Assembly (NCBI GenBank): GCA_018398765.1
Contig: JAHBMJ010003375.1
Location: 26,419 to 90,418, forward strand
Source: Chromera velia
Taxonomy: Eukaryota > Sar > Chromeraceae
DNA: 64,000 nt
Direction of reading: 5' to 3'
Each line of letters starts with the position of its first letter. Position 1 is the first letter of the stretch. Under the pieces are notes generated by a model. It did no database searches and was not told the DNA's origin. It saw nothing but the letters and a program-made list of their open reading frames with translations. This document shows positions 1 to 64,000 of the stretch, in pieces. The translations under genes were made by a program, and so were the position numbers.

Positions 1-2860
1 AAGCGTCTGCTTGCAGAGTTGCTTACAGGAGAGAAATGTGAGGGCTGCTGCTGGGTCAGTTGCACGCAGATCTACGCCTACGATTCGACTGATGCAATCA
101 CAAGCTCTGTTCAGCCGTCTTGCAATGGCATCCATAGACTCGCAGTCATTGCTGCGACCGTAAGCAACCAAGGCCTGAAAGGCTGCGGTTCCCGAAAGCA
201 GTGATGGCTCGAGAGACTCATGTGCTTCGAGCCTCTTTACATCTCTCTCTGCTGTTTCTTCCGCTGGTATGGGGTGAATAGGCGGTGCCGCACCCTCACT
301 GCTGTCAGGCTTGAGATAATCACTATTCCCTTTCTCCACCTTCTCCCTGAGGGCTCTCTGAAATGCATAAAATTCCTCCGCACGCCTCAGTGCCGCCTTG
401 ACAGACTCAACTGCACTACTGCCCTCGTTGATTGGAGGGCAGGGTGAAGAGGGAATGACGGCTGCGGCTGCATCAATTGCTCGCGTCGCAGGAACGGGAG
501 GAGCCCCGGGGGATGCGGACGTCTGCTCTTCCCCCGGGGAGGCAATCAGTCGGAGAATTCTGCCCATCTCCCCCCACGCACACTCAGGGAGTCCCCCAAG
601 GCCCTTATCTCCTTGGGAGCCTCTGGAAGAAGAACAAGAAGAGGCACTGCGTACTCGAAGGAGGCAAGAACGGAAATGGACAGCAATTTGGGCCAGAGAC
701 GAATCGTCGTCAAGGCTCTTCTCTACGAAGTGCAGATAACGTGCGATCTCAGCATGGCTTGCAGCGAGCTCCTCTGCCGACTTCCCTTTCTGCAGTCACC
801 ATGTATCCACTACAAACTAAGGAGCCGACCTGCCTGCCTGCCTGTCTGTCTGTCTGTCTGCCTGCCTGTCTCTCTGTCCCTTCGTCTGCCTGTCTTCACA
901 TCTTGCGAAGGCCTTTTCAACCTTTCCGGGCAGGTGCGACATTCCTTCCCTGTCTCGATCGTGTCTCTTTCAATGTGATAGCCCAAATACCGGTGTATCT
1001 TTCAGTCACAGCATCACAGAGCTCAGCGCCCTCGAGGATGTCCTCAATTCCCTTTCTCGAATATTGATCAGCGTGCGCGCAGCATTTTTCTTCAAGATCA
1101 GTCAACTCGGTCCATGCTCATGCAAACTGAAGCTCGTTCCTTCTCTCTGCTCCAGGAAATGCACGCGTTCATTTCTAGGACGGGAGTAGAGTCAACAACT
1201 TGGGATGGAATGACAGAAGGACAGAGGAAAAGATCCAATCATCTCGACGTACAGCGAGGAGGCTGACTGACTTGTGTTTTGGCCTTCACATCAGCCCCCG
1301 CTTCCACCAGCATCTTCACGATGTCCAGAGACGGTGGGTCTCGTTTTGCCGCATGGTGGAGAACCGACCAGCCTGCCTGCAAGAGCGTCAAAGCGAACCT
1401 CCATTTTCAGTTTCTCTGTCCAAAGGGCGGCCCCTCAATGCCGATGAGAAAGCGCACCCAGAAACGGTCTAAGCGCATCTTTGGAACCGAGAAAAGCAGA
1501 CTCAGAAACAGGTGCAAGATGGAAATGGATGAATTCTCTCTCAGTCCAGGACTGAATTTGGAACACTCACACACTCACATCTGTGAGAGCCTTCGCATCC
1601 GCCCCCGCCTCCAAGAGCGACTCCACAGTCGAGGGATGGCCTTGACGAGCAGCCACGTGAAGGGCCGTGCTCCCCTTCTGCAGCAGAATTCACATTGTCC
1701 AAAGGACATGCATACATGTTCGAAGTTCAGGTATGAACTACTCGACCTGTCAGCAAGCCCCTCCGGTGCTCCTTCTGCCCGTGGCATACAACGTCACAGA
1801 AGTCGGAGCGCACAAGCTGGATCAGCCAACGGAAAGAATCCGACAAATCATTTGTACAGCACCACCTGATTCAAAAGAGAGGCTGAACTGGCAGAAAGAC
1901 ATGCACAATATTTGAAAGAGCCTGCCATATTGCTGACTTTGTTTTTGGCGTTCACGTCTGTCCCCGCCTCCACCAGCAGCCTGACGACCTCAGGAGACGG
2001 CTGCTCATTTTCGGAAGCGGTGTGGAGGGACGTGAACCCGTTCTGCAAAAAAAGCACAAGTAGAGGGACGTCCGTGCCTGCAACTTCAGGTAATGCAGAT
2101 CCAACGGAGGACTCGGAGGAAAAAGGAAAAAGAGGAATACCAATCAAAAAAGATTTTCTGGGCACTCACCTCCTCTACTGCCGTCACGTCAGCCCCCGCA
2201 TCCACGAGCATCTTCACGATCTCGGGGGAGGGCAGTAACGGGTGTCGTCCGACAGCGGAGTGGAGAACCGACCAGCCTGCCTGCAAGAGCATAATCAAAG
2301 CAAAACCTACCGGGCTCACTGTTGCATGCTTTTGGCTGTCCAACAAGGAGCCCACCAACCCCAACAAGAAAGTGCAGAACCTTTCGAGAATGAGAAATTC
2401 CGGATGAGCAGTCGATTCCCTGCAGACTGCCAAAAAGTCCGTGAAGTTCAGATTCAGAGACAGTCACAGCACATCTTTGGAGCTGAAAAATGGAGCTGGA
2501 CACAGAGACACACGCGAGGGAGACTCACATCATCGATCACGTTCAGGTCTGCACCGGCCTCCAAGAGTGCCTCCACTGTAAGTGGGTGTCCCTGTAGAGC
2601 CGCCACATGAAGCGCAGTCCCCCCCCCCTGCAGCAGGCGTCACATTGCCGGCAGGACGTTCACGTTGCAAGCAGCAGCGCAGGTGCTAGACCTGTCAGAA
2701 AGAAACTCCAGAAAAACCTCGCTATTCACACATGCATGTGCACTCATACTTGCTTGTCTCGCAATTAAAAAAAAAAGGGAGCACGCACACACACACACAC
2801 ACACACACATACACACACATACACATACACACACACATACACACACACATACACTCACAG

Positions 2861-2891
<31 letters not shown>

Positions 2892-4623
2892 GAACATTAC
2901 TCCAGGAACTTTTCCTGCTGACCCACTTTTACTCTTGCCTTCAGGTCCGCACCGGCGTCCAGCAATTTTACGATCTCGGGAGACGGCTCATTTCGCGCTG
3001 CCACGAAGTGAAGGGCAAAAAGTCCCTCCTGCGAAAGCAAGCATAGACAAAGGTGAATGATAAACACTGCAATCGCAATTGTGTGTGTTACAGTCAGCCG
3101 GTCTTCGCATGTTTCTTGGGTCTCTGCATGTGTCAAAATGGGCACTGCAGTCCATCCATTGTCGACATGCCATCCACCGTTCCTGACAGATTCGACTCCA
3201 AATTTAACAAATATCACCTAAGTCCTGATAGAACAAGACTTTAGAGACCCACGCAGGAGAGGCGCATGCATGCATTCGGTCTCGTTGCAAGCAGAAACCA
3301 ATCATAAAAAAACGGCAACACTTACTTTGCCGATTGCTCTCACGTCTGCACCCGCCTCAAGGAGCGCCTCAACTGTCCGGGGATGTCCCATCCAAGTCGC
3401 CAGATGAAGGGCCGTGTTTCCATTCTGCAGCACAGTTTCATGTCATCAACAGATTCTCACTCGTAGGGTGCAAACTCACATGTGACATCTTGGTGTCCTA
3501 AAAGTCATCGAGCGAAACTGTTCCATTCTGTTTAGTTGCAGAGGAGAAGGCAGACAAGCTGTGGCAAATCTGAAAATGCCGACACAGAAACGCCTCAACT
3601 GGCCTACCTACCCTTGCTTTAGCCTCCACGAGCGCTCCCGCCTTGACCAGCATCTTGATGATCTCGGAGGAAGGTTCGTTTCTCTTTGCAGCGATGTGCA
3701 GGGCAGTGTAACACTTCCCGTCCTGCAGGGGAAAGGCAATTTGAATTAAAGAGCAATCAACGTCTGGATTCTCTCTTTTGAGGAAAAACTTCTGCAGATC
3801 AATGCAAAGCGGAGGGGGAAAGAGCTGTTGGCCGGGTTTTCTTGACATTGCCTGACTGACAGACTGGCAGACTGGATGGAAAGCTGGCCTACTGACTTTG
3901 TCTCGTGCATTCGGATCAGCCCCTGCGTCCAAAAGTTTCAGCACGTCTGCGGGCTCTCCTTCCTCGACGGTTGAAAGGAAAGTTCGGGTGTCGGGAGGGC
4001 GGGGAGGGTTCTCTAAAAGGGCACTCTCCCGCTCTCCCCCCCGTCCTTCTTCCCGTCCTTCTTCCCGTGTCTGTTCCTTTTCGCCCATTTTTCTCTTCTT
4101 TGCTGGTCCTCTTCCCGTATTCTCTGTCCTGCCATTTTCTTTTTGGTCCTCCATTTCGGCGTCCCCCCCCTCGTTTCCCTTTCCCTCTCCATCCCCTGCC
4201 TGCTTTTGCCTCCCCTCCCTCCTCTGCTTCTTGTTTGAGTCTCCGCGTTCACCGATGAGGGCCGTCTCCAGTCTTGCCGTCTCGCCCGTCTCCTCTCCCT
4301 TTCCCCCCGCGCCCTTGCCCTCAGTACCGGGAGCATCCTCCTGCGGGAATCGAGCAGAAGGGAGAGCGCACACACAAGAAGCCAGTGAGTGACATCCAAA
4401 AATCAAGAGATCGAACACGATAAGGACACGCGTACCAAACAAACATGGGTCGAGAGGAAGGGAGAAAAACCCAAGCAGCAGCTGCGGAATGAACACAGCA
4501 GAAGGGGAATAAGGGAGAGACGAAGGGAAAGAGACTCGGCTGGAGAAGGGAAAGGGCGCAAGTGAAACACACCTCAAACATATCAGCAGGGCCTACCGAG
4601 AGGTTGCGCTTCGTCCCAGGCAT
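1..4623 (-). CDS. Ankyrin-repeat protein, 3' end beyond the window
   Basis: Likely a protein-interaction scaffold; the partner is unknown. Modelled exons: 4623-4573, 4340-3897, 3722-3612, 3424-3326, 3028-2927, 2627-2529, 2280-2170, 2042-1938, 1677-1579, 1376-1272 and 789 to beyond base 1 (705+ residues). Every modelled exon is a multiple of three and every junction is phase 0. The first 17 residues start at the ATG at 4623. Exon 2 is charged and low-complexity, contains a basic AKKRKMGEK stretch that could be a nuclear signal, and ends in half an ankyrin repeat. The next eight exons each encode one ankyrin repeat of 33-37 residues (TALHxA...VxxLLxAGAD). The last exon completes a repeat (KGKSAEELAASHAEIARYL), then runs open for about 240 residues with no recognised domain to the window edge. 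An open frame at 1105-917 looks intronic. Family certain; function unknown. Confidence 0.85.
2785..2890. repeat. CA/ACAT microsatellite in an ankyrin-gene intron
   Basis: Long run of CA dinucleotides interspersed with ACAT units, lying between the exon ending at 2927 and the exon starting at 2627. It produces meaningless His-Thr or Val-Cys open frames. Confidence 0.9.
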
Positions 4624-5455
4624 CTTTGGAGATTGATCGGAAGGCGAAAACGGAGCGGATGGATTCCGATCCCAGACGCTTGTCTCAGACTGAGTCTGAA
4701 GTCAAAGTGGTTGAGACCGTACAGAATTTCTGTGGCGGCTTTGCTGGATCTTTCTGCGGCAACTCCAATCACGCAACTTCCAGAAGGAAACCTGCCGTCA
4801 TTGACTTCCAGCGCTTAGCTCTGCAATGTGAATTAGGGCAGTTGGCGCTGCGCAGGAAATCAACAGCTCTCTAGGGATACTCACAAATTGCCGAGCAGTC
4901 AACTTCACGACAGAGCCTGCGTCTTTTGACATACAGTGGGCGTCGAAGCGCTTCTCATCTGCACAGCGTGTGTTACGGTGTGTATGAAAGGCCTTTGTGA
5001 GAACTGTTATTTTAATATGGTCTTCAGTATTCTTCAGTCTGTCTTCGGAATCATGCATGTCTTCGATGGTGTCTTCGCAATGCATGTTGCCATTGCAAGC
5101 TACAAGTTCGTTCGCGCGCATTCGCGCGCGCGGAGGTGAATGAGTGCGAAGTAAAGTCATCCTGCATGTCACTTAGAATGTTATACTCACGCAGTAAGTG
5201 AAGAGGAGGCGAGCACTCACGCAAGATGACACAGGAACACTTCTTTACGCCGGAATTCTTATCGACCAGTCAGTTGGAGACATCACCAGAAACAGCACAT
5301 CGGGTCAAACCGCATCTCTCTGGCTTGAAACGGCTTGCCGTCTCCTTTCGGTCACTGCAAAATGAATTTTGTGAAAGAGCTCCGTGCACCTCGAAAAGCA
5401 CCTAGCTGATCAAGGTGTGTGTCTGGAAGTTCTGGTTGTGTGAAGGCCTACCGGA
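4624..5455. promoter_or_regulatory. Divergent intergenic region, ankyrin gene / SNAPC3
   Basis: 832 bp between two divergent start codons, so it must hold the promoters of both genes. No clear TATA element was seen. It contains a CpG-rich motif at 5111-5132 (TTCGCGCGCATTCGCGCGC core) that recurs at 55056-55074. Short open frames here have no recognisable product. Confidence 0.5.
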
Positions 5456-8400
5456 ATGGCAGGGGCGAGGCATGGGGGCGAGGAGGGCTCACTAGATATC
5501 ACGGAAGAGGAGAGCAATGACTTGCTGAGAGATCTTTTTTTGGAAACTTTTCGTCCCGTGGTCTACGAGGAGGGGGACCGTGCACTATCAGAAGGAGAGG
5601 AGCACGAAGAACTGCAACGGTTCCGATGTACACGAAGAATTCCAAGGGAAGAGAGGGAGAGGGCTGGTGCAAGCGCTGCGGCTGCTGCATCATCAGCCCA
5701 ACCCGTCACACGAAGGAGATGGGATGGTGGTGGGCGACGGAGCAAAGGAGCCGTTGAAGAGGAGACGAACTTCGTTCCCCTCCCTTCCGCTCGATCTGCG
5801 CGCGGGGGTCCTTCGTCCTCCTCTGCCTCTGCCTACACTGCTGTAGCGGCTGCGTCTTCCTCTTCCTCCAGGAGAGTCACGGAGCAACCAGTAGACGGAA
5901 GAGACGTGAAGAACACCCGGACGCTCCGACGGAAGCCCAGCACGGCCTTCACGTGGGCGAAGCGACGTGCAGTGCTCCATGGCCCCCCCCGATTGGCGGT
6001 GGACCTGAGGAAGTTCGCTTCAGAGGCTTCGGGTGTGTTGAAGGAGTTGAGGGAAGTGCACGCAGACGAACCCCATAAAGACCAAGACATGGAGGCTGTA
6101 ATAGAGTCAGTCGGCTCGGCATGATTCTTTTTCTCCCGTATTTTTTTATTTCCTGCGCATTTCTCTATGTTTCTGTGCACCCACTGACATTTCTGCATGC
6201 ATCCTCCTGTCGGTCCGTGTGTTTGTCTGTCTGCCTCTAGTTCTCTCTGGCTTCGTTTGATGGAAGAAGAAAGGAAAGCAGGTACCTTCTCAGCAGAATG
6301 CATGGTTTCCTTTGTGTGTCGCATAACTTGTCTGTCTTCTCTGCCTGCCTGCCTTTTCATCCTCTTGCCCCCTCCGTAGAAATAAATATATTCTCTCCAG
6401 TCTCCGTGCCTGTCGATCCAATGATTCTCTCCAGTCTCCGTGCCTGTCGATCCAATGATTCTCTCCAGTCTCCGTGCCTGTCGATCCAATGATTCTCTCC
6501 AGTCTCCGTGCCTGTCGATCCAGTGATTCTCTCCAGTCTCCGTGCCCGTCGATCCAATGATTCTCTCCAGTCTCCGTGCCTGTCGATCCAATGATTCTCT
6601 CCAGTCTCCGTGCCCGTCGATCCAATGATTCTCTCCAGTCTCCGTGCCTGTCGATCCAATGATTCTCTCCAGTCTCCGTGCCCGTCGATCCAATGATTCT
6701 CTCCAGTCTCCGTGCCTGTCGATCCAATGATTCCAACCCATGTGGTATCTCATTTGTGGCATGCCCCCTTTTTTCGTGCAGCGTTGGTGTGTGCGTTGAG
6801 AGAACAATCTTTCAGCAGATCCAGCAGGGGGTGGAGGCAGACCTCGAAAGACTGAGACCATCCCTGGATGCTTTCAAACAGATGGCAGACAGCAGAACGC
6901 AAGCGAGGCTGAAGAGAAAGGAGGAGAGGGACCGACGAGCAGAGAGAATGAAAACAGCTGCTGCGGCTGCTGCTGCTGCTGCCAGTGCGAGTGGCGGCGC
7001 TGCTGCTGGGAGTGGAAATACCGGAGGTGCAGCGGCAGGGACCGCTGCTGGTTGTGCAATCAGTGCTGGTGCGTGTGCAGGTGAATCGCAGGAGGGCGTC
7101 TCCATATCTGGAGACGGGGACAGCGAATTGGAGGTTGGGGGAAGGCGAAAGAGAGGTCGAGAGGAGGCTGGAGGGGGAGGCCCTGATGGGGAAGTAGTAG
7201 GGGAAAAGGGGAAAGGAGAAGAGAGGATTCATGCCGCGTCATCGTCAAGTGGTGTTGCAGCTCAGCCTGTTGAAGGGCGGCAGGAGAAAAAAGGGAGGGG
7301 GGATCAAAATGAAGAGATGATGTGTGAGGATAAGGGGGGGCAGGATGGCCAAGAAGTTTCTCCTGAAGAGTTGCGAGAAAAGGAGAGAGAGAAGGAGATC
7401 AGTGCCCTTCTGGCAGAAGTGACAGCGAAGGTCGCGGCAGCACGGTCGGGGAAATACGAAAAGAGGGGCACAATGCTGGAAAGAGCGCTGAAGAAGGAAG
7501 AGACGTCAGTTCGTCTATCTGCTGCCTATCTGTCTGTTTGTCTGTGTGTCTCTCAGTCGGTCAGACGCTCTGTTTTCTCGTCCTTCTGCTGGCACCTGCT
7601 CCTTTGATTTCCGCCTTGAGACGAATTCGCTCCGTTTGTTTCTTTCTCTCTCCTTCCTTCCCCTCTTCCTCCCTTGACGACTTCATGTGTTTTTTCCTTC
7701 GCCGATTCTTTTCTTTCTCTCTCTCTTTTCCCTCTTTTTGCCCTTCTGTTTATCTCTATATTCTGTGCTTTCTCTGCTCTCCTGCGTGCAGGGTGGAGCC
7801 TGTTGGCCTCGGGAAACTCCCGGAGCCCGCGTACAGTGAAAGGCGCATCAAAGAGAAGGTGAGTTTCGTTGCACGGCGATGCTGTGCAGAAATTACCACT
7901 TCCAATAAAAAAGAGGGGGTATGTCCTTTTTCTCCCCTCACGCTATGTGAGAAAGACGCAGAGACGGTGTCGTGCGGTTGCAGGGAAGACAATTCAGCTC
8001 TGCCGTCTATTGTTCTTCTGTTAGTTTGGGTCGCTGGGCCGTCCACTCTTTTGTATGTGCGCAGACACAGACGCGATCTCACCAAGAAGAGTGTTTGTGC
8101 GCTCCCATGCCTTCCCTCTCTCTTATCTTTACTGCCTGCGTGCTTGCTTACTCGACTATGAATACATTCGCACAAATCCCTGCTCCAATGAAAAACATCT
8201 GCAGCTTCGAGCGGAGAGCCAGGTAAGCTCCTGGCGTCTCGTTGACTCTTGTGAGAGATCTGCCCAGGCAGGGTCCCGTCTGAAGATCCCCTTCGTGCGT
8301 CAGAACCTGATGGAGCACACGGACCCACACGAGGCGGCACGGAGAATTGTGTTGAGGGAAAGCGCCAATAGAGACAGGGGGAGGGGGACGCACACGACGA

Positions 8401-11400
8401 AGATTGACAGAGATGACATCATTGTCGCATTCACCTTCTTTCATCCTCAGGTCTGTCCGTATGGGGGTCCAGCGAAGTCTCAGGAATACATGGGGTGCTG
8501 TGTGCTCGTCTGCCTTTGAGCCTTGTCAGAATAGTGCAGAAGAAGATAGAAAAATAGGCCTAGAGTATCTCTTTGTGCTTTTATCGAGGCTCTGGAGAGG
8601 CAAAAATGGGTGTTCCCTCTCTCTGTCTCCCTTTCTTTCTCCCTCTTTGTATATCGTGTTCGCATGAGAGAGAAAGAGAGAGATCCAAGTTTAGGTGTCA
8701 TCGTATGTATGTGCTGTTTCATGTTCGTGACACGAAAGGAAAGTTGTGTCTGCTTGTTTCCTTTCTGCAGGACGGGAGTCGGATGAGGACAGTGGAGGTG
8801 CTCGGATCCCAAACGCTGGCAGATCTGCGTGACGTGTTCGAGTGTCCCGAGGATGTCAATTGGGGGGGACACACGAGACGGCAGTCGGGACTCTTCTTTC
8901 TCTTCGGGGCCTTCTATGCAGACATGCGGAAGGAGGGGGCGATAGACTACAGCCAGTCAGTGGGGCAGTGGGGGGGAGGGGAGCGTTTGTGTGTTTTTCT
9001 TCTAATTGATTCTTTCATCGATTCTCGTTTCTCCGCCGAAAACTTTTCTTTCGTTCTTTCTTTCTTTCTTTCTTTCTTTTCTTTCTTTCTTTCTTTTCTT
9101 TCTTTCTTCTTTCCTCGTTCCTCCCTGCAGGGATCTTGTGAGGGCTCTGGAGGCTGCAGGGAGGGGCCACATGATCAAGGACAAATTCTGCAGACACATG
9201 CACGAGACCAAAATAGCAGACCTGCCCTTCCTCAAACTCTATCAGGTCACTGACAAGAAAGAAAAAGCAAACAAGCGCTTGATTATGTATGCTGCTTTGT
9301 GCCCACCTTTCTTTTGCCCCTTCTCATGCAAAAGTGATATGATAGCAAGGTTTCGGGATGTAGGGGCGGATACGGTAGAGCGTCTCCAGAGGGGGGACGG
9401 GATGTTGCCCCGGTTCTTGTTCCACGCATGAAGACGCACTTGTTCTTTTTTTCCCCTCCCTTGTGCTCTTCCCTCCCCGCGCTCTCTGAGGTGAAAGAGG
9501 CACACATACATAGATGTATCGTCTGCACCTCCCTGCCTCCCTCCCTGCCTCCCTGCCTCCCTCCCTCATTGTATTCGTGCAGAGAGGCGCCTACCTTCAT
9601 CAAGGCGACTGCGAGCACCGCGTCGTTGTTGAGGCTGTTAGGTGAGCTGAACCCTTTTCCGCTTTTTGGTTCTTGACTTCCTCTTTCTTTCTTTCTTTCT
9701 TTGTTTCTTTCTTTCTTCTTTCTTTGATTTCCCTCTTTGCTGTCTTTTTTCGAAGAGATTGAAGAGACTGAAGCCGATTAGTGAATATCACACGGAAAAG
9801 CGAGACGACAAGAAGGGATGGAAATCAAAGTGAAAGGATGTACGACGGCAAGCAAGAACGTGACATTTCCTGTTATTGAATCGAGTCGATGTGTCAGTTT
9901 CTGACGATCGGAGTAGTTCACTGGCATGCCACAGACTGTAAGCCCAAGTCCAAGCTTCCATCTTGAGTTCCGCCATCATTCGCCTTGTGTGGCTCCTCTG
10001 GTGTACTCTTTTCTTTTCTTCTGTTTTCATCTCCTCTCGCTTCTGCTCTCTTCTGTGCAGGATGCCGACCGCCACAGACTGCCAAATTCGTGAGGGTTAC
10101 CCAGTGACAACATACGAGGCCCTCGTGAGGTTCGTATGCAGCATGCAGTAGACCTTGTACGAAAAGTGCAGACAAAGGTACTTGTTGGGATACTAGGTTG
10201 TCCTGGGTTGGGTTGGTGCCCTCTTTTCGCTTTTCCGAGAAAACAAGACAGATTCAGACTGAGCGCGTCGAAGAAACCAAATGTCAAGAATCTGTCTGCT
10301 CTCCTTTGCAATACTGACTGCTCAGCTCCAATATCCATCCAGCTACTGGGCGGCATTCAAGTTTCTTTCATTCTTCATTTTCTTTGCGTGCTCGTGTTGC
10401 TTTCCTTCTATTCTGTGCAGGAAGCGGAGATGCCAGATATGCAAAACGCAAGCCGTCGCGTAAGTCGTCCTGGTTAGACATAAATAAATCCTTTTTGCCT
10501 CCGGTTGTTTGGTTGCCTAGGGAGGGAAGGAGGGCGGCCTCCGGGTCTCTCCCTCTTTGCCCCCTCTCTCCTTTCCGAAAGAACAAGTCTTTCTCTCTTT
10601 TTGCTTTTGTTATTTATGTCCAGGTGCTATCCCTCTGTCTCTGATGTACGCGTATCTATCTCTGGGCATCCTACTTGAGTATTTTACAGTTCTCTGGCAG
10701 CCTCGTCAGCACCATATCTTTTGAATACGGCGGCGCCCATTTATTCCGCCCAGTCTCGCATCAGAAGAAGAGGAATGCATCATTTTAAAGAGTTTCGCTC
10801 TTCTGTGATCGTTCTTGACCCAATGCTGCTTGCAGGAAAATCTGCTTGGACGACGTCTGGGTTCCCTTCAACCCTTCCTACGTCTGCGATCTGTGCTATC
10901 AACTGATCCATGTGGACCCCTCAACAGGTTTGTTTGCTCTTTTGTTTGTTTGTTTGGTTTTGTCGCTCTACAGTTCCTTTGCTTGTGTCACATCCAGGTC
11001 TCTGTATGTTTTTCTGTCTGTCTCTGTGGTTGTGCCTCTGCGTTTGCCTTTTTTCCGTATCTGTTCCTGCTTGTCTTTTTCTCTGTCTTTGTCTCACCTA
11101 TCCTTCTTGCCTCTGTCCGAAGAAAAGAAGAAGGACGCAAGAAAAAAAGTAGTCATGTATTTTGTAGGTCTGTGTTTCTGTCTATCTGTCCGCGAAAGGA
11201 AAAACAAAGAAAAAGAAGTCATATTGACTGCCTGCCTGCCTGCCTCTCTGTGTCGTCTGACTGTCGTGGAAAACTTATTTACAGTGTTTGCCATCTGCCT
11301 CTGACTTCGTGACTGATGGATCTCGTGAATCCTGAGTGTCGGTACGTGTACACGCGTCTTGTTTCTTTGTGTGTTATTTCGGCTTTCGCCGACAGTCGTC

Positions 11401-11620
11401 AGGTCAGGTCAGGTCCTCAGATAATCGATCGAGGTCTGCACAATTAATGCCCCCTTGGACTCTTTCTTTGTCGTTGTGGTTGGTGCCCTGCATCCAAAAA
11501 AAGTGTTTCGCTGGATTCGTATCTTGCTCGATTGATTCGCCTCTGCGTGCGTGTCGACCTGCAGGGACGTGGAGGCAGCCCACTGATTGGAAAGTTTTTC
11601 CCCATGATGGCAGTCTGTAG
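5456..11620 (+). CDS. SNAPC3: snRNA-activating protein complex subunit 3 (SNAP50) homologue
   Basis: SNAPC recognises the proximal sequence element of snRNA promoters and recruits Pol II or Pol III in the nucleus. Modelled exons: 5456-6105, 6782-7504, 7792-7858, 8205-8450, 8771-8955, 9131-9245, 9583-9641, 10061-10129, 10421-10459, 10836-10927, 11565-11620; 2301 nt, 766 aa, all phases compatible. The family signature is in the last ~290 residues: DDIIVAFTFFHPQ, VLGSQTLADLRDVF, GLFFLFGAFYADMR, YLHQGDCEHRVVVEAVR, then CQICKTQ and CDLCYQLIH, the Cys/His pairs of the SNAP50 zinc region, ending DWKVFPHDGSL. The first ~480 residues are Ala-, Ser-, Glu- and Arg-rich low-complexity sequence. The acceptor at 8204 was chosen because it keeps phase 0 on both sides. 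The first intron holds a minisatellite. Identity is confident; the 5' exons less so. Confidence 0.87.
6391..6730. repeat. 34-bp minisatellite, 10 copies, SNAPC3 intron 1
   Basis: Ten head-to-tail 34-bp units, each starting TTCTCTCCAG. Copies 1-4 read GTGCCTGTC. Copies 5-10 alternate GTGCCCGTC and GTGCCTGTC, so the right half is built of 68-bp dimers. Copy 4 has a single A-to-G change near its end. Long minus-strand frames across it are artefacts of the repeat. Confidence 0.95.
9046..9118. repeat. TTTC microsatellite in a SNAPC3 intron
   Basis: Pyrimidine tetranucleotide run ending just before the CTGCAG acceptor of the exon at 9131. It may serve as an extended polypyrimidine tract. Confidence 0.85.
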
Positions 11621-12341
11621 TGCCAGCTGTGATGCTCTGAATTCTCATGTATTTGCCAAACACTGCATTGCATAACAATTAATGCACGGTCTTGCAACCG
11701 GCCTGTGAGGTGATTTCTTTCTTTCTTGTTATTTTTACATAAAAACTTATACACTCCTGTAAACTAGACACATTTATAGTGGCATAATATAGCCATGTAT
11801 GAATAACCACTGCGTATGGGTCAAAAATTGTGAGCCTGGTTGTAAGCTTAGCTTGAGTTAACCTGCAGGTAGTTAGAATTTTACAGGATTTTAGGCTTTA
11901 ACTCGAATCAAAAACGAAAAAAGGATTTTAGCGGATTAAACGCCGCCGGATTTAATAAATAAATAAATGAATGAATTTAGGAATGAATGAATTTGGGAAT
12001 GAATGAATGAATAAATGAATGAATGAATGAATAAAGCCGTTAGAGCGTAGCTCCTAGCAATCTGTACATAAAATTTTGACTAAAAATGCTTTTGTCCTCC
12101 TTCATCTTTTTCGTGATCATGCATGAACGTTTTCCTATTCAAAAACAAAAAAAGAAAAGTTGAACTACAGGTAGCCGTCAGGGTACTGTACCACACATTA
12201 ATTGGGCCGGGCTTGGCTGGGCTTGTGTCACGTACGCGTGTTGCGAATTTGGCAGAAGTTATTGCACGTTATCTCACCCCCCTCCATGCAATATAGGACA
12301 AATACCGAGGCCCATGCAGGGCCCCGGCACCCTCAATCATC

Positions 12342-12912
12342 AATTTTCCGGACCCGTCGGATACTGTCGGATTACAAGACCTAACAAGCAAATTTTATAT
12401 ACTCGAACCGCGGAATCTACCTTCCGGACCCATCGGATTATACAAGACCCAACAAGCAAATTCTGCGCGATGATCTTAAATTTGAGAGCAAACCGCAGAA
12501 TTTACCTTCCGGACCCATCAGATTACAAGACCCAACAAGCAAATTCTGCGTGATGATCTCAAATTTGAGAGCAAACCACAGAATTTGCTTTCCGGGTCCG
12601 TTGGATTACAAGACCTAACAAGCAAATTCTGTATGATGATATCAAATTTGAGAGCAAACCGCAGAATTTGCCTTCCGGACCCGTCAGATTACAAGACCCA
12701 ACAAGCAAATTCTGCGTGATGATCTCAAATTTGAGAGCAAACCGCAGAATTTGCCTTCCGGACCCGTCAGATTACAAGACCCAACAAGCAAATTCTGCGT
12801 GATGATCTTAAATTTGAGAGCAAACCGCAGAATTTGCCTTCCGGACCCGTCGGATTTCAAGACCCAACAAGCTCAAATTTGAGAGCAAACCGCAGAATCT
12901 GCCTTCCGGGTC
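12342..12912. repeat. 83-bp satellite array, about 7 units
   Basis: Units begin CCTTCCGGACCCGTCGGATT at about 12420, 12505, 12588, 12671, 12754, 12837 and 12902, giving spacings of 85, 83, 83, 83, 83 and 65 bp, with a degenerate partial unit before them. Most units contain a perfect 11-bp inverted repeat, CAAATTCTGCG and CGCAGAATTTG, around the palindrome TCAAATTTGA, so a single strand could fold into a hairpin. The last interval has lost about 18 bp, including the left arm. Confidence 0.9.
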
Positions 12913-12926
12913 GCGCTCGTATATGG

Positions 12927-12958
12927 ATGCATGCATGCGCGCGTGCGCATGCATGCAT
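12927..12958. promoter_or_regulatory. TGCATGCA-containing inverted repeat upstream of calpain
   Basis: Two perfect 14-bp arms, ATGCATGCATGCGC and its reverse complement, around a GCGT centre, about 340 bp before the calpain ATG. TGCATGCA is a known ApiAP2 binding core in apicomplexans. A regulatory role here is inference. Confidence 0.35.
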
Positions 12959-13299
12959 ATGCAACCGCACGTACGTATAAAATCTTCAATAAACGATCGA
13001 TATATATATATCGATATATATATACCCATTTTAATTACTTCAGTGTACGTCACTTCACACTGCATGAGAAGGCACGAAAGTCCCAATTAAAGTCCAAGCG
13101 TCGATCCGGAAGTCCGAAGAAAGCGGGAGAAGAACCTGCTAAGTCAGATCGTTGTTGTGATCGGGAACGGTCTGACATCTCATAAGATATCCCCCCCTAG
13201 CTGTTGATGTCTTGTTGATACCGATACGCCTGGCTTGTCAGGACAAGGACAATTATTTCCTGCCTTTGGGAAAGTCAGCCGAGTCTTTGAGCTTCAGAC

Positions 13300-16200
13300 A
13301 TGCAGCCCGCCGAGGCTGAGGTGAACCCTCGGGTGGTTTCCACCTGGACTCCCGATATCGCGCGTGAACTTGAGGAAGAGCTCGAGGTCGAACTTGACCC
13401 CGTGATCGCCTTTCTGGAAAGTGGGGCGAAAATGAAACCCCTGATCTGGAACGGCTTCAGTCCCGAGAGCCGACAGACGTACAAAATGTGGTTGGAACAG
13501 ACATTCCAGATGGATGATGAGGCAACAACAACCCTTGAACACGCCATCATCCGAATGGCATACATGCACAAGTGCGACACGGAAGGTCCGGAGGACCGAA
13601 TGCCGATGTTCTGCAGCGATGTCTTTGGAAAGCCTGACAGTATTCCCGGGAAGTCCCGAAAACTCCTTGCAGACGCCCGAAAATGCCACGTCGACCATCC
13701 CGAGTTGGCAATCCAAATGATTGATGCAGCAGGAAAAGACCTGAATGGCGACGACTGGGACCACAAAGAGTTTAGGGCCACGTTGGCCTGGTGCGCCGCC
13801 GGTGTGAAAGCAGAGCAGTTGCAGTGCCCAGAAGAAGCCAAAGACCTTCTTGTGTGGGCCTTGCAAATCAAGTATGAATATTACGGAATGAACAGTCCCT
13901 ACCTGTATTGGTACTACCTTGCTCTAGGGGATGTCCACAGCGCTATGGAAGACTATCGGAGGGCAGAGATGAATTTCGATCATGCGAAGACTTGTGCGCA
14001 GAACGGAGGCACACGCAGGCAGCAGGCCCGCGCACTCACTCGCCTGGCCTCCGCGTTCTGCATGCTCTCGGGAGGGAACCACGGACACGCCGAATTGGAC
14101 GAAGCAGCCTCCCTCATCCGTGCAGCCAAGCAGCCGCTGGTGTACGTGTGGACGGAGCTCAAATGCGTCCGAGGTTTGATGTACGTATTCAAGCAAGACT
14201 ACGATACTGCCTTGATGCATCTGAATTCAGGATGGAAGTTGGTCAAGAAGCAGTACCACCCCGATGATAAGTTCCGCCAAGCCTACCAAGAGCTTAGGGC
14301 TCTGTGCATGGACAACGTGAGTGAGGATTTTGAGAAGCATCCAGAGAAGCCTGTGCCACAAAAGAAAAAAGTCGACAAACCTCCAGAACAGAAAAAGGTC
14401 ACCGCTCCCCCCCCCCCCCCCCCCAAGCCCAAGCCCGCCCCTCAGAAGAAGAAGGAGGCCCCCCCCCCCCNCCCCGCAGAGATCGTGGAAGAAGAAGAAG
14501 ACCCCTGGGTGCCCCTCATCAAAGAGGGCGCAAAGCTGAAGGGATCGGGTGAGTACAAAGAGAGTCTGGCTCGATTCCAAAAGGCCATGGAGCTTCTCAA
14601 AGAAGCAGACGAGGAAGAATCCCCCGAGACCATCACCTGCCTAGCCTTCTGCTGTAACAACCATATCAAACTGGAGAATTGGCAAGAAGCCAATGAGTAC
14701 CGCGTTCGACTCGCCACAATGCAGCAGACTGTCCTAGGGAAGTACAACCTGAAGGCTGCGAACAACTGGAATCGTGCCAGCTGTCTCGCGGGTCACGATT
14801 TGAATGATTGGGACAAGGGCCTTGAATACCTCAAAAATTGTCTGGACATTGTCAGATACGCACTCGGTACCGACGATGAGCAGAGGATGAAGATTGAGGA
14901 GAGACTCTTCTACGTCCTTGAGAAGATGGTATGCTTCCCATGTTTATGTTTTCTCTTCTTTCATCACGAAAAAGAAACCAGACACTGCAATTCAATTCTG
15001 GTATGCAGTCAAATTGGATGATATGTCCGGGTCGGTCTGTTGGTCTGTGGCTGTGAGCCTCTCTGTTTGCCTTTTTGGTATAGAGGCAAAGAGGAAAAAA
15101 GTGAATGGAAGAATGGAAGATAAAGAAAAGCAGTTATAATGTGAGATGTTCGAAGTGTGGAGACTCTCCCTTCCTGACAAAATGTTGCTCGAGACATCCG
15201 AGTGGTTGGCAGCCTGCAAGAAAGCTTTTCGGTCTCTACCTCCCTGCCCTTGAAACAAACTCCTTTTGGATCTTCCTCTCGCTTTCCTTCAATATCCGCA
15301 TTCCTTTTTGATTCCTTTCACACACACACAACTCCCCCCCCTCCCTCCCTGTTGACTTCATTCATTCATGCAGGGAAGGTCCGATGAGGCCAGAGAACAA
15401 GTGCGCCAGTGCCTGAAAGTCCGGATGAGAGTCAACGGGTCGCAGCACGAGCAGACCAGAAAACTTCAGGTAGGTGAGAAGTTTCACCGTCCGCCCATTT
15501 AGCTGTGTGTCTGTTTGGCCGCCTCTTTGCTTGTGGATATGCCCGTCTTTCCATAGGCTATTTAATTTGCATCTCTCTTTCGCTGATTCGATTCATCTTT
15601 TCCGGCCCGAGTTTCTGTTTCTCTGTGCATTTTGAATGCAAGTAAGTGTCTCTCTGTCAGTGTGTATCTCGTCAGACTGTCAAGTACCACTCGCTTGTTT
15701 GCCTGTTTGTCGTTCCTCCTCTCGTCCAACTCCTCTCTGACCCTTCCGCTTACAAGCGGACATGTTTAGCTGTATCTGCCTCATGTGTGTGTGTGTGTGT
15801 GTACGTGTCCATGTACGTATGGGTATGTTCACGTTTTCGGCGGTGCGTTGCAGCAAAAGATGAACGAGATGGATCCCGTAGAGAAGTGGCCGGACACTCT
15901 CGTCTTCTTCCACAAGAAATGGTCGAACATGCGCGTGTGCCTTGAGAAAACCAGTGAGGAATCTGATGGGGCCCCTGTCTACATGCCAATCAAGGGAGCA
16001 AAAAACGAAGTGCGCATTCGGAAGGTCAGGGGCACGTGGTATCTCCAGAAAGTCGGGGAGGAGAAACGATTCATGGCCAGAGCCACGGGAGAAACACCCA
16101 GAATTGCCAACTGGGGCGAGGATGTGGACATGTACGTCCCAAAGAAACCGGACTACAGCGGCTTGTGGAAAGACCCCGACTTCCCCCACTCAGATGCCTC

Positions 16201-17485
16201 CCTGGGCAAGAGGCCTTCAAAGAAACTCGGACAGACGCTCTGGTTGCCTGTCACTGTCAGTCTACAATTGAGGTTCTGTTGTCTCTCTGCTTCGTCGTCG
16301 CCCTATCGCTTTCCTTCACTCTATGTGTGTGTGAGGGTGCCGGTGTGTCTGTGTCGAAGGCTTTGAATCTCTTCTCTGTTTCGCATCTTTTGTTCCTCTC
16401 TCTCTGTCTCACACCCATTTGTTTTTCTCCGTAGCCCTCGGGTCTGTGTGCTCTTTTTGCTTCCTTCCTCAGTCTTGCTTCGCTTTTGTCCTTCCTGCAT
16501 CTCTGCCCTCTTCTCCCTGCCCCTCGATCTACATCCTGATTGCCTGCCTGCCTGCATGCCTGCCTGCCTGTCTGCGTGCGTGCAGGAGCTTTCCGACGGG
16601 GGCCCTCTCTTCGACAAGGTGAACCCTCTCGACCTTGAACAGGGTCAGTCAGTAGAGCTAGCTCTCTATCGGACGATGGCACAGTGTTATTTGCATCTCA
16701 TATACTCGACATCGATTTTTTCCCTTGATTTTCCCCTCTCCCCTCAATGACATCTGCTTTTCCTCCCAGCTGTATCGGCCTCTCGCTTCTTACTCGTGCT
16801 TCTCAGAATTGAGTGCTTTTGTGCAGTCAAAACAAGCAGCGAGACGGTTTGCTGCATGACAACACAGCTCTTCCGTATCAGCGTTTTCCCCCAGTCGTTG
16901 TTTTTGGTGTCTGAAGGGTGCGTGACTGTATTTGCATACCTGCGGACAAATTCATCTATCGAGCTGATCACCCATTCATTCGGTTGAGCACTGGGCGCAT
17001 TCGTGAATTGGTATTTTTCCGTCTCCGTTTCATGAAAGACTCACCGACTGACTAACTGACTCGCTGAATAGAGAGAAAGACAGACAGACAGACAGGCAGG
17101 CAGGCAGGCAGGCAGATGGGTGGATGGATGGATGGGTGGATGGATGGATGGATGGATGGATGGATGGACGGGTATTTACATGAAGACCGACTGAATGAGA
17201 GAGTGTTGCATGCAGGCCAGCTCGGGGACTGTTGGCTGATCGCCGCGATGTCCTCCATCGCAGAGTATCCCCGGGCCGTCAAGCGTCTGTTCAAACAGTC
17301 GGACGTCCCGGATGACGGCAAAATCAAGGTCAGGCAATTTGGAAGAGAAGGCAAAGTCGTGCAAAGCCCCGCAGAGAACTCCTCTTCGTTTCATTTGTCC
17401 ACTTATTCCACCATTTGCTTGACTAGTAGAGCCTCCTTTCTCCTATAATTCGTTGACGCAAAGTACTGACCGACCGTTGTTGATT

Positions 17486-17520
<35 letters not shown>

Positions 17521-19218
17521 TGTGTGTGTGTGTGTGTGTGTGCCTGCCTGTGTGTTTATCTGCAGATGCGGCTGTGGAATCGCGAGAAGAAGGACTGGGT
17601 GGACATGGAGATCGACTGCTTCGTGCCCTGCTACCCGAAGAAATGGTGGGCGAAGGGAGGCAGGCCGGTGTTCGTGAAGCCCTCAGGCAGAGAGAGCTGG
17701 CCGATGATGCTCGAGAAGGCATTTGCGAAAATGGCAGGCAGCTTCGAGAATCTGATCAGCGGGGTGCCCTCTCTCGCCTGGCAGGTCAGTCAGATAATTT
17801 AGAAGAGAGACAGCGACCTGACGTCTCTCTCTGCAGATTTGTTGCATTAGCTCGGGATGGATGGCAACTGTTTGCATGGGGGGGGCAGTCGTCCAGAATG
17901 TGCATGCATTCAGCAGTTGCATGTACGCAATAGGGGTTCGAACACGTACGGTTGGTTGCATGGAAATTTTCAATAAAAATTTCCGCTTGATGCGTTTCTC
18001 TGCTTACGTGCTCAAAATGATTTACTGACACTCGACATGGACACTCCACAGGAGGGAGGGAGGAGGCAGAATAAACCAGAGAGTGAGTGCCCTGATGGAT
18101 TTGCCGTCGTGTTTGCATGGGACACGAATGAAAATTGACACTTGAAAGAGTGTTGAATCAATCAAAGTTTCCACTTTTTCCTGCAGGCGATGACGGGGAA
18201 GACTGAGATGAAGATTTGGATCAAAACCCAAAAGGGGGACGCTTGGGAGGACGCCAACTTAGGTTGGAATCTTCCTCTCTCGTCTTGGGGGGGCAGGTGG
18301 ACGTGGAACTCCGCGACTCGACAGAAGAAGTCGAAGGAGGAAATGTGGCACCATGTGAAAGAGATGGACGAAAACAAGTACTTAATGAGTGTCATGATGA
18401 GGGGGGGAGGGGGGGAGGCAGAGGTTGCAAATGGTCTTGTGACAGGCCATTTGTTCTCGGTCATCAAGGTCTATGAAGGGCACGGAAAGAGGCTCTTGAG
18501 GGTGAGGAACCCCTGGGGCAACGCGAAGGAGTGGAACGGAGAGTGGGGGGACAGCTCGCCTCTCTGGGATCAGCACCCTGAGGTCAGCTTGGGGGGGGAG
18601 GGATCTTAGAAGATGTGCGGGTCTTTTGGGATAGGATCGGAGTCCCTTTGCTACTGCAGTATGTGCTGCGACTTTCTCACAGGCATCCGAGCATTCTGGT
18701 TTCTCTTGCTTGTGGCAATTGTTGTCTTTTCCTTCGTTTTTTCCTAGACCTGTTTTTTTGTTGGTCTGCCAAACTTTCTCTATTCATGCGTGAAATGGAT
18801 CCCTCCCTGCAGATTGTGAAGGAGACGGGATGGAAGAAGGCGGCCGACGGGACTTTCTGGATGAACTGGAACGACTTCAACGATGAATGGGCGACTCTGT
18901 TCACATGCGAGGTTGGGGCACTTCACGTTCTTTTCTTTGCTTCTCACTCTCTCCCTCGACCCATCGGGGTATTCAGTTCCCTTGCTTCCTGCCTCTTCGT
19001 TTGTCTGCCTACATGCATTCCTTTTGCTCTGTCTGTCTGTCTGTCTGTCTGAACAAAAGGAGAAAACAAAATTGAAAGTGATGTCGTCTATCTGTCCATC
19101 TTTGTGAAGCTCGTGCTTTGTCTGTGCACGTTTTTTGTGCAGTGTGCTTGTGCATACTGTTCTGCTCTCTTCTTCACTTGGGTGCTTTTCATATTTAAGA
19201 CGTAATTGGGTTTTTTGT

Positions 19219-19249
<31 letters not shown>

Positions 19250-19322
19250 GTGCGTGTGTGTGTGTGTGTGTGTGTGTCTGTGTCTGTGTGTGTGTCTGTG
19301 TCTGCGTCTGTGTCTGTGTCTG

Positions 19323-19384
<62 letters not shown>

Positions 19385-19430
19385 TGTGTGTGTCTTGCGT
19401 GCGTGTGTGTGTGTGTGTGTGTGTGTGTCT

Positions 19431-19464
<34 letters not shown>

Positions 19465-20356
19465 TTGCGTCTGTGCGTCTGTGTCTATGTGTGTGTCTGT
19501 GTCTTTCTCTCTCTCTCTCTCTGTCTGTGTGTGTATGCGTGTGTGCGCTTTTCTGCAAAAATGCATGCGCCCCTCTCTCAACTTTCCTTCTTTGCAGATC
19601 ACGATGCCAGGCAAATCAAAGGGGGAGGAGGAGAAAGAGAAGGCTGACGGTTCAGGGGGGGGATCAGGAAACGCAGAGAATGAGGAAGGGTACCTGGCTG
19701 AGGACGCAGACGAAGACGACTTCGGTGATGTCCTGTGGGAGGAATCTTTTTCCTCCGCAGGCTCTCTGAAGAAACTCAGGTCACACGAGGAGGAGGAGGG
19801 GAAGTCGAAGGTCCGAACGCTGGTGGCTGTCATCGCTGCCGATGGCAATCCGAAAGACCTGGGGGCGGCTTCTGTGAGAGCAGAGATGAAGAAAGTGATT
19901 TCATCCAAAGGTTTCTCAACAGCCAAAACAAAGGAAGAGCAGGAGGCAGAGAACGAAAAGGCTCTCAACTCTCTGGCAGCCTTCCGTCCGGGGGGCTCTG
20001 AGAGAGCCGCAGGGGCCTATGGGGGTCGTGACGGTGCTGCCTGTCTGTCCACACACGTCCAATTCGAAGATCCCCCTGACTTCGATGAGGACGATCCGAA
20101 TGCCCCGAAGGAACTCCCCCCCCTGCCTGACACTGACCAACTGGCTGACTACGATGCAGATATGGACATTGGGGGGGCGTCAAAGAGTCTGCCCAAGGTG
20201 AGCCTCGGAAAGAAAGAACCCCAAAATGCGGCCGAGATGGCAGAGATGAAAATGGACCCCAACACTCCAGTGCCCACCAAAGCGTCCAAAGTGAAGGGAG
20301 CAAAGATTGAGCAAGTAAAGGCAAGCGGGGCCTCGTGCTGCTGCACGATTTCATAG
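13300..20356 (+). CDS. Calpain-type cysteine protease with helical-repeat N-terminus and CaaX-like tail
   Basis: Intracellular papain-fold protease of family C2. Modelled exons: 13300-14928, 15374-15469, 15854-16249, 16586-16643, 17216-17328, 17566-17784, 18187-18582, 18813-18911, 19598-20356; 1254 aa with all phases matching. Residues 1-575 are TPR-like helical repeats split by a Pro/Lys-rich linker, inside which base 14471 is N. The protease core begins near [11 protein letters not shown]. All three catalytic residues are present: Cys732 in GQLGDCW, His925 in [10 protein letters not shown], Asn945 in [22 protein letters not shown] segment follows, as at the end of other calpain cores. The last exon encodes 252 mostly acidic, low-complexity residues ending [14 protein letters not shown] fits a CaaX box and the two preceding Cys could be palmitoylated, suggesting a membrane anchor. 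No EF-hand region is visible, so calcium dependence cannot be assumed. Confidence 0.9.
17107..17170. repeat. GGAT microsatellite in a calpain intron
   Basis: Tetranucleotide GGAT/GGGT run preceded by CAGA/CAGG repeats, directly upstream of the exon that carries the catalytic cysteine. Confidence 0.85.
19215..19535. repeat. TC/TG microsatellite in the last calpain intron
   Basis: Alternating blocks of TC, TG and TCTG/TTGCG repeats just before the acceptor of the last calpain exon. Cys-Val open frames on either strand here are not genes. Confidence 0.95.
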
Positions 20357-22135
20357 GAGGAGAGGAAAGAGACCAGCCATGCAGAGAAAAGCAAGACGGA
20401 GAAAGAAGGAGCAAAGCAACGACGCAGCCTCATGCAGTGACATTCAGCCCACACTCCCAGAGACTACCTATGCTGCTGAGAACACTGAAAAGAGGCATTA
20501 ATTCACCTGTATAAACTCCCCTGCACTCGCAGCAAAGATCTCTGCCCAATCACTCTGCTTGTCTCCCACACACGTCCCTGACAAAATCCAAACTTTTGCC
20601 AGGAGATCAACCGACCCCCTTTTTCTGCCATCCTAGACGAAGGGGCGGAATGCATGACAGTCAGAATGCGTAGGTGACCCTCAACCAATTCCATGCACCA
20701 AATCGCATTCCCGTAGATCGAGGTGCATGCACGATACCGCTGGTGCTCGACAAAGACTCGGCATCGGGGCTCGCTTGGGCAAGCAGTCAGGCGAAACTGC
20801 TGTAGGTTCGAACTTGTATGTCAGATCCACATGTAAGACGCATTGCTGGCCGGCATCTTTTAGTGATGAATAATAGAGCTGTATTGCATTAAAAAAAAAA
20901 GAGCTCCTTAACTCCCACACCAGTGATCTTGTTTGTAGTATCATTACGAATGCCACGCCAAATCAGTATCACTCGTACACCGTATCATCATACACTATAG
21001 ATCATACATGATGGATCATCATTACTTTCAGGTACTTTCGGGCTTAAATTTTGGGGGGGGGATCATGATTTTTATTGTTGCATTGTTTTTAGCACTGGCA
21101 AATCAAACCTTTGATTAGTGAAAATTTATGAAACTTTGAAATTTGACTTGGACCCTAGTTTGGACCCAGGTGAAATATTTAACAAAGCTAAAAAAAATTA
21201 AATTGTTTTTCGATAGTTTTTATTTTTAGATCATAATAAATTAGATGAGAAAGTGCTAGGAACTGCAAATAAGTGGAACTAGAACTTAGTGGAAACAATC
21301 TTGTATGGACCTCCGGGGGCAGAGTTACGGGCATGCAGGGCCCCAGACTCCAATACGACAAATAGTTAGTTAGTTAGAGGATGCCTAACCCCAGTTGGAG
21401 CGCTATTCTACACTGACATAAACAAACAGAGTCAGATATACAGCCAAACCAAGTTGGCAGCACATGCCTAGGTATATTATGCCGCACCTAGTGCCGCACA
21501 GCAGTGAAGTGAACGGTCTCTATCATTATCATCATCATCATACGCTATCGCTATCAGCCTATGAATAGGCGTCTAGCGTTCGGCTGCAACTTCGGTGGCA
21601 ATGCACAAGGCAGTTCGGTCCTTGTAACGGTCTATATCTGATACTATTAGGGCAATAATTCCACTCTATATAATCATGGCTATTAATTGGTAATTTAAGC
21701 CTTTAATTTGTTTTGTACGTCTAAAAAACTGTATCGTCGTATAATTTATCAGTGTTATCAGGAGTTGTGGTCTAGCTGAGCTTAAAACATATTATTCTTA
21801 CGTATATATATATAGTATTATGACAAAAATGTCATTAAACCAAATTAATCTGACGTTTATTCATCATGATTATCATCACTTGCACGGTCTGCGTCGGTCA
21901 CAGTGACACTGGCAATTTATACTCTAGCAGCGGAGTGAATATCTCGATCTGCCCCTTTCCCCCCCCCTCTGTCGATAGACTCGATATACGAACATATGAA
22001 AACAATCAATCAATCAATCGGACATGCATGAACATTGAACAGGACCATTCGTCACGAGAAACATAAAGTGAGAGAAAACAGAGCGAGTACACAGAGAGTG
22101 CAATTAAGCTGAATTCAAAAGGGCCTGGCAAAAAG

Positions 22136-22176
<41 letters not shown>

Positions 22177-22240
22177 TGGAGTGTGTGTGTGTGTGAGAGA
22201 GAGAGAGAAAGAGAAACAGAAAGAGAAAGAGAAAAAGAAA

Positions 22241-22272
<32 letters not shown>

Positions 22273-23595
22273 ACGGAAGAACGGACGAACAAACAAAAGA
22301 GAGAAAGAAACAGAGACAAGAGGGCAAGGGCAAAGCAGCCCAGTTATCATACAAAGGATTTGCTGACACAAAAGCCCAGCAAAAGATACGCACCACTTGA
22401 CCCCCGACTTGAGTTCTTTTCTCAGAGCTGTCAGAAGTCTTACGTACGAGAAGTGGCAAATGAACAAAGGAACGGAGCAAGCATCCGAATTGTCAAAGAA
22501 GCAAAGGGATGAAAAAGCGCACGAGTGACTTTTCCCACACTGCTCGCTGGAGTCTCCAAATTTGAAAGACATCCGAAAGTTTCTCTTTTTGTATTGTTTC
22601 GTCTCTCTATTGGAATTTCACGCATGCCGCTCCCCCTCGATCGTTGATTCTCTTCTTTCCTTTTGGCCGTTCTGTCTTCGCTGGAATGCAAACCATTGTC
22701 TGACTGCCCTTTGTATTTCGTCTGGGAATGAGTTGTGCAAAATCAGACCTGCACAATTTTGACACACCTGAACTCCTGCTGTGCATACAAATCAAATCAT
22801 CCAGGCCACTTGAGTTGTGGGCAGACAATCAAGCACATCCCCCCCGTCCACGCTTCTGTCTATCCCTCAAGCGCAAAATGAAAAGTGAAGAAAGAAAATC
22901 AGACAACGAGCGGATCGATCGAGGAAGTGAAAAAACAAAATGAAGGATCGAATGCTTTCAGACGCGAAGATGATACTCTGAGTCACCTCCCCCAGAGCCT
23001 CGCAGCTCCGAAAACCCCCAAAAGGGTAAAGAAAAGAAACAAACAGATCCGCACAACGGGTCTCCATAAAGTCAAATCAACAAAAGATTCGAGGTGAAGA
23101 AAGGAAAGAGGGAAAAGAGAGACAATGACCGTCGGACGGACGCGAAGACGGCAAACAGCTTCACGGCAAGGCACCTTCATGCAGAAAGAAGAAGCCAAAG
23201 AGCAGAGAACACAAAATGAATGAAGAAAAGAACCGCCCTTCCCTCTTCAGTACACACCAAACCTGCAGATTCGATTCGGGAGAAGAAATCTTAAGAGAGC
23301 AGAACAAGAACGGGTTAAGCAAGTAGGAAAGAGCGACGAAAAAAGACCGAACAAAGAAAAAGAACCAAAAGCTTGCATGAAGGATGCGAGAGAAGAAACA
23401 AAACCCATACAGGATCGACCTCTTTCGAGTCCGCACTGCCTCTCCCAACTTAGAACCTCACTTCACAGAAGAACTTCTGCACACCGACTCAGCCGCCAAA
23501 GAAAAGAGAGCAACAGAAGCGCAGAGAGAAACCCTCCCAAGTGAGCCCCCCTTTCCATCAACCTTGCAACCCGAACTAGAAAAAATAAATGGAAA
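20357..23595. other. Gene-poor intergenic region
   Basis: No gene supported. It holds the calpain 3' UTR, then AT-rich sequence with ATC/ATTATC tracts near 21520-21545, a GAAA/GA/GT microsatellite at about 22130-22290 and A/G-rich sequence to the end. The string CATGCAGGGCCCC at about 21332 also occurs near 12313 and may be a dispersed-repeat remnant. Confidence 0.6.
22130..22290. repeat. GAAA / GA / GT microsatellite
   Basis: Blocks of AAAG and GA repeats around a short GT run in the intergenic region; no coding signal. Confidence 0.85.
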
Positions 23596-23919
23596 TTAAT
23601 GTGGCGACAAACACAAAGAAAAGAAAAGAAAAGAAAAGGAAAGGAGGAAATGGATCAATGAGGAAAAGAAGAGATCTGTTGGCACTCGACGGTCGTTTCT
23701 TTGAACACAAATACCCTTCCCTCCACAATCTTTACAGCGGTGACGCTGCCTAACATGTTCACATATTCCCCCTCCTCCACAGTCTTTACACAAAGTGAGC
23801 TGGCGGCCATGGTCACAGATGCTTTTCCCTCCACACTCCATGCATTGAGAGCCTTTGATGCCATAATCACATATCCCCCCCCTGCTCTCTTCTCCAACCA
23901 GAGAGAGGGCTAGATCCAA
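23596..23919 (-). pseudogene. Decayed zinc-knuckle-like repeat remnant downstream of the minus-strand CBM20-like gene
   Basis: The frame shows three recognisable units (ICDYGIKGSQCMECGG, ICDHGRQLTLCKDCGG, ICEHVRQRHRCKDCGG). It then departs from the family ending: the terminal Cys-rich unit is replaced by ICVQRNDRRVPTD and a different frame. It lies about 160 bp past the stop of the gene at 24080-26170, in the same orientation. A 22-bp direct repeat (CCAACCAGAGAGAGGGCTAGAT) sits at its 5' edge. A leftover of a duplicated C-terminus is likelier than a working small gene. Confidence 0.6.
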
Positions 23920-24079
23920 CCAGAGAGAGGGCTAGATCCATCCGTCCGGATGAACAGAGAGATGATGAAAGGTCTCGACAAACACATGCAGGAAGGACAG
24001 CAGGCAAGAAGAGAAAGGAGCACATCGCTCTACAAGCAACACAAAGGACTTCGAGATGGAAGAGAAAGGAGCAAATCGA

Positions 24080-26170
24080 TCAAGGAGGAAGAGAAGCGAC
24101 CTGCTTGCACTCCTGGCAGTATCGACTGTACTTTCGGTGAACACAGAAGGCCCCCCCTCCGCAGTCCTTGCAAAAGTAGCGCTGCTTTCCGTGTTCACAA
24201 ATACTCTTCCCGCCACATTCCTTGCACCGAGAGCGAATGCGACCGTGCTCGCATATGCTTTTCCCTCCACACTCCTTGCACTTGCAGCGCTCGCGGCCGT
24301 GTTCACAGATACTCGTCCCTCCGCACTCCTTGCAGTGGTGTCGCTGCCGGCCGTGCTCACAGATGCTCTTCCCCCCGCAATCCTTGCACTGAGAGCGAAT
24401 GCGACCGTGTTCACAGATGCTCTTCCCTCCGCACTCCTTGCACTTGCTGCGCTCGCGACCGTGGTCACAAATGCCCTTCCCCCCGCACTCTTTGCACTGA
24501 GAGCGCCTGCGGCCGTGCTCACAAATATCCTTCCCTCCGCAGTCTTTGCACTGAGGGCGCCTGCGACCGTGCTCACAGATGCCCTTCCCTCCACAATCCT
24601 TGCACCTAGAGCGCTGCCGGCCGTGCTCACATATGCCCTTCCCTCCGCACTTTTTGCATTGAGAGCGCAGCCGACCGTGCTCACATATGCCCTTCCCTCC
24701 GCACTTTTTGCATTGAGAGCGCAGCCGACCGTGCTCACATACGCTCTTCCCTCCGCACTTTTTGCATTGAGAGCGCCTGCGACCGTGCTCACAGATGCTC
24801 TTCCCTCCGCACTCCTTGCACGTGTGTCGCTGTTGGCCGTGCTCACATACGCCCTTCCCTCCGCATTCCGTGCACCTGTATCGCTCCCGGCCGTGATCAC
24901 AAATTCTCCCTCCTCCGCACTCTTTGCATGTAGAGCGAACCCGTCCATGCAAGCAGAGAATCTGCCCATGGCGGTTCCTCTTTACCTCTCCTCCCTCTCC
25001 CCCTCGATGATCATTCTCACACACAACCGCTTTCCCTCCAGCGATCGGATCACCCCTCCCTCTGCACACCTCAGAAGAGAGAGGGGGGGAGTCCGAAAGA
25101 GACTCAGACAACCGACGTTGTTTCTCTTCCCGCACGCAACCCCTCCCCCTTCCCTCCCCCCACAACACATCCCCCCCCCTCTCAACGGGACAGCCAGACA
25201 CCTCATCGCACTCGTCAGCCTCCACCTGAGTGAGGGCACTCTCTGACCATCGACGCTTCTGAGGAACCACCGATGAGTGTTGAGTCATTTCAGACTGCCC
25301 CTGACGGTGTGCCTCTTCCTCTTGCATATGGCTGGATGAGTTCGGACGGTGGGAACGAAGGTCTCTGTGTTCACACGTCTCTTTGGTGAGACGGTTGCCA
25401 TCTTCCCTTTCCCTTCTCTGACCGCCAGACTGTGTGAGCTTGACTGCTGACTCTGCAGGAGGACAGACTGCTGATTCGGTGGCACAAATAGAGACGCTGA
25501 CTGACGTGTGATGACTTTCTGAATCGAATATTCTGGTGTCCGTTTGGGTCCTGTGCTGTGCGGAAAGAGGACAAGCAACCTCGGACTGAATTGTTCTTTG
25601 CGGGTTTTCAGTCTGCCTGTCTGTGTGCAGAGAGAGCAGTGCCAACTGCAGACTCTCAGGGACCCCCCATTCCACCGAAATCCCAACCAGCTCCCTCTTC
25701 TGATGATCTCTCCCCCCTTCTGCACCGACATGGAGTGTGTTGACACCCCTCTCTCCGACCGAAGAGCAATCAGAGAGAGAAGGCCCACTAACGAGACGCA
25801 CGATACGGAAGTCTCCACCATTCAGTGGCTCAAGACACATGAGGTTGCCAGGATGTAGCACCTCAGTCTCTTCACCATCGTTCGGAATCGCAAGCAGTCG
25901 AAACTTCAATTCTGACACCCCCGCACCCCCACCCTCTCCCCCCACCCCCACCCCATTCACGAAACCTCCAGAGACGCCCACAGGGGACTCTGGGAGATTC
26001 ACCTCCACCTCACTCGACACCCACCAAGGACGCCCACACGGTGCAGGGGCGAGAGACAACGCACCATCCAACTCCCACCCTCCCAGTTCAGGACAATCTC
26101 CCACCACCACAACGCGTTGATTCTCTCGCACCTCCGGGCAATGCGCAACAAAGGCGATGGATCCTTTCAT
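24080..26170 (-). CDS. CBM20-like starch-binding domain fused to 16 zinc-knuckle-like repeats
   Basis: Single-exon frame of 696 aa starting ATG at 26170. Residues ~1-115 resemble CBM20: VVVVGDCPELGGWELDGALS, then WWVSSEVEV, LKFRLL and a late NLMCLEP, matching the order of conserved Trp and Gly positions in starch-binding domains. Residues ~115-400 are low-complexity. The C-terminal ~300 residues are sixteen 18-residue units of form CxHGRxRxxCKxCGGxxI. Each has a CxH and a CxxC pair, expected to bind one zinc. The last unit is variant (FCVHRKYSRYCQEC) and the protein ends CKQVASLPP. No signal peptide or catalytic domain was seen. Paralogous to the divergent gene at 27789-29852. It could regulate starch metabolism or bind nucleic acid or protein through the repeats; the sequence does not decide. 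Confidence 0.82.
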   Translation of the reverse strand: MKGSIAFVAHCPEVRENQRVVVVGDCPELGGWELDGALSLAPAPCGRPWWVSSEVEVNLPESPVGVSGGFVNGVGVGGEGGGAGVSELKFRLLAIPNDGEETEVLHPGNLMCLEPLNGGDFRIVRLVSGPSLSDCSSVGERGVNTLHVGAEGGRDHQKRELVGISVEWGVPESLQLALLSLHTDRQTENPQRTIQSEVACPLSAQHRTQTDTRIFDSESHHTSVSVSICATESAVCPPAESAVKLTQSGGQRREREDGNRLTKETCEHRDLRSHRPNSSSHMQEEEAHRQGQSEMTQHSSVVPQKRRWSESALTQVEADECDEVSGCPVERGGDVLWGEGRGRGCVREEKQRRLSESLSDSPPLSSEVCRGRGDPIAGGKAVVCENDHRGGEGGEVKRNRHGQILCLHGRVRSTCKECGGGRICDHGRERYRCTECGGKGVCEHGQQRHTCKECGGKSICEHGRRRSQCKKCGGKSVCEHGRLRSQCKKCGGKGICEHGRLRSQCKKCGGKGICEHGRQRSRCKDCGGKGICEHGRRRPQCKDCGGKDICEHGRRRSQCKECGGKGICDHGRERSKCKECGGKSICEHGRIRSQCKDCGGKSICEHGRQRHHCKECGGTSICEHGRERCKCKECGGKSICEHGRIRSRCKECGGKSICEHGKQRYFCKDCGGGAFCVHRKYSRYCQECKQVASLPP

Positions 26171-27788
26171 TTTGCCAAAGAAGGGATATATGTAGACGGA
26201 TGTAGACGGCTAAGTTCAACGTTTCAATCGATCGGCAGCTGCGAATCGGAAAGCGGACACAGCTGGCTGTACTCTTCGACGCCGTCGCTCGAATGTCAGC
26301 TGCACAGACCCATGCACAAATTCACGGAGATGAAAGCCGCACACTCGATGCAAGAGGGGCAAAAGCCTTCAGAGACCGGGCAACTTCACACAACAATGTC
26401 AACGCTCGAAGGACGAAAATATAAAGGAAGGAATCTTAATGACGCACCCGCAGTTCCCCAACTCCAACGAAGGTGTCTGCCCAGTCCCTGAGTCTTCCTC
26501 CAAGAGCGTAAGAAGACAAAAGAGGGTCGAAGTCGTAGTCAGATGACTGATTCAATGGTCGTAAAACAGTCCCAGACCATTCAAAACTCCTCATGAAAGA
26601 CTCACGCACGATTGATTGTACGGCCTCCGTATATCGATAGTCGAAGTCGCACTCTAGAGTGAGTCACTCAGTGGAAGGTCTGAAGAAGAAGAAGCGAATC
26701 GCGATCGATCGACAAGCTTCTGTTCGACTGACAAAAAAGATTCAGTCTGTCGATCGTCTTGCTCTGGCTGAGGGACGGTGACCGTTCCTCTCGAACAGAT
26801 TGAATCTTGACTTCACACTTGCAGCAGCAGTGCCTCATAGAGATGTCAAATGATGTCGTCGTCAAGCTGTCAGAGAAGCTCTGACAGACTTTCAGATTCA
26901 AACTGAAATTTAACGCCACGTCAAGTTCAAGACTGCATGTTCAAGATTTTGGAGATACGGCCGCGCGGGATCGCATTGGATCGCATGGGTCGGGGCGCAA
27001 ATTTATAAGGGAATGCCACTGCAATGCCACTGCAGCAACAGAGAGACGCGAGCTTTGACAATGCTTTGACCTTTTGGAACTGTCTTGCAGAGTTGCCTCG
27101 AGTGACACGAGTCGAGTTCAAATATGTATAATTGTCCTCTTTTAGGCTTTCACGGAGTACTTCAACCACCTTACAACTTGCTCTAGCTCGAGTCTATCCC
27201 CGGCGAGAGTGTACCTACATTCAAAGACCAGATTTGAAGGGCTTCTTGATTGTCTCTTGAATTTCAAGTCTCCATATCGATATACGGCCTTTGTTTGTCT
27301 CTGAAGGGACTGCTGCATCGATCAGGAGGCTTTCACTCCTTTGCGCAAGTGTGGCAGACAGAGTTCGACATAGAAGCAAATCAAGGCACTGATCGTGCAC
27401 TGCCTTGGGAAGGGAGAAAACTACGAAGCTGTTGGCAACAAAGTTGCGCAAGGAGTTTCCAACCGTCCCTATATACACCTGCGCTTCGACTTCATCCACT
27501 TCCGGGGGTTGTCTACTTCAGATCTCTTGTGTGTGTCTCCCTAGCTGGTGACCCCCTCGAATTATTATCGTCAAATATCGAATCAAGTCAGTGAATGAGA
27601 GAGTGAACTTCCAGGAATACTGTTGCGATCACTTTGTTGCTCGAGCTCTGCGTTGTGACATTCGAAATCTGCGTAGTAATATTCAATCTTGGTTGTGGCA
27701 GGGTCGGTGTACACATGGTTTTTGGCTTTTGATGTGCGTGCAGAGGTCACTCGGGAGCTCACTTTTGTGTTTCCCGTCAAGTTGACGT
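26171..27788. promoter_or_regulatory. Divergent intergenic region of the CBM20-like gene pair
   Basis: 1.6 kb between the two start codons. No supported gene; short open frames only. It should contain both promoters. CGATCGAT and TCGACTC/GAGTCGA motifs are frequent, but no defined site was recognised. Confidence 0.55.
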
Positions 27789-29852
27789 ATGACTATCAAG
27801 ATGATGGAGGCGGAGACGAGTGTTGTGCTTTTTGCCTGTTCGGGTGTGGAGCCTCGGGAGGGGCAGACGTTGGTGGTTGTCGGCAGCAGCTCTGAGCTCG
27901 GAGGGTGGGATGTGAGTCGCAGTATCTCCCTCCATCGAGTGAAGAACCCTGCCTTCCCAAGCGTGTGGATGTCCTTTCCGATACGACACAGTGCTGGCTC
28001 TGAAGTCCGATTTCAGTTTGCCCTTGTCACACCAAGTGCCGACACTGAGTCTCTTCAATCAATGACGTTTGACGACCGAAGATTGGTGGTAGACGTTCTC
28101 AAATCCTCATCTGCAGTCATTTCAACCATCTCAGCAGCAGCTCCTTCACACAGTCGAAGTCAGGACTGTTGTTGGTGCGTGTGGGGGGAGCCTTTGGGGT
28201 GTGGGTTGCGGGAGGTGGAGGTCGTTAGTGGTGGGTATGCGTTGTTTGGTGGGCGTTGGGGAAATTGGGAGCCACAGGTGAGTCCGTTGAGATTGGAAGA
28301 CATGGTGTTAGCGCAGCAGCAACTCGAACCTGAAAAGGACACGCCCCCTTCTGTCTCCTCAGAGTTAGAGATTGAAAAAGAGAATGCGCGGGAGGGGGGG
28401 GGTGTGGGTGGAGGCGGAACCTTCAGGGGTCCTCCTGAGGGCGACCTGATGGTCAGCGACGTCACTGGAAAGACCGACGGTGCTCTTTCTCAGTCTTTTC
28501 CGATTTGTCCTTCGCCAAAAAGAGAGGGTGAGAGCGGAAAAGAGAGGGGATGTGGAAGTGCAGTGCAGGTTGAAGATGAGTTTTCCGCCCGCAAAAGCCA
28601 TGTGTCACAACAGACGGTTGGTGGTGTGGGGGTCGCACCTGCCTCCGAGAATGCAGATATTCTGATGGTGTGTGGTCACGGCGCTGAGTGTGACGGTGTG
28701 TGTGTGCCCGAGGGTCATCATCATCTGAAGACCAATTCTGCGATTCTGCAGCGGGGAGGGGATGAGTTGAGGGGGGTAAGGGGGGGGATCGGATTTCGAT
28801 TTGCACCTGCAGCTCTGAACAGACGGGGAATTGACAGGGTGAATGGGGGGGAAGGTCTGTCGGGAGGGAAGTCTGCAGAGACGGGGGGAGCGGTGAATCT
28901 TCTGGCGGGGAGAGTTGGGAAGAGTCGGTCGGTCTCCCGAGAGTCCTTGCCAGAGAGAGAGTGTCCGTCTGCCGTGTGTGATGGTCCGAAGCGCCGCCGT
29001 CTCTCTTCTCTTTCCGTTGCCATCTCCGAATCTCAGTCTGACATGTCATTGAGAAGAGGTGAACAGACGTTGATATTTCCCTGTCCGTCTATCCCACAGC
29101 AGCACTCCGGTTTTCCGAAGAGCCGTCTCTCCTTTGACAGCGTCGGAATGAATCAGGCCGACGTCGCATGTCAGCGTGAGGCTGCAGTCTGCGGATTGTC
29201 CGAAGAGGAGGAAACGCAAAGGGGATCGACAAATTGGGGGGGAAACACCACGAAGGCTACCAAGAGACCCCTCTGCCCCCCTGACCGCTGTCACTCAGAC
29301 TGCAGGGGGGCAGAGAGGAAGCACCCCGTCGCTTGCAACAGGGACATCCAGCAGCAGCTCGCGGGTAGAGACGGTAGAACTGAAAAGAATGGTGTAAGAA
29401 GAAAGGGGGAAAAGAGAGAGCACACAGGAGAGGTCAAGAGAGACCGGCACGGAAACATCCTCTGTCCACATGGACGGGTTCGCTCTGCATGCAAAGAGTG
29501 CGGAGGGAAAAGTATTTGTGAGCACGGCAGGGAGCGCTCTAGGTGCAAAGAGTGTGGAGGGAAGGGCATATGTGAGCACGGCCGCATTCGCTCTCGGTGC
29601 AAGGATTGTGGAGTGAAGGGCATCTGTGAGCACGGTCGCAGGCGCTCTCAGTGCAAAGACTGCGGAGGGAAGGATATTTGTGAGCACGGCCGGCAGCGCA
29701 GCAAGTGCAAGGAGTGTGGAGGGAAGAGTATTTGTGAGCACGGCAGGGAGCGCTACTACTGCAAGGCCTGCGGAGGGGGGGCCTTCTGTGTTCATCGAAG
29801 GAAGCGTCGATACTGCCAGGAGTGCAAGCAGGTCGCTTCTCTTCCTCCTTGA
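27789..29852 (+). CDS. CBM20-like starch-binding domain fused to 7 zinc-knuckle-like repeats
   Basis: Single-exon frame of 687 aa. The ATG at 27789 is the upstream choice; ATGs at 27801 and 27804 are equally possible and would better match the paralogue. Residues ~8-110 carry the CBM20 pattern (TLVVVGSSSELGGWDVSRSI, VWMSFPI, VRFQFAL). A ~430-residue low-complexity linker follows, rich in Gly, Ser and charged residues. The C-terminus has seven CxHGRxRxxCKxCGG units, with the third ending GV instead of GG. It finishes with the same variant unit and CKQVASLPP tail as the paralogue at 24080-26170. Both ends are conserved between the paralogues while linker and repeat number differ, which points to unequal exchange within the array. 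No catalytic domain is visible. Confidence 0.82.
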   Translation: MTIKMMEAETSVVLFACSGVEPREGQTLVVVGSSSELGGWDVSRSISLHRVKNPAFPSVWMSFPIRHSAGSEVRFQFALVTPSADTESLQSMTFDDRRLVVDVLKSSSAVISTISAAAPSHSRSQDCCWCVWGEPLGCGLREVEVVSGGYALFGGRWGNWEPQVSPLRLEDMVLAQQQLEPEKDTPPSVSSELEIEKENAREGGGVGGGGTFRGPPEGDLMVSDVTGKTDGALSQSFPICPSPKREGESGKERGCGSAVQVEDEFSARKSHVSQQTVGGVGVAPASENADILMVCGHGAECDGVCVPEGHHHLKTNSAILQRGGDELRGVRGGIGFRFAPAALNRRGIDRVNGGEGLSGGKSAETGGAVNLLAGRVGKSRSVSRESLPERECPSAVCDGPKRRRLSSLSVAISESQSDMSLRRGEQTLIFPCPSIPQQHSGFPKSRLSFDSVGMNQADVACQREAAVCGLSEEEETQRGSTNWGGNTTKATKRPLCPPDRCHSDCRGAERKHPVACNRDIQQQLAGRDGRTEKNGVRRKGEKREHTGEVKRDRHGNILCPHGRVRSACKECGGKSICEHGRERSRCKECGGKGICEHGRIRSRCKDCGVKGICEHGRRRSQCKDCGGKDICEHGRQRSKCKECGGKSICEHGRERYYCKACGGGAFCVHRRKRRYCQECKQVASLPP

Positions 29853-30361
29853 TCCATGTGTTTCCTTTTTCACTTCTGCTGTCTGTCTAGGCTTTCCAAC
29901 TCTCCCTTCTTTCAGTTGAGGCATATGCGATCTGTGTTGCTTGTAGAGCGATTTGTTGCTTCAAAGGGGGGAGGAGTGCGCACTGCCAAAGGGGAGGGGA
30001 GGAGAGTCTGTGGGGCATCTCCTTGATCGCTCTCGCTCTAAGGATCTCCTTTTCTTTTCCACCTCAGCTGCCATGCTTTCGCTTCCCCGTTTCAATTTTG
30101 TTCCGATGCCTCATTTTTTCTCTTCTCTATTCTCTCTGTGTGAGGTCCTTGTATGTCCTAGCTTGTCCCTCCATTGTTTGATTTGCTCTCTGTATGCATT
30201 CAAATGGTTTGAGGAAATTCTTCTTCTGCCTTGTTTGCGTGCTCTGATCTGCACTTTTGGGTCGGATCAATCGACAGGAGAATGCGAATGAGATCGCCTG
30301 TCTGGAAGACGAGAGGGAGGGCTCTGAGAATTCATCTCTTCGTGCAATAGAAAAGGGGGGA

Positions 30362-30505
30362 AGAGTATCTGGAAGCATGCAATGCCGGCACTGCTACTTC
30401 TGCAAGCCTTAGGATTGGGGAGGGAAGGGCATCTATGGTAACGGAAAGGACCGACGACACTGCCAAGAGTGCAAGAGGTCTCTTCTCGTCCTCCTTGATC
30501 CATTT
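30362..30505 (+). pseudogene. Decayed zinc-knuckle-like repeat tail downstream of the plus-strand CBM20-like gene
   Basis: Translated pieces MQCRHCYFCKP, an in-frame stop, then GGKGIYGNGKDRRHCQECKR resemble the last two repeat units and the ECKQ ending of the gene at 27789-29852. Stops and lost cysteines show decay. It lies about 510 bp past the stop codon in the same orientation, mirroring the remnant at 23596-23919. Confidence 0.6.
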
Positions 30506-33500
30506 TTCTCTGCCTCTTCTCGTCTATTGTCCTTCCCGCATGTGTCTGTCGAGAGCTTTCCTGTTCAGTTCCCTGCGCCCCTTTCCTTTTCTCTACATGC
30601 ATGAAAGATCAATCGTCTGTTTTTCTGTCTGTCTGTCTGTCTGTGGAAAGAAAAGACAATATTGTCTGTCTATCTATCTGTCTGTCTCTCTGTCTGTCTG
30701 TCTGTCTGTCTGCACTCACTCTCTGCTCCTTTTATTTTGGATTTCGTGGGAAAGACCCCTTTCGATTGTCCTTCTCACAGTCTCGTTGCCTGTGCGCTGC
30801 TCTTCTTTCTCTGGCTATTAGACGATAGGACTCGGTCTGGTCGAGTCTTAGACTCAGATTTTTGCTTAAATTGCTTAATAGTGCGTACCTCATCTCATTG
30901 TTGAGTCTCACCCGAAGCTAACCATCATTTGCTTATTATCTGATGCAAGCTGATAGTGTCGATTGGTACTGCATGGACCGCGGCTACGGATCGTAACGGA
31001 CGGTAAAGACTTTTAAAAGATGCATTATTACTGGTAAATCCCTTTTCTCTTTCCGTTGTCAAGGATTGAACACCAACATTCCTTTGCCTAACGCTAGAAG
31101 CTAGTTACCAAGAAGTATCCATAACTGGATACGGATGGTGATGACGCGCTATATAATGATAGTCTTGATTTAAACAGAGTGGGGAAGGAGAGCAGAGAGA
31201 GACTGAGGACAGTAATTAAAAACTTTTGTGGGGAGCATTGATTTAAAGTTCTTTTCTAGCTTTTAGCATGTCATTCTTTCTCTTCCTTTTGCTAGTCGAT
31301 CCTTTTATCTTGTTTATCTCTTCTTGCTACTAGCTTTATCACTCATTTAACCTCCGATTTGACCTAGCAGTTGACCGTAATTTTGATGTATGCTAGGACG
31401 TATGCTATTGTACGTTGGACGCACTTTGCAATGAGCCTTTCAACCTTAGGTTTAACCTTCATATTAAATGGCCGGAACATTCCTGGCGGGCCGGTTGGAT
31501 CGGTTTGATGCTCTCTCACGGTGTTAGGTTGAGCAAAATCATCCATCACAGTATAAGCCGTCGGCTGCCATAACACAGTGCCGTCCCCTAGCAGTGGACT
31601 ACAGGAAAAAACCCAGAACATTCATCTAGACATTAGTAATACTCTAGACGTATCAGAGAGAAAAAAAAAATAATTTAAGCCCATCTTCATTTAATTTTTT
31701 TTTTTGCCCGATGATGTTAGGTGACAAACAATTGTTGTTCAACAATGTCGATCCCCTATGCAGATATGCAGCCCTCGGTTTCAAACAGGCAGCCAATCTT
31801 CCCACACACAGGTAAGACATCTTGCCGCCAGTGAAAGGCAACTTATAGAAACCATCTAATTGCGGGCCCCCCAGGTGAGAGAAGAGAAGAAAGAGAGATC
31901 CAAAGAGAAGCAAGGTAAGCCTGTGTGGACTGCCGAGCTCGTTTCCCCACTGACAGTGTCTGCTGTGTTCTGTGTCTCGAGTCCATTAGGGAAGGGGAGC
32001 CCGGAATCAGTTTCAGCTGCAGAAATGCAGAGCATCCAATTAATTTGTAGAGAGTGTGGAGTGAGGCAGCTCACCATACATGAGATTGACTAGAGAATGA
32101 GGTGGCGGGTGTTTGGACTGGTCGTCAGCATGAGGGGAGTGATGGAGTTAGATAAGCCAAACAGGGCTTACCAATTCATACCATTATAATATTCGCACTT
32201 CGTACTTTGCCCGCGGTGCATGTGTAGAGCGAGTCCGAAGGAAGAGCAGACAGACGGATTTCCTTGCTGCCCGCCGATGGTGTTTTGTACGATCCTACGG
32301 GTACCCGAGATAGATTACTTGAGAGATCTCCCCGCGGCCTCTCAAGCACAGCCCAGAGGAAATGGGACTAGGGAAGCCTTAGAGGAGGAGGGAGTGGAAG
32401 CCCAAGGAGAGAGAGGGGAAAGAAGGGGGGAAAAGTAAAGGGGCACATTTTTTTTCTTTTTATTTCCTTCCTTGCCTGCTCTGCCGTTCCCTTTTTACCG
32501 CATTTCCCTTTTCACTTGTGCTGATCAGAAAACTCCCTCCTTTTATCGATCCCAGTCAAGAATAATGTTGTCAGATGTTGTTTCGCCATGCATCACAATT
32601 GACAATGCATGCATTTCCTTTATGTTTTGTTTTTTTCCTTTTAATTTTATGCAATTTGTTTACTGATCTGTCCTTTTGACTCTTTTTTCTTTGTAATTAC
32701 TATGTATTCTTATCCTTTTCCTTTCTAAAGTGTATGACAGTCACCGTGACTGGTATATCTATTTGCAGTAGTCCTTTTAGTACTATGTACATCGCACTTT
32801 TGTGTCCTTTTTTTGTGACAATTTTCCCTTTTGACAGAGCCACTGCCTTTCCTGTACATATATAAGGCCCGTAGGTTTCCCATTGATGTACGTCAATACA
32901 TGTTATTGAGAGCATGCATGCAATAAGAAGAAAAACATACGATCCATCCATATATACCAAACGGCACCAAATGGGCGCCGCGCAGGCTTTACCGAAACCT
33001 CGCGCCGCCGCAGCAGTGTATGACAGCAATTTTGGCTCTGATTTAATTCTTTTTCTGCGTTTTTCCTATCTCCGTCTACGTGCATCCAGCCATGCATGTC
33101 AGGCATGCACAACCAGAAAAAAAATTCGAACAAGAAAAGAGTGAACCAGAATTTTCCTATTTGAGGTACAGATAGAGAGCTGAATGAAAGCACTTCATGT
33201 TTGCAGTCCATGACCGTCTGTGTCTTTCGTTTGTCTTTGTTTGCGGACAAGCCAGTCCGAGGAGTACATGTCCATCTCACAATGAGTGCGAGATTTCCCC
33301 TCAATGGAAGCTATACATGTTTACTCTGTTTTTCTACTACTTCCTCGTGGAAGGCAGTTCATGTCTGAATGAAAGCACCAGGACAGAGAGCGTGAGAATA
33401 GAAGAAAAGTAAAGAAAAGGATAGACGAGGATTTAGCTGGATGGAAGCGAAACTTCTTTTCAAGAGGTGACCATCGGGCAAGGATGGATTACTCAAGAGA

Positions 33501-34619
33501 ATAATTCTTCTCTTCGTTCGCTCACAGGTATTGATGAGTCTGGGAGTGCGACCCAGCGGGAGTGCAGCAAGCAGGGGGTACTTTAATATTTGCTATGCCC
33601 TAACCCTGCTCACAGAGCTTCTGCCATGCTTCTGCCTTCTCACGTTTCAAGACGCCGGTGCTTATGAGTGTATGACGAAGGAGTAGTGAGTGTTTGAATT
33701 TTTAGAATAAAAAGACCTTACTAGACATTCATGCTATGTACTATAGTAGGTCTGCATGCATGGTAGTAGATACTACTATATAGGCATAATATATTCTAAA
33801 TTAAGGTTTAAACTATATATAACTAGGCGTCGGCTAAAAATAAAATCTCTCTCGATCTAAACCCTTTATTTTTTTTTTAGTCAAACTTTGAATAACTGTT
33901 ATTCAAGTGTTGTTCATGTGTTGTACAACTGTTGTTAGATTTTGTTGAGGGTAAAAAAGTAAAAAACTTAAAAAAAGAAAGAAAAAAAAAAAATTTCTTC
34001 TGATCGCTTCTTATTTTTTTCTTTTAGCAGACGCTTAGAGATATATAGGTTTTTAACTGTAAGGTTTTAAACTTTTTTCTTTTTTTTTTTTAGTTTTTTA
34101 TTTCAATACTATGCATCGAAGCTGAAGTGCTGAGTGAAGTCTATTCCTAGGTCTTAGTGAAATTAAATGAAACGATAGTCAAAAAACTGATTTTAAAAAT
34201 GATAATTGCTAAATAGTAATGATTTGCATCTTAAACGACCCTTTCGACAAAAAAAAAAAAAAGAAAACCCCGCATGTAAATCAGCCTGCATCATGTATTG
34301 CAGCAGAGCCAGAGCTTCAGATCTCCTTCTCACCTCAACGGTTCTTGCATTTAACATGTTTTCAAAGCTACCTAGACCTCCTGTACCACTCGATCTAGGT
34401 ACTAATTCGCCACATGCGCAAGCATGTACGTTTATCAAGCAAGCCGCCATTTTATCACTGTTGTTTGATCCTACAGATCAAAGACTTCTTGGCGCTCTTG
34501 TCAAACTCCAATTCGAAATGTAGTTTGGGACGACTCCCCGACTTGGGCACAGCAACACAGAGAGAACCTCAACTCGATTGAAGGTAGCAAAGCGAATACA
34601 TGCGGTCAACCCTCTCACC
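30506..34619. other. Gene-poor region
   Basis: No gene supported. TCTG/CTGT microsatellite at about 30620-30715, then AT-rich sequence with long A and T runs (31660-31700, 33865-34095). Short open frames at 31860-32093 (+) and 32220-32438 (+) have no recognised product. No transposase, reverse transcriptase or terminal repeat was seen. Confidence 0.6.
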
Positions 34620-37016
34620 TCAGCCCTGCGTCCCTGCCCCCCCCCCCTCGGTCCTGGCCCTCTTGACCCCTCCCTTAAGATCGTCAGGAAGAATTCCTTG
34701 TTGCAGCGCCTGCACTCACTCACTCATTCACACAGCAGTCAAATGCACTCAGAGTTTGAACCCCGTCACCGCGCAGTCCCCAAAAGTTGCATATGTGCGT
34801 GCATGCGTGCGTGTTCTCCCGCCATTTCTCAATGCCCCTCTGTGCCCTTCTCTCTCTCGAATATTTCTTCATTGTCACCACATACTATGAAATGAGAGAA
34901 AGAAATGGGCGAAGAAAGCAAAAAAAAAAATACACAGAGAAAACATATTACATGGGTGACACGCAAGAAGCGAAAGAAAAAACGAAGGATAGGAGGGCAG
35001 AAAGGGAAGAGACAGAGACACTTGATTCAGCAGACGACGAAAAAAGCGGAGAGAAAGATAATCCGACGCCCCCTCTCTCCTCAAACCAAAACTCTTCTGC
35101 TTTTCTGCCGTGACTGTTGTCTTTCAATTTGTTCGTGACAGCCTGTCTGCTGTCTGTTGTTCTGAATTGAGGATATGATCCGTTCAATACCATTGAAGCA
35201 GAAGACCATGAGTGCACTCCTTCCTCTCTCGCGAACCAAGTGACTGCCCGACTGACCCTCTCAAGTCTCCTCACGTCCTCAATCGTGGTCGCTTCCATAA
35301 TCGCCTTCTGCACATGGATGGACCTCAATTCATGTCATTTCATTCTGTTCTTTGGCTTCTTGAGAGAGAGCGCTCCAATGCAAAATCAACCGACGGAGCA
35401 GTAGCCCGGATTGAGGGATAGAGGAAAGAAAGAACGGAAATCCCGCCGCAGTCTAAGACAGGGAGGGCAACAAATGAAGAGCAAGCAAGCACACATCCAG
35501 GCATCGTGCCGTTGAAGAGAAGAGGAAAATACGTCCGATCGATCCTGTCCTTCCTTCTTTCTTTTTTTAAATTCGGGGAGGGACGATGCAAGGAGCAGGG
35601 CAAGAGTGGGGACGCAGTCTGGGGCAGAAAGGAAAAACAAGACACGGAAGAAATGGCATGGTAGACGCTACAGCATGGACAGACAGGTCAACTGTCAGCC
35701 CAAAGGGAGCAACGAAAAGGAAGTTCAGAAAGCTGCTACCCCAACTTGTATGCGCACGTTCACATCCACACACGCACATACAAACAGAAAGCTAGAGAGA
35801 ACGACACGAAAAAAAAGGAAAGGAAAGGAAGGGGAAGAAAGGGACAACGGAAGGAAGCATCCACCTTGATCCTGTCGATGTCCTCCTGAGAGAACTCTTT
35901 TGTATGTACAGAATTCTTTTGTATGTACAGAATTCTTTTGTATGTATATGCATACACAGATAACAAAGGAAGGAAGCACGCACCTTGATCCTGTCGATGT
36001 CCTCCTGAGAGAGCGACCGCGCGGCGGCAATGAGGGGAGGGGCCGGGGGGGGGCCTGTGCCGTTGGTCATGGGACTGGGGGCCGCCCCGCTTCCTCCGCT
36101 GCCGTTGAGAATTCCCATGTTCACATCTGCGTCAATACCTGGCTCGGGAGCCTGGGCTGATCTCGGAATGGCTGCAAGGGGAGGAGAAGGACAGGAGGGA
36201 CGTGAGAAATGAGTCATTTGGGGTGACTATATTAATATATGTATACAGATGGCCCATGAGAGAGAGATTTTGTACTCATGCGTGGACACATTTAAATGCA
36301 GAGGCTTCTCGGCAGGAAAAATTTGGAGACAATAGTGAAAAACGAAGTGGACAGGTCATTTTTCATTTGTCTTTGTTTGGTTTCCTATTCATGAATCTAC
36401 TGACTGTTTTGTTGTCCGTATTGTCCCTGTTTCTTCATTACGACCTCCCTAAGACAAAAAAAAAGCCCAACAGATGCTTGTGAGAACCAAAAAGCAAATT
36501 AGTGCACACCCCCGGAATGCATCTCTGTTCCCCCCCCATTACTCTCCCACCCAACTGCAGACCAACTGACCGATCTTTGCGATGTCTACCTCAGGCTTTT
36601 CCCCTTCAAACAACTTCTTCGCTTCCTCACGCTCCTGTGGACGGAAGGATATGCAGAAAGGCAGAAAGCAAAAGACAAGAGAGAGAGGGCATGCAGACGG
36701 ACAGAAGGGGAGGGAAAGGCATCCAGGGGATGAACAAGAAGGAAGGCGGCCAAAAGACTGGCTGGCTCAGCACACGTCCAATCCAAATTTGTCAAGTAGA
36801 TGATACAGGAAAAAAACACCAACCGCATAACCGAGTGCAAGTCTGAAACGCAGGCACTAAACCCTCTCCTCCTCCCCCCCCCCCCCCNTCTCTCTCTCTC
36901 GCTGTCGAGCAAACGGAGGGGAGCCTTTCTCTTTCTCATCAACAAAAAGCACTTCATACCCTGATTGACCCTCGGAAGATGGGTCTGTCCGAAGGATATT
37001 CACACATACTCTCTCT

Positions 37017-37071
<55 letters not shown>

Positions 37072-39582
37072 TCAAAGACATCAAAACACACAATTTCGAT
37101 CCTGCCCGCCAGGCAACACGAACAAAAAGAGGGAGACAGAGAACCTGCATGTGGGTCTCCAAACCGTTCCCTTCTTCAGCCCCCCCCCCGGTCCATGCAC
37201 TGCCTGCCGACCTTCAGCGTGACTCTTTGGAAGTTGATGAATCGGAGGGAGGGCACCAGGTGGATCAAGAAAGGTCTGAAGTGCTCCAATCTGCATCCGT
37301 GCCCAAATCACGTGGAAGCAAACAACGCTCAGGCAAGCACATAGGCAGCACTATTCTGCTGTACGCATTCTACCAATTGTCTCGGTACGCACACACGCAC
37401 GCACCACACACACACGGACGCGCGCACAGACAAAGAGAGAGAGGGGGGGGCGCTCCAGAGAGAGAGCTGTGCAACAAAGTGTATGTCTGTGTGCTAAAGC
37501 AGGGACCATGCTCCCTCAATGAACTCTGCAGACGATCCTTTGGTTTTGATTTCACATTCCCTTCCTTTCTCTTTGCTGAGCTTGCTCACCTGGGGGAATC
37601 CCTTCATCCCATCCCCGAAGGAAGTCTTGCAAGAACGATCGACAGACTGACTTGGAGACAGGATTGTCGACCAACGAAATCCTCTCGAAGCACCGAGGGG
37701 CTGCATTCAAGTAAGCAAGAGGAAGAAATAAGAAGAAGAAGGCCAGGATACGTGGCAAAGGAATAGCATGAGGGAAAAGGTATGACTGACTGAGAAAAAA
37801 GAGGAGCACTCACTCCCAGGGCGAGCAACCAAGTGAAAAGGAGACAGAGAGAGAGAGAGTCCCGAATGTTTGCATGAAGAGAGAGAGAGAGAAAGAGAGA
37901 GAGAGAAGATGAGAGGATTCCTTGATCATTCGCACACCGCCAACCAAACCGAGAAAGGAAAAGTTCTGTTCCGTCTCTTCCTTCTCTCTCTCTCTGCCTC
38001 CTCGGATCCTTCCTTGATCGATCCATCCTTTTCTGTCTGCGTTCGTGCCTCCACACAAGCAGGACTGCGTATGTTTCAAACACAGATCGACAAAGCAAGT
38101 AAATGACAGATAGGTTGAGAATTTGAACGACCGCGCAAAAGCAGTGGACTGAAGAAAAGAAGCGCAACTTACCCACCCTTTTTGAGTGGAAGAAGGTCAC
38201 CAAGGGTACTCAGCTGCGTGCACTCACAAGCACTCAAAAGATTCATGCTTTCTTCGTCTTTCTCTTTCCCCCTCTCTCTCTCCTTCCATCCTGCCTTTTT
38301 CTTTATTTCTCCGTTTTCTTTATTTCAAGAAAAAAAAACAGAAAAGCCAGGAGAGAGAGAGACACGGAAGCTTTACGCCGAGACAAACTTTTCTTCAGAC
38401 AGAAAGACACTGCACACACACAGACACGAATGTCCTTCAAGTCCCTTTGCCTGTCCTCCTTTCAAAATCTCTGCATGTCTGCTCTTCTGTGAATGATTCG
38501 CTCTGCCTGTCAGGTTATGCCCTTTCTGTGTCTCTCTCTGACTCCAAATCTCTGCATTGCACACCGATGGACGGACTGACGTTGTTCTGAGAGAGCACCA
38601 GGGCCACCAGATTGGGCACAGACTCCATGACGTCATCCGCAATGCGATTGAGTCTGTTGTTCGTCAGAATCTGCACAGAGGGACACAGACAGAAGACAGA
38701 CATACAGAGAAAAGAGAAGAATCTACACGAGACCACAGAAGAGCAAGCAGGACACGGCAGCATTCCCTCGAATTGCACTTTTCCAAAAGCCGCCTCTCCT
38801 TTTTCCTCCTTTTCATTTTGTTCGCTCTCTGTAAGTGGATTCTTTGGATGGTGACTGTGGCCGGCATTTGGGGGGGGGGGGCGCTGAGTCAGATCCCCTT
38901 CCTCTCATGCATGCCTTCGTGACTTTTTTCTTTCTACCCACCCACAGGACCCAATTGAGAGACCGACCAGAGTTTTGAGCATCTTCAGAGGGGGCAGGTT
39001 GCCCAGACGCTGGATGTCGTTATCGCTCATGTCGATGCATTCGAAGAAGTCCTGGAGCATTGTTGGGAGGCAGGGAGCGAGAAAGGAAAAGGAGAGATGG
39101 CAAGATTGAGGAAGAGGAAGGCTTCTGCATCGAGGTCGCCGATCCAGCTCTAACCCCACACACACACCAAAAACCAGACCAAATGTACTCTATCACGAGG
39201 AAAAGAGACAGAAGCAGAGACAACAAACTGCCTTGCAGGACTGATGTACGACTGACGAACGCACGTTTGTGGTTCCCAGGTTCTCGATTGCAGGGATCTT
39301 TATTCCTGCACACCCACAGGAGAACCACATAGAGAGAAGAAAAGAGGATTAAGATGGATGGAACGGAGAAGGGCTTCTTCACATTCAAAGAACTGGCACG
39401 TGGGGCAAAGGAGGAGACGGCAAGACATTGAGGAAGGGAAGGGAAGCAGCATTGCTTTAGTGTCGGCACAGTCGGTCTGCTTAAATGCAGCCCCCTTGCG
39501 TACCTCTGAGGATCAGTGTGCGCTCTCTGCAAGGACTCCAGCATTGTGGAGCATTTTCCAGCACATTCAGAGTGATGCGCAT
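34620..39582 (-). CDS. SNRPA1: U2 snRNP protein A' homologue
   Basis: U2A' is the leucine-rich-repeat protein that pairs with U2B'' on U2 snRNA stem-loop IV, in branch-point recognition. Modelled exons: 39582-39504, 39305-39265, 39051-38968, 38670-38581, 38213-38177, 37700-37652, 37290-37212, 36634-36571, 36171-35984, 35307-35257, 34709-34620; 852 nt, 283 aa, against 255 aa for human. Conserved landmarks in order: RTLILRG, IKIPAIENLG, FFECIDMSDNDIQRL, LTNNRLNRIADD, LSTLGDLLPLK, ISLVDNPVSK, HFRPFLIHLVPSLRFINFQR, ERETAKKLF-like EREEAKKLFEG, EDIDRIK and the C-terminal ALQQGILP. Exon 9 inserts a Pro/Gly/Ala-rich stretch. The end of exon 9 is duplicated in the following intron. The N at 36888 is intronic. 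Identity is firm. Confidence 0.9.
35846..36012 (-). repeat. Duplicated end of U2A' exon 9
   Basis: 35863-35893 and 35982-36012 are identical over 31 bp, with further similarity on the low-coordinate side to 35846 and 35965. The copy nearer 35870 lies inside the next intron. It keeps a CTCTCAG acceptor, the codons for EDIDRIK and a GT donor. Between the copies are 19-bp tandem units containing GTATGTACAGAATTC. Confidence 0.85.
37009..37076. repeat. TC / CA microsatellite in a U2A' intron
   Basis: CT run followed by a CA run in the intron after the exon ending at 37212. Confidence 0.9.
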
Positions 39583-40402
39583 GACTCAGGACAGGTCTGC
39601 CGAAGTATCAGGTACTCCAATTTTCCTGACAGTGAGGAAGGCTCTCTCAAAAAGTTCTTCGGCGCTTTTATTGAGACTCGCGCAGAAGCAGATGAGTCGA
39701 GGTGCTTCTGTGCAAGGCTTCGGCCTCAACAGTGCAGGGAAGCGGTCCGCTTCTCTACGATGGGTCGATCACTTTTCTGAAAGCAGGAAGTGCATGAGGC
39801 GAATACCCTTTTTGCTCCGTGAAGTAATCAAGTGAGGCGCGCTAAGAAACAGGGAGTCGAATTGCAGTGGTTTTTGAAGAGGAAAGCTTTGCACCTCTTC
39901 GCCCTCGTGATTCCCATCAGACTAGCTCTCGATTTTCGTGTTTCCGAACTCCGGCTCCCCTTTTAAATTAATTTGGCAACGAATTTTGTGAGGAGACGGC
40001 CCGGAATCGATCGACCTGAATCCCATCGTGCGCGCGTGCGTCAAGACAAAAATTTGTTCCAGGAAAAAATTCGCGGAAGGACGCGCGCGCAACATATATG
40101 CAATCTGTGGGTTAATTGTATTAAAGGGGATGCAGTTGTCAGACGACTGAATGCTCCATGGGAACATTCGATGCACAGTGAACTTGAGTGAACCCACATT
40201 CAAGGCACTTAATGAGCAGAAGGAAGACTCAGCACAATCACTTCGTACAGCCCGTCTACCTTGGGTCTTCTACCTAGATCGGCTCACCATGCAAACAACA
40301 GTTGTTTGATTTGCAATGTTTGCTGTCAGAATTCTTCCCTCCTAGCTGCTGATCTCAACAGGTCACGGCGGGAGAAAGAGGGCGGAATCCCTCGAGTAGA
40401 GT
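39583..40402. promoter_or_regulatory. Divergent intergenic region, U2A' / NACHT-WD40 gene
   Basis: 820 bp between divergent start codons, so both promoters should lie here. CpG-rich alternating tracts occur at 40028-40037 and 40081-40091. No defined element was recognised. Confidence 0.5.
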
Positions 40403-43400
40403 ATGGGCTGTGGGGGTTCGAAGGGAACACAGGCGGAAAGTCCGAAAGACCCCCCTCCAGCACCAAAACCTCCTGAGGCAATGAGTGGAAACAAGGATCC
40501 TGTTGAAAAGGTCCGCATGCAATCTGCATGTTGAAAAACACATGCCTCCTTTCGACACAGCATGACTTGCATTGTATAGTTCCTGTGCAGTAGACATGTA
40601 ACACACGCGTCTTTGTCCTCTTTTGCAGGTGGAAACAGCGAAGGACACAGGAACGACCAATGCCTCCAAGGGGGCCGAAAGGACTGCAGCACCCGTTGCA
40701 GCCCCACGAGGGCCGGTTGTGTTGCCCCCGGACATTTTCGACGAGTCGTTCCCGTCCCTCGGCCTCCCCTCTGCGACTGCAGAGACTGTCAGTCTGGCAC
40801 TCAAACGAATGGCGCAGTGGGAAGCAGGGGAGTGCAATGGTGATGGGACAGTGCCGAGACTGTATGCCCGATTTGCACCTCGGTTGAAGAAATTAACAGG
40901 GGTACTTGCGGGTGGGCCCGCAAAGCGAACTTGTTTGGCGTGGGCATGGGGCGCTTCGGAGGGTCGCTGTGGTGCTTCTGAAGGCCACTGTGTGTGTTTC
41001 TCTGAAGAGAGGGGGCGGTGGCCTGAGGATATCACACGGGCGGTCCACTGGACCCCGTTTGTGGGAAGAGTCACAACAGCTCTTCGGTGCGCAGTGGGGG
41101 AAATGACGGTGAAGGATGTAGAGGAAGGGGGTGGGACGGTGGAAAATCCCGATGCTGTGTCCCTTGCCCTGAGTCCATTTGAAGAGGACACAGGGGGGGC
41201 GGAGTTCATCGCATGGCTCCTGCTTTTGTGTGGATGTTGGCATCGGGCTTTGTCCCTTCTTGACAGGAGGCAGAAGAGGGAAAAGAAGAGAACGGGACAA
41301 GAAGCATTTGCATACGTCGGGGGACTGCCAGATGACTGGGAGAGGAGAGCAGCAGTCAGAAAGAAAATCGGGGACCGGCTCCTTGCTTCAGTAGCGTCAC
41401 TCTCGTTTCTCCACTCGACTCCCTTTCACTCTTCAGTCGAAGCTGTGCTCTCTGCAATGAGGGCTGCAGCGTTCTCAATCCACAAAAAAGGGGGTGGGGG
41501 GAAGGCTTTGCCTGCTGAGTTTTGGGGCCCCTGCAGTGGTGCCTTCTCGGGTGTTACTGGTTTGTCGTCTGTGGGGGCCACGGATGGGCATGCCGAGGCC
41601 CCCGTGTGTGTCCAATGGGCAGCGGAGGCCGCCCTGGGTGCTGTGAGGCTCCTGCAGGTCATAGAGAGGGAGCGCATGGAAGAAGAGAGAGAAAAGCTGG
41701 AAGCTTCAGTTGGTAAGTCTCCTTTGTGTTTTCTCTTCTTCTTTAAGGAGGATGAAGCAATTTCGGAATTCCGAACGCGAAAAATCTCTTTGACTTTAGC
41801 GATTCTTCCCCTTCCCGAGTTTCACGAAAACAACAGTTCTCCAGCAGTCCTTTGCCACACATATCGATCCGCGTGTCTCCTAGCGATCCCCATGCACTTT
41901 CTTCACTGTTTGTACGAATGCAGCCTGGGTCCCCCACACTCTTTTCACTGTTTGTACTAATGCAGCCTGGGTCCCTTCCGGAGACGTGGGAGACCTCTCC
42001 AAGCATCCTCTCCTTCTTCTCTCGCTCTGCAGGTAGGTCTGGGCGAGGTATTTTGAAGCACGATCGGTAGTCTTCCTTCTCTCGCTCACGCATAATGGAG
42101 TTGAAAGAAGATTTTTGTCGGGACCAGAAAAACTCGTTTGCTGTTGGTCCTCGTTTACACGTCTTTGAATAAGGCTCTAATGAGCTAAATTGGACAGTGG
42201 CACGACCAAAGCTTTCATCTCCTGTCATTTTCAAGCTGTTTCTTCGTTGTGTTTACTCTTTTCGCGCAAGCCAATGTACAACTCCCTTGGTCGATTTTGC
42301 AGGTTCTTTGCACAGTCGCATGTCGCCTTTGCAGTGGTGTCTGCAATGTGCGGAGGTGGGATGAAGGAGACGTCGAAGGGTCTCCTGGGAGGGCCTCCTG
42401 GTCTTTCTGGAGTTTCTCATGAGGGGGAGGCGGGTCTGTCTGACCTTCCTCGTCTCTGGGTGGGGTTGTTCGGGGCCCGTAGGGGGGTGGTGTCCGTGTC
42501 TGAGGCAGTCAGGTGTCTACTTGGAGCATTAGAGTCGGGACAAGGAAGGGGAGGAGGGGGAAGGAGTGCGACTGCGGAGACGCTTTGGAGATCAGGTCAC
42601 GTAAACGCTTTGCATGCCGAGAGGTTCTCTAGGGCTGCCTGTTGGGGTGTTTTGCTTGATCCTTTCGGGATGGGGGTGGTGACGTTGGGGAATTTAGTGC
42701 AGGCGTTGAATCGTTATTGGGTCTCTGTTCCCTTCAAACAGAAGGCCGCAGAGACGTCTGGAGAGACGGTCTTCTCGGCCTTCATGGAAGAACCACAAGT
42801 CACCCTGGTAGAGGGGGGAGAGGGAATAGGTGTGATGGAATGTGCAAGGGAGGGTCGAAGTGCGCGTCGTTTGAGAGCCGTTCTAGAGGCCATAGAGGAA
42901 TCTTTCCTTCGTTCGGAGACTTTTCTCCTGGCAGCGAGAGAAAAACTTTCCGGGGCCATGGGGACACTCACAGCCCGTGATCATCTCCTGTCGAGTCCGT
43001 GTGTATTCCTGCAGACACTCCTTCATGGAGGTGCGGGGTATGAGGAAAGCGACGCAGCAGTGCTTCAGATGCTTGTCCCTTCTGCGGTTCTCTCCACCTC
43101 TGTTGACGGTCTCCAGTCCCTTCAGCAGATCCGCCGGTGGATGGGCAGAGCGGCACGATTTGCTCTCGACACCTGGCCCCGCGTTCCTGTGGGTCAGGAT
43201 CAGACCTCGCGAGAGGGATTGGAAGGGAGCAGGAATGCAAAGAGACGGCCAGGGTCAGGGAGACGCCTGAAGCTCCTAGGCCTGTCGTCCTCTGCTGCAG
43301 CTCTGGTCTCCCCCCTCCGTCCCCGCAAGGCTGTATCAGGGGGGCAGACGGTTTCGCCCATTGTCGACAAGAAGAGCCCACCATTTGGGTTCTTAGTGCG

Positions 43401-46400
43401 CGATCCTCCTGCGGTGCATGAGAGGGGCGCGCATACCGAGAGACCCCAGCCGAATAGAAAAAAAGAGGGGGGTGACAATAGAGGTGTACAGACTGAGAGG
43501 GAGACCCGTATTCCCAAAACAGATAAAGAAGGGGAGGAAGAAGGGAAAGGGAAGAGTGTAGAGTCCCCTCCGAAGACTGAGAGGTCGGCACGAGATAAAG
43601 AAAAAGAGGGAAAAGTCATCTTTGGGCTTGGCACTGTGGACCCTGGGGGGGGGGAACAATTGGATGAGCAACCCGACACAGAGGCCCTTCCCAGGGTCTG
43701 CGTCCTTCGGGGTCCCCCTGGATGCGCGTCGGCGTCTCTGGCATCGACGGCGGTTGTCAAACTAGGGGTAGAGTGGGCAAAAGAAGCAGGGAGACCTACC
43801 CGTGCGGGGGGTCTGTTTGCTGCCTGGGCAATAGGAGCCCCAGGGGAGCAAGACACAAACTTCGCGCGTCGATTGGTGAAGACATGGGCTCGTCAGGTCG
43901 GTTTTGTATATGCATTCTTTTCTGTCTGATATGCGTATTGTTTTTCATAAATGACAGCTGGAAGGCAAGTGAGTGAAGACTGCGGACTGTTTGGTCGTTC
44001 GGCATCTTTTATTCTGCGCTGGGGAGTGTTGTAAGTTGCCTTGCGCGAATCAAGCTGCTGTGCGTAAGTGGAAAGACGTTGGCTTAGGATTGATATCCTT
44101 TTTTTGTGAAGTTGCGCAACAAGTGTGCTTTGTGTCTGCATTTCTCTCGACCTTCCCGAAAGCACGTGGTCAGAATATCCTCTTGACTTTGTCCCCTTTC
44201 TGCAGATAGCTGTGCGTTTCCCGTGCTACAGGGAGAGGCTTCTGGGGGCCCTGAGGGAGGGCCCGGGTATGGTTGCCCTCTGCGTCAAGGATCACGCAGC
44301 CGAGCCGGGGCTCCTTTTCAGGACGCTGATCGAGAAACCCCTTGTGGCTGCAGCTCGGGATGACCCCTCGTTTCTTTGGGATTTGGGGGGGTCGCTTGTG
44401 TGTCTGGCTGCGGGTTTGGAGAGCCTGGAGGGGGGTTGTAGTCAGACGCTCGGTGTGATCAAGCACATTGAGTCTCTCTCTACCCTTCCCTTCCTCAAAG
44501 TTCTAGTCACAGAGGAGACGGAAAAACCCTCAATTGACGATATTTGGGCGTATGTAGTCACTCTCAAGGCCAGTGAGCAGGAAACCAGACCGAGCTTGGT
44601 GCAGGCTGCTGCGTCCAAGAGGGAGGCAACCAGACGGGCCTGCGAGTCCGCGTTTGATGCTTTGAAAGTGCCCCAGCCGCAGGTACAGGTAGCAGCGGCA
44701 GTGGCTGATAGAGTGATCGTCGCAGTAGAGGCAGTCGCAGAGGGGGGGGCGTTGAGTGTTAGAGGACTAGCGCGGTTGCTTGCGGGGGGGGCAATTGGGG
44801 GTCAGCTCGGCAGCGTGTCTTGTCAGTCTCTCTCTCTTGCAGTCATCCAATCGCATTGCGTTTGGACCTCGGGAGTGAAACTGGATGGACAGGGGCGACT
44901 GTGGCCCCACGGGGGCAAGAGAGAAGCTAGCGGGGCCGGCCACCGTGTTTTGTTGACTGCTTGTCTGCACTCCCTTCGTTCGTCCTTGATTCAAGTGAGA
45001 ATGACAGGGGTGTCATCTGCAGCCTCTTCCTTTCCAGAGAGAGGTCGCGCTGTGCCTGTGTTGGGTTCGTCTTCGTCAAAGCAGAACTCAGAGGGCCACG
45101 GCATGTCTCTGCGGGGCCTCGAAGGTTCCCTGAACTTACGCACACTGAAGAGACACGCGTCAGACAAGACGCTCCGAGAGAAGGGAAGGGGTTCTCCTGA
45201 GAAGGGGGCGCTCCCCTTCTGGTCAAGCCTGTGGGATGGGGGGAGGACTAAGGGAACTGGAGGAGACTGGAACACAAATGGAGGTGGGGGGAATTTGTTT
45301 GCATTCGCTCTCGGGACAGGGAAGGGTGTCGTGTCATTGCGATCGAATTCTCCTTCCCCTTCCAAATCGAATCAAAACTCTCCTCCCAAAAGCTTTAGTC
45401 CATCCAGAGTTCTCCCAGGTTCTCCCCCGCCCCCCTGGGTTCCTGCCTCCCCCAAAGAGCTAGTCTTCAGCACACCAAGGACCCCCCCTTCAAGGCGTCT
45501 CCCCCCTTTGACGGCAGGAAGAGGGGGGCTGTGTGAGGGCTGTTGCCTGCCACTGGAAAGCCACCTGCGACCACACTGTCTTGCAGCTGCTCTCATGCTC
45601 CCCCCTTTCTTCTGGTCAGAGGTGGGAGAACAGGGAGCTGCAGCACACGCATATGCCCTCCGCTTCCTGTTGAGACATGTGAAGGGGGCAAAGAGCGGAG
45701 GTGGGGACGCGGGGAGAGGTGGGTGCACTAGCCTGTATGGTGTTTCTGCAGAGGATGCAACAAAAGAAATACAGGCCTTCTTTGTCGCCCCTGACACCCC
45801 CAACAAAGCTGCAGGAGGCTCTTTCCTTCTTCCATTCCTGCAGGGCGTCCTCTTTGGGGTCTGTGGGGGGGGTGCAGTGCCAGGAGAGATGAGAGAAGCA
45901 GGAAGCGCAGTGGGGGGGCAGGTCGAAGGGCTTTTTGCCTCATGTGCAGATGCCCTCACAGAACGCATCTTGCCGACTCTCCCACTAGAACTTATCACCC
46001 CCGCTGTCCCAGCACCTTCCTCTTCCGCATCTGCCAGAAGCCTACCTGACCTCCTTCCAGCTGCACTTTGGTGGCAGCGTCTGAGTCTGCAGCTAGAGGG
46101 GAAATTGGGGATGCACACCAGACACGCACTCCCCCCATCAGGAATGAGTGCGTCCGATTTCCTCTCTGCCGTCTCCGATGGGGACTGCAGGGGTGACTCT
46201 CAGGATCTCTGGGCCCCCCGTGCATCACCCCTGTCGTCAGTCCGCCTCGATGTGCAGGCACCTGCAGGTGAAGGCAAAGCAAAACAGCTGCTCCCCCTTT
46301 TTGCAGCTGACGTGAAGTCCGTCTGCTTCGCGTCGTCAGAGGTCCTCTTTGCTGCTTCTCTAGATGGGAGCATCAAGAAGCTCCAGTTGCAGCAACAGTC

Positions 46401-49400
46401 CAACTCATCAGGGCCACGGCATGTCTCTGTTGAGATGGCGATGCCTGCTCATGCGGGAGGAGCGACGGTCGTTTTGCCGTGCCCGGCGCCCGGGAGTGCG
46501 AGTACAAAAGAAAAAAAGACGAAAAAGAAGAAAAAGGACAAGGAGAAGGAGAAACAAGGAGAGGAGGCTCAAGCAGAAGAAGGTCGGACGCAAAGAGGTT
46601 CTTCTTCGTTTCTTTTGTCTCTGACTCGGCTTTCTTTCCTCCCTTTTACCCCATTCATTCGAGTTTCTCTATCTTTTTTCGAGGTTTTTGCCTTTTCTTC
46701 GGGAAGCTTATGCGGGTTTGTTTGGCTCCTGCCTGAGATTCTGATGATCACCTTTCAAACTTGCAGGAAACCAAGAGGCCGCAGGGGGGCAAGGCACAGA
46801 GGCGCCGCCTAGTCAAGCTGCTGCCCCAGCGTTTCACTTTTCAGGGGGGCGTGACGGTGTAGTGCGGCAGTGGGACAGCAACAGCGGGGCAGAGTGGCAT
46901 TCGTTGACTGTAAGGGCTCCCTCGACAACCGGGGTGCGCAAGGCAGACAGTGTGACTGCCATAAGCTTGTGCTGGGGGCCTGAGCAAGAGGGGGGGCGGC
47001 GGGACTTGTGGATTGCCTCTGCGACTATCTCGGGTCTGATTGCAGTCTGGCGTCAGACCCATACTGTTGCAGGTTTCCTCGGGGCCCTCTCCCAGCCATC
47101 TGCTCCCGAGATGGTGTCCCGATTCTGCCACGGGGCCGCGGTGTCTTTACTCTCCAACACAGCAAAGAAAGGATCAAATATGGGACTCCCATTTGCATGG
47201 TCACTAGCGTTGGTTGCCCCTCTGCAGCCAGACAAGGCTCCTCTAGTCCTCTCGGGGGGGGACGACGGGTTGATTTGCTGTAGAAGGGGGGTAGGGACAG
47301 AGGTGCTTCCTGCGTTCTGTGGCCATAAGGGGTCGGTTTACTGCCTAGCTGTTGAGGAGGGGGCGGGGGACGGGGTGAGTCTGGTCGCCTCGGGGGGGGC
47401 TGACGGGGTGGTGAACTTCTGGAAAGTGGCGCAGGGGAGTGATCAGTCTGCAAGTGCAGGAAGAGAGAAGGGAAAGGCTTTGAGTGAAGAGGAGCCTACG
47501 ACGAGCCTGTCAGTGGGGGAGGCAGTGAGGGATTTAAAATTCTTTGTTGTTCAAGAGGAAGGGAAGCAGAGGAGATTAAGAGTCGCAGCCTGTTTGTCGA
47601 ATGGCACTGTGGTCCTCCTCCGCGTCTCTCAGTCAAGTCTGTGGACGTGGAAGCGAGTGGGAGGGTCGCAGGGGAGGATAGAGACTCATGGGGGGTTTGT
47701 TTGGTCTTTGGGGGCAGTGCCTGTCAGTGGAGGGCTTTTGGCAGCAGTGGGGGGGCAGGGGGGCATGATGTACTTGATGCACCATAATATAGAGAAGGAG
47801 AAGGATAAGAAAGAAGGGCAGACGAAGAAGGCAGTCGGGAGTCTTTCGGTTGGTGCTGCATGCTTCAGCCAAGACGGCAGGCTTCTTTTTACAGGAGATA
47901 CGGAGGGTGGAATGGCTGCGTTTGCGTTAGGAGACACTGCAGATTCGTTGACTTCCTGTACGCCCCAGTGGGTGGTGGAGGGTGCGGGGGGGATTGGGGT
48001 CGAGGCCTTGGCGTGCTCTTGGAGCGGGAATTGGCTGGCGGCCTCTGCAGAGAGCGGGAGTAGCATCATGCTGCTCTGCTATCGAGAGGACGAAAAGGAC
48101 ATGAAAATTATTCGAAACTGTTCGCCTGCAAGTCTGGAGTCGAAGGTCCGTCTTTTCATGTAATCGATTTGGGGAAAAGGATGTCTGTGAATCTTCTTCT
48201 TCTTGATCGACGTGCAAGGTTGCCTTCATGCATGTTTCATACCTCTTGCAGAAGAGAATGTCCCCATAGAGGTAAAGAAACGTCGCAAAGAAGGGAGTAG
48301 GGCACATTTTTTCTTTTCTCTCTGGCCACTTCAATTCCGTCTTATTCCTTTTCTGTCACTTTTTGAGTCTCCGCCATCCCGCTTCTCTCTCCTTTGCTGT
48401 GCCTGCAGATCAGCCGTCTCGAAATGGCAGGGTGCGGCGGTGTGTTTGCCGGGGTGAGCGACGAGGGAGGGGGGATGCAAGTTTGGTTCCCTCCGGATGG
48501 CGTCGTTGTGACTGCACCCAGACGGCAGGGCGCTACGCTGCCTCTCGTGCAGACACAGAAAGGGACACCAGAGACTCCTCACAGCCTCGCACAAACGGAG
48601 AAGAGGGAAAGAGGGGGGTCGCACGGGTCGCCTACGGCATTGGCATTCTCGTTTGACGGGTGTTTGTTAGTAAGTGCCTCGGCAGGCACTGGAGTAGTGG
48701 ACTTGTGGAGAGTTGAGGGGGTGGGGGGGAAGCGCAGCAAGGGGGGGGAAGGGGCAGGGGGTGGTCCGTCTCTTTCTTTGATGCGTTCGTTTTGGGCACA
48801 CCTGGGCGGAGTGGGGGCAGTGGCGTTGGGTCCAGCGGAACGGATTTTAGCCACAGGAGGGCAGGATGGAGCTGCCAAATTGTGGCTACTCGAGAATATT
48901 CTCCGAGGGGATTCTCAGAGTGCTGCACTTATCGAAGTGCATAGTGCAGTCGCAAAAGACAAATCGGTTGAAAAGGGTGAGCAGACTTTAGGGAGAGCAG
49001 GCACACCCGTTGTACAGACGACTGCCTCCAGAAGTGGCCATCCTTTGCAGCCTCTTGCAGTGGCATTGAAACCTTCTTCTTCCTCTCTTTCCCCCTTGCT
49101 TCAATCAGTGTTGCCGTCTCCACCAAGTCTCGCAACAATTAGCCGTCTCCGGCTCTTCTGCTCTGTCTGCATGGGCCCCAACGGTGGTCGGATTCTCCGA
49201 ACTCGTCTGTTGGGGGTGTCGAGTGGATTGAATCCTTTGGCAACCAAAGCGGCGGACAGGGGGGCAGGGCTGGTCTCTTGTGAGATTGCCGCTGTGCTTG
49301 GACCATCAGAGATCTCGGCTTTGACAGGAGACGGCAGTAATTGGAGAGATCATGAGAACAAGGAAGGCCCTGTTTTTCTTGCTCCGGCCTCCAACCCTCC

Positions 49401-50056
49401 ACTTGCTCCGTCCTCTTCCACTTTCTCTCGTCTCCCTCTCTCCGCCCTCTCTGCCGGGCCGAAGACTGACGCTTCGGCTCCCTCGGCCTCCATCGCGGCT
49501 CCCGGAAGTGTAGCAGTGGGCATACGGGCAGGCGGAGGGGGGGGCATGGGTCCGTCTCTGTTTCTAGCGGCCCCACTTGTCCACCCAGAGTACGACACTG
49601 GAAGCGGAAAAGTCGGTATGAGCTCTTTGCAGCTGGTCCGTTTAGGGTCTTCCTCCGATGTGTGGGGGGTTGCGGAGGAACAGGATGGAGACGACGACTT
49701 TGGATGGTTCGGTCAGGACACGAAGGGGGTACCTCGGACAAAGGAGGACAAGAAACGTAAGTCGGAGAATGAAGTGAGACAAAAAAAGAGTGAATTTATG
49801 GAACACATAGAACTGCTTTCGACTGTCCCTTTGTATGCACAATGCCTCCCACCTTATTTGAACGTTTTGCAAACAGATGGATCGCAGCATCTTTCTTGAA
49901 ACATGCATGTACTTGGGAAAGAACTTTTCGTGAGAGTGAAATCGAGGTTCTCCTAGAGAGTCATCCATATACATCCATAATAAAGTGTCTTGTATGGTCT
50001 TGCTCTTGTTTGCAGAAATGGAAGAAAAAGGCGGTTGGAGAACGGCAGCGAAGTGA
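40403..50056 (+). CDS. N-myristoylated NACHT-like / WD40 repeat protein
   Basis: Modelled exons: 40403-40510, 40629-41712, 42335-43896, 44206-46582, 46767-48145, 48409-49756, 50016-50056; 2632 aa, all phases compatible. The N-terminus MGCGGSKG is a strong N-myristoylation site with a palmitoylable Cys3. Near residue 853, VLRGPPGCASASLA sits where NACHT ATPases have a Walker A loop but lacks the GK[ST] core. AWAIGAPGEQDTNFARRLVK follows, as after the P-loop in NACHT proteins. A Lys/Glu-rich stretch lies near residue 1700. WD40 blades occupy roughly residues 1610-2330, for example SGGRDGVVRQWD, SGGADGVVNFWK, SASAGTGVVDLWRV and ATGGQDGAAKLWLL. Probably a membrane-associated scaffold of STAND-like architecture. 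If the GTAAGT at 49757 is not used, the frame ends at 49899 instead. Confidence 0.75.
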
Positions 50057-50104
50057 CATTCGTCTTCTCTTTCTCCCAAAAGACAACTGTTGTGTACAAA
50101 GTTC

Positions 50105-50110
50105 AATAAA
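50105..50110 (+). terminator. Possible polyadenylation signal of the WD40 gene
   Basis: AATAAA about 50 bp after the proposed stop codon at 50056. A second copy exists in the duplicated block near 50553. Confidence 0.35.
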
Positions 50111-50184
50111 AATCTGGATGAGAGTCTTTATCTTAAAAATACACAACCACATGCGGCTGCTTAATTTATGCACGTGTATGCGTG

Positions 50185-50236
50185 CGTGCATGCGATTACG
50201 TGTGCATGTGTGTGTGTTGTTTGTGTGTCTGAATGT

Positions 50237-50267
<31 letters not shown>

Positions 50268-50311
50268 AATATGCACGTGTGTGTACATGTGTGTGTACAT
50301 ATGTGTGTACA

Positions 50312-50342
<31 letters not shown>

Positions 50343-50403
50343 TTGTATGTGTGTGTTTGTGTGTGTGTATGTATGTATGTGTGTGTGTGTGTGCGTGTGT
50401 GCG

Positions 50404-50438
<35 letters not shown>
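50185..50438. repeat. TG microsatellite
   Basis: Interrupted TG/TGTA repeats ending at the N at 50439. They separate the two copies of the duplicated block. Confidence 0.9.
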
Positions 50439-50684
50439 NGTATGGTCTTGCTCTTGTTTGCAGAAATGGAAGAAAAAGGCGGTTGGAGAACGGCAGCGAA
50501 GTGACATTCGTCTTCTCTTTCTCCCAAAAGACAACTGTTGTGTACAAAGTTCAATAAAAATCTGGATGAGAGTCTTTATCTTAAAAATACACAACCACAT
50601 GCGGCTGCTTAATTTATGCACGTGTATGCGTGCGTGCATGCGATTACGTGTGCATGTGTGTGTGTTGTTTGTGTGTCTGAATGT

Positions 50685-50715
<31 letters not shown>

Positions 50716-51654
50716 AATGAATTTTTCGTCTTATATTTAATAATATCTTTTCAATTCTATTGAATTCAATAATGCTCAGTAGCAGTAACTAGCAGTAATT
50801 AAAACTTATGGAATAAAATTCAACAAATTGCTAGTAGCATAAAAATATAAAAATGTATATTGATTGATTGATGCCCATGTATGAAAATTAAATCTTCCGG
50901 ACATGAACCCTAATCCTACCTGTAATCAAACACATTGTTACTTTTTAAAAGAATATATGTTCACAAAAAATATATATTTTCTAGTATGCTTTACATATCA
51001 TAAATTGAAAATATGGTTTTTTATTAGATTGATTTTATATCAAATCTATCTTTCTATAGTGTATTTATATGTACTTTATTACAATTTGGACCAATTAGGA
51101 CAATTGGAACCCTCAATTGGGGAATTAAACTAAATCAAAACTTCTTAATTGGAACACAATTGGACATCATTTTTAGTAGGGAGTAAAATTATTATATGTT
51201 AGTATATGGAGAGGAATTCTAGAGAGGAATCACTAGGTTTCTTAACGTTCATCATGATTAGCGTTCAAGTTCATACAGTATACAAAAAAACGTAAACAAA
51301 TTTAAAACTGAACAGATTTTTCCCATTAAGTAGAAATTTATAAAGCAATTTAAGCTCTAATATACCTGAATTTACCGTTTTAAAATTACTTTTATTAAAC
51401 TACTATTACAACTATAATTTAATAGTACTTTAAATTCTAGTTTGAATTATTCTAAACTTTAAATCTAAAGTCTTTTAAATTAATCATAGGCCAATGGCGA
51501 TGGCGTACGATGCTAGTGATGATGGTCAACTTAGTAATTTAGAGTAAATAAGTCTATAAATACACGGGTTTAGTTTTGAATTGAAACGGTCAAAGCCGGC
51601 GCACTTTAGATTTGACTTAAAAGCTCAAATCATTCTTAATTTTTGAAGGCTCTC
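50716..51654. other. AT-rich intergenic region
   Basis: Markedly more AT-rich than the flanking genes. No coding signal, known repeat or mobile-element gene was seen. Confidence 0.6.
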
Positions 51655-51679
51655 AGCTATTCTCTGAAGACTGTTTCCC

Positions 51680-53475
51680 AATGAATCTGTTCCCTTTTCG
51701 CAGATTTTCTATTGACCACATTGGTTGCAAATTCGAAAAATGGAGACGCGCCACCTAAGTCTCCCTGTCTGGTCTCCCCCCCTGAGGCCCTGGATACATG
51801 ATGGGAATGATGTGGTCGACGTGCCACTGAGTACCATAATTGTCCCACGACATTCCAGGGTTGCCGTGGAACCCGTCTCTCTCCAAATGAGACTTGAGGT
51901 GCTCGTATGAACACCCCAGATACTCGTGCGTTCGCTTCCGCTTACAAGAGGGCAGTCCTGCTCTAATTGTTCTCAAAAATTTTGCAAGTTGATTCCTCGC
52001 ATTGGAGATCATCCGGTAGACACCATCTGCTTTGTATCGCATTCGGATCCCTTCTTGCGTTCTTTTCTTTCGTCTTACAAAGGCCGGATTGTCTTTCTGG
52101 CATTCTGAACAAGACGTACGCACTCTGTCGTGTTCACATATCTGACTCCCTTTGCATTCCCTGCACACGATCCGGATACGACCGTGTTCACATATTCCTG
52201 TCCCTCGGCACTCTCTACAATGATAACGTCGGCGACCATGCTCGCATATTCCAATACCGCCGCATTCCCTGCACCTGTACTTATGGCGGCCATGTACGCA
52301 AAGCGCCCTCCCCCCGCATTCTTTGCACGTGTCTCGCCGGCGCCCATGTTCACAGATTCCACTACCACCGCAATCTTTGCAAAGATTACGTTGACGACCG
52401 TGTTCACAGATTCCACTACCACCACAATCCTTGCATAAGTGTCTTTGACGCCCGTGTTCACATAAGCCTTTTCCACCACATGCCTTACAATATCGGCGTG
52501 GCTTTCCGTGCTCGCACAATTGACTTCCACTGCAGTCTCTGCAATACCGCCGATCACGCCCGTGTACACAAATCCCCCTCCCTCCACACTCACTACAATA
52601 ATATTTTTGCTTGCCGTGAGGACACCGTCTTTTCGGTAGAGCGCGTATCGAACCCGCAGATGTGGTTTCCGAGAGGAGGACGGATGAGGCTCGGGAGCAT
52701 GTTGGGAAAGACAGACGGTCCAGACAGTTGTTCTCGATCAACGTTTGCTCTTTTAGCTTCTCAAAAATGTGCAACCCAACAACCGCCACAAATATCTCCG
52801 CAAACGACTCGGATCGGAACGTCCATCCTGCTGCACCAGCATGAGAGGTAGAGCATATAACAGGGGTGGATTCCGCAGGCTGGTAGTGGGCCGCGGAGCT
52901 CTCGAGGGACCGTTCGGAAGGAACTCTCTTTTTCAATACCTCTCCCGCTGTTCCATCCGGACACCCATCAGTGATGGTGTCTGTACCCCAAAGAGAAGAA
53001 ACATTGCGGATGAAGACAACCAGGAGAGGGTACAAGTGGAACCCTGTAGCCCAAGGGCTGCTCATTCCCACGTGGAGAACGAGGGAGCTGGCTAGGAAAT
53101 CTAAAACAGTGAAAAAAGCAACTCTCCCTTGATAAGTACTGGCAGTGGAAAACTGTCTTTTCTGCAGTGAAACCGCAGGGGAGAAAATTGAGGAAACGTG
53201 AGAGGGTCTACCAATGAATCTGTTCCCTTTTCGCAGATTTTCTATTGACCACATTGGTTGCAAATTCAAAAAATGGAGACGCGCTACCTGAGTCTCCCTG
53301 TCTGGTCTCCCCCCCTGAGGCCCCGGATACATGATGGGAATGATGTGGTCGACGTGCCATTGAGTGCCATAATTGTCCCACGACATTCCAGGGTTGCCGT
53401 GGAACCCGTCTCTCTCCAAATGAGACTTGAGGTGCTCATATGAACACCCCAAGTACTCGTGCGTTCGCTTCCGCT
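51680..53475 (-). repeat. Two near-identical HNH-coding blocks
   Basis: 51680-51935 and 53212-53475 differ at only about ten positions over roughly 255 bp. The zinc-knuckle repeats beside them, and the linker between them, are far more diverged. This is consistent with recent gene conversion or copying of just the HNH segment. Confidence 0.85.
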
Positions 53476-54349
53476 GAGGCAAAGGCTTCCCTTCTCTGAG
53501 TGCTGATACACACTTGTTCACTGAATTTCGAGTTGTTTGCATCAACCGGTAAACAGCATCTTCTTTATACCTCAAAAGCCGTCGGTCTCTGCGCTGTGCA
53601 AAAAGCGGGTTATCTTTCTGGCACTTCGGACAATTTGACCGAATGCGAAAGTGTTCACATATTTGACCCCCTCCGCACTCTTTACATGTGCTGCGTTGAC
53701 GTCCATGTTCGCAAATCCCCCTGCCTCCGCAATCTCTACACCTGTATCTAGAGCGACCATGTACACAAAGAGCCCCCCCACCACATTCTTTACATACGGA
53801 TCGCCTGCGCCCGTGTTTACAGATTTGAGTGCCGCCGCAATCCTTGCAATACATTCGGCGGCGTCCGTGCTCGCAAATCCCATTTCCCCCACACTCTCTG
53901 CAGTAGTGACGGAGGCGTCCGTGCTCACACAGCGAAGTACCACCACAGTCTTTGCAGGTATATTTCTGGCGACCGTGCACACAGACGGAGCTTCCGCCAC
54001 ATTCCTTGCATTGGGTCCTTCGTCTTCCGTGTACACAGATTCCCTTCCCCCCGCAAGCTTTGCAGAGGCTTCTTTGGCGCCCATGCTCGCATATGCCACT
54101 CCCGCGACACTCCCTACAATACTGTCGGTTGCGCCCATGCTCGCAAATGCCCCTCCCCCCACATTCTTTACAAGTGTATTTTGATCTACCATGAGGACAG
54201 AGCGGCTTCTTTTTTGGTGCGCGGGTCGCAGGCAGGGACGATGGCTCTGGACAGGGCTCTGGCGTCTGTCTCGCCTCGGCTTTCGAAATTTTCGAGACTG
54301 CCAGACTGTTGCTGCTGCGCTGAGGGATTAAAAAAGTGTCGGATCTGCA
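51755..54349 (-). CDS. Tandem zinc-knuckle-like repeat / HNH nuclease protein, second HNH truncated
   Basis: One open frame of 864 codons from the ATG at 54349 (MQIRHFLIPQRSS). Module A has eleven CxHGRxRxxCxxCGG units, then an HNH domain: CSYEHLKSHLERDG, WHVDHIIPIM, LNLQPMWSIENLRKGNR. This is the DH...N...H layout of HNH endonucleases found in algae and large DNA viruses. A ~200-residue linker with no known domain follows (about 53210-52615). Module B has ten repeat units and a second HNH block that stops at TAG (51757-51755), where module A has CAG (53290-53288). The lost part, still readable down to about 51655, holds the last conserved Asn/Lys/Asn motif. The linker may be intronic, or the modules may be two genes; ATTG|GTAGAC after module A looks like a donor. 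A mobile or domesticated nuclease is possible. No terminal repeats were seen. Confidence 0.75.
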   Translation of the reverse strand, partial: CRSDTFLIPQRSSNSLAVSKISKAEARQTPEPCPEPSSLPATRAPKKKPLCPHGRSKYTCKECGGRGICEHGRNRQYCRECRGSGICEHGRQRSLCKACGGKGICVHGRRRTQCKECGGSSVCVHGRQKYTCKDCGGTSLCEHGRLRHYCRECGGNGICEHGRRRMYCKDCGGTQICKHGRRRSVCKECGGGALCVHGRSRYRCRDCGGRGICEHGRQRSTCKECGGGQICEHFRIRSNCPKCQKDNPLFAQRRDRRLLRYKEDAVYRLMQTTRNSVNKCVSALREGKPLPQRKRTHEYLGCSYEHLKSHLERDGFHGNPGMSWDNYGTQWHVDHIIPIMYPGPQGGRPDRETQVARLHFLNLQPMWSIENLRKGNRFIGRPSHVSSIFSPAVSLQKRQFSTASTYQGRVAFFTVLDFLASSLVLHVGMSSPWATGFHLYPLLVVFIRNVSSLWGTDTITDGCPDGTAGEVLKKRVPSERSLESSAAHYQPAESTPVICSTSHAGAAGWTFRSESFAEIFVAVVGLHIFEKLKEQTLIENNCLDRLSFPTCSRASSVLLSETTSAGSIRALPKRRCPHGKQKYYCSECGGRGICVHGRDRRYCRDCSGSQLCEHGKPRRYCKACGGKGLCEHGRQRHLCKDCGGSGICEHGRQRNLCKDCGGSGICEHGRRRDTCKECGGRALCVHGRHKYRCRECGGIGICEHGRRRYHCRECRGTGICEHGRIRIVCRECKGSQICEHDRVRTSCSECQKDNPAFVRRKKRTQEGIRMRYKADGVYRMISNARNQLAKFLRTIRAGLPSCKRKRTHEYLGCSYEHLKSHLERDGFHGNPGMSWDNYGTQWHVDHIIPIMYPGPQGGRPDRET

Positions 54350-54472
54350 TTCCTGTGGATTCGATCCAGAGAAAGGTGAATGACGTGACTGAAGTCCCGG
54401 ATGGGGGTCATCTGTGGCACCTTCCTCCAGAATCCGTTCGCATGCAGCTGAGCTGCCACGCCGGTCGGTCTA

Positions 54473-57366
54473 CGCAGAGAAGGGTCGCCGCTGCCCCTCA
54501 AAAGTATAAAGGATGCTGAATCGACTGATGTTTCTGGGTGCTGGGCACGACGAACCAGCTGGAGGTTTCAGAGAATCCGGAGGAGATATGGAACTCCACC
54601 CGGGTGTATCTACTTTGGCGGGCCGGACGTAGTTCTTCCTTGTTTCCTGTGACAAAGAGCTTCTCAAACGACTACCAGGGAAGCAGTGGCGGCCTCTTTG
54701 AACTAAGCCAGTGACAGTAGAATAACATTGAGAGCCGGAGTCGGCAGCGGGACGGAATAGTTGTGCAACACGTTTCATTTTTGGGGTTATTGCACATGGA
54801 TGGAACTGGGGTCGAGATGTACTTATTTGAGCCGCAAATCTTCCAGCAGCTGTGACGTGAGGCAAACATTCTGCTTAGAGGGCAAAGCAGGCGACCAACT
54901 TCCGAGCACAACATCCGGAATGGTTGGATATCACTCGGGATATATGGGGCGTGAGTTGTCTCTGCATGTTACACTGAGCATGCATGCATATGCGCATTAA
55001 TATAATTCTTTTTCCGTCTACACGAATTTTATTAACAAGTTTGTTCTCGCGTATATTCGCGCGCATTCGCGCGCCGAATGCGCGCGAAGGTATAAGTGCG
55101 AGCCCTGGTGGCGGAGCCCTAAAGCCCTGGTGCCCTGGAGGTAGTTTTCCAAGCCGGAACCTTTGTGCATCTTCGGCACAGCTTGGTATTATATAATGAA
55201 AACAGAAAACCGGGACGCGGCATGCATAACAAAAACCTCTAAAAAAAAACCTTATTCATCATGAGTATTATAAAAACCGTTGAAAACTGTTTCCCTGGTG
55301 ACAAACTCCCAACCATTTCTGGATTGACTAGTCATGTACTACACTGTGAGTGCAGATTCTAGAATTTATCTGCTCAGAATAGCCCAGAATCATACAGAAT
55401 TAAAAATAATAGGCCTGCCTACCATTTTGATCTATTTTAGCTTCTAGACTGAACTAGACTGAACCGAATACAGTTATTAATTTGACTGTATTATAATTTC
55501 TCAGCTTAATTGTAGCTTTTTGAGAAAAAGAAAAGGAAAACAAAAAAACACTGCATATTGAAACCTAGATTGAAACTCGTTTTTGGATCGACCGACCACT
55601 GCAGATTCTGGAATTTATCCATCAAGAATTAGAAATGGCAGGCCCGCCTACCATTTGGACTGTATTCAAACAAGATGAAACAATTAACATTTACACAGAA
55701 TCTTCTGAGTAAGCTTATATTGCTGCAAACCGATATATATAACAGTGGACCACGGGGATTCCTGGATATTCCTGAAAGATAAAATCCTATTTTATCTAAT
55801 TTTATATAGTAAGTTCCAAACCTGAAAGAATACTATAGTATTCTTGTCGGCTAGATTATCACATAACTAAGATAAAACCAAGAATGACACAGAAAGGATT
55901 TATATTCTGGGTGAGTGGGTATCATACTATCAGTGAGACTCTTAGTGAGACTAAGTGAATGAATGATTTAATTATGCTTTCCGAGGTCCACTGCCTAGAT
56001 TCCGTTTGCTGATGGCTCGTCAAGTTTGCATGCTCACATACAAATCTGTATCTGACTTTCTGTCATATCACGGCTTCTCGTTACGTTTGGTACTTCCAGA
56101 TGGTTTGAAGTCCGTCTGTAGAGGGAATTGCAGCTTTCCTAGGAGCGTTCACCCCTTCGTTCGCGAGTCGTCAGTCATACTGGTCCTGTATACTGGTCAC
56201 TGCAGTTAATCACTTTTCAATTTCACAAACCGAGGCCCTGTCTAGATAGACGGCTTCAAACAAATACCAGCAAACAAAAGAGATAGACGGCTTCAACGTG
56301 ACTTCTTCTTTCTCTCCTTCTTCTTTCTCCTCTTCTTCTTTCTCTTCTTGCTCTTTTTTGTCATCCGTTATTGTTTTGGGAGGGGGGGGTGAGCTAGGGA
56401 GTGAGTGAAGAAGAGAGCTAGGGTATGACGGGGCTGGGCCGTGAGCCTTGAGATCAGGCCCTCGCTTGCCCTTGCTCAGAGAAGAAATGCAAATTTAAAA
56501 AAACCTTCTTTTATTTCATTCTTTCTTCTTTTTTGTTTTTATAAAAACGTATCATTTGTGGTTGCTTTTTTTATGAGTTTGCTCCAAAGGGGCATCATGC
56601 AGTTTGAAGGTTTTATGGACCGTAGGGACAGAACTGGACTACAGTGCACGCAAACGGCGTCAAACATATTTAAACATTGGACAGGTGAAAAACGTTGCTT
56701 AAATTGAGAAAAGAGACCCAGAAAGAGACCAAAGTCATGAGACAGTCAGCGATATATAGTCTTTAATTGTTCTATTTTTTATTTTTGCCTTTTATCGCAT
56801 TTTCACTGATATTTCTAGTGATATTTTAAGTTGTTTCGCATAGTAAAAATCAGTGTAGCAAATCTATATCATAAAAAGCTTTTAGGCCTTGACTGAGGCG
56901 CCTTTTGGCCGTTAGGAACACTAGAAATCAACCCTGGAAACCTAGTTTTCATAGTGTAAACGATGCACCTTATTTTGCACCTGTTTTGCACCTGATTTAA
57001 GGTGCAAACTTGTTTTTGCACCAGCACCAGCACCTTATGCACCTTTTCTCAGCCTTAGCCTAGAACTAGGCCTAGAAAAGGCTTATATTACAGGCTAGCC
57101 TTGCGGGTCAGCCTAATCCTAATCCTAGCCCCTTGCTGGGGGTCTCTGTTCGAACTTAACTTGAAAGACTGTTGCGTTTCCCTTGGTGCGGCGAATCGTG
57201 CCGAAACCCACGCTACCTACCAGTCACAAGTAAGTAGCGTCGACCTGCGCATCTGTATGCATCAATCATCTATGCATGATGCATTCTTCTGCAATATCTT
57301 TTAGAAGCGCATTGAAGCGCCAGCAAGTTTTGTGCTGCGAGTGAAAGAACGTTCAAGGAACTGCTG
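54473..57366. other. AT-rich intergenic region upstream of the HNH ORF
   Basis: An open stretch at 54865-54470 (-) lies in the same frame as the HNH gene, separated by one TAG. It could be an upstream exon but shows no domain. The rest has no supported gene. A TGCATGCA cluster lies at 54978-54997, a CpG palindrome at 55056-55090 and pyrimidine repeats near 56300-56355. Confidence 0.55.
55056..55090. promoter_or_regulatory. CpG-rich palindromic motif shared with 5111-5132
   Basis: TTCGCGCGCATTCGCGCGC matches the motif in the ankyrin/SNAPC3 intergenic region. Here the complement GAATGCGCGCGAA follows, making an inverted repeat. It resembles E2F-type TTSGCGC sites, but no function is shown. Confidence 0.35.
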
Positions 57367-58675
57367 CTAGCTGCCACTGAAGGCCTCCGGGAAAACTCCA
57401 GAGGGGGACCCCGGATGCGGGGATGCGACAGGAGACTGTTTTCTACTGTCCGCTCCCCCGTTGATTGCGATCCGGGGGGGTGGTTTCATGGGGGCAAGAC
57501 GGGGCTCTGCATTCTTTGAGCTCAGGGGTTTCCGATCTTGGAGTGTGACTGCGTTGGTGTTGGGGGACGAGTGCCTCCCGTGGTCCTCTTCTGATTCTTC
57601 CCACTGCATCTCTGGGCGGTTTGCACTGGGTACTCTGAGGATCTGCTGGGTAGATCTGAGGGAGGGAAGAGAGGCGATCGAATTGGCAGAAGACTTGCGC
57701 ATGATGTTCGTTGCTTGTGGTTCCTTTGATATTTTTTGGAAGTGATCAGACTCCAATTCCTCCTCCTCACGCTCCATCAGGGGACTCGCGTTCGGGTCTC
57801 TTCCTCCAGTTGGAAGACGCTCTGGTCTTTCTGTCGGGTTTCCTAGTTGTTGCTGTGACTGCTGCTGCACGGGGGGGTGCATAAACGGCCTCCTTAGTAT
57901 CGAGAGCACAGAGGAAGAGGCGCGAGACGGGAGGGCTACTGTCTCGAAGGTCACCTCCATCGCCTTCATCACCTGTGCGGAGATGAGATGCATGCGTATT
58001 CATGTATGGGAACTCATGAAGCCAATGTTCCGCAGCCCTTTTTTGAAAAACTTTGAGGGAAGCGGGACTTGGGAAAACTGGCAGAGGGCAGAAGGTGTGA
58101 GGTATGCGAGAAAGACATTGTAAGATGAAGAGAGAGAAACGCCCCCCAGAAAAAAGGGGGAAAGTGCCGAAAGTGCTAGAAAAAGACCCGATAGCCCGAA
58201 GGTCCCTTGCGTACCTCGCTGGCAGTTGGTTTCTCGTAGTGGTTGCTTTTGTCTACGGGGATCTCGAGGGCCTCCCTCAGCCAGGAGGCGATCCCACAGG
58301 GAATTCCCTCCACATCCAGAGGAAAGGGGTAGGGGAACACGGGGGGGAGCACCTGCATGCATTCACACAGACAGATAGACATAGATCGATCCACATATGT
58401 GCACACAAGGAGTACTTCGATCTTGTGCGATCGCACAGACACACCGAATTTCCATCGAACGGCAAGAGTACAGGTTCGAAAAACCAAAAAAGGCACTCGA
58501 GACCAGAAGAAACCGCCTCATCCTGTCCGTTTTTCCTCACCCCCCTTCGCCTTCTTGTTCTCCCTCCACCCACAGCGCAGACAAGGCAGACCTTCCACAA
58601 AGCCGCATCGGGTCCTCCCAGAATTTCAGAGCAGAGGAGAAGCAGAGCGTGCACATCATCCCTCACGTTCCACTG

Positions 58676-58710
<35 letters not shown>

Positions 58711-59756
58711 CGAGCAACGAATCATGGAGGCACACGGAGAAGAGAGGAGAGGAGAAGACAGGGTAACCAGGAAAGAACAGGGAGTTGTTTTTCATTCGAC
58801 ACTTTCCATACAGGCAGAACAGAGCGTGGAAGAATCCTTGAGGCTTTCAGACGGGTTTTGTGCTCGGCTTGGGCAGAAAATATTTGCAGAAGACATACAC
58901 ACAAAAGAGATATTACTTTGACTAAGAAAACAGGAGGTCCAATCCAGGGACAATCTAGACTCACATGTCCTCCAATCATTTTCTGCGGATGGATGTAAGC
59001 TCTCGTATCTGCAGAGAGAACCAAACCGAACGGGGCAGAGAGAAATCTGAGGCCTTCATCCACTTCCTAGGCAAGCCGCTTCTTTCTTTTTCTTTTAGAC
59101 AAGTGAGAATCCCTTGATCAGTGTCGAACAGCCGCATGACCAATCACGTGGTCTCTCTCACAGCACACTGACTCAAGTGATTGATTGGCTAAAGACCCCC
59201 CCTAGCTTCTGACTGCCTCTCTCCATTGGATCCGGAGACCGAAGAAGAAAAATTCAGAGGGCACGACAGAGAGAGGAGATTTCCAGAGAGAACAGAAAGA
59301 AAGCGGACCATGACAAACGGAAATTTTGTACCTCATGCAAGAACGTGTAGACAGAGCGGTCGCCGTGCTTGAGAGAGAGAGGTAAACGGGGCAGGAAAGA
59401 GGGAAGGAAAGAAGGGCGGAAGGGAAACAAAAAGGAGGGAAGGGAGGGAAGAAGAAAGGAGGTTAGGAATGAAGGAGAGGAACATGAGACAAGAAAGGAC
59501 GCGTTGAGGCAGGAATCGTCTTTTTCCTGTCTCGTCTATTTGTCGACTGACATGCAAACTGTGAGTGGATTTTCTCGACGTCCCCGTCCCCGTTCACGCG
59601 ACACGCACTACCCATGTCAATCAGCACCAGCCGCCTTCTTTCAGTATCAAGCTGAACGAACAAATATGCACTCATACAGGGAGGGCAGATATATATGCCG
59701 GCAGACAGAAAGAGTCAGCCAGATAGCAAGCCAGTCAGCCAGAGAGTGCGCACGCA

Positions 59757-59796
<40 letters not shown>

Positions 59797-62700
59797 CACA
59801 CATACATACATACACACACACAGAGTGTGTGAGAGAGAGAGAACTTGGAATTACTCACCTCTCTGGCTGTAGAAGAAAAAGAAAAAAGGGTCTCGAACAG
59901 GGAAAGCGGAAGTAAAGAGACTGAGAAAGTCAGAGAGTCGGAGAGACAATTTCAAAACGCAGAAAGACAGACAGATGGCAGACACAAGCATCGCGAAAAA
60001 GCTCACTCCCTCTTAGTCTGACTTAGGGGACAGACCCACCATAACATTTTTGAGGGACAGGTCGAAGTGCCCCACCCCCTTCTCGTGCAAGTACGTGACC
60101 ACTCTTGAGAGCTGCATACACAAATCGAGTCTCTGTCTGAGGTCTCTGAAGTCAACCAGACACCTCTTCCCTCCAGGTCCACGGGAGCTGAAGGCCCCCT
60201 TGAAGCCCCTCCGAGGAGGATGGCTTTCCTTGTCCTTCTCCCTCTCGGCTGCATGAACACACAGTCAGTGAGTGAGTGGTGTGAAAGCCGTGGGGTGGAA
60301 AACAGACAATGAAATTCGATTGCGCACTTAGATTTCCGCAAGTCCTTCTTTCTCGACGAAGTCTCCCACCCCTCCGTGCGAGAAAAGGCGGGTGGTTTTG
60401 CGCTGGCTGGACCTTCATGCTTGAGTGGAGGGTGCAATAGAGCGTTTCTACATGGACCCAAAGGAAGAGAGAAAAATTGAAATCCCACAGCCAATCAGGA
60501 AATCGATATAGAGAGCAATTGGAAGAGATCGGCAGAATGAAAAAAAAGGGAAACTTCTCCAGACATGCCTCTTCAATCGGTGGGTGCACGAGGGGTGGAC
60601 GAAGGAAGAAGTGAAGTAGAAGAAGAAGAGAGGCCTAGACAGAGGATGGAAGAACATCAAAATAGGAATAGAAGAAGAAGAAGAAGAACAAGAGAAAACA
60701 AAGGCAAGCCAAGAGCATCCTCCAGACTGACGAGCAGGCCCCGCAACGTTGAAATTCGAGTACGCTGATGACATGGGATCTTCCAGGAAAAAAAGGGGAG
60801 GGAAATTCTCGAATCTCGGAAGGCCGTGAGAGGGCCTCGATTTCCTCCCAAGTTGCCATCGAAAATTTCTTTGCGGTTTCAAAGTATTCCGAATCGGTGC
60901 CGCCTCCCTCAACTTTTCTTTATCTTCTTCCCGCCTTTTCTGTCTTGCCTCTTCTCTTTGTCGGTCTTTCTCTCTTTGCGCCGTCTCCTCCTCAGTCTCT
61001 CCCTCACGTTTGGGGATCTGCTGTCTCGGAAACACAGGCGGTTCCTCATCGTCTACTTCCTCGTCGTCTGATCCCGTCCGTCCACAATGAAAACACGCAA
61101 AGGTTTTCCTTCGCTGTTTCCTTTTTGCAATCGCTTTTCTCATCCTCTCTTGGAACACACCCTTTCCATCCCGCTGTCCATCCTCTTCTTCCCCCCCCGA
61201 CAAGAGCTCCGCCGTGTCTCCCGTCGGAGACGCCTTCACCTTCTGCTGCTGTTTCACAAGATTGGTGGAACTGTCCGTTGCATCGGGAATCAAAGAAATC
61301 CTATGCCGCGTCATGTACGAAGCAATGTGACTAGCAAGCTTTGCCTGATAGGGCAGCAGAGAGGAGAACAGGTCCCCCCCAATGATCCACTCAGAGACCG
61401 TGAAGCTGTCCAAAAGGTCAACACAAAAGCCTGCACACAGGCAGATAGAGACAAGACAGTTGTATCAAAACAATAACACATAACGCAAAGGAAAACAGTC
61501 GGTCCACAAAAGAAACCATCAGGCGGGTTGATGCAGAACAGTGAACAGACTCTCAGCGGGTTGATGCAGAACAGCGAACAGACACACAGCCAAGAGAAAA
61601 CACCACTCCCCATACCGACCTAGCGTCCTCATCAAGTGGGGGTGCACAAGACCTCCGAGGACCTCAACTGAGTGCTGCGTGGCCTTCAGCGATCTGCACG
61701 CAAAGCAGAGGTCGAATTGAATTCCCGCACGTTTGCGAAAAAAATCATTCCCTTTAGGTTGTGCCCTTAGTTACACGACGCATTCCTTCATGCCTGCTGC
61801 GCGGACGGAAAAAAACAGAAGAAGAAGAGGAGAGCCTGCCAACTGGGAGGATGCCGTGCAGATCCCAATCGCACCAAAAGCAGCCGACTCTCTTCGTCCC
61901 TCCTCCGAACAAAGCGAAGGGCCACGAGAGAAGAGAGGGCAATTGCATGCAACTAAACAAATCACAGCAACCATGTCAGCAGACCTCGCCACATACCTCT
62001 CTATACTCCACGCTAGCCTGATTGCCCTCAACTGCCATCTCGGGTGCTGCCTGTGCACAGCAACCCCCAGGCTCCCCCCCCCCGTGCCCCCCGAGGCCCC
62101 AGATGGAGCGTCTGCAGACGGAGGGACTCCATTCTGCATCTCTGCTGCAGAGCTTGCGGCTAGTCCCGGGGAGGCAGAAGAAGAAGAGACGGGAGTTGGA
62201 GAGGCAGCAGAGGGAGCAGAGAGGTCGGGGGGGCGGGGGATCATCACTCCTTGGAACATCTGCACGCGCGGGCAGGGGGGTGGGATAGAATGCGCGCAAT
62301 CAGACATCCGACTGGTGATTCGTGTGCGAGGCACGGCTTGTATACGTGCATGCTATGCATGTCCTCGGGCGTTTGTGTGTGTAGAGAAGAGAGCAGAGGA
62401 GACATGAATGGTGGTGATGCAAAGAAAGTGGGTGGCATGGACCAAAGTAACAGAGGAAGCAGCTCCATCCGATGTAAATATGGAGTGTCAAGATGCTGGG
62501 AGGGGCACGCTAGTCCTTCATTAGTATGTGATTGACTGACTAAGAAACCGACCGTTGCCTGTCCGCCCTCTTCCTCCTTCTCCCCCTTCACCCAAACAAC
62601 CCGTCCCTCTGGTCCCCCGTCAGCCAGAAGGGCCGTGGCGACTGCCTCTACTTCCTTCTTCAGAAGAGGGTCGAAGGACTTGGAAACTGCTGAGGGGAGT

Positions 62701-63495
62701 GGACGTGCCTCTCGTCGTTTGAAGAGAAGGAGGAAGGCTGCCTGCCGGGCCTCCTCGAGGATGGACAGCTGGAGGCGCACCAACTCAGGGAGCTTCTCGA
62801 TGAACACGTCCAATTCGTCCTGAAGATTCAGATGCACACGATCCATGCAGGACAAAATGCAATGCAGATAGAGTATATTGTATCCTCTGTATCCAGGAAG
62901 TGAGGCTTTCTGCTGCTGCTTTCCAAGAGCTTTCTCAACATTGCATCTCACGAGGAGGAGGGCCTACACACCCGGATTGACGTTCGTCAATCAATATCTC
63001 CGCCAAAGACTAATCCATCAATCTGTCCTTATAGGGAAGAAAATGGCACACGGGAAGCTCCAAAGACTCGAAAGACGACTGGGACAGGGGGCTGCAAGCC
63101 CCGACACACGGCTGGGTGGCGCTGTGAAGCAACACCAGGCCATTGAGAGGAGGCAGGGCGCGAAAAATGCGACCATTGATATGTTTATGTTCAACCAATG
63201 CGCATCAACGAAGATTCTGCACGATCAATTTGTCAGACTGAGGCAGACTGACCAGGGTCCACTCGGAGAAGATTGCGTATTCGGAAGTGGCCATCCAACA
63301 TGCGAATCTCTCGTCCTCGTTCGCATTCTCTGCATTCAGTGCTGTGCTGCGTATGCTCTCCTCTGCCCTCAACAGGTACCGAAATATGGCCTGGAGACGG
63401 TCTATGCGGGCGTTCTGGGAAGGAGACGGGGGGCTCTTGACTGTCGAACTGCTGTACCTCGGCACGAAGCGGTCGGGGGAGTCAAGGGGTCGCAT
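57367..63495 (-). CDS. Divergent protein kinase with large internal insertion
   Basis: Modelled exons: 63495-63253, 62819-62553, 62259-61997, 61693-61620, 61430-60732, 60248-60040, 59651-59552, 59008-58965, 58672-58592, 58352-58215, 57972-57367; 2724 nt, 907 aa, all phases matching. Residues 1-170 are helical with no known domain. Kinase landmarks: Gly-rich GASGGTGGGSLGVAV; RAIRLA at the beta-3 position with Arg251 where Lys is usual; likely alpha-C Glu268; HPHLMRTLG; hinge SEWIIGGDLFSSLL; catalytic loop HFDLSLKNVM (Asp578, Asn583); LIDMGSA (DMG for DFG, Asp597); YTRAYIHPQ for the APE region; DDVHALLLLCSEIL. About 190 charged residues are inserted between hinge and catalytic loop. The C-terminal 200 residues are Ser/Pro/Gln-rich. 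An upstream start beyond 63495 cannot be excluded. Confidence 0.82.
58677..58710. repeat. CAAT microsatellite at a kinase splice acceptor
   Basis: TCAA tetranucleotide repeat (GATT on the coding strand), directly abutting the TTGCAG acceptor of the exon starting at 58672. Confidence 0.9.
59757..59825. repeat. CA microsatellite in a kinase intron
   Basis: CA run with ATAC interruptions, between the catalytic-loop exon and the DMG exon. Confidence 0.9.
61505..61583. repeat. Short tandem duplication in a kinase intron
   Basis: Two adjacent copies of a unit containing GCGGGTTGATGCAGAACAG, in the intron before the exon ending at 60732. Confidence 0.8.
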
Positions 63496-64000
63496 CTTCA
63501 ATGTTAAAATTCCAGAGACTGAAAGGGAGAGAAGTAGAGTGGCACCCCTCTCAAAACTTTGACTCTCCAGGGCCCCTCAATGTGGCCTTTGAAGCAGAAC
63601 TCCGCCTTAGGACCCCCGTCGCAGGGAAACATGAATTGAAGTCAGAACACAACTAGAAGATGTGCCTCGTTTCAGAAGAGGCAAGACGTGAGAGCTGTGC
63701 AATTCTTTAGCTATCGGTAGCGAGGAGTGCGTCCGCGCTTGCTGCTTCCTACACTCCTGTAGTCGATCCAATCTTCTCCTATTCTTCTCCTGCATGCCTC
63801 TGTATGGCCCCGGAAAGCGAAGCGGGGGGCACTTAGAAAACAGAAATACCCCAGCCCACGTGCGTGCACGCGCTGTCTTTCGGCAAAAACCCGGCCCCGA
63901 AAGGCTTAATGTGCGCCATGCGTGCGTCAGATGGGGCGCTTACCCCCGGGCTTTTTTCCCGGGGGGGGGGGCAGAGTTCCGCGGCTTTTCCCGCGAGGGG
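63496..64000. other. Right edge, upstream of the kinase
   Basis: No gene supported. The last 60 bases contain a GC-rich hairpin (CCCCCGGG, T run, CCCGGGGG) and a long G run, which may mark a contig edge. The first part should hold the kinase promoter. Confidence 0.5.

Follow-up and report, generated by a model that had tools for sequence, protein, structure and literature searches.

A CBM20-like domain joined to an array of 18-residue CxH-x6-CxxC units in head-to-head gene pairs of Chromera velia

The 64,000-nucleotide stretch of Chromera velia DNA analyzed here (the window) holds two neighboring genes, A and B, that each join an N-terminal domain of the starch-binding CBM20 type to a C-terminal array of Cys/His units, which raises the question of whether their products handle starch or recognize something else. 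A and B are two single-frame open reading frames facing each other head-to-head, A on the reverse and B on the forward strand, as the first-pass annotation had described (Table 1). The open frame of gene A (26209..24080, reverse strand) spans 709 residues from stop to stop, with its first Met at 26170; that of gene B (27786..29852, forward strand) spans 688 residues, and its Met at 27801/27804 is kept across the family. Both frames are unbroken from the N-terminus through the array, so joining the two parts requires no splicing. A Pfam search of both proteins at E<=10 returned PF00686 only, with no enzyme family and no zinc-finger model. The architecture of a CBM20-like domain followed by a CxH-x6-CxxC array is thus confirmed in both genes. 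The array 3' ends also form an inverted repeat at both ends of the window A/B unit.

Table 1. Positions of the array-bearing genes and associated features in the window.
Feature	Position	Strand	Description
Gene A	24080..26170	-	CBM20-like domain, variable middle and 16-unit array; ~696 aa from first Met
Gene A N-terminal CBM20-type domain	25796..26170	-	Residues 8-61 of P0001 in the Pfam match; outer boundary drawn by eye
Gene A array	24083..24958	-	16 units of 18 aa; the last is a cap unit (...CVHRKYSRYCQECKQVASLPP, stop)
Divergent intergenic region	26171..27800	.	~1.6 kb; length conserved in 31/33 pairs; no sequence conservation between distant pairs
Gene B	27801..29852	+	CBM20-like domain, variable middle and 7-unit array
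Gene B CBM_20 Pfam match	27825..28040	+	Residues 13-84 of P0002
Gene B array	29460..29849	+	7 units; C-terminal cap unit of the same kind as in A
Additional array 3' end, decayed, past gene A	23599..23931	-	
Additional array 3' end, decayed, past gene B	30355..30560	+	
ORF C	51758..54469	-	[11-unit array + HNH] then [10-unit array + HNH], one frame of 904 aa
ORF C first HNH domain	53210..53473	-	WHVDHIIP...NLQPMW...N..KGN

The N-terminal domains match the CBM20 family. PF00686 (CBM_20) scores 25.3 bits in A and 35.6 bits in B, above the Pfam cut-off of 23.3 in both, and ten of ten A-type members match CBM_20 at E<=0.1 in a profile search. The gene A domain carries a family-specific variable insert. 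The predicted structure of the gene B N-terminus is all-beta, at low confidence, and its top structural matches are starch-binding domains. With a profile match from the Pfam check that the first-pass annotation had proposed, a single frame and an all-beta model of low confidence, the architecture it described stands.

The starch site itself is largely replaced. Canonical glucoamylase starch site 1 consists of Trp543, Lys578, and Trp590. The first Trp is kept in both A and B, where the LGxW motif is present; in place of the Lys, A has Arg and B has Gln, and the second Trp is replaced by Leu in A, with no conservation at this place in B. Each protein therefore retains one of the three canonical residues, short of a working site 1, a loss that would lower the likelihood of starch binding while leaving CBM20 family membership unaffected. 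The second Trp is present in six of eight other CBM20 matches of the genome; of the remaining two, one is interrupted by a stop at this point and the other is too short to show it. In place of the Lys, Arg also occurs in one of these eight ordinary matches. Third-type relatives carry this Arg in six of six cases, and C3079 is the one among them without the second Trp. Five relatives for which no A/B pair was seen (C3853, C2045, C718, C2205, and C3141) retain the second Trp within a WEPGPGN-like motif.

The first-pass annotation had suggested that the two proteins are storage-granule factors. In such a role, CBM20 would attach to cytosolic amylopectin, and the array would hold on to partners or nucleic acid beside the granule. 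The above-cut-off CBM_20 matches, a gene A protein that begins at the CBM20 domain without a leader, and the second Trp retained by the five relatives outside the pairs are all compatible with this function, which is nevertheless weakened by the survival of one in three residues of the main starch site in A and B, by fast array turnover, and by an array that elsewhere accompanies nuclease-type domains. We consider it quite unlikely.

The array has its own distinctive pattern. Its unit is C-x-H-x6-C-x2-C in 18 residues, with ligand positions C2, H4, C11, and C14; the unit counts and the 18-residue step are as first claimed. The search pattern itself imposed the fixed C and H residues, and the evidence lies in the remaining positions only. 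Sequence entropy peaks at unit positions 7, 9, and 10 in 518 non-HNH units (51 array ORFs not assigned to HNH loci, not all with an established CBM20), in 131 mostly HNH units (nine ORFs, including L018, for which HNH is not established), and in 82 virus and archaeal units. In the HNH and virus units, position 17 comes close to these three in variability. Near-invariant basic residues occupy positions 6, 8, and 12, and the mean net charge is about +2.3 per unit. Position 7 looks positively selected (2.6, bootstrap interval 0.95-46), with estimates of 0.9 and 0.64 for positions 9 and 10 and a high value of 2.3 for position 13, a D/E swap. For the array we found neither a Pfam model nor a solved structure, and no fold match explaining binding; among solved chains, ribosomal eS27/S27e come nearest in sequence, with weak matches (E 0.028 and 0.089). 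Array counts are lower bounds, since 150 of 888 candidates were scored.

A cap unit terminates 36 of the 60 array ORFs read, of which L039-L068 were fetched with the cap as query. In the seven pairs read, 14 of 14 genes finish in a cap-like unit; the one in C1886 B is divergent. A and B caps are alike within a locus (12 of 5040 permutations, seven pairs), mainly due to one pair (C300).

The same array accompanies nucleases, both in the alga and in viruses. ORF C is a third array gene of the window, besides A and B; its second HNH domain meets an in-frame stop. The genome holds 72 HNH loci, 51 of them with at least two HNH domains ~1.3 kb apart. The array is in frame with HNH at 12 of the 72 loci, which are the 12 checkable ones, one of them in the window; nine were matched by equal open-frame length (C2697, C1055, C3703, C3939, C13, C14, C3610, C341, and C99) and three confirmed by reading (C3256, C442, and C72). 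On virus contigs (IMG/VR), 15 array loci were found, in which the array stands ahead of several kinds of nuclease-type domain, two loci being array-only frames. A PHROGs scan of ten virus or archaeal array proteins gave matches to HNH, endonuclease, or endonuclease VII families in eight (phrog_1035, phrog_28061, phrog_3118, and phrog_3322) and no nuclease-family match in two; four of the eight also match anti-sigma or sigma-decoy families, and one of the ten passes the Pfam Endonuclease_7 threshold. A pithovirus protein named DnaJ central domain protein is 68% identical over the array, and another, named Endonuclease, 45%.

Known members of the HNH/endonuclease VII-type families cut DNA. The presence of the array on virus enzymes of this type suggests that A and B recognize DNA or RNA rather than manage starch, consistent with the nucleic-acid-binding array that the first-pass annotation had put forward. 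RNA could be the target, as in a PPR-like repertoire of RNA-binding proteins: a modular array that varies at few positions and keeps its basic residues nearly invariant would serve equally well for RNA, and the unit differs from the classical DNA-binding finger. Its junction to HNH/endonuclease VII-type domains argues for DNA instead, and we judge RNA recognition unlikely. The array might also bind no nucleic acid and serve as a protein-binding or metal-storing, metallothionein-like scaffold. Four putative metal ligands per 18 residues fit such a role, as do the weak ribosomal matches, and nucleic-acid binding by the array is itself inferred. However, nuclease-linked arrays vary at the same three positions, the basic residues are conserved, and the array precedes several kinds of nuclease-type domain, making a pure scaffold improbable.

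The window pair is one of at least 33 A/B pairs in the genome, all 33 head-to-head and 31 with a start-to-start distance of 1428-1785 bp. Of 63 A rows and 51 B rows, this count uses 47 and 40, respectively; the others were second pieces of one gene (7 A, 2 B) or more distant CBM20 genes (9 A, 9 B). Another 21 genes are unpaired: by coordinates read by eye, at least nine lie too near a contig end for a partner on the contig; some, such as A of C3362, have room on the contig, yet no partner was found. The divergence of A and that of B are correlated across pairs (rho 0.71, 25 pairs). In 37 genes, matched by contig, strand, and open-frame length, the N-terminal domain and the array share one uninterrupted frame, a recurrence that argues against a chance layout; frames are broken in many family members. 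The selection on the N-terminal domains that had been proposed from the conserved ends of the two proteins is borne out by a median dN/dS of 0.45 for A (55 of 55 comparisons used) and 0.51 for B (101 of 105), with values above 1 in 3% of B comparisons. The arrays evolve differently: loci with 80-89% identity in their N-termini carry reshuffled array codes, and the nearest unit sits in the same array for 24.3% of units versus 2.2% expected.

A divergent two-gene unit present in dozens of dispersed copies, the inverted repeat of array 3' ends at the unit ends, and nuclease genes, which are often mobile, as the array's other partners could all reflect the gene content of a mobile element multiplied by transposition. 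Copy likeness, measured against the window pair and within seven pairs, speaks against this: the best full-length matches to the window genes are 87% (A) and 89% (B), most lie at 63-76%, fragments reach 94%, and no near-identical full-length copy of either gene occurs among the genome copies compared with the window pair. The coding sequences are constrained, and no sharp common boundary of the unit was seen, family-wide homology fading within ~60 bp past the stop. We consider transposition a quite unlikely source of the family.

The reading we prefer, with a probability of roughly one half, is that A and B are paired proteins that recognize nucleic acid by means of a targeting array of the virus-nuclease type, to which a CBM20-fold domain is added as partner. 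A-type and B-type proteins would be partners within one large gene family. The C-terminal array would be a string of self-contained putative zinc modules that recognizes nucleic acid, with double-stranded DNA as the likeliest target; residues 7, 9, and 10 of the unit may read bases, and the basic residues 6, 8, and 12 would touch the backbone. In giant and other viruses, as in a sister family of the Chromera velia genome, the role of this module would be to direct HNH-type nucleases. The A/B family has no nuclease; its arrays carry a CBM20-fold domain whose sugar site is degraded and whose role is probably partner binding or small-glucan sensing. A and B, divergent around one shared 1.6-kb region, probably work together, perhaps in regulation or defense, and duplication and loss of units within arrays would keep shifting their targets. 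CBM20 is an odd partner for a DNA-binding protein, which counts against this interpretation.

A bolder proposal, possible but doubtful, sees in the CxH-x6-CxxC array a modular system of recognition not described before: every 18-residue zinc unit would read nucleic acid with its residues 7, 9, and 10, and giant and other viruses would aim HNH-type nucleases with it. The alga, with about 70 such HNH loci, mostly two-headed, and a second repertoire of at least 33 divergent A/B pairs, in which the CBM20-fold domain replaces the nuclease, would then hold a fast-evolving repertoire against viruses or mobile DNA, KRAB zinc finger-like in kind, and the array could be a new programmable DNA-binding scaffold.

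Several known systems share parts of this design. The CBM20 starch-binding domains (PF00686; the glucoamylase SBD, laforin, and STBD1) share with A and B the profile match and the LGxW motif, and they rank first among structural matches for the B model, which is of low confidence; A and B differ in the replaced second Trp and Lys of site 1, in their junction to a zinc-type array without an enzyme family, and in forming dozens of paired genes. Searches of the PMC open-access literature for CBM20 in Chromera velia and for the letters CKECGG found nothing. Virus array-bearing HNH/endonuclease VII-like proteins have in common with A and B the 18-residue unit and variable positions 7, 9, and 10, whereas A and B have a CBM20 N-terminal domain, lack the nuclease domain that ORF C retains, and close the array with a cap unit and stop. 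Should the array read DNA or RNA, viruses and an alga would share a compact scaffold for recognition with 18 residues per unit, and the host would be using a virus-nuclease-type targeting part on a large scale without the nuclease.

Two known Cys/His repeat classes do not fit the array. The C2H2 zinc finger unit is C-x2-4-C ... H-x3-5-H in ~28 residues, unlike the 18-residue C-x-H-x6-C-x2-C unit, which draws no Pfam zinc-finger model at E<=10. EsV-1-7 repeats of brown algae are also Cys/His-rich and common to algae and large DNA viruses, but their spacing is C-x4-C-x16-C-x2-H. In kind, the array resembles the C2H2 fingers of KRAB-ZFP or PRDM9, TALE repeats, and PPR proteins, which likewise combine tandem near-identical units, few hypervariable positions, unit gain and loss, and large families; the A/B unit and its partners differ, and its recognition code is only proposed here. 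The gene arrangement recalls fungal HD1/HD2 mating-type genes and paired plant NLRs, in which two different paralogues also diverge around a shared control region; the protein families are unrelated, and Chromera velia carries its many pairs in one genome, where the head-to-head arrangement offers a direct test of a partner system.

We infer that the array shared by genes A and B, a tandem series of 18-residue CxH-x6-CxxC zinc-type units behind a CBM20-like N-terminus, recognises nucleic acid, most likely DNA. The decisive clue to its nature is ORF C, a two-headed nuclease-type gene 22 kb from the A/B pair in which arrays and HNH domains alternate in one frame. The HNH part matches phrog_28061 (E 7.5e-6), and an array-HNH query was matched by 112 of 50,697 phage records, mostly over the HNH part among the matches listed. 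HNH matches of the ORF C type number 124 in the genome, at 72 loci; 51 of these loci have at least two HNH about 1.3 kb apart, and an array in the same frame as HNH is visible at the 12 that were checked.

The same arrangement extends to viral and archaeal contigs. A search with an alignment of the window arrays found 15 virus-contig loci at 42-68% identity, and reading the virus and archaeal loci stop to stop revealed the array before several kinds of nuclease-type domain. The HNH of ORF C accompanies it in L118, L119 and L121 (virus) and in L146 (archaeal contig), Endonuclease_7 in L126 (27.3 bits, cut-off 23.6), and HNH/endonuclease families of PHROGs in L116, L123, L125 and L130, where sigma-decoy or anti-sigma families were also matched. 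L117, L120, L122, L124 and L138 carry a part that is endonuclease VII-like by eye only; the first four gave no Pfam match above cut-off, and the sole PHROGs match of L117 and L124 is phrog_37414, of unknown function. L129, L143 and L145 look by eye like L125, L130 and L126, and L127 and L128 are short frames with array only. L118 and L119 lie in opposite orientation on one 34,654-base IMG/VR contig, separated by about 1.5 kb, and encode identical array-HNH proteins; the duplicate may be genuine or may come from the assembly. A structure-based search of viral models with a model of the array (pLDDT 85.9, pTM 0.51) retrieved a Pithovirus LCPAC304 protein named DnaJ central domain protein (68% identity), an 'Endonuclease' of Pithovirus LCPAC404 (45%), and three further unnamed proteins with E below 1e-9.

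Features of the window, with coordinates
Feature	Position	Strand	Content
Gene A	24080-26170	-	CBM20-like N-terminus, 16 units
Gene B	27801-29852	+	CBM20-like N-terminus, 7 units
Divergent region	26171-27800		between A and B
Decayed copy	23599-23931	-	array 3' end
Decayed copy	30355-30560	+	array 3' end
ORF C	54469-51758	-	11 units + HNH domain, then 10 units + HNH domain, one frame
Tandem repeat	6390-6733		10.1 copies of 34 bp
Tandem repeat	12406-12872		5.6 copies of 83 bp
Open frames	13291-15018, 46748-48160, 48367-49896	+	matches to TPR and WD40; probable exons of ordinary genes

Within the unit, variation is concentrated at a few places. Across 51 non-HNH array ORFs (518 units), entropy is highest at positions 7, 9 and 10 (3.0, 2.7 and 3.25 bits), and G5, R6, R8, K12, G15 and G16 are each held by one residue in 86-96%. 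A unit carries a net charge of about +2.3. The same positions lead again in 131 mostly HNH units (2.8, 2.8 and 3.4, with position 17 near at 2.7), and reach 3.1, 3.1 and 3.5 in 82 virus and archaeal units, where position 17 stands at 3.1. Counting single-nucleotide differences between near-identical units gave a nonsynonymous excess of 2.6 at position 7, 0.9 at position 9 and 0.64 at position 10. Position 13, where D and E interchange, reached 2.3, and all other positions stayed below 0.5. With a bootstrap interval of 0.95-46 at position 7, positive selection there is suggested rather than demonstrated.

The array also turns over quickly. Taking residues 7, 9 and 10 of each unit as a code, we compared the window with loci that match its N-termini at 80-89% identity: six A arrays have 1 to 4 units in common with window A in order, and five B arrays have 1 each with window B. 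The 16 units of window A and the 15 of the A gene on contig C3686 have 4 in common; the 7 and 11 units of the corresponding B genes have 1. A five-unit code block is present twice in the B gene of C763, and 24.3% of units have their nearest DNA relative within their own array, versus 2.2% expected. A cap-like unit, mostly ...CVHRKDRRYCQECKQVSSLPP, closes every one of the 14 genes in the seven pairs read, at any array length. The conserved ends and variable middle that the first-pass annotation described therefore recur at the level of the array itself.

Genes A and B belong to a family copied in pairs. The two window N-termini retrieved 63 A and 51 B rows from the genome (178 Mb, 4040 contigs), reduced to 47 A and 40 B loci by taking out second pieces of the same gene and distant relatives. 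These form 33 pairs within 4 kb, head-to-head in 33 of 33, with start-to-start distances of 1428-1785 bp in 31 and 2336 and 2876 in the other two. In the 25 pairs whose matches are long, identity of A to window A follows that of B to window B (rho 0.71, p 7e-5), as expected if pairs are copied as units. N-terminal domain and array share a single unbroken frame in at least 37 genes; other members have broken frames (e.g., C2353 B, C3995 B and C3686 A). Both N-termini are under moderate purifying selection, as median dN/dS is 0.45 for A (55 comparisons) and 0.51 for B (101 comparisons, above 1 in 3%), and the two are related to one another (hhalign probability 90%, 37 columns).

The divergent region is constant in length among the seven pairs read, and its conservation goes up at both start codons. 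C2353, C3686 and C763 resemble one another at 86-88% in its sequence, the window shows 55-57% against four other pairs, and the remaining combinations give 45-50%, which we judge near noise. For C2353, C3686 and C763, the divergent region is only 55-57% like the one in the window, despite 80-88% likeness in the coding N-termini. Past both stops lie decayed copies that look as if the 3' ends of A and B had been partly duplicated. In the pair on C300 (L070), A and B do not differ along the 150 bp that comprise the last unit and the bases following it, a sign of gene conversion inside the pair; six other pairs tested give 52-71%.

CBM20 itself is a known family. Its two-tryptophan starch site, site 1 (Trp, Lys and Trp, which we take to be residues 543, 578 and 590), was read from alignments to the glucoamylase starch-binding domain (1ac0), laforin and same-genome CBM20 hits. 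The first Trp (LGGW) is kept by both A and B, except in one B copy. A has Arg for the Lys and Leu for the second Trp; B has Gln for the Lys and no conserved residue where the second Trp would be. The change to Arg by itself may be harmless, since Arg also occupies this place in one other same-genome CBM20 hit and in a third CBM20 type, whose members were not seen in A/B pairs. In five of six third-type relatives the second Trp is present as part of a WEPGPGN-like motif (L110, L111, L112, L114 and L115, on C3853, C2045, C718, C2205 and C3141); the sixth, on C3079, is without it. At least two of these genes (C3853 and C2045) carry the array in the same frame, so an ancestral form may have bound glucan, an activity probably lost or changed in the paired A and B forms.

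In the proposed mechanism, each unit would hold one putative zinc, which fits the run from CxH to CxxC seen in each unit and, from opening to close, in most arrays read. Recognition would depend on residues 7, 9 and 10, with the basic scaffold of the units holding the backbone of the target. The role of the CBM20-fold domain, the weakest step in this scheme, would be to link A with B or to sense a glucan. A repertoire aimed at viral or mobile DNA would fit the many loci, the fast turnover of the arrays and the likeness to virus nucleases; so would a family of transcription regulators, and we prefer neither.

No Pfam model matched the array in A or B at E<=10, neither a good match nor a close relative was found among solved structures, and no description of it was found in the titles and abstract starts of listings of open-access papers. 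We place A and B with a known kind, modular zinc arrays that carry a partner domain, and their function is predicted. By eye, the best-covered phage relative, a Sinorhizobium phage AP-16-3 protein, has CxxC-type ribbons before the same HNH as ORF C; they sit where the array does, but differ from the 18-residue unit.
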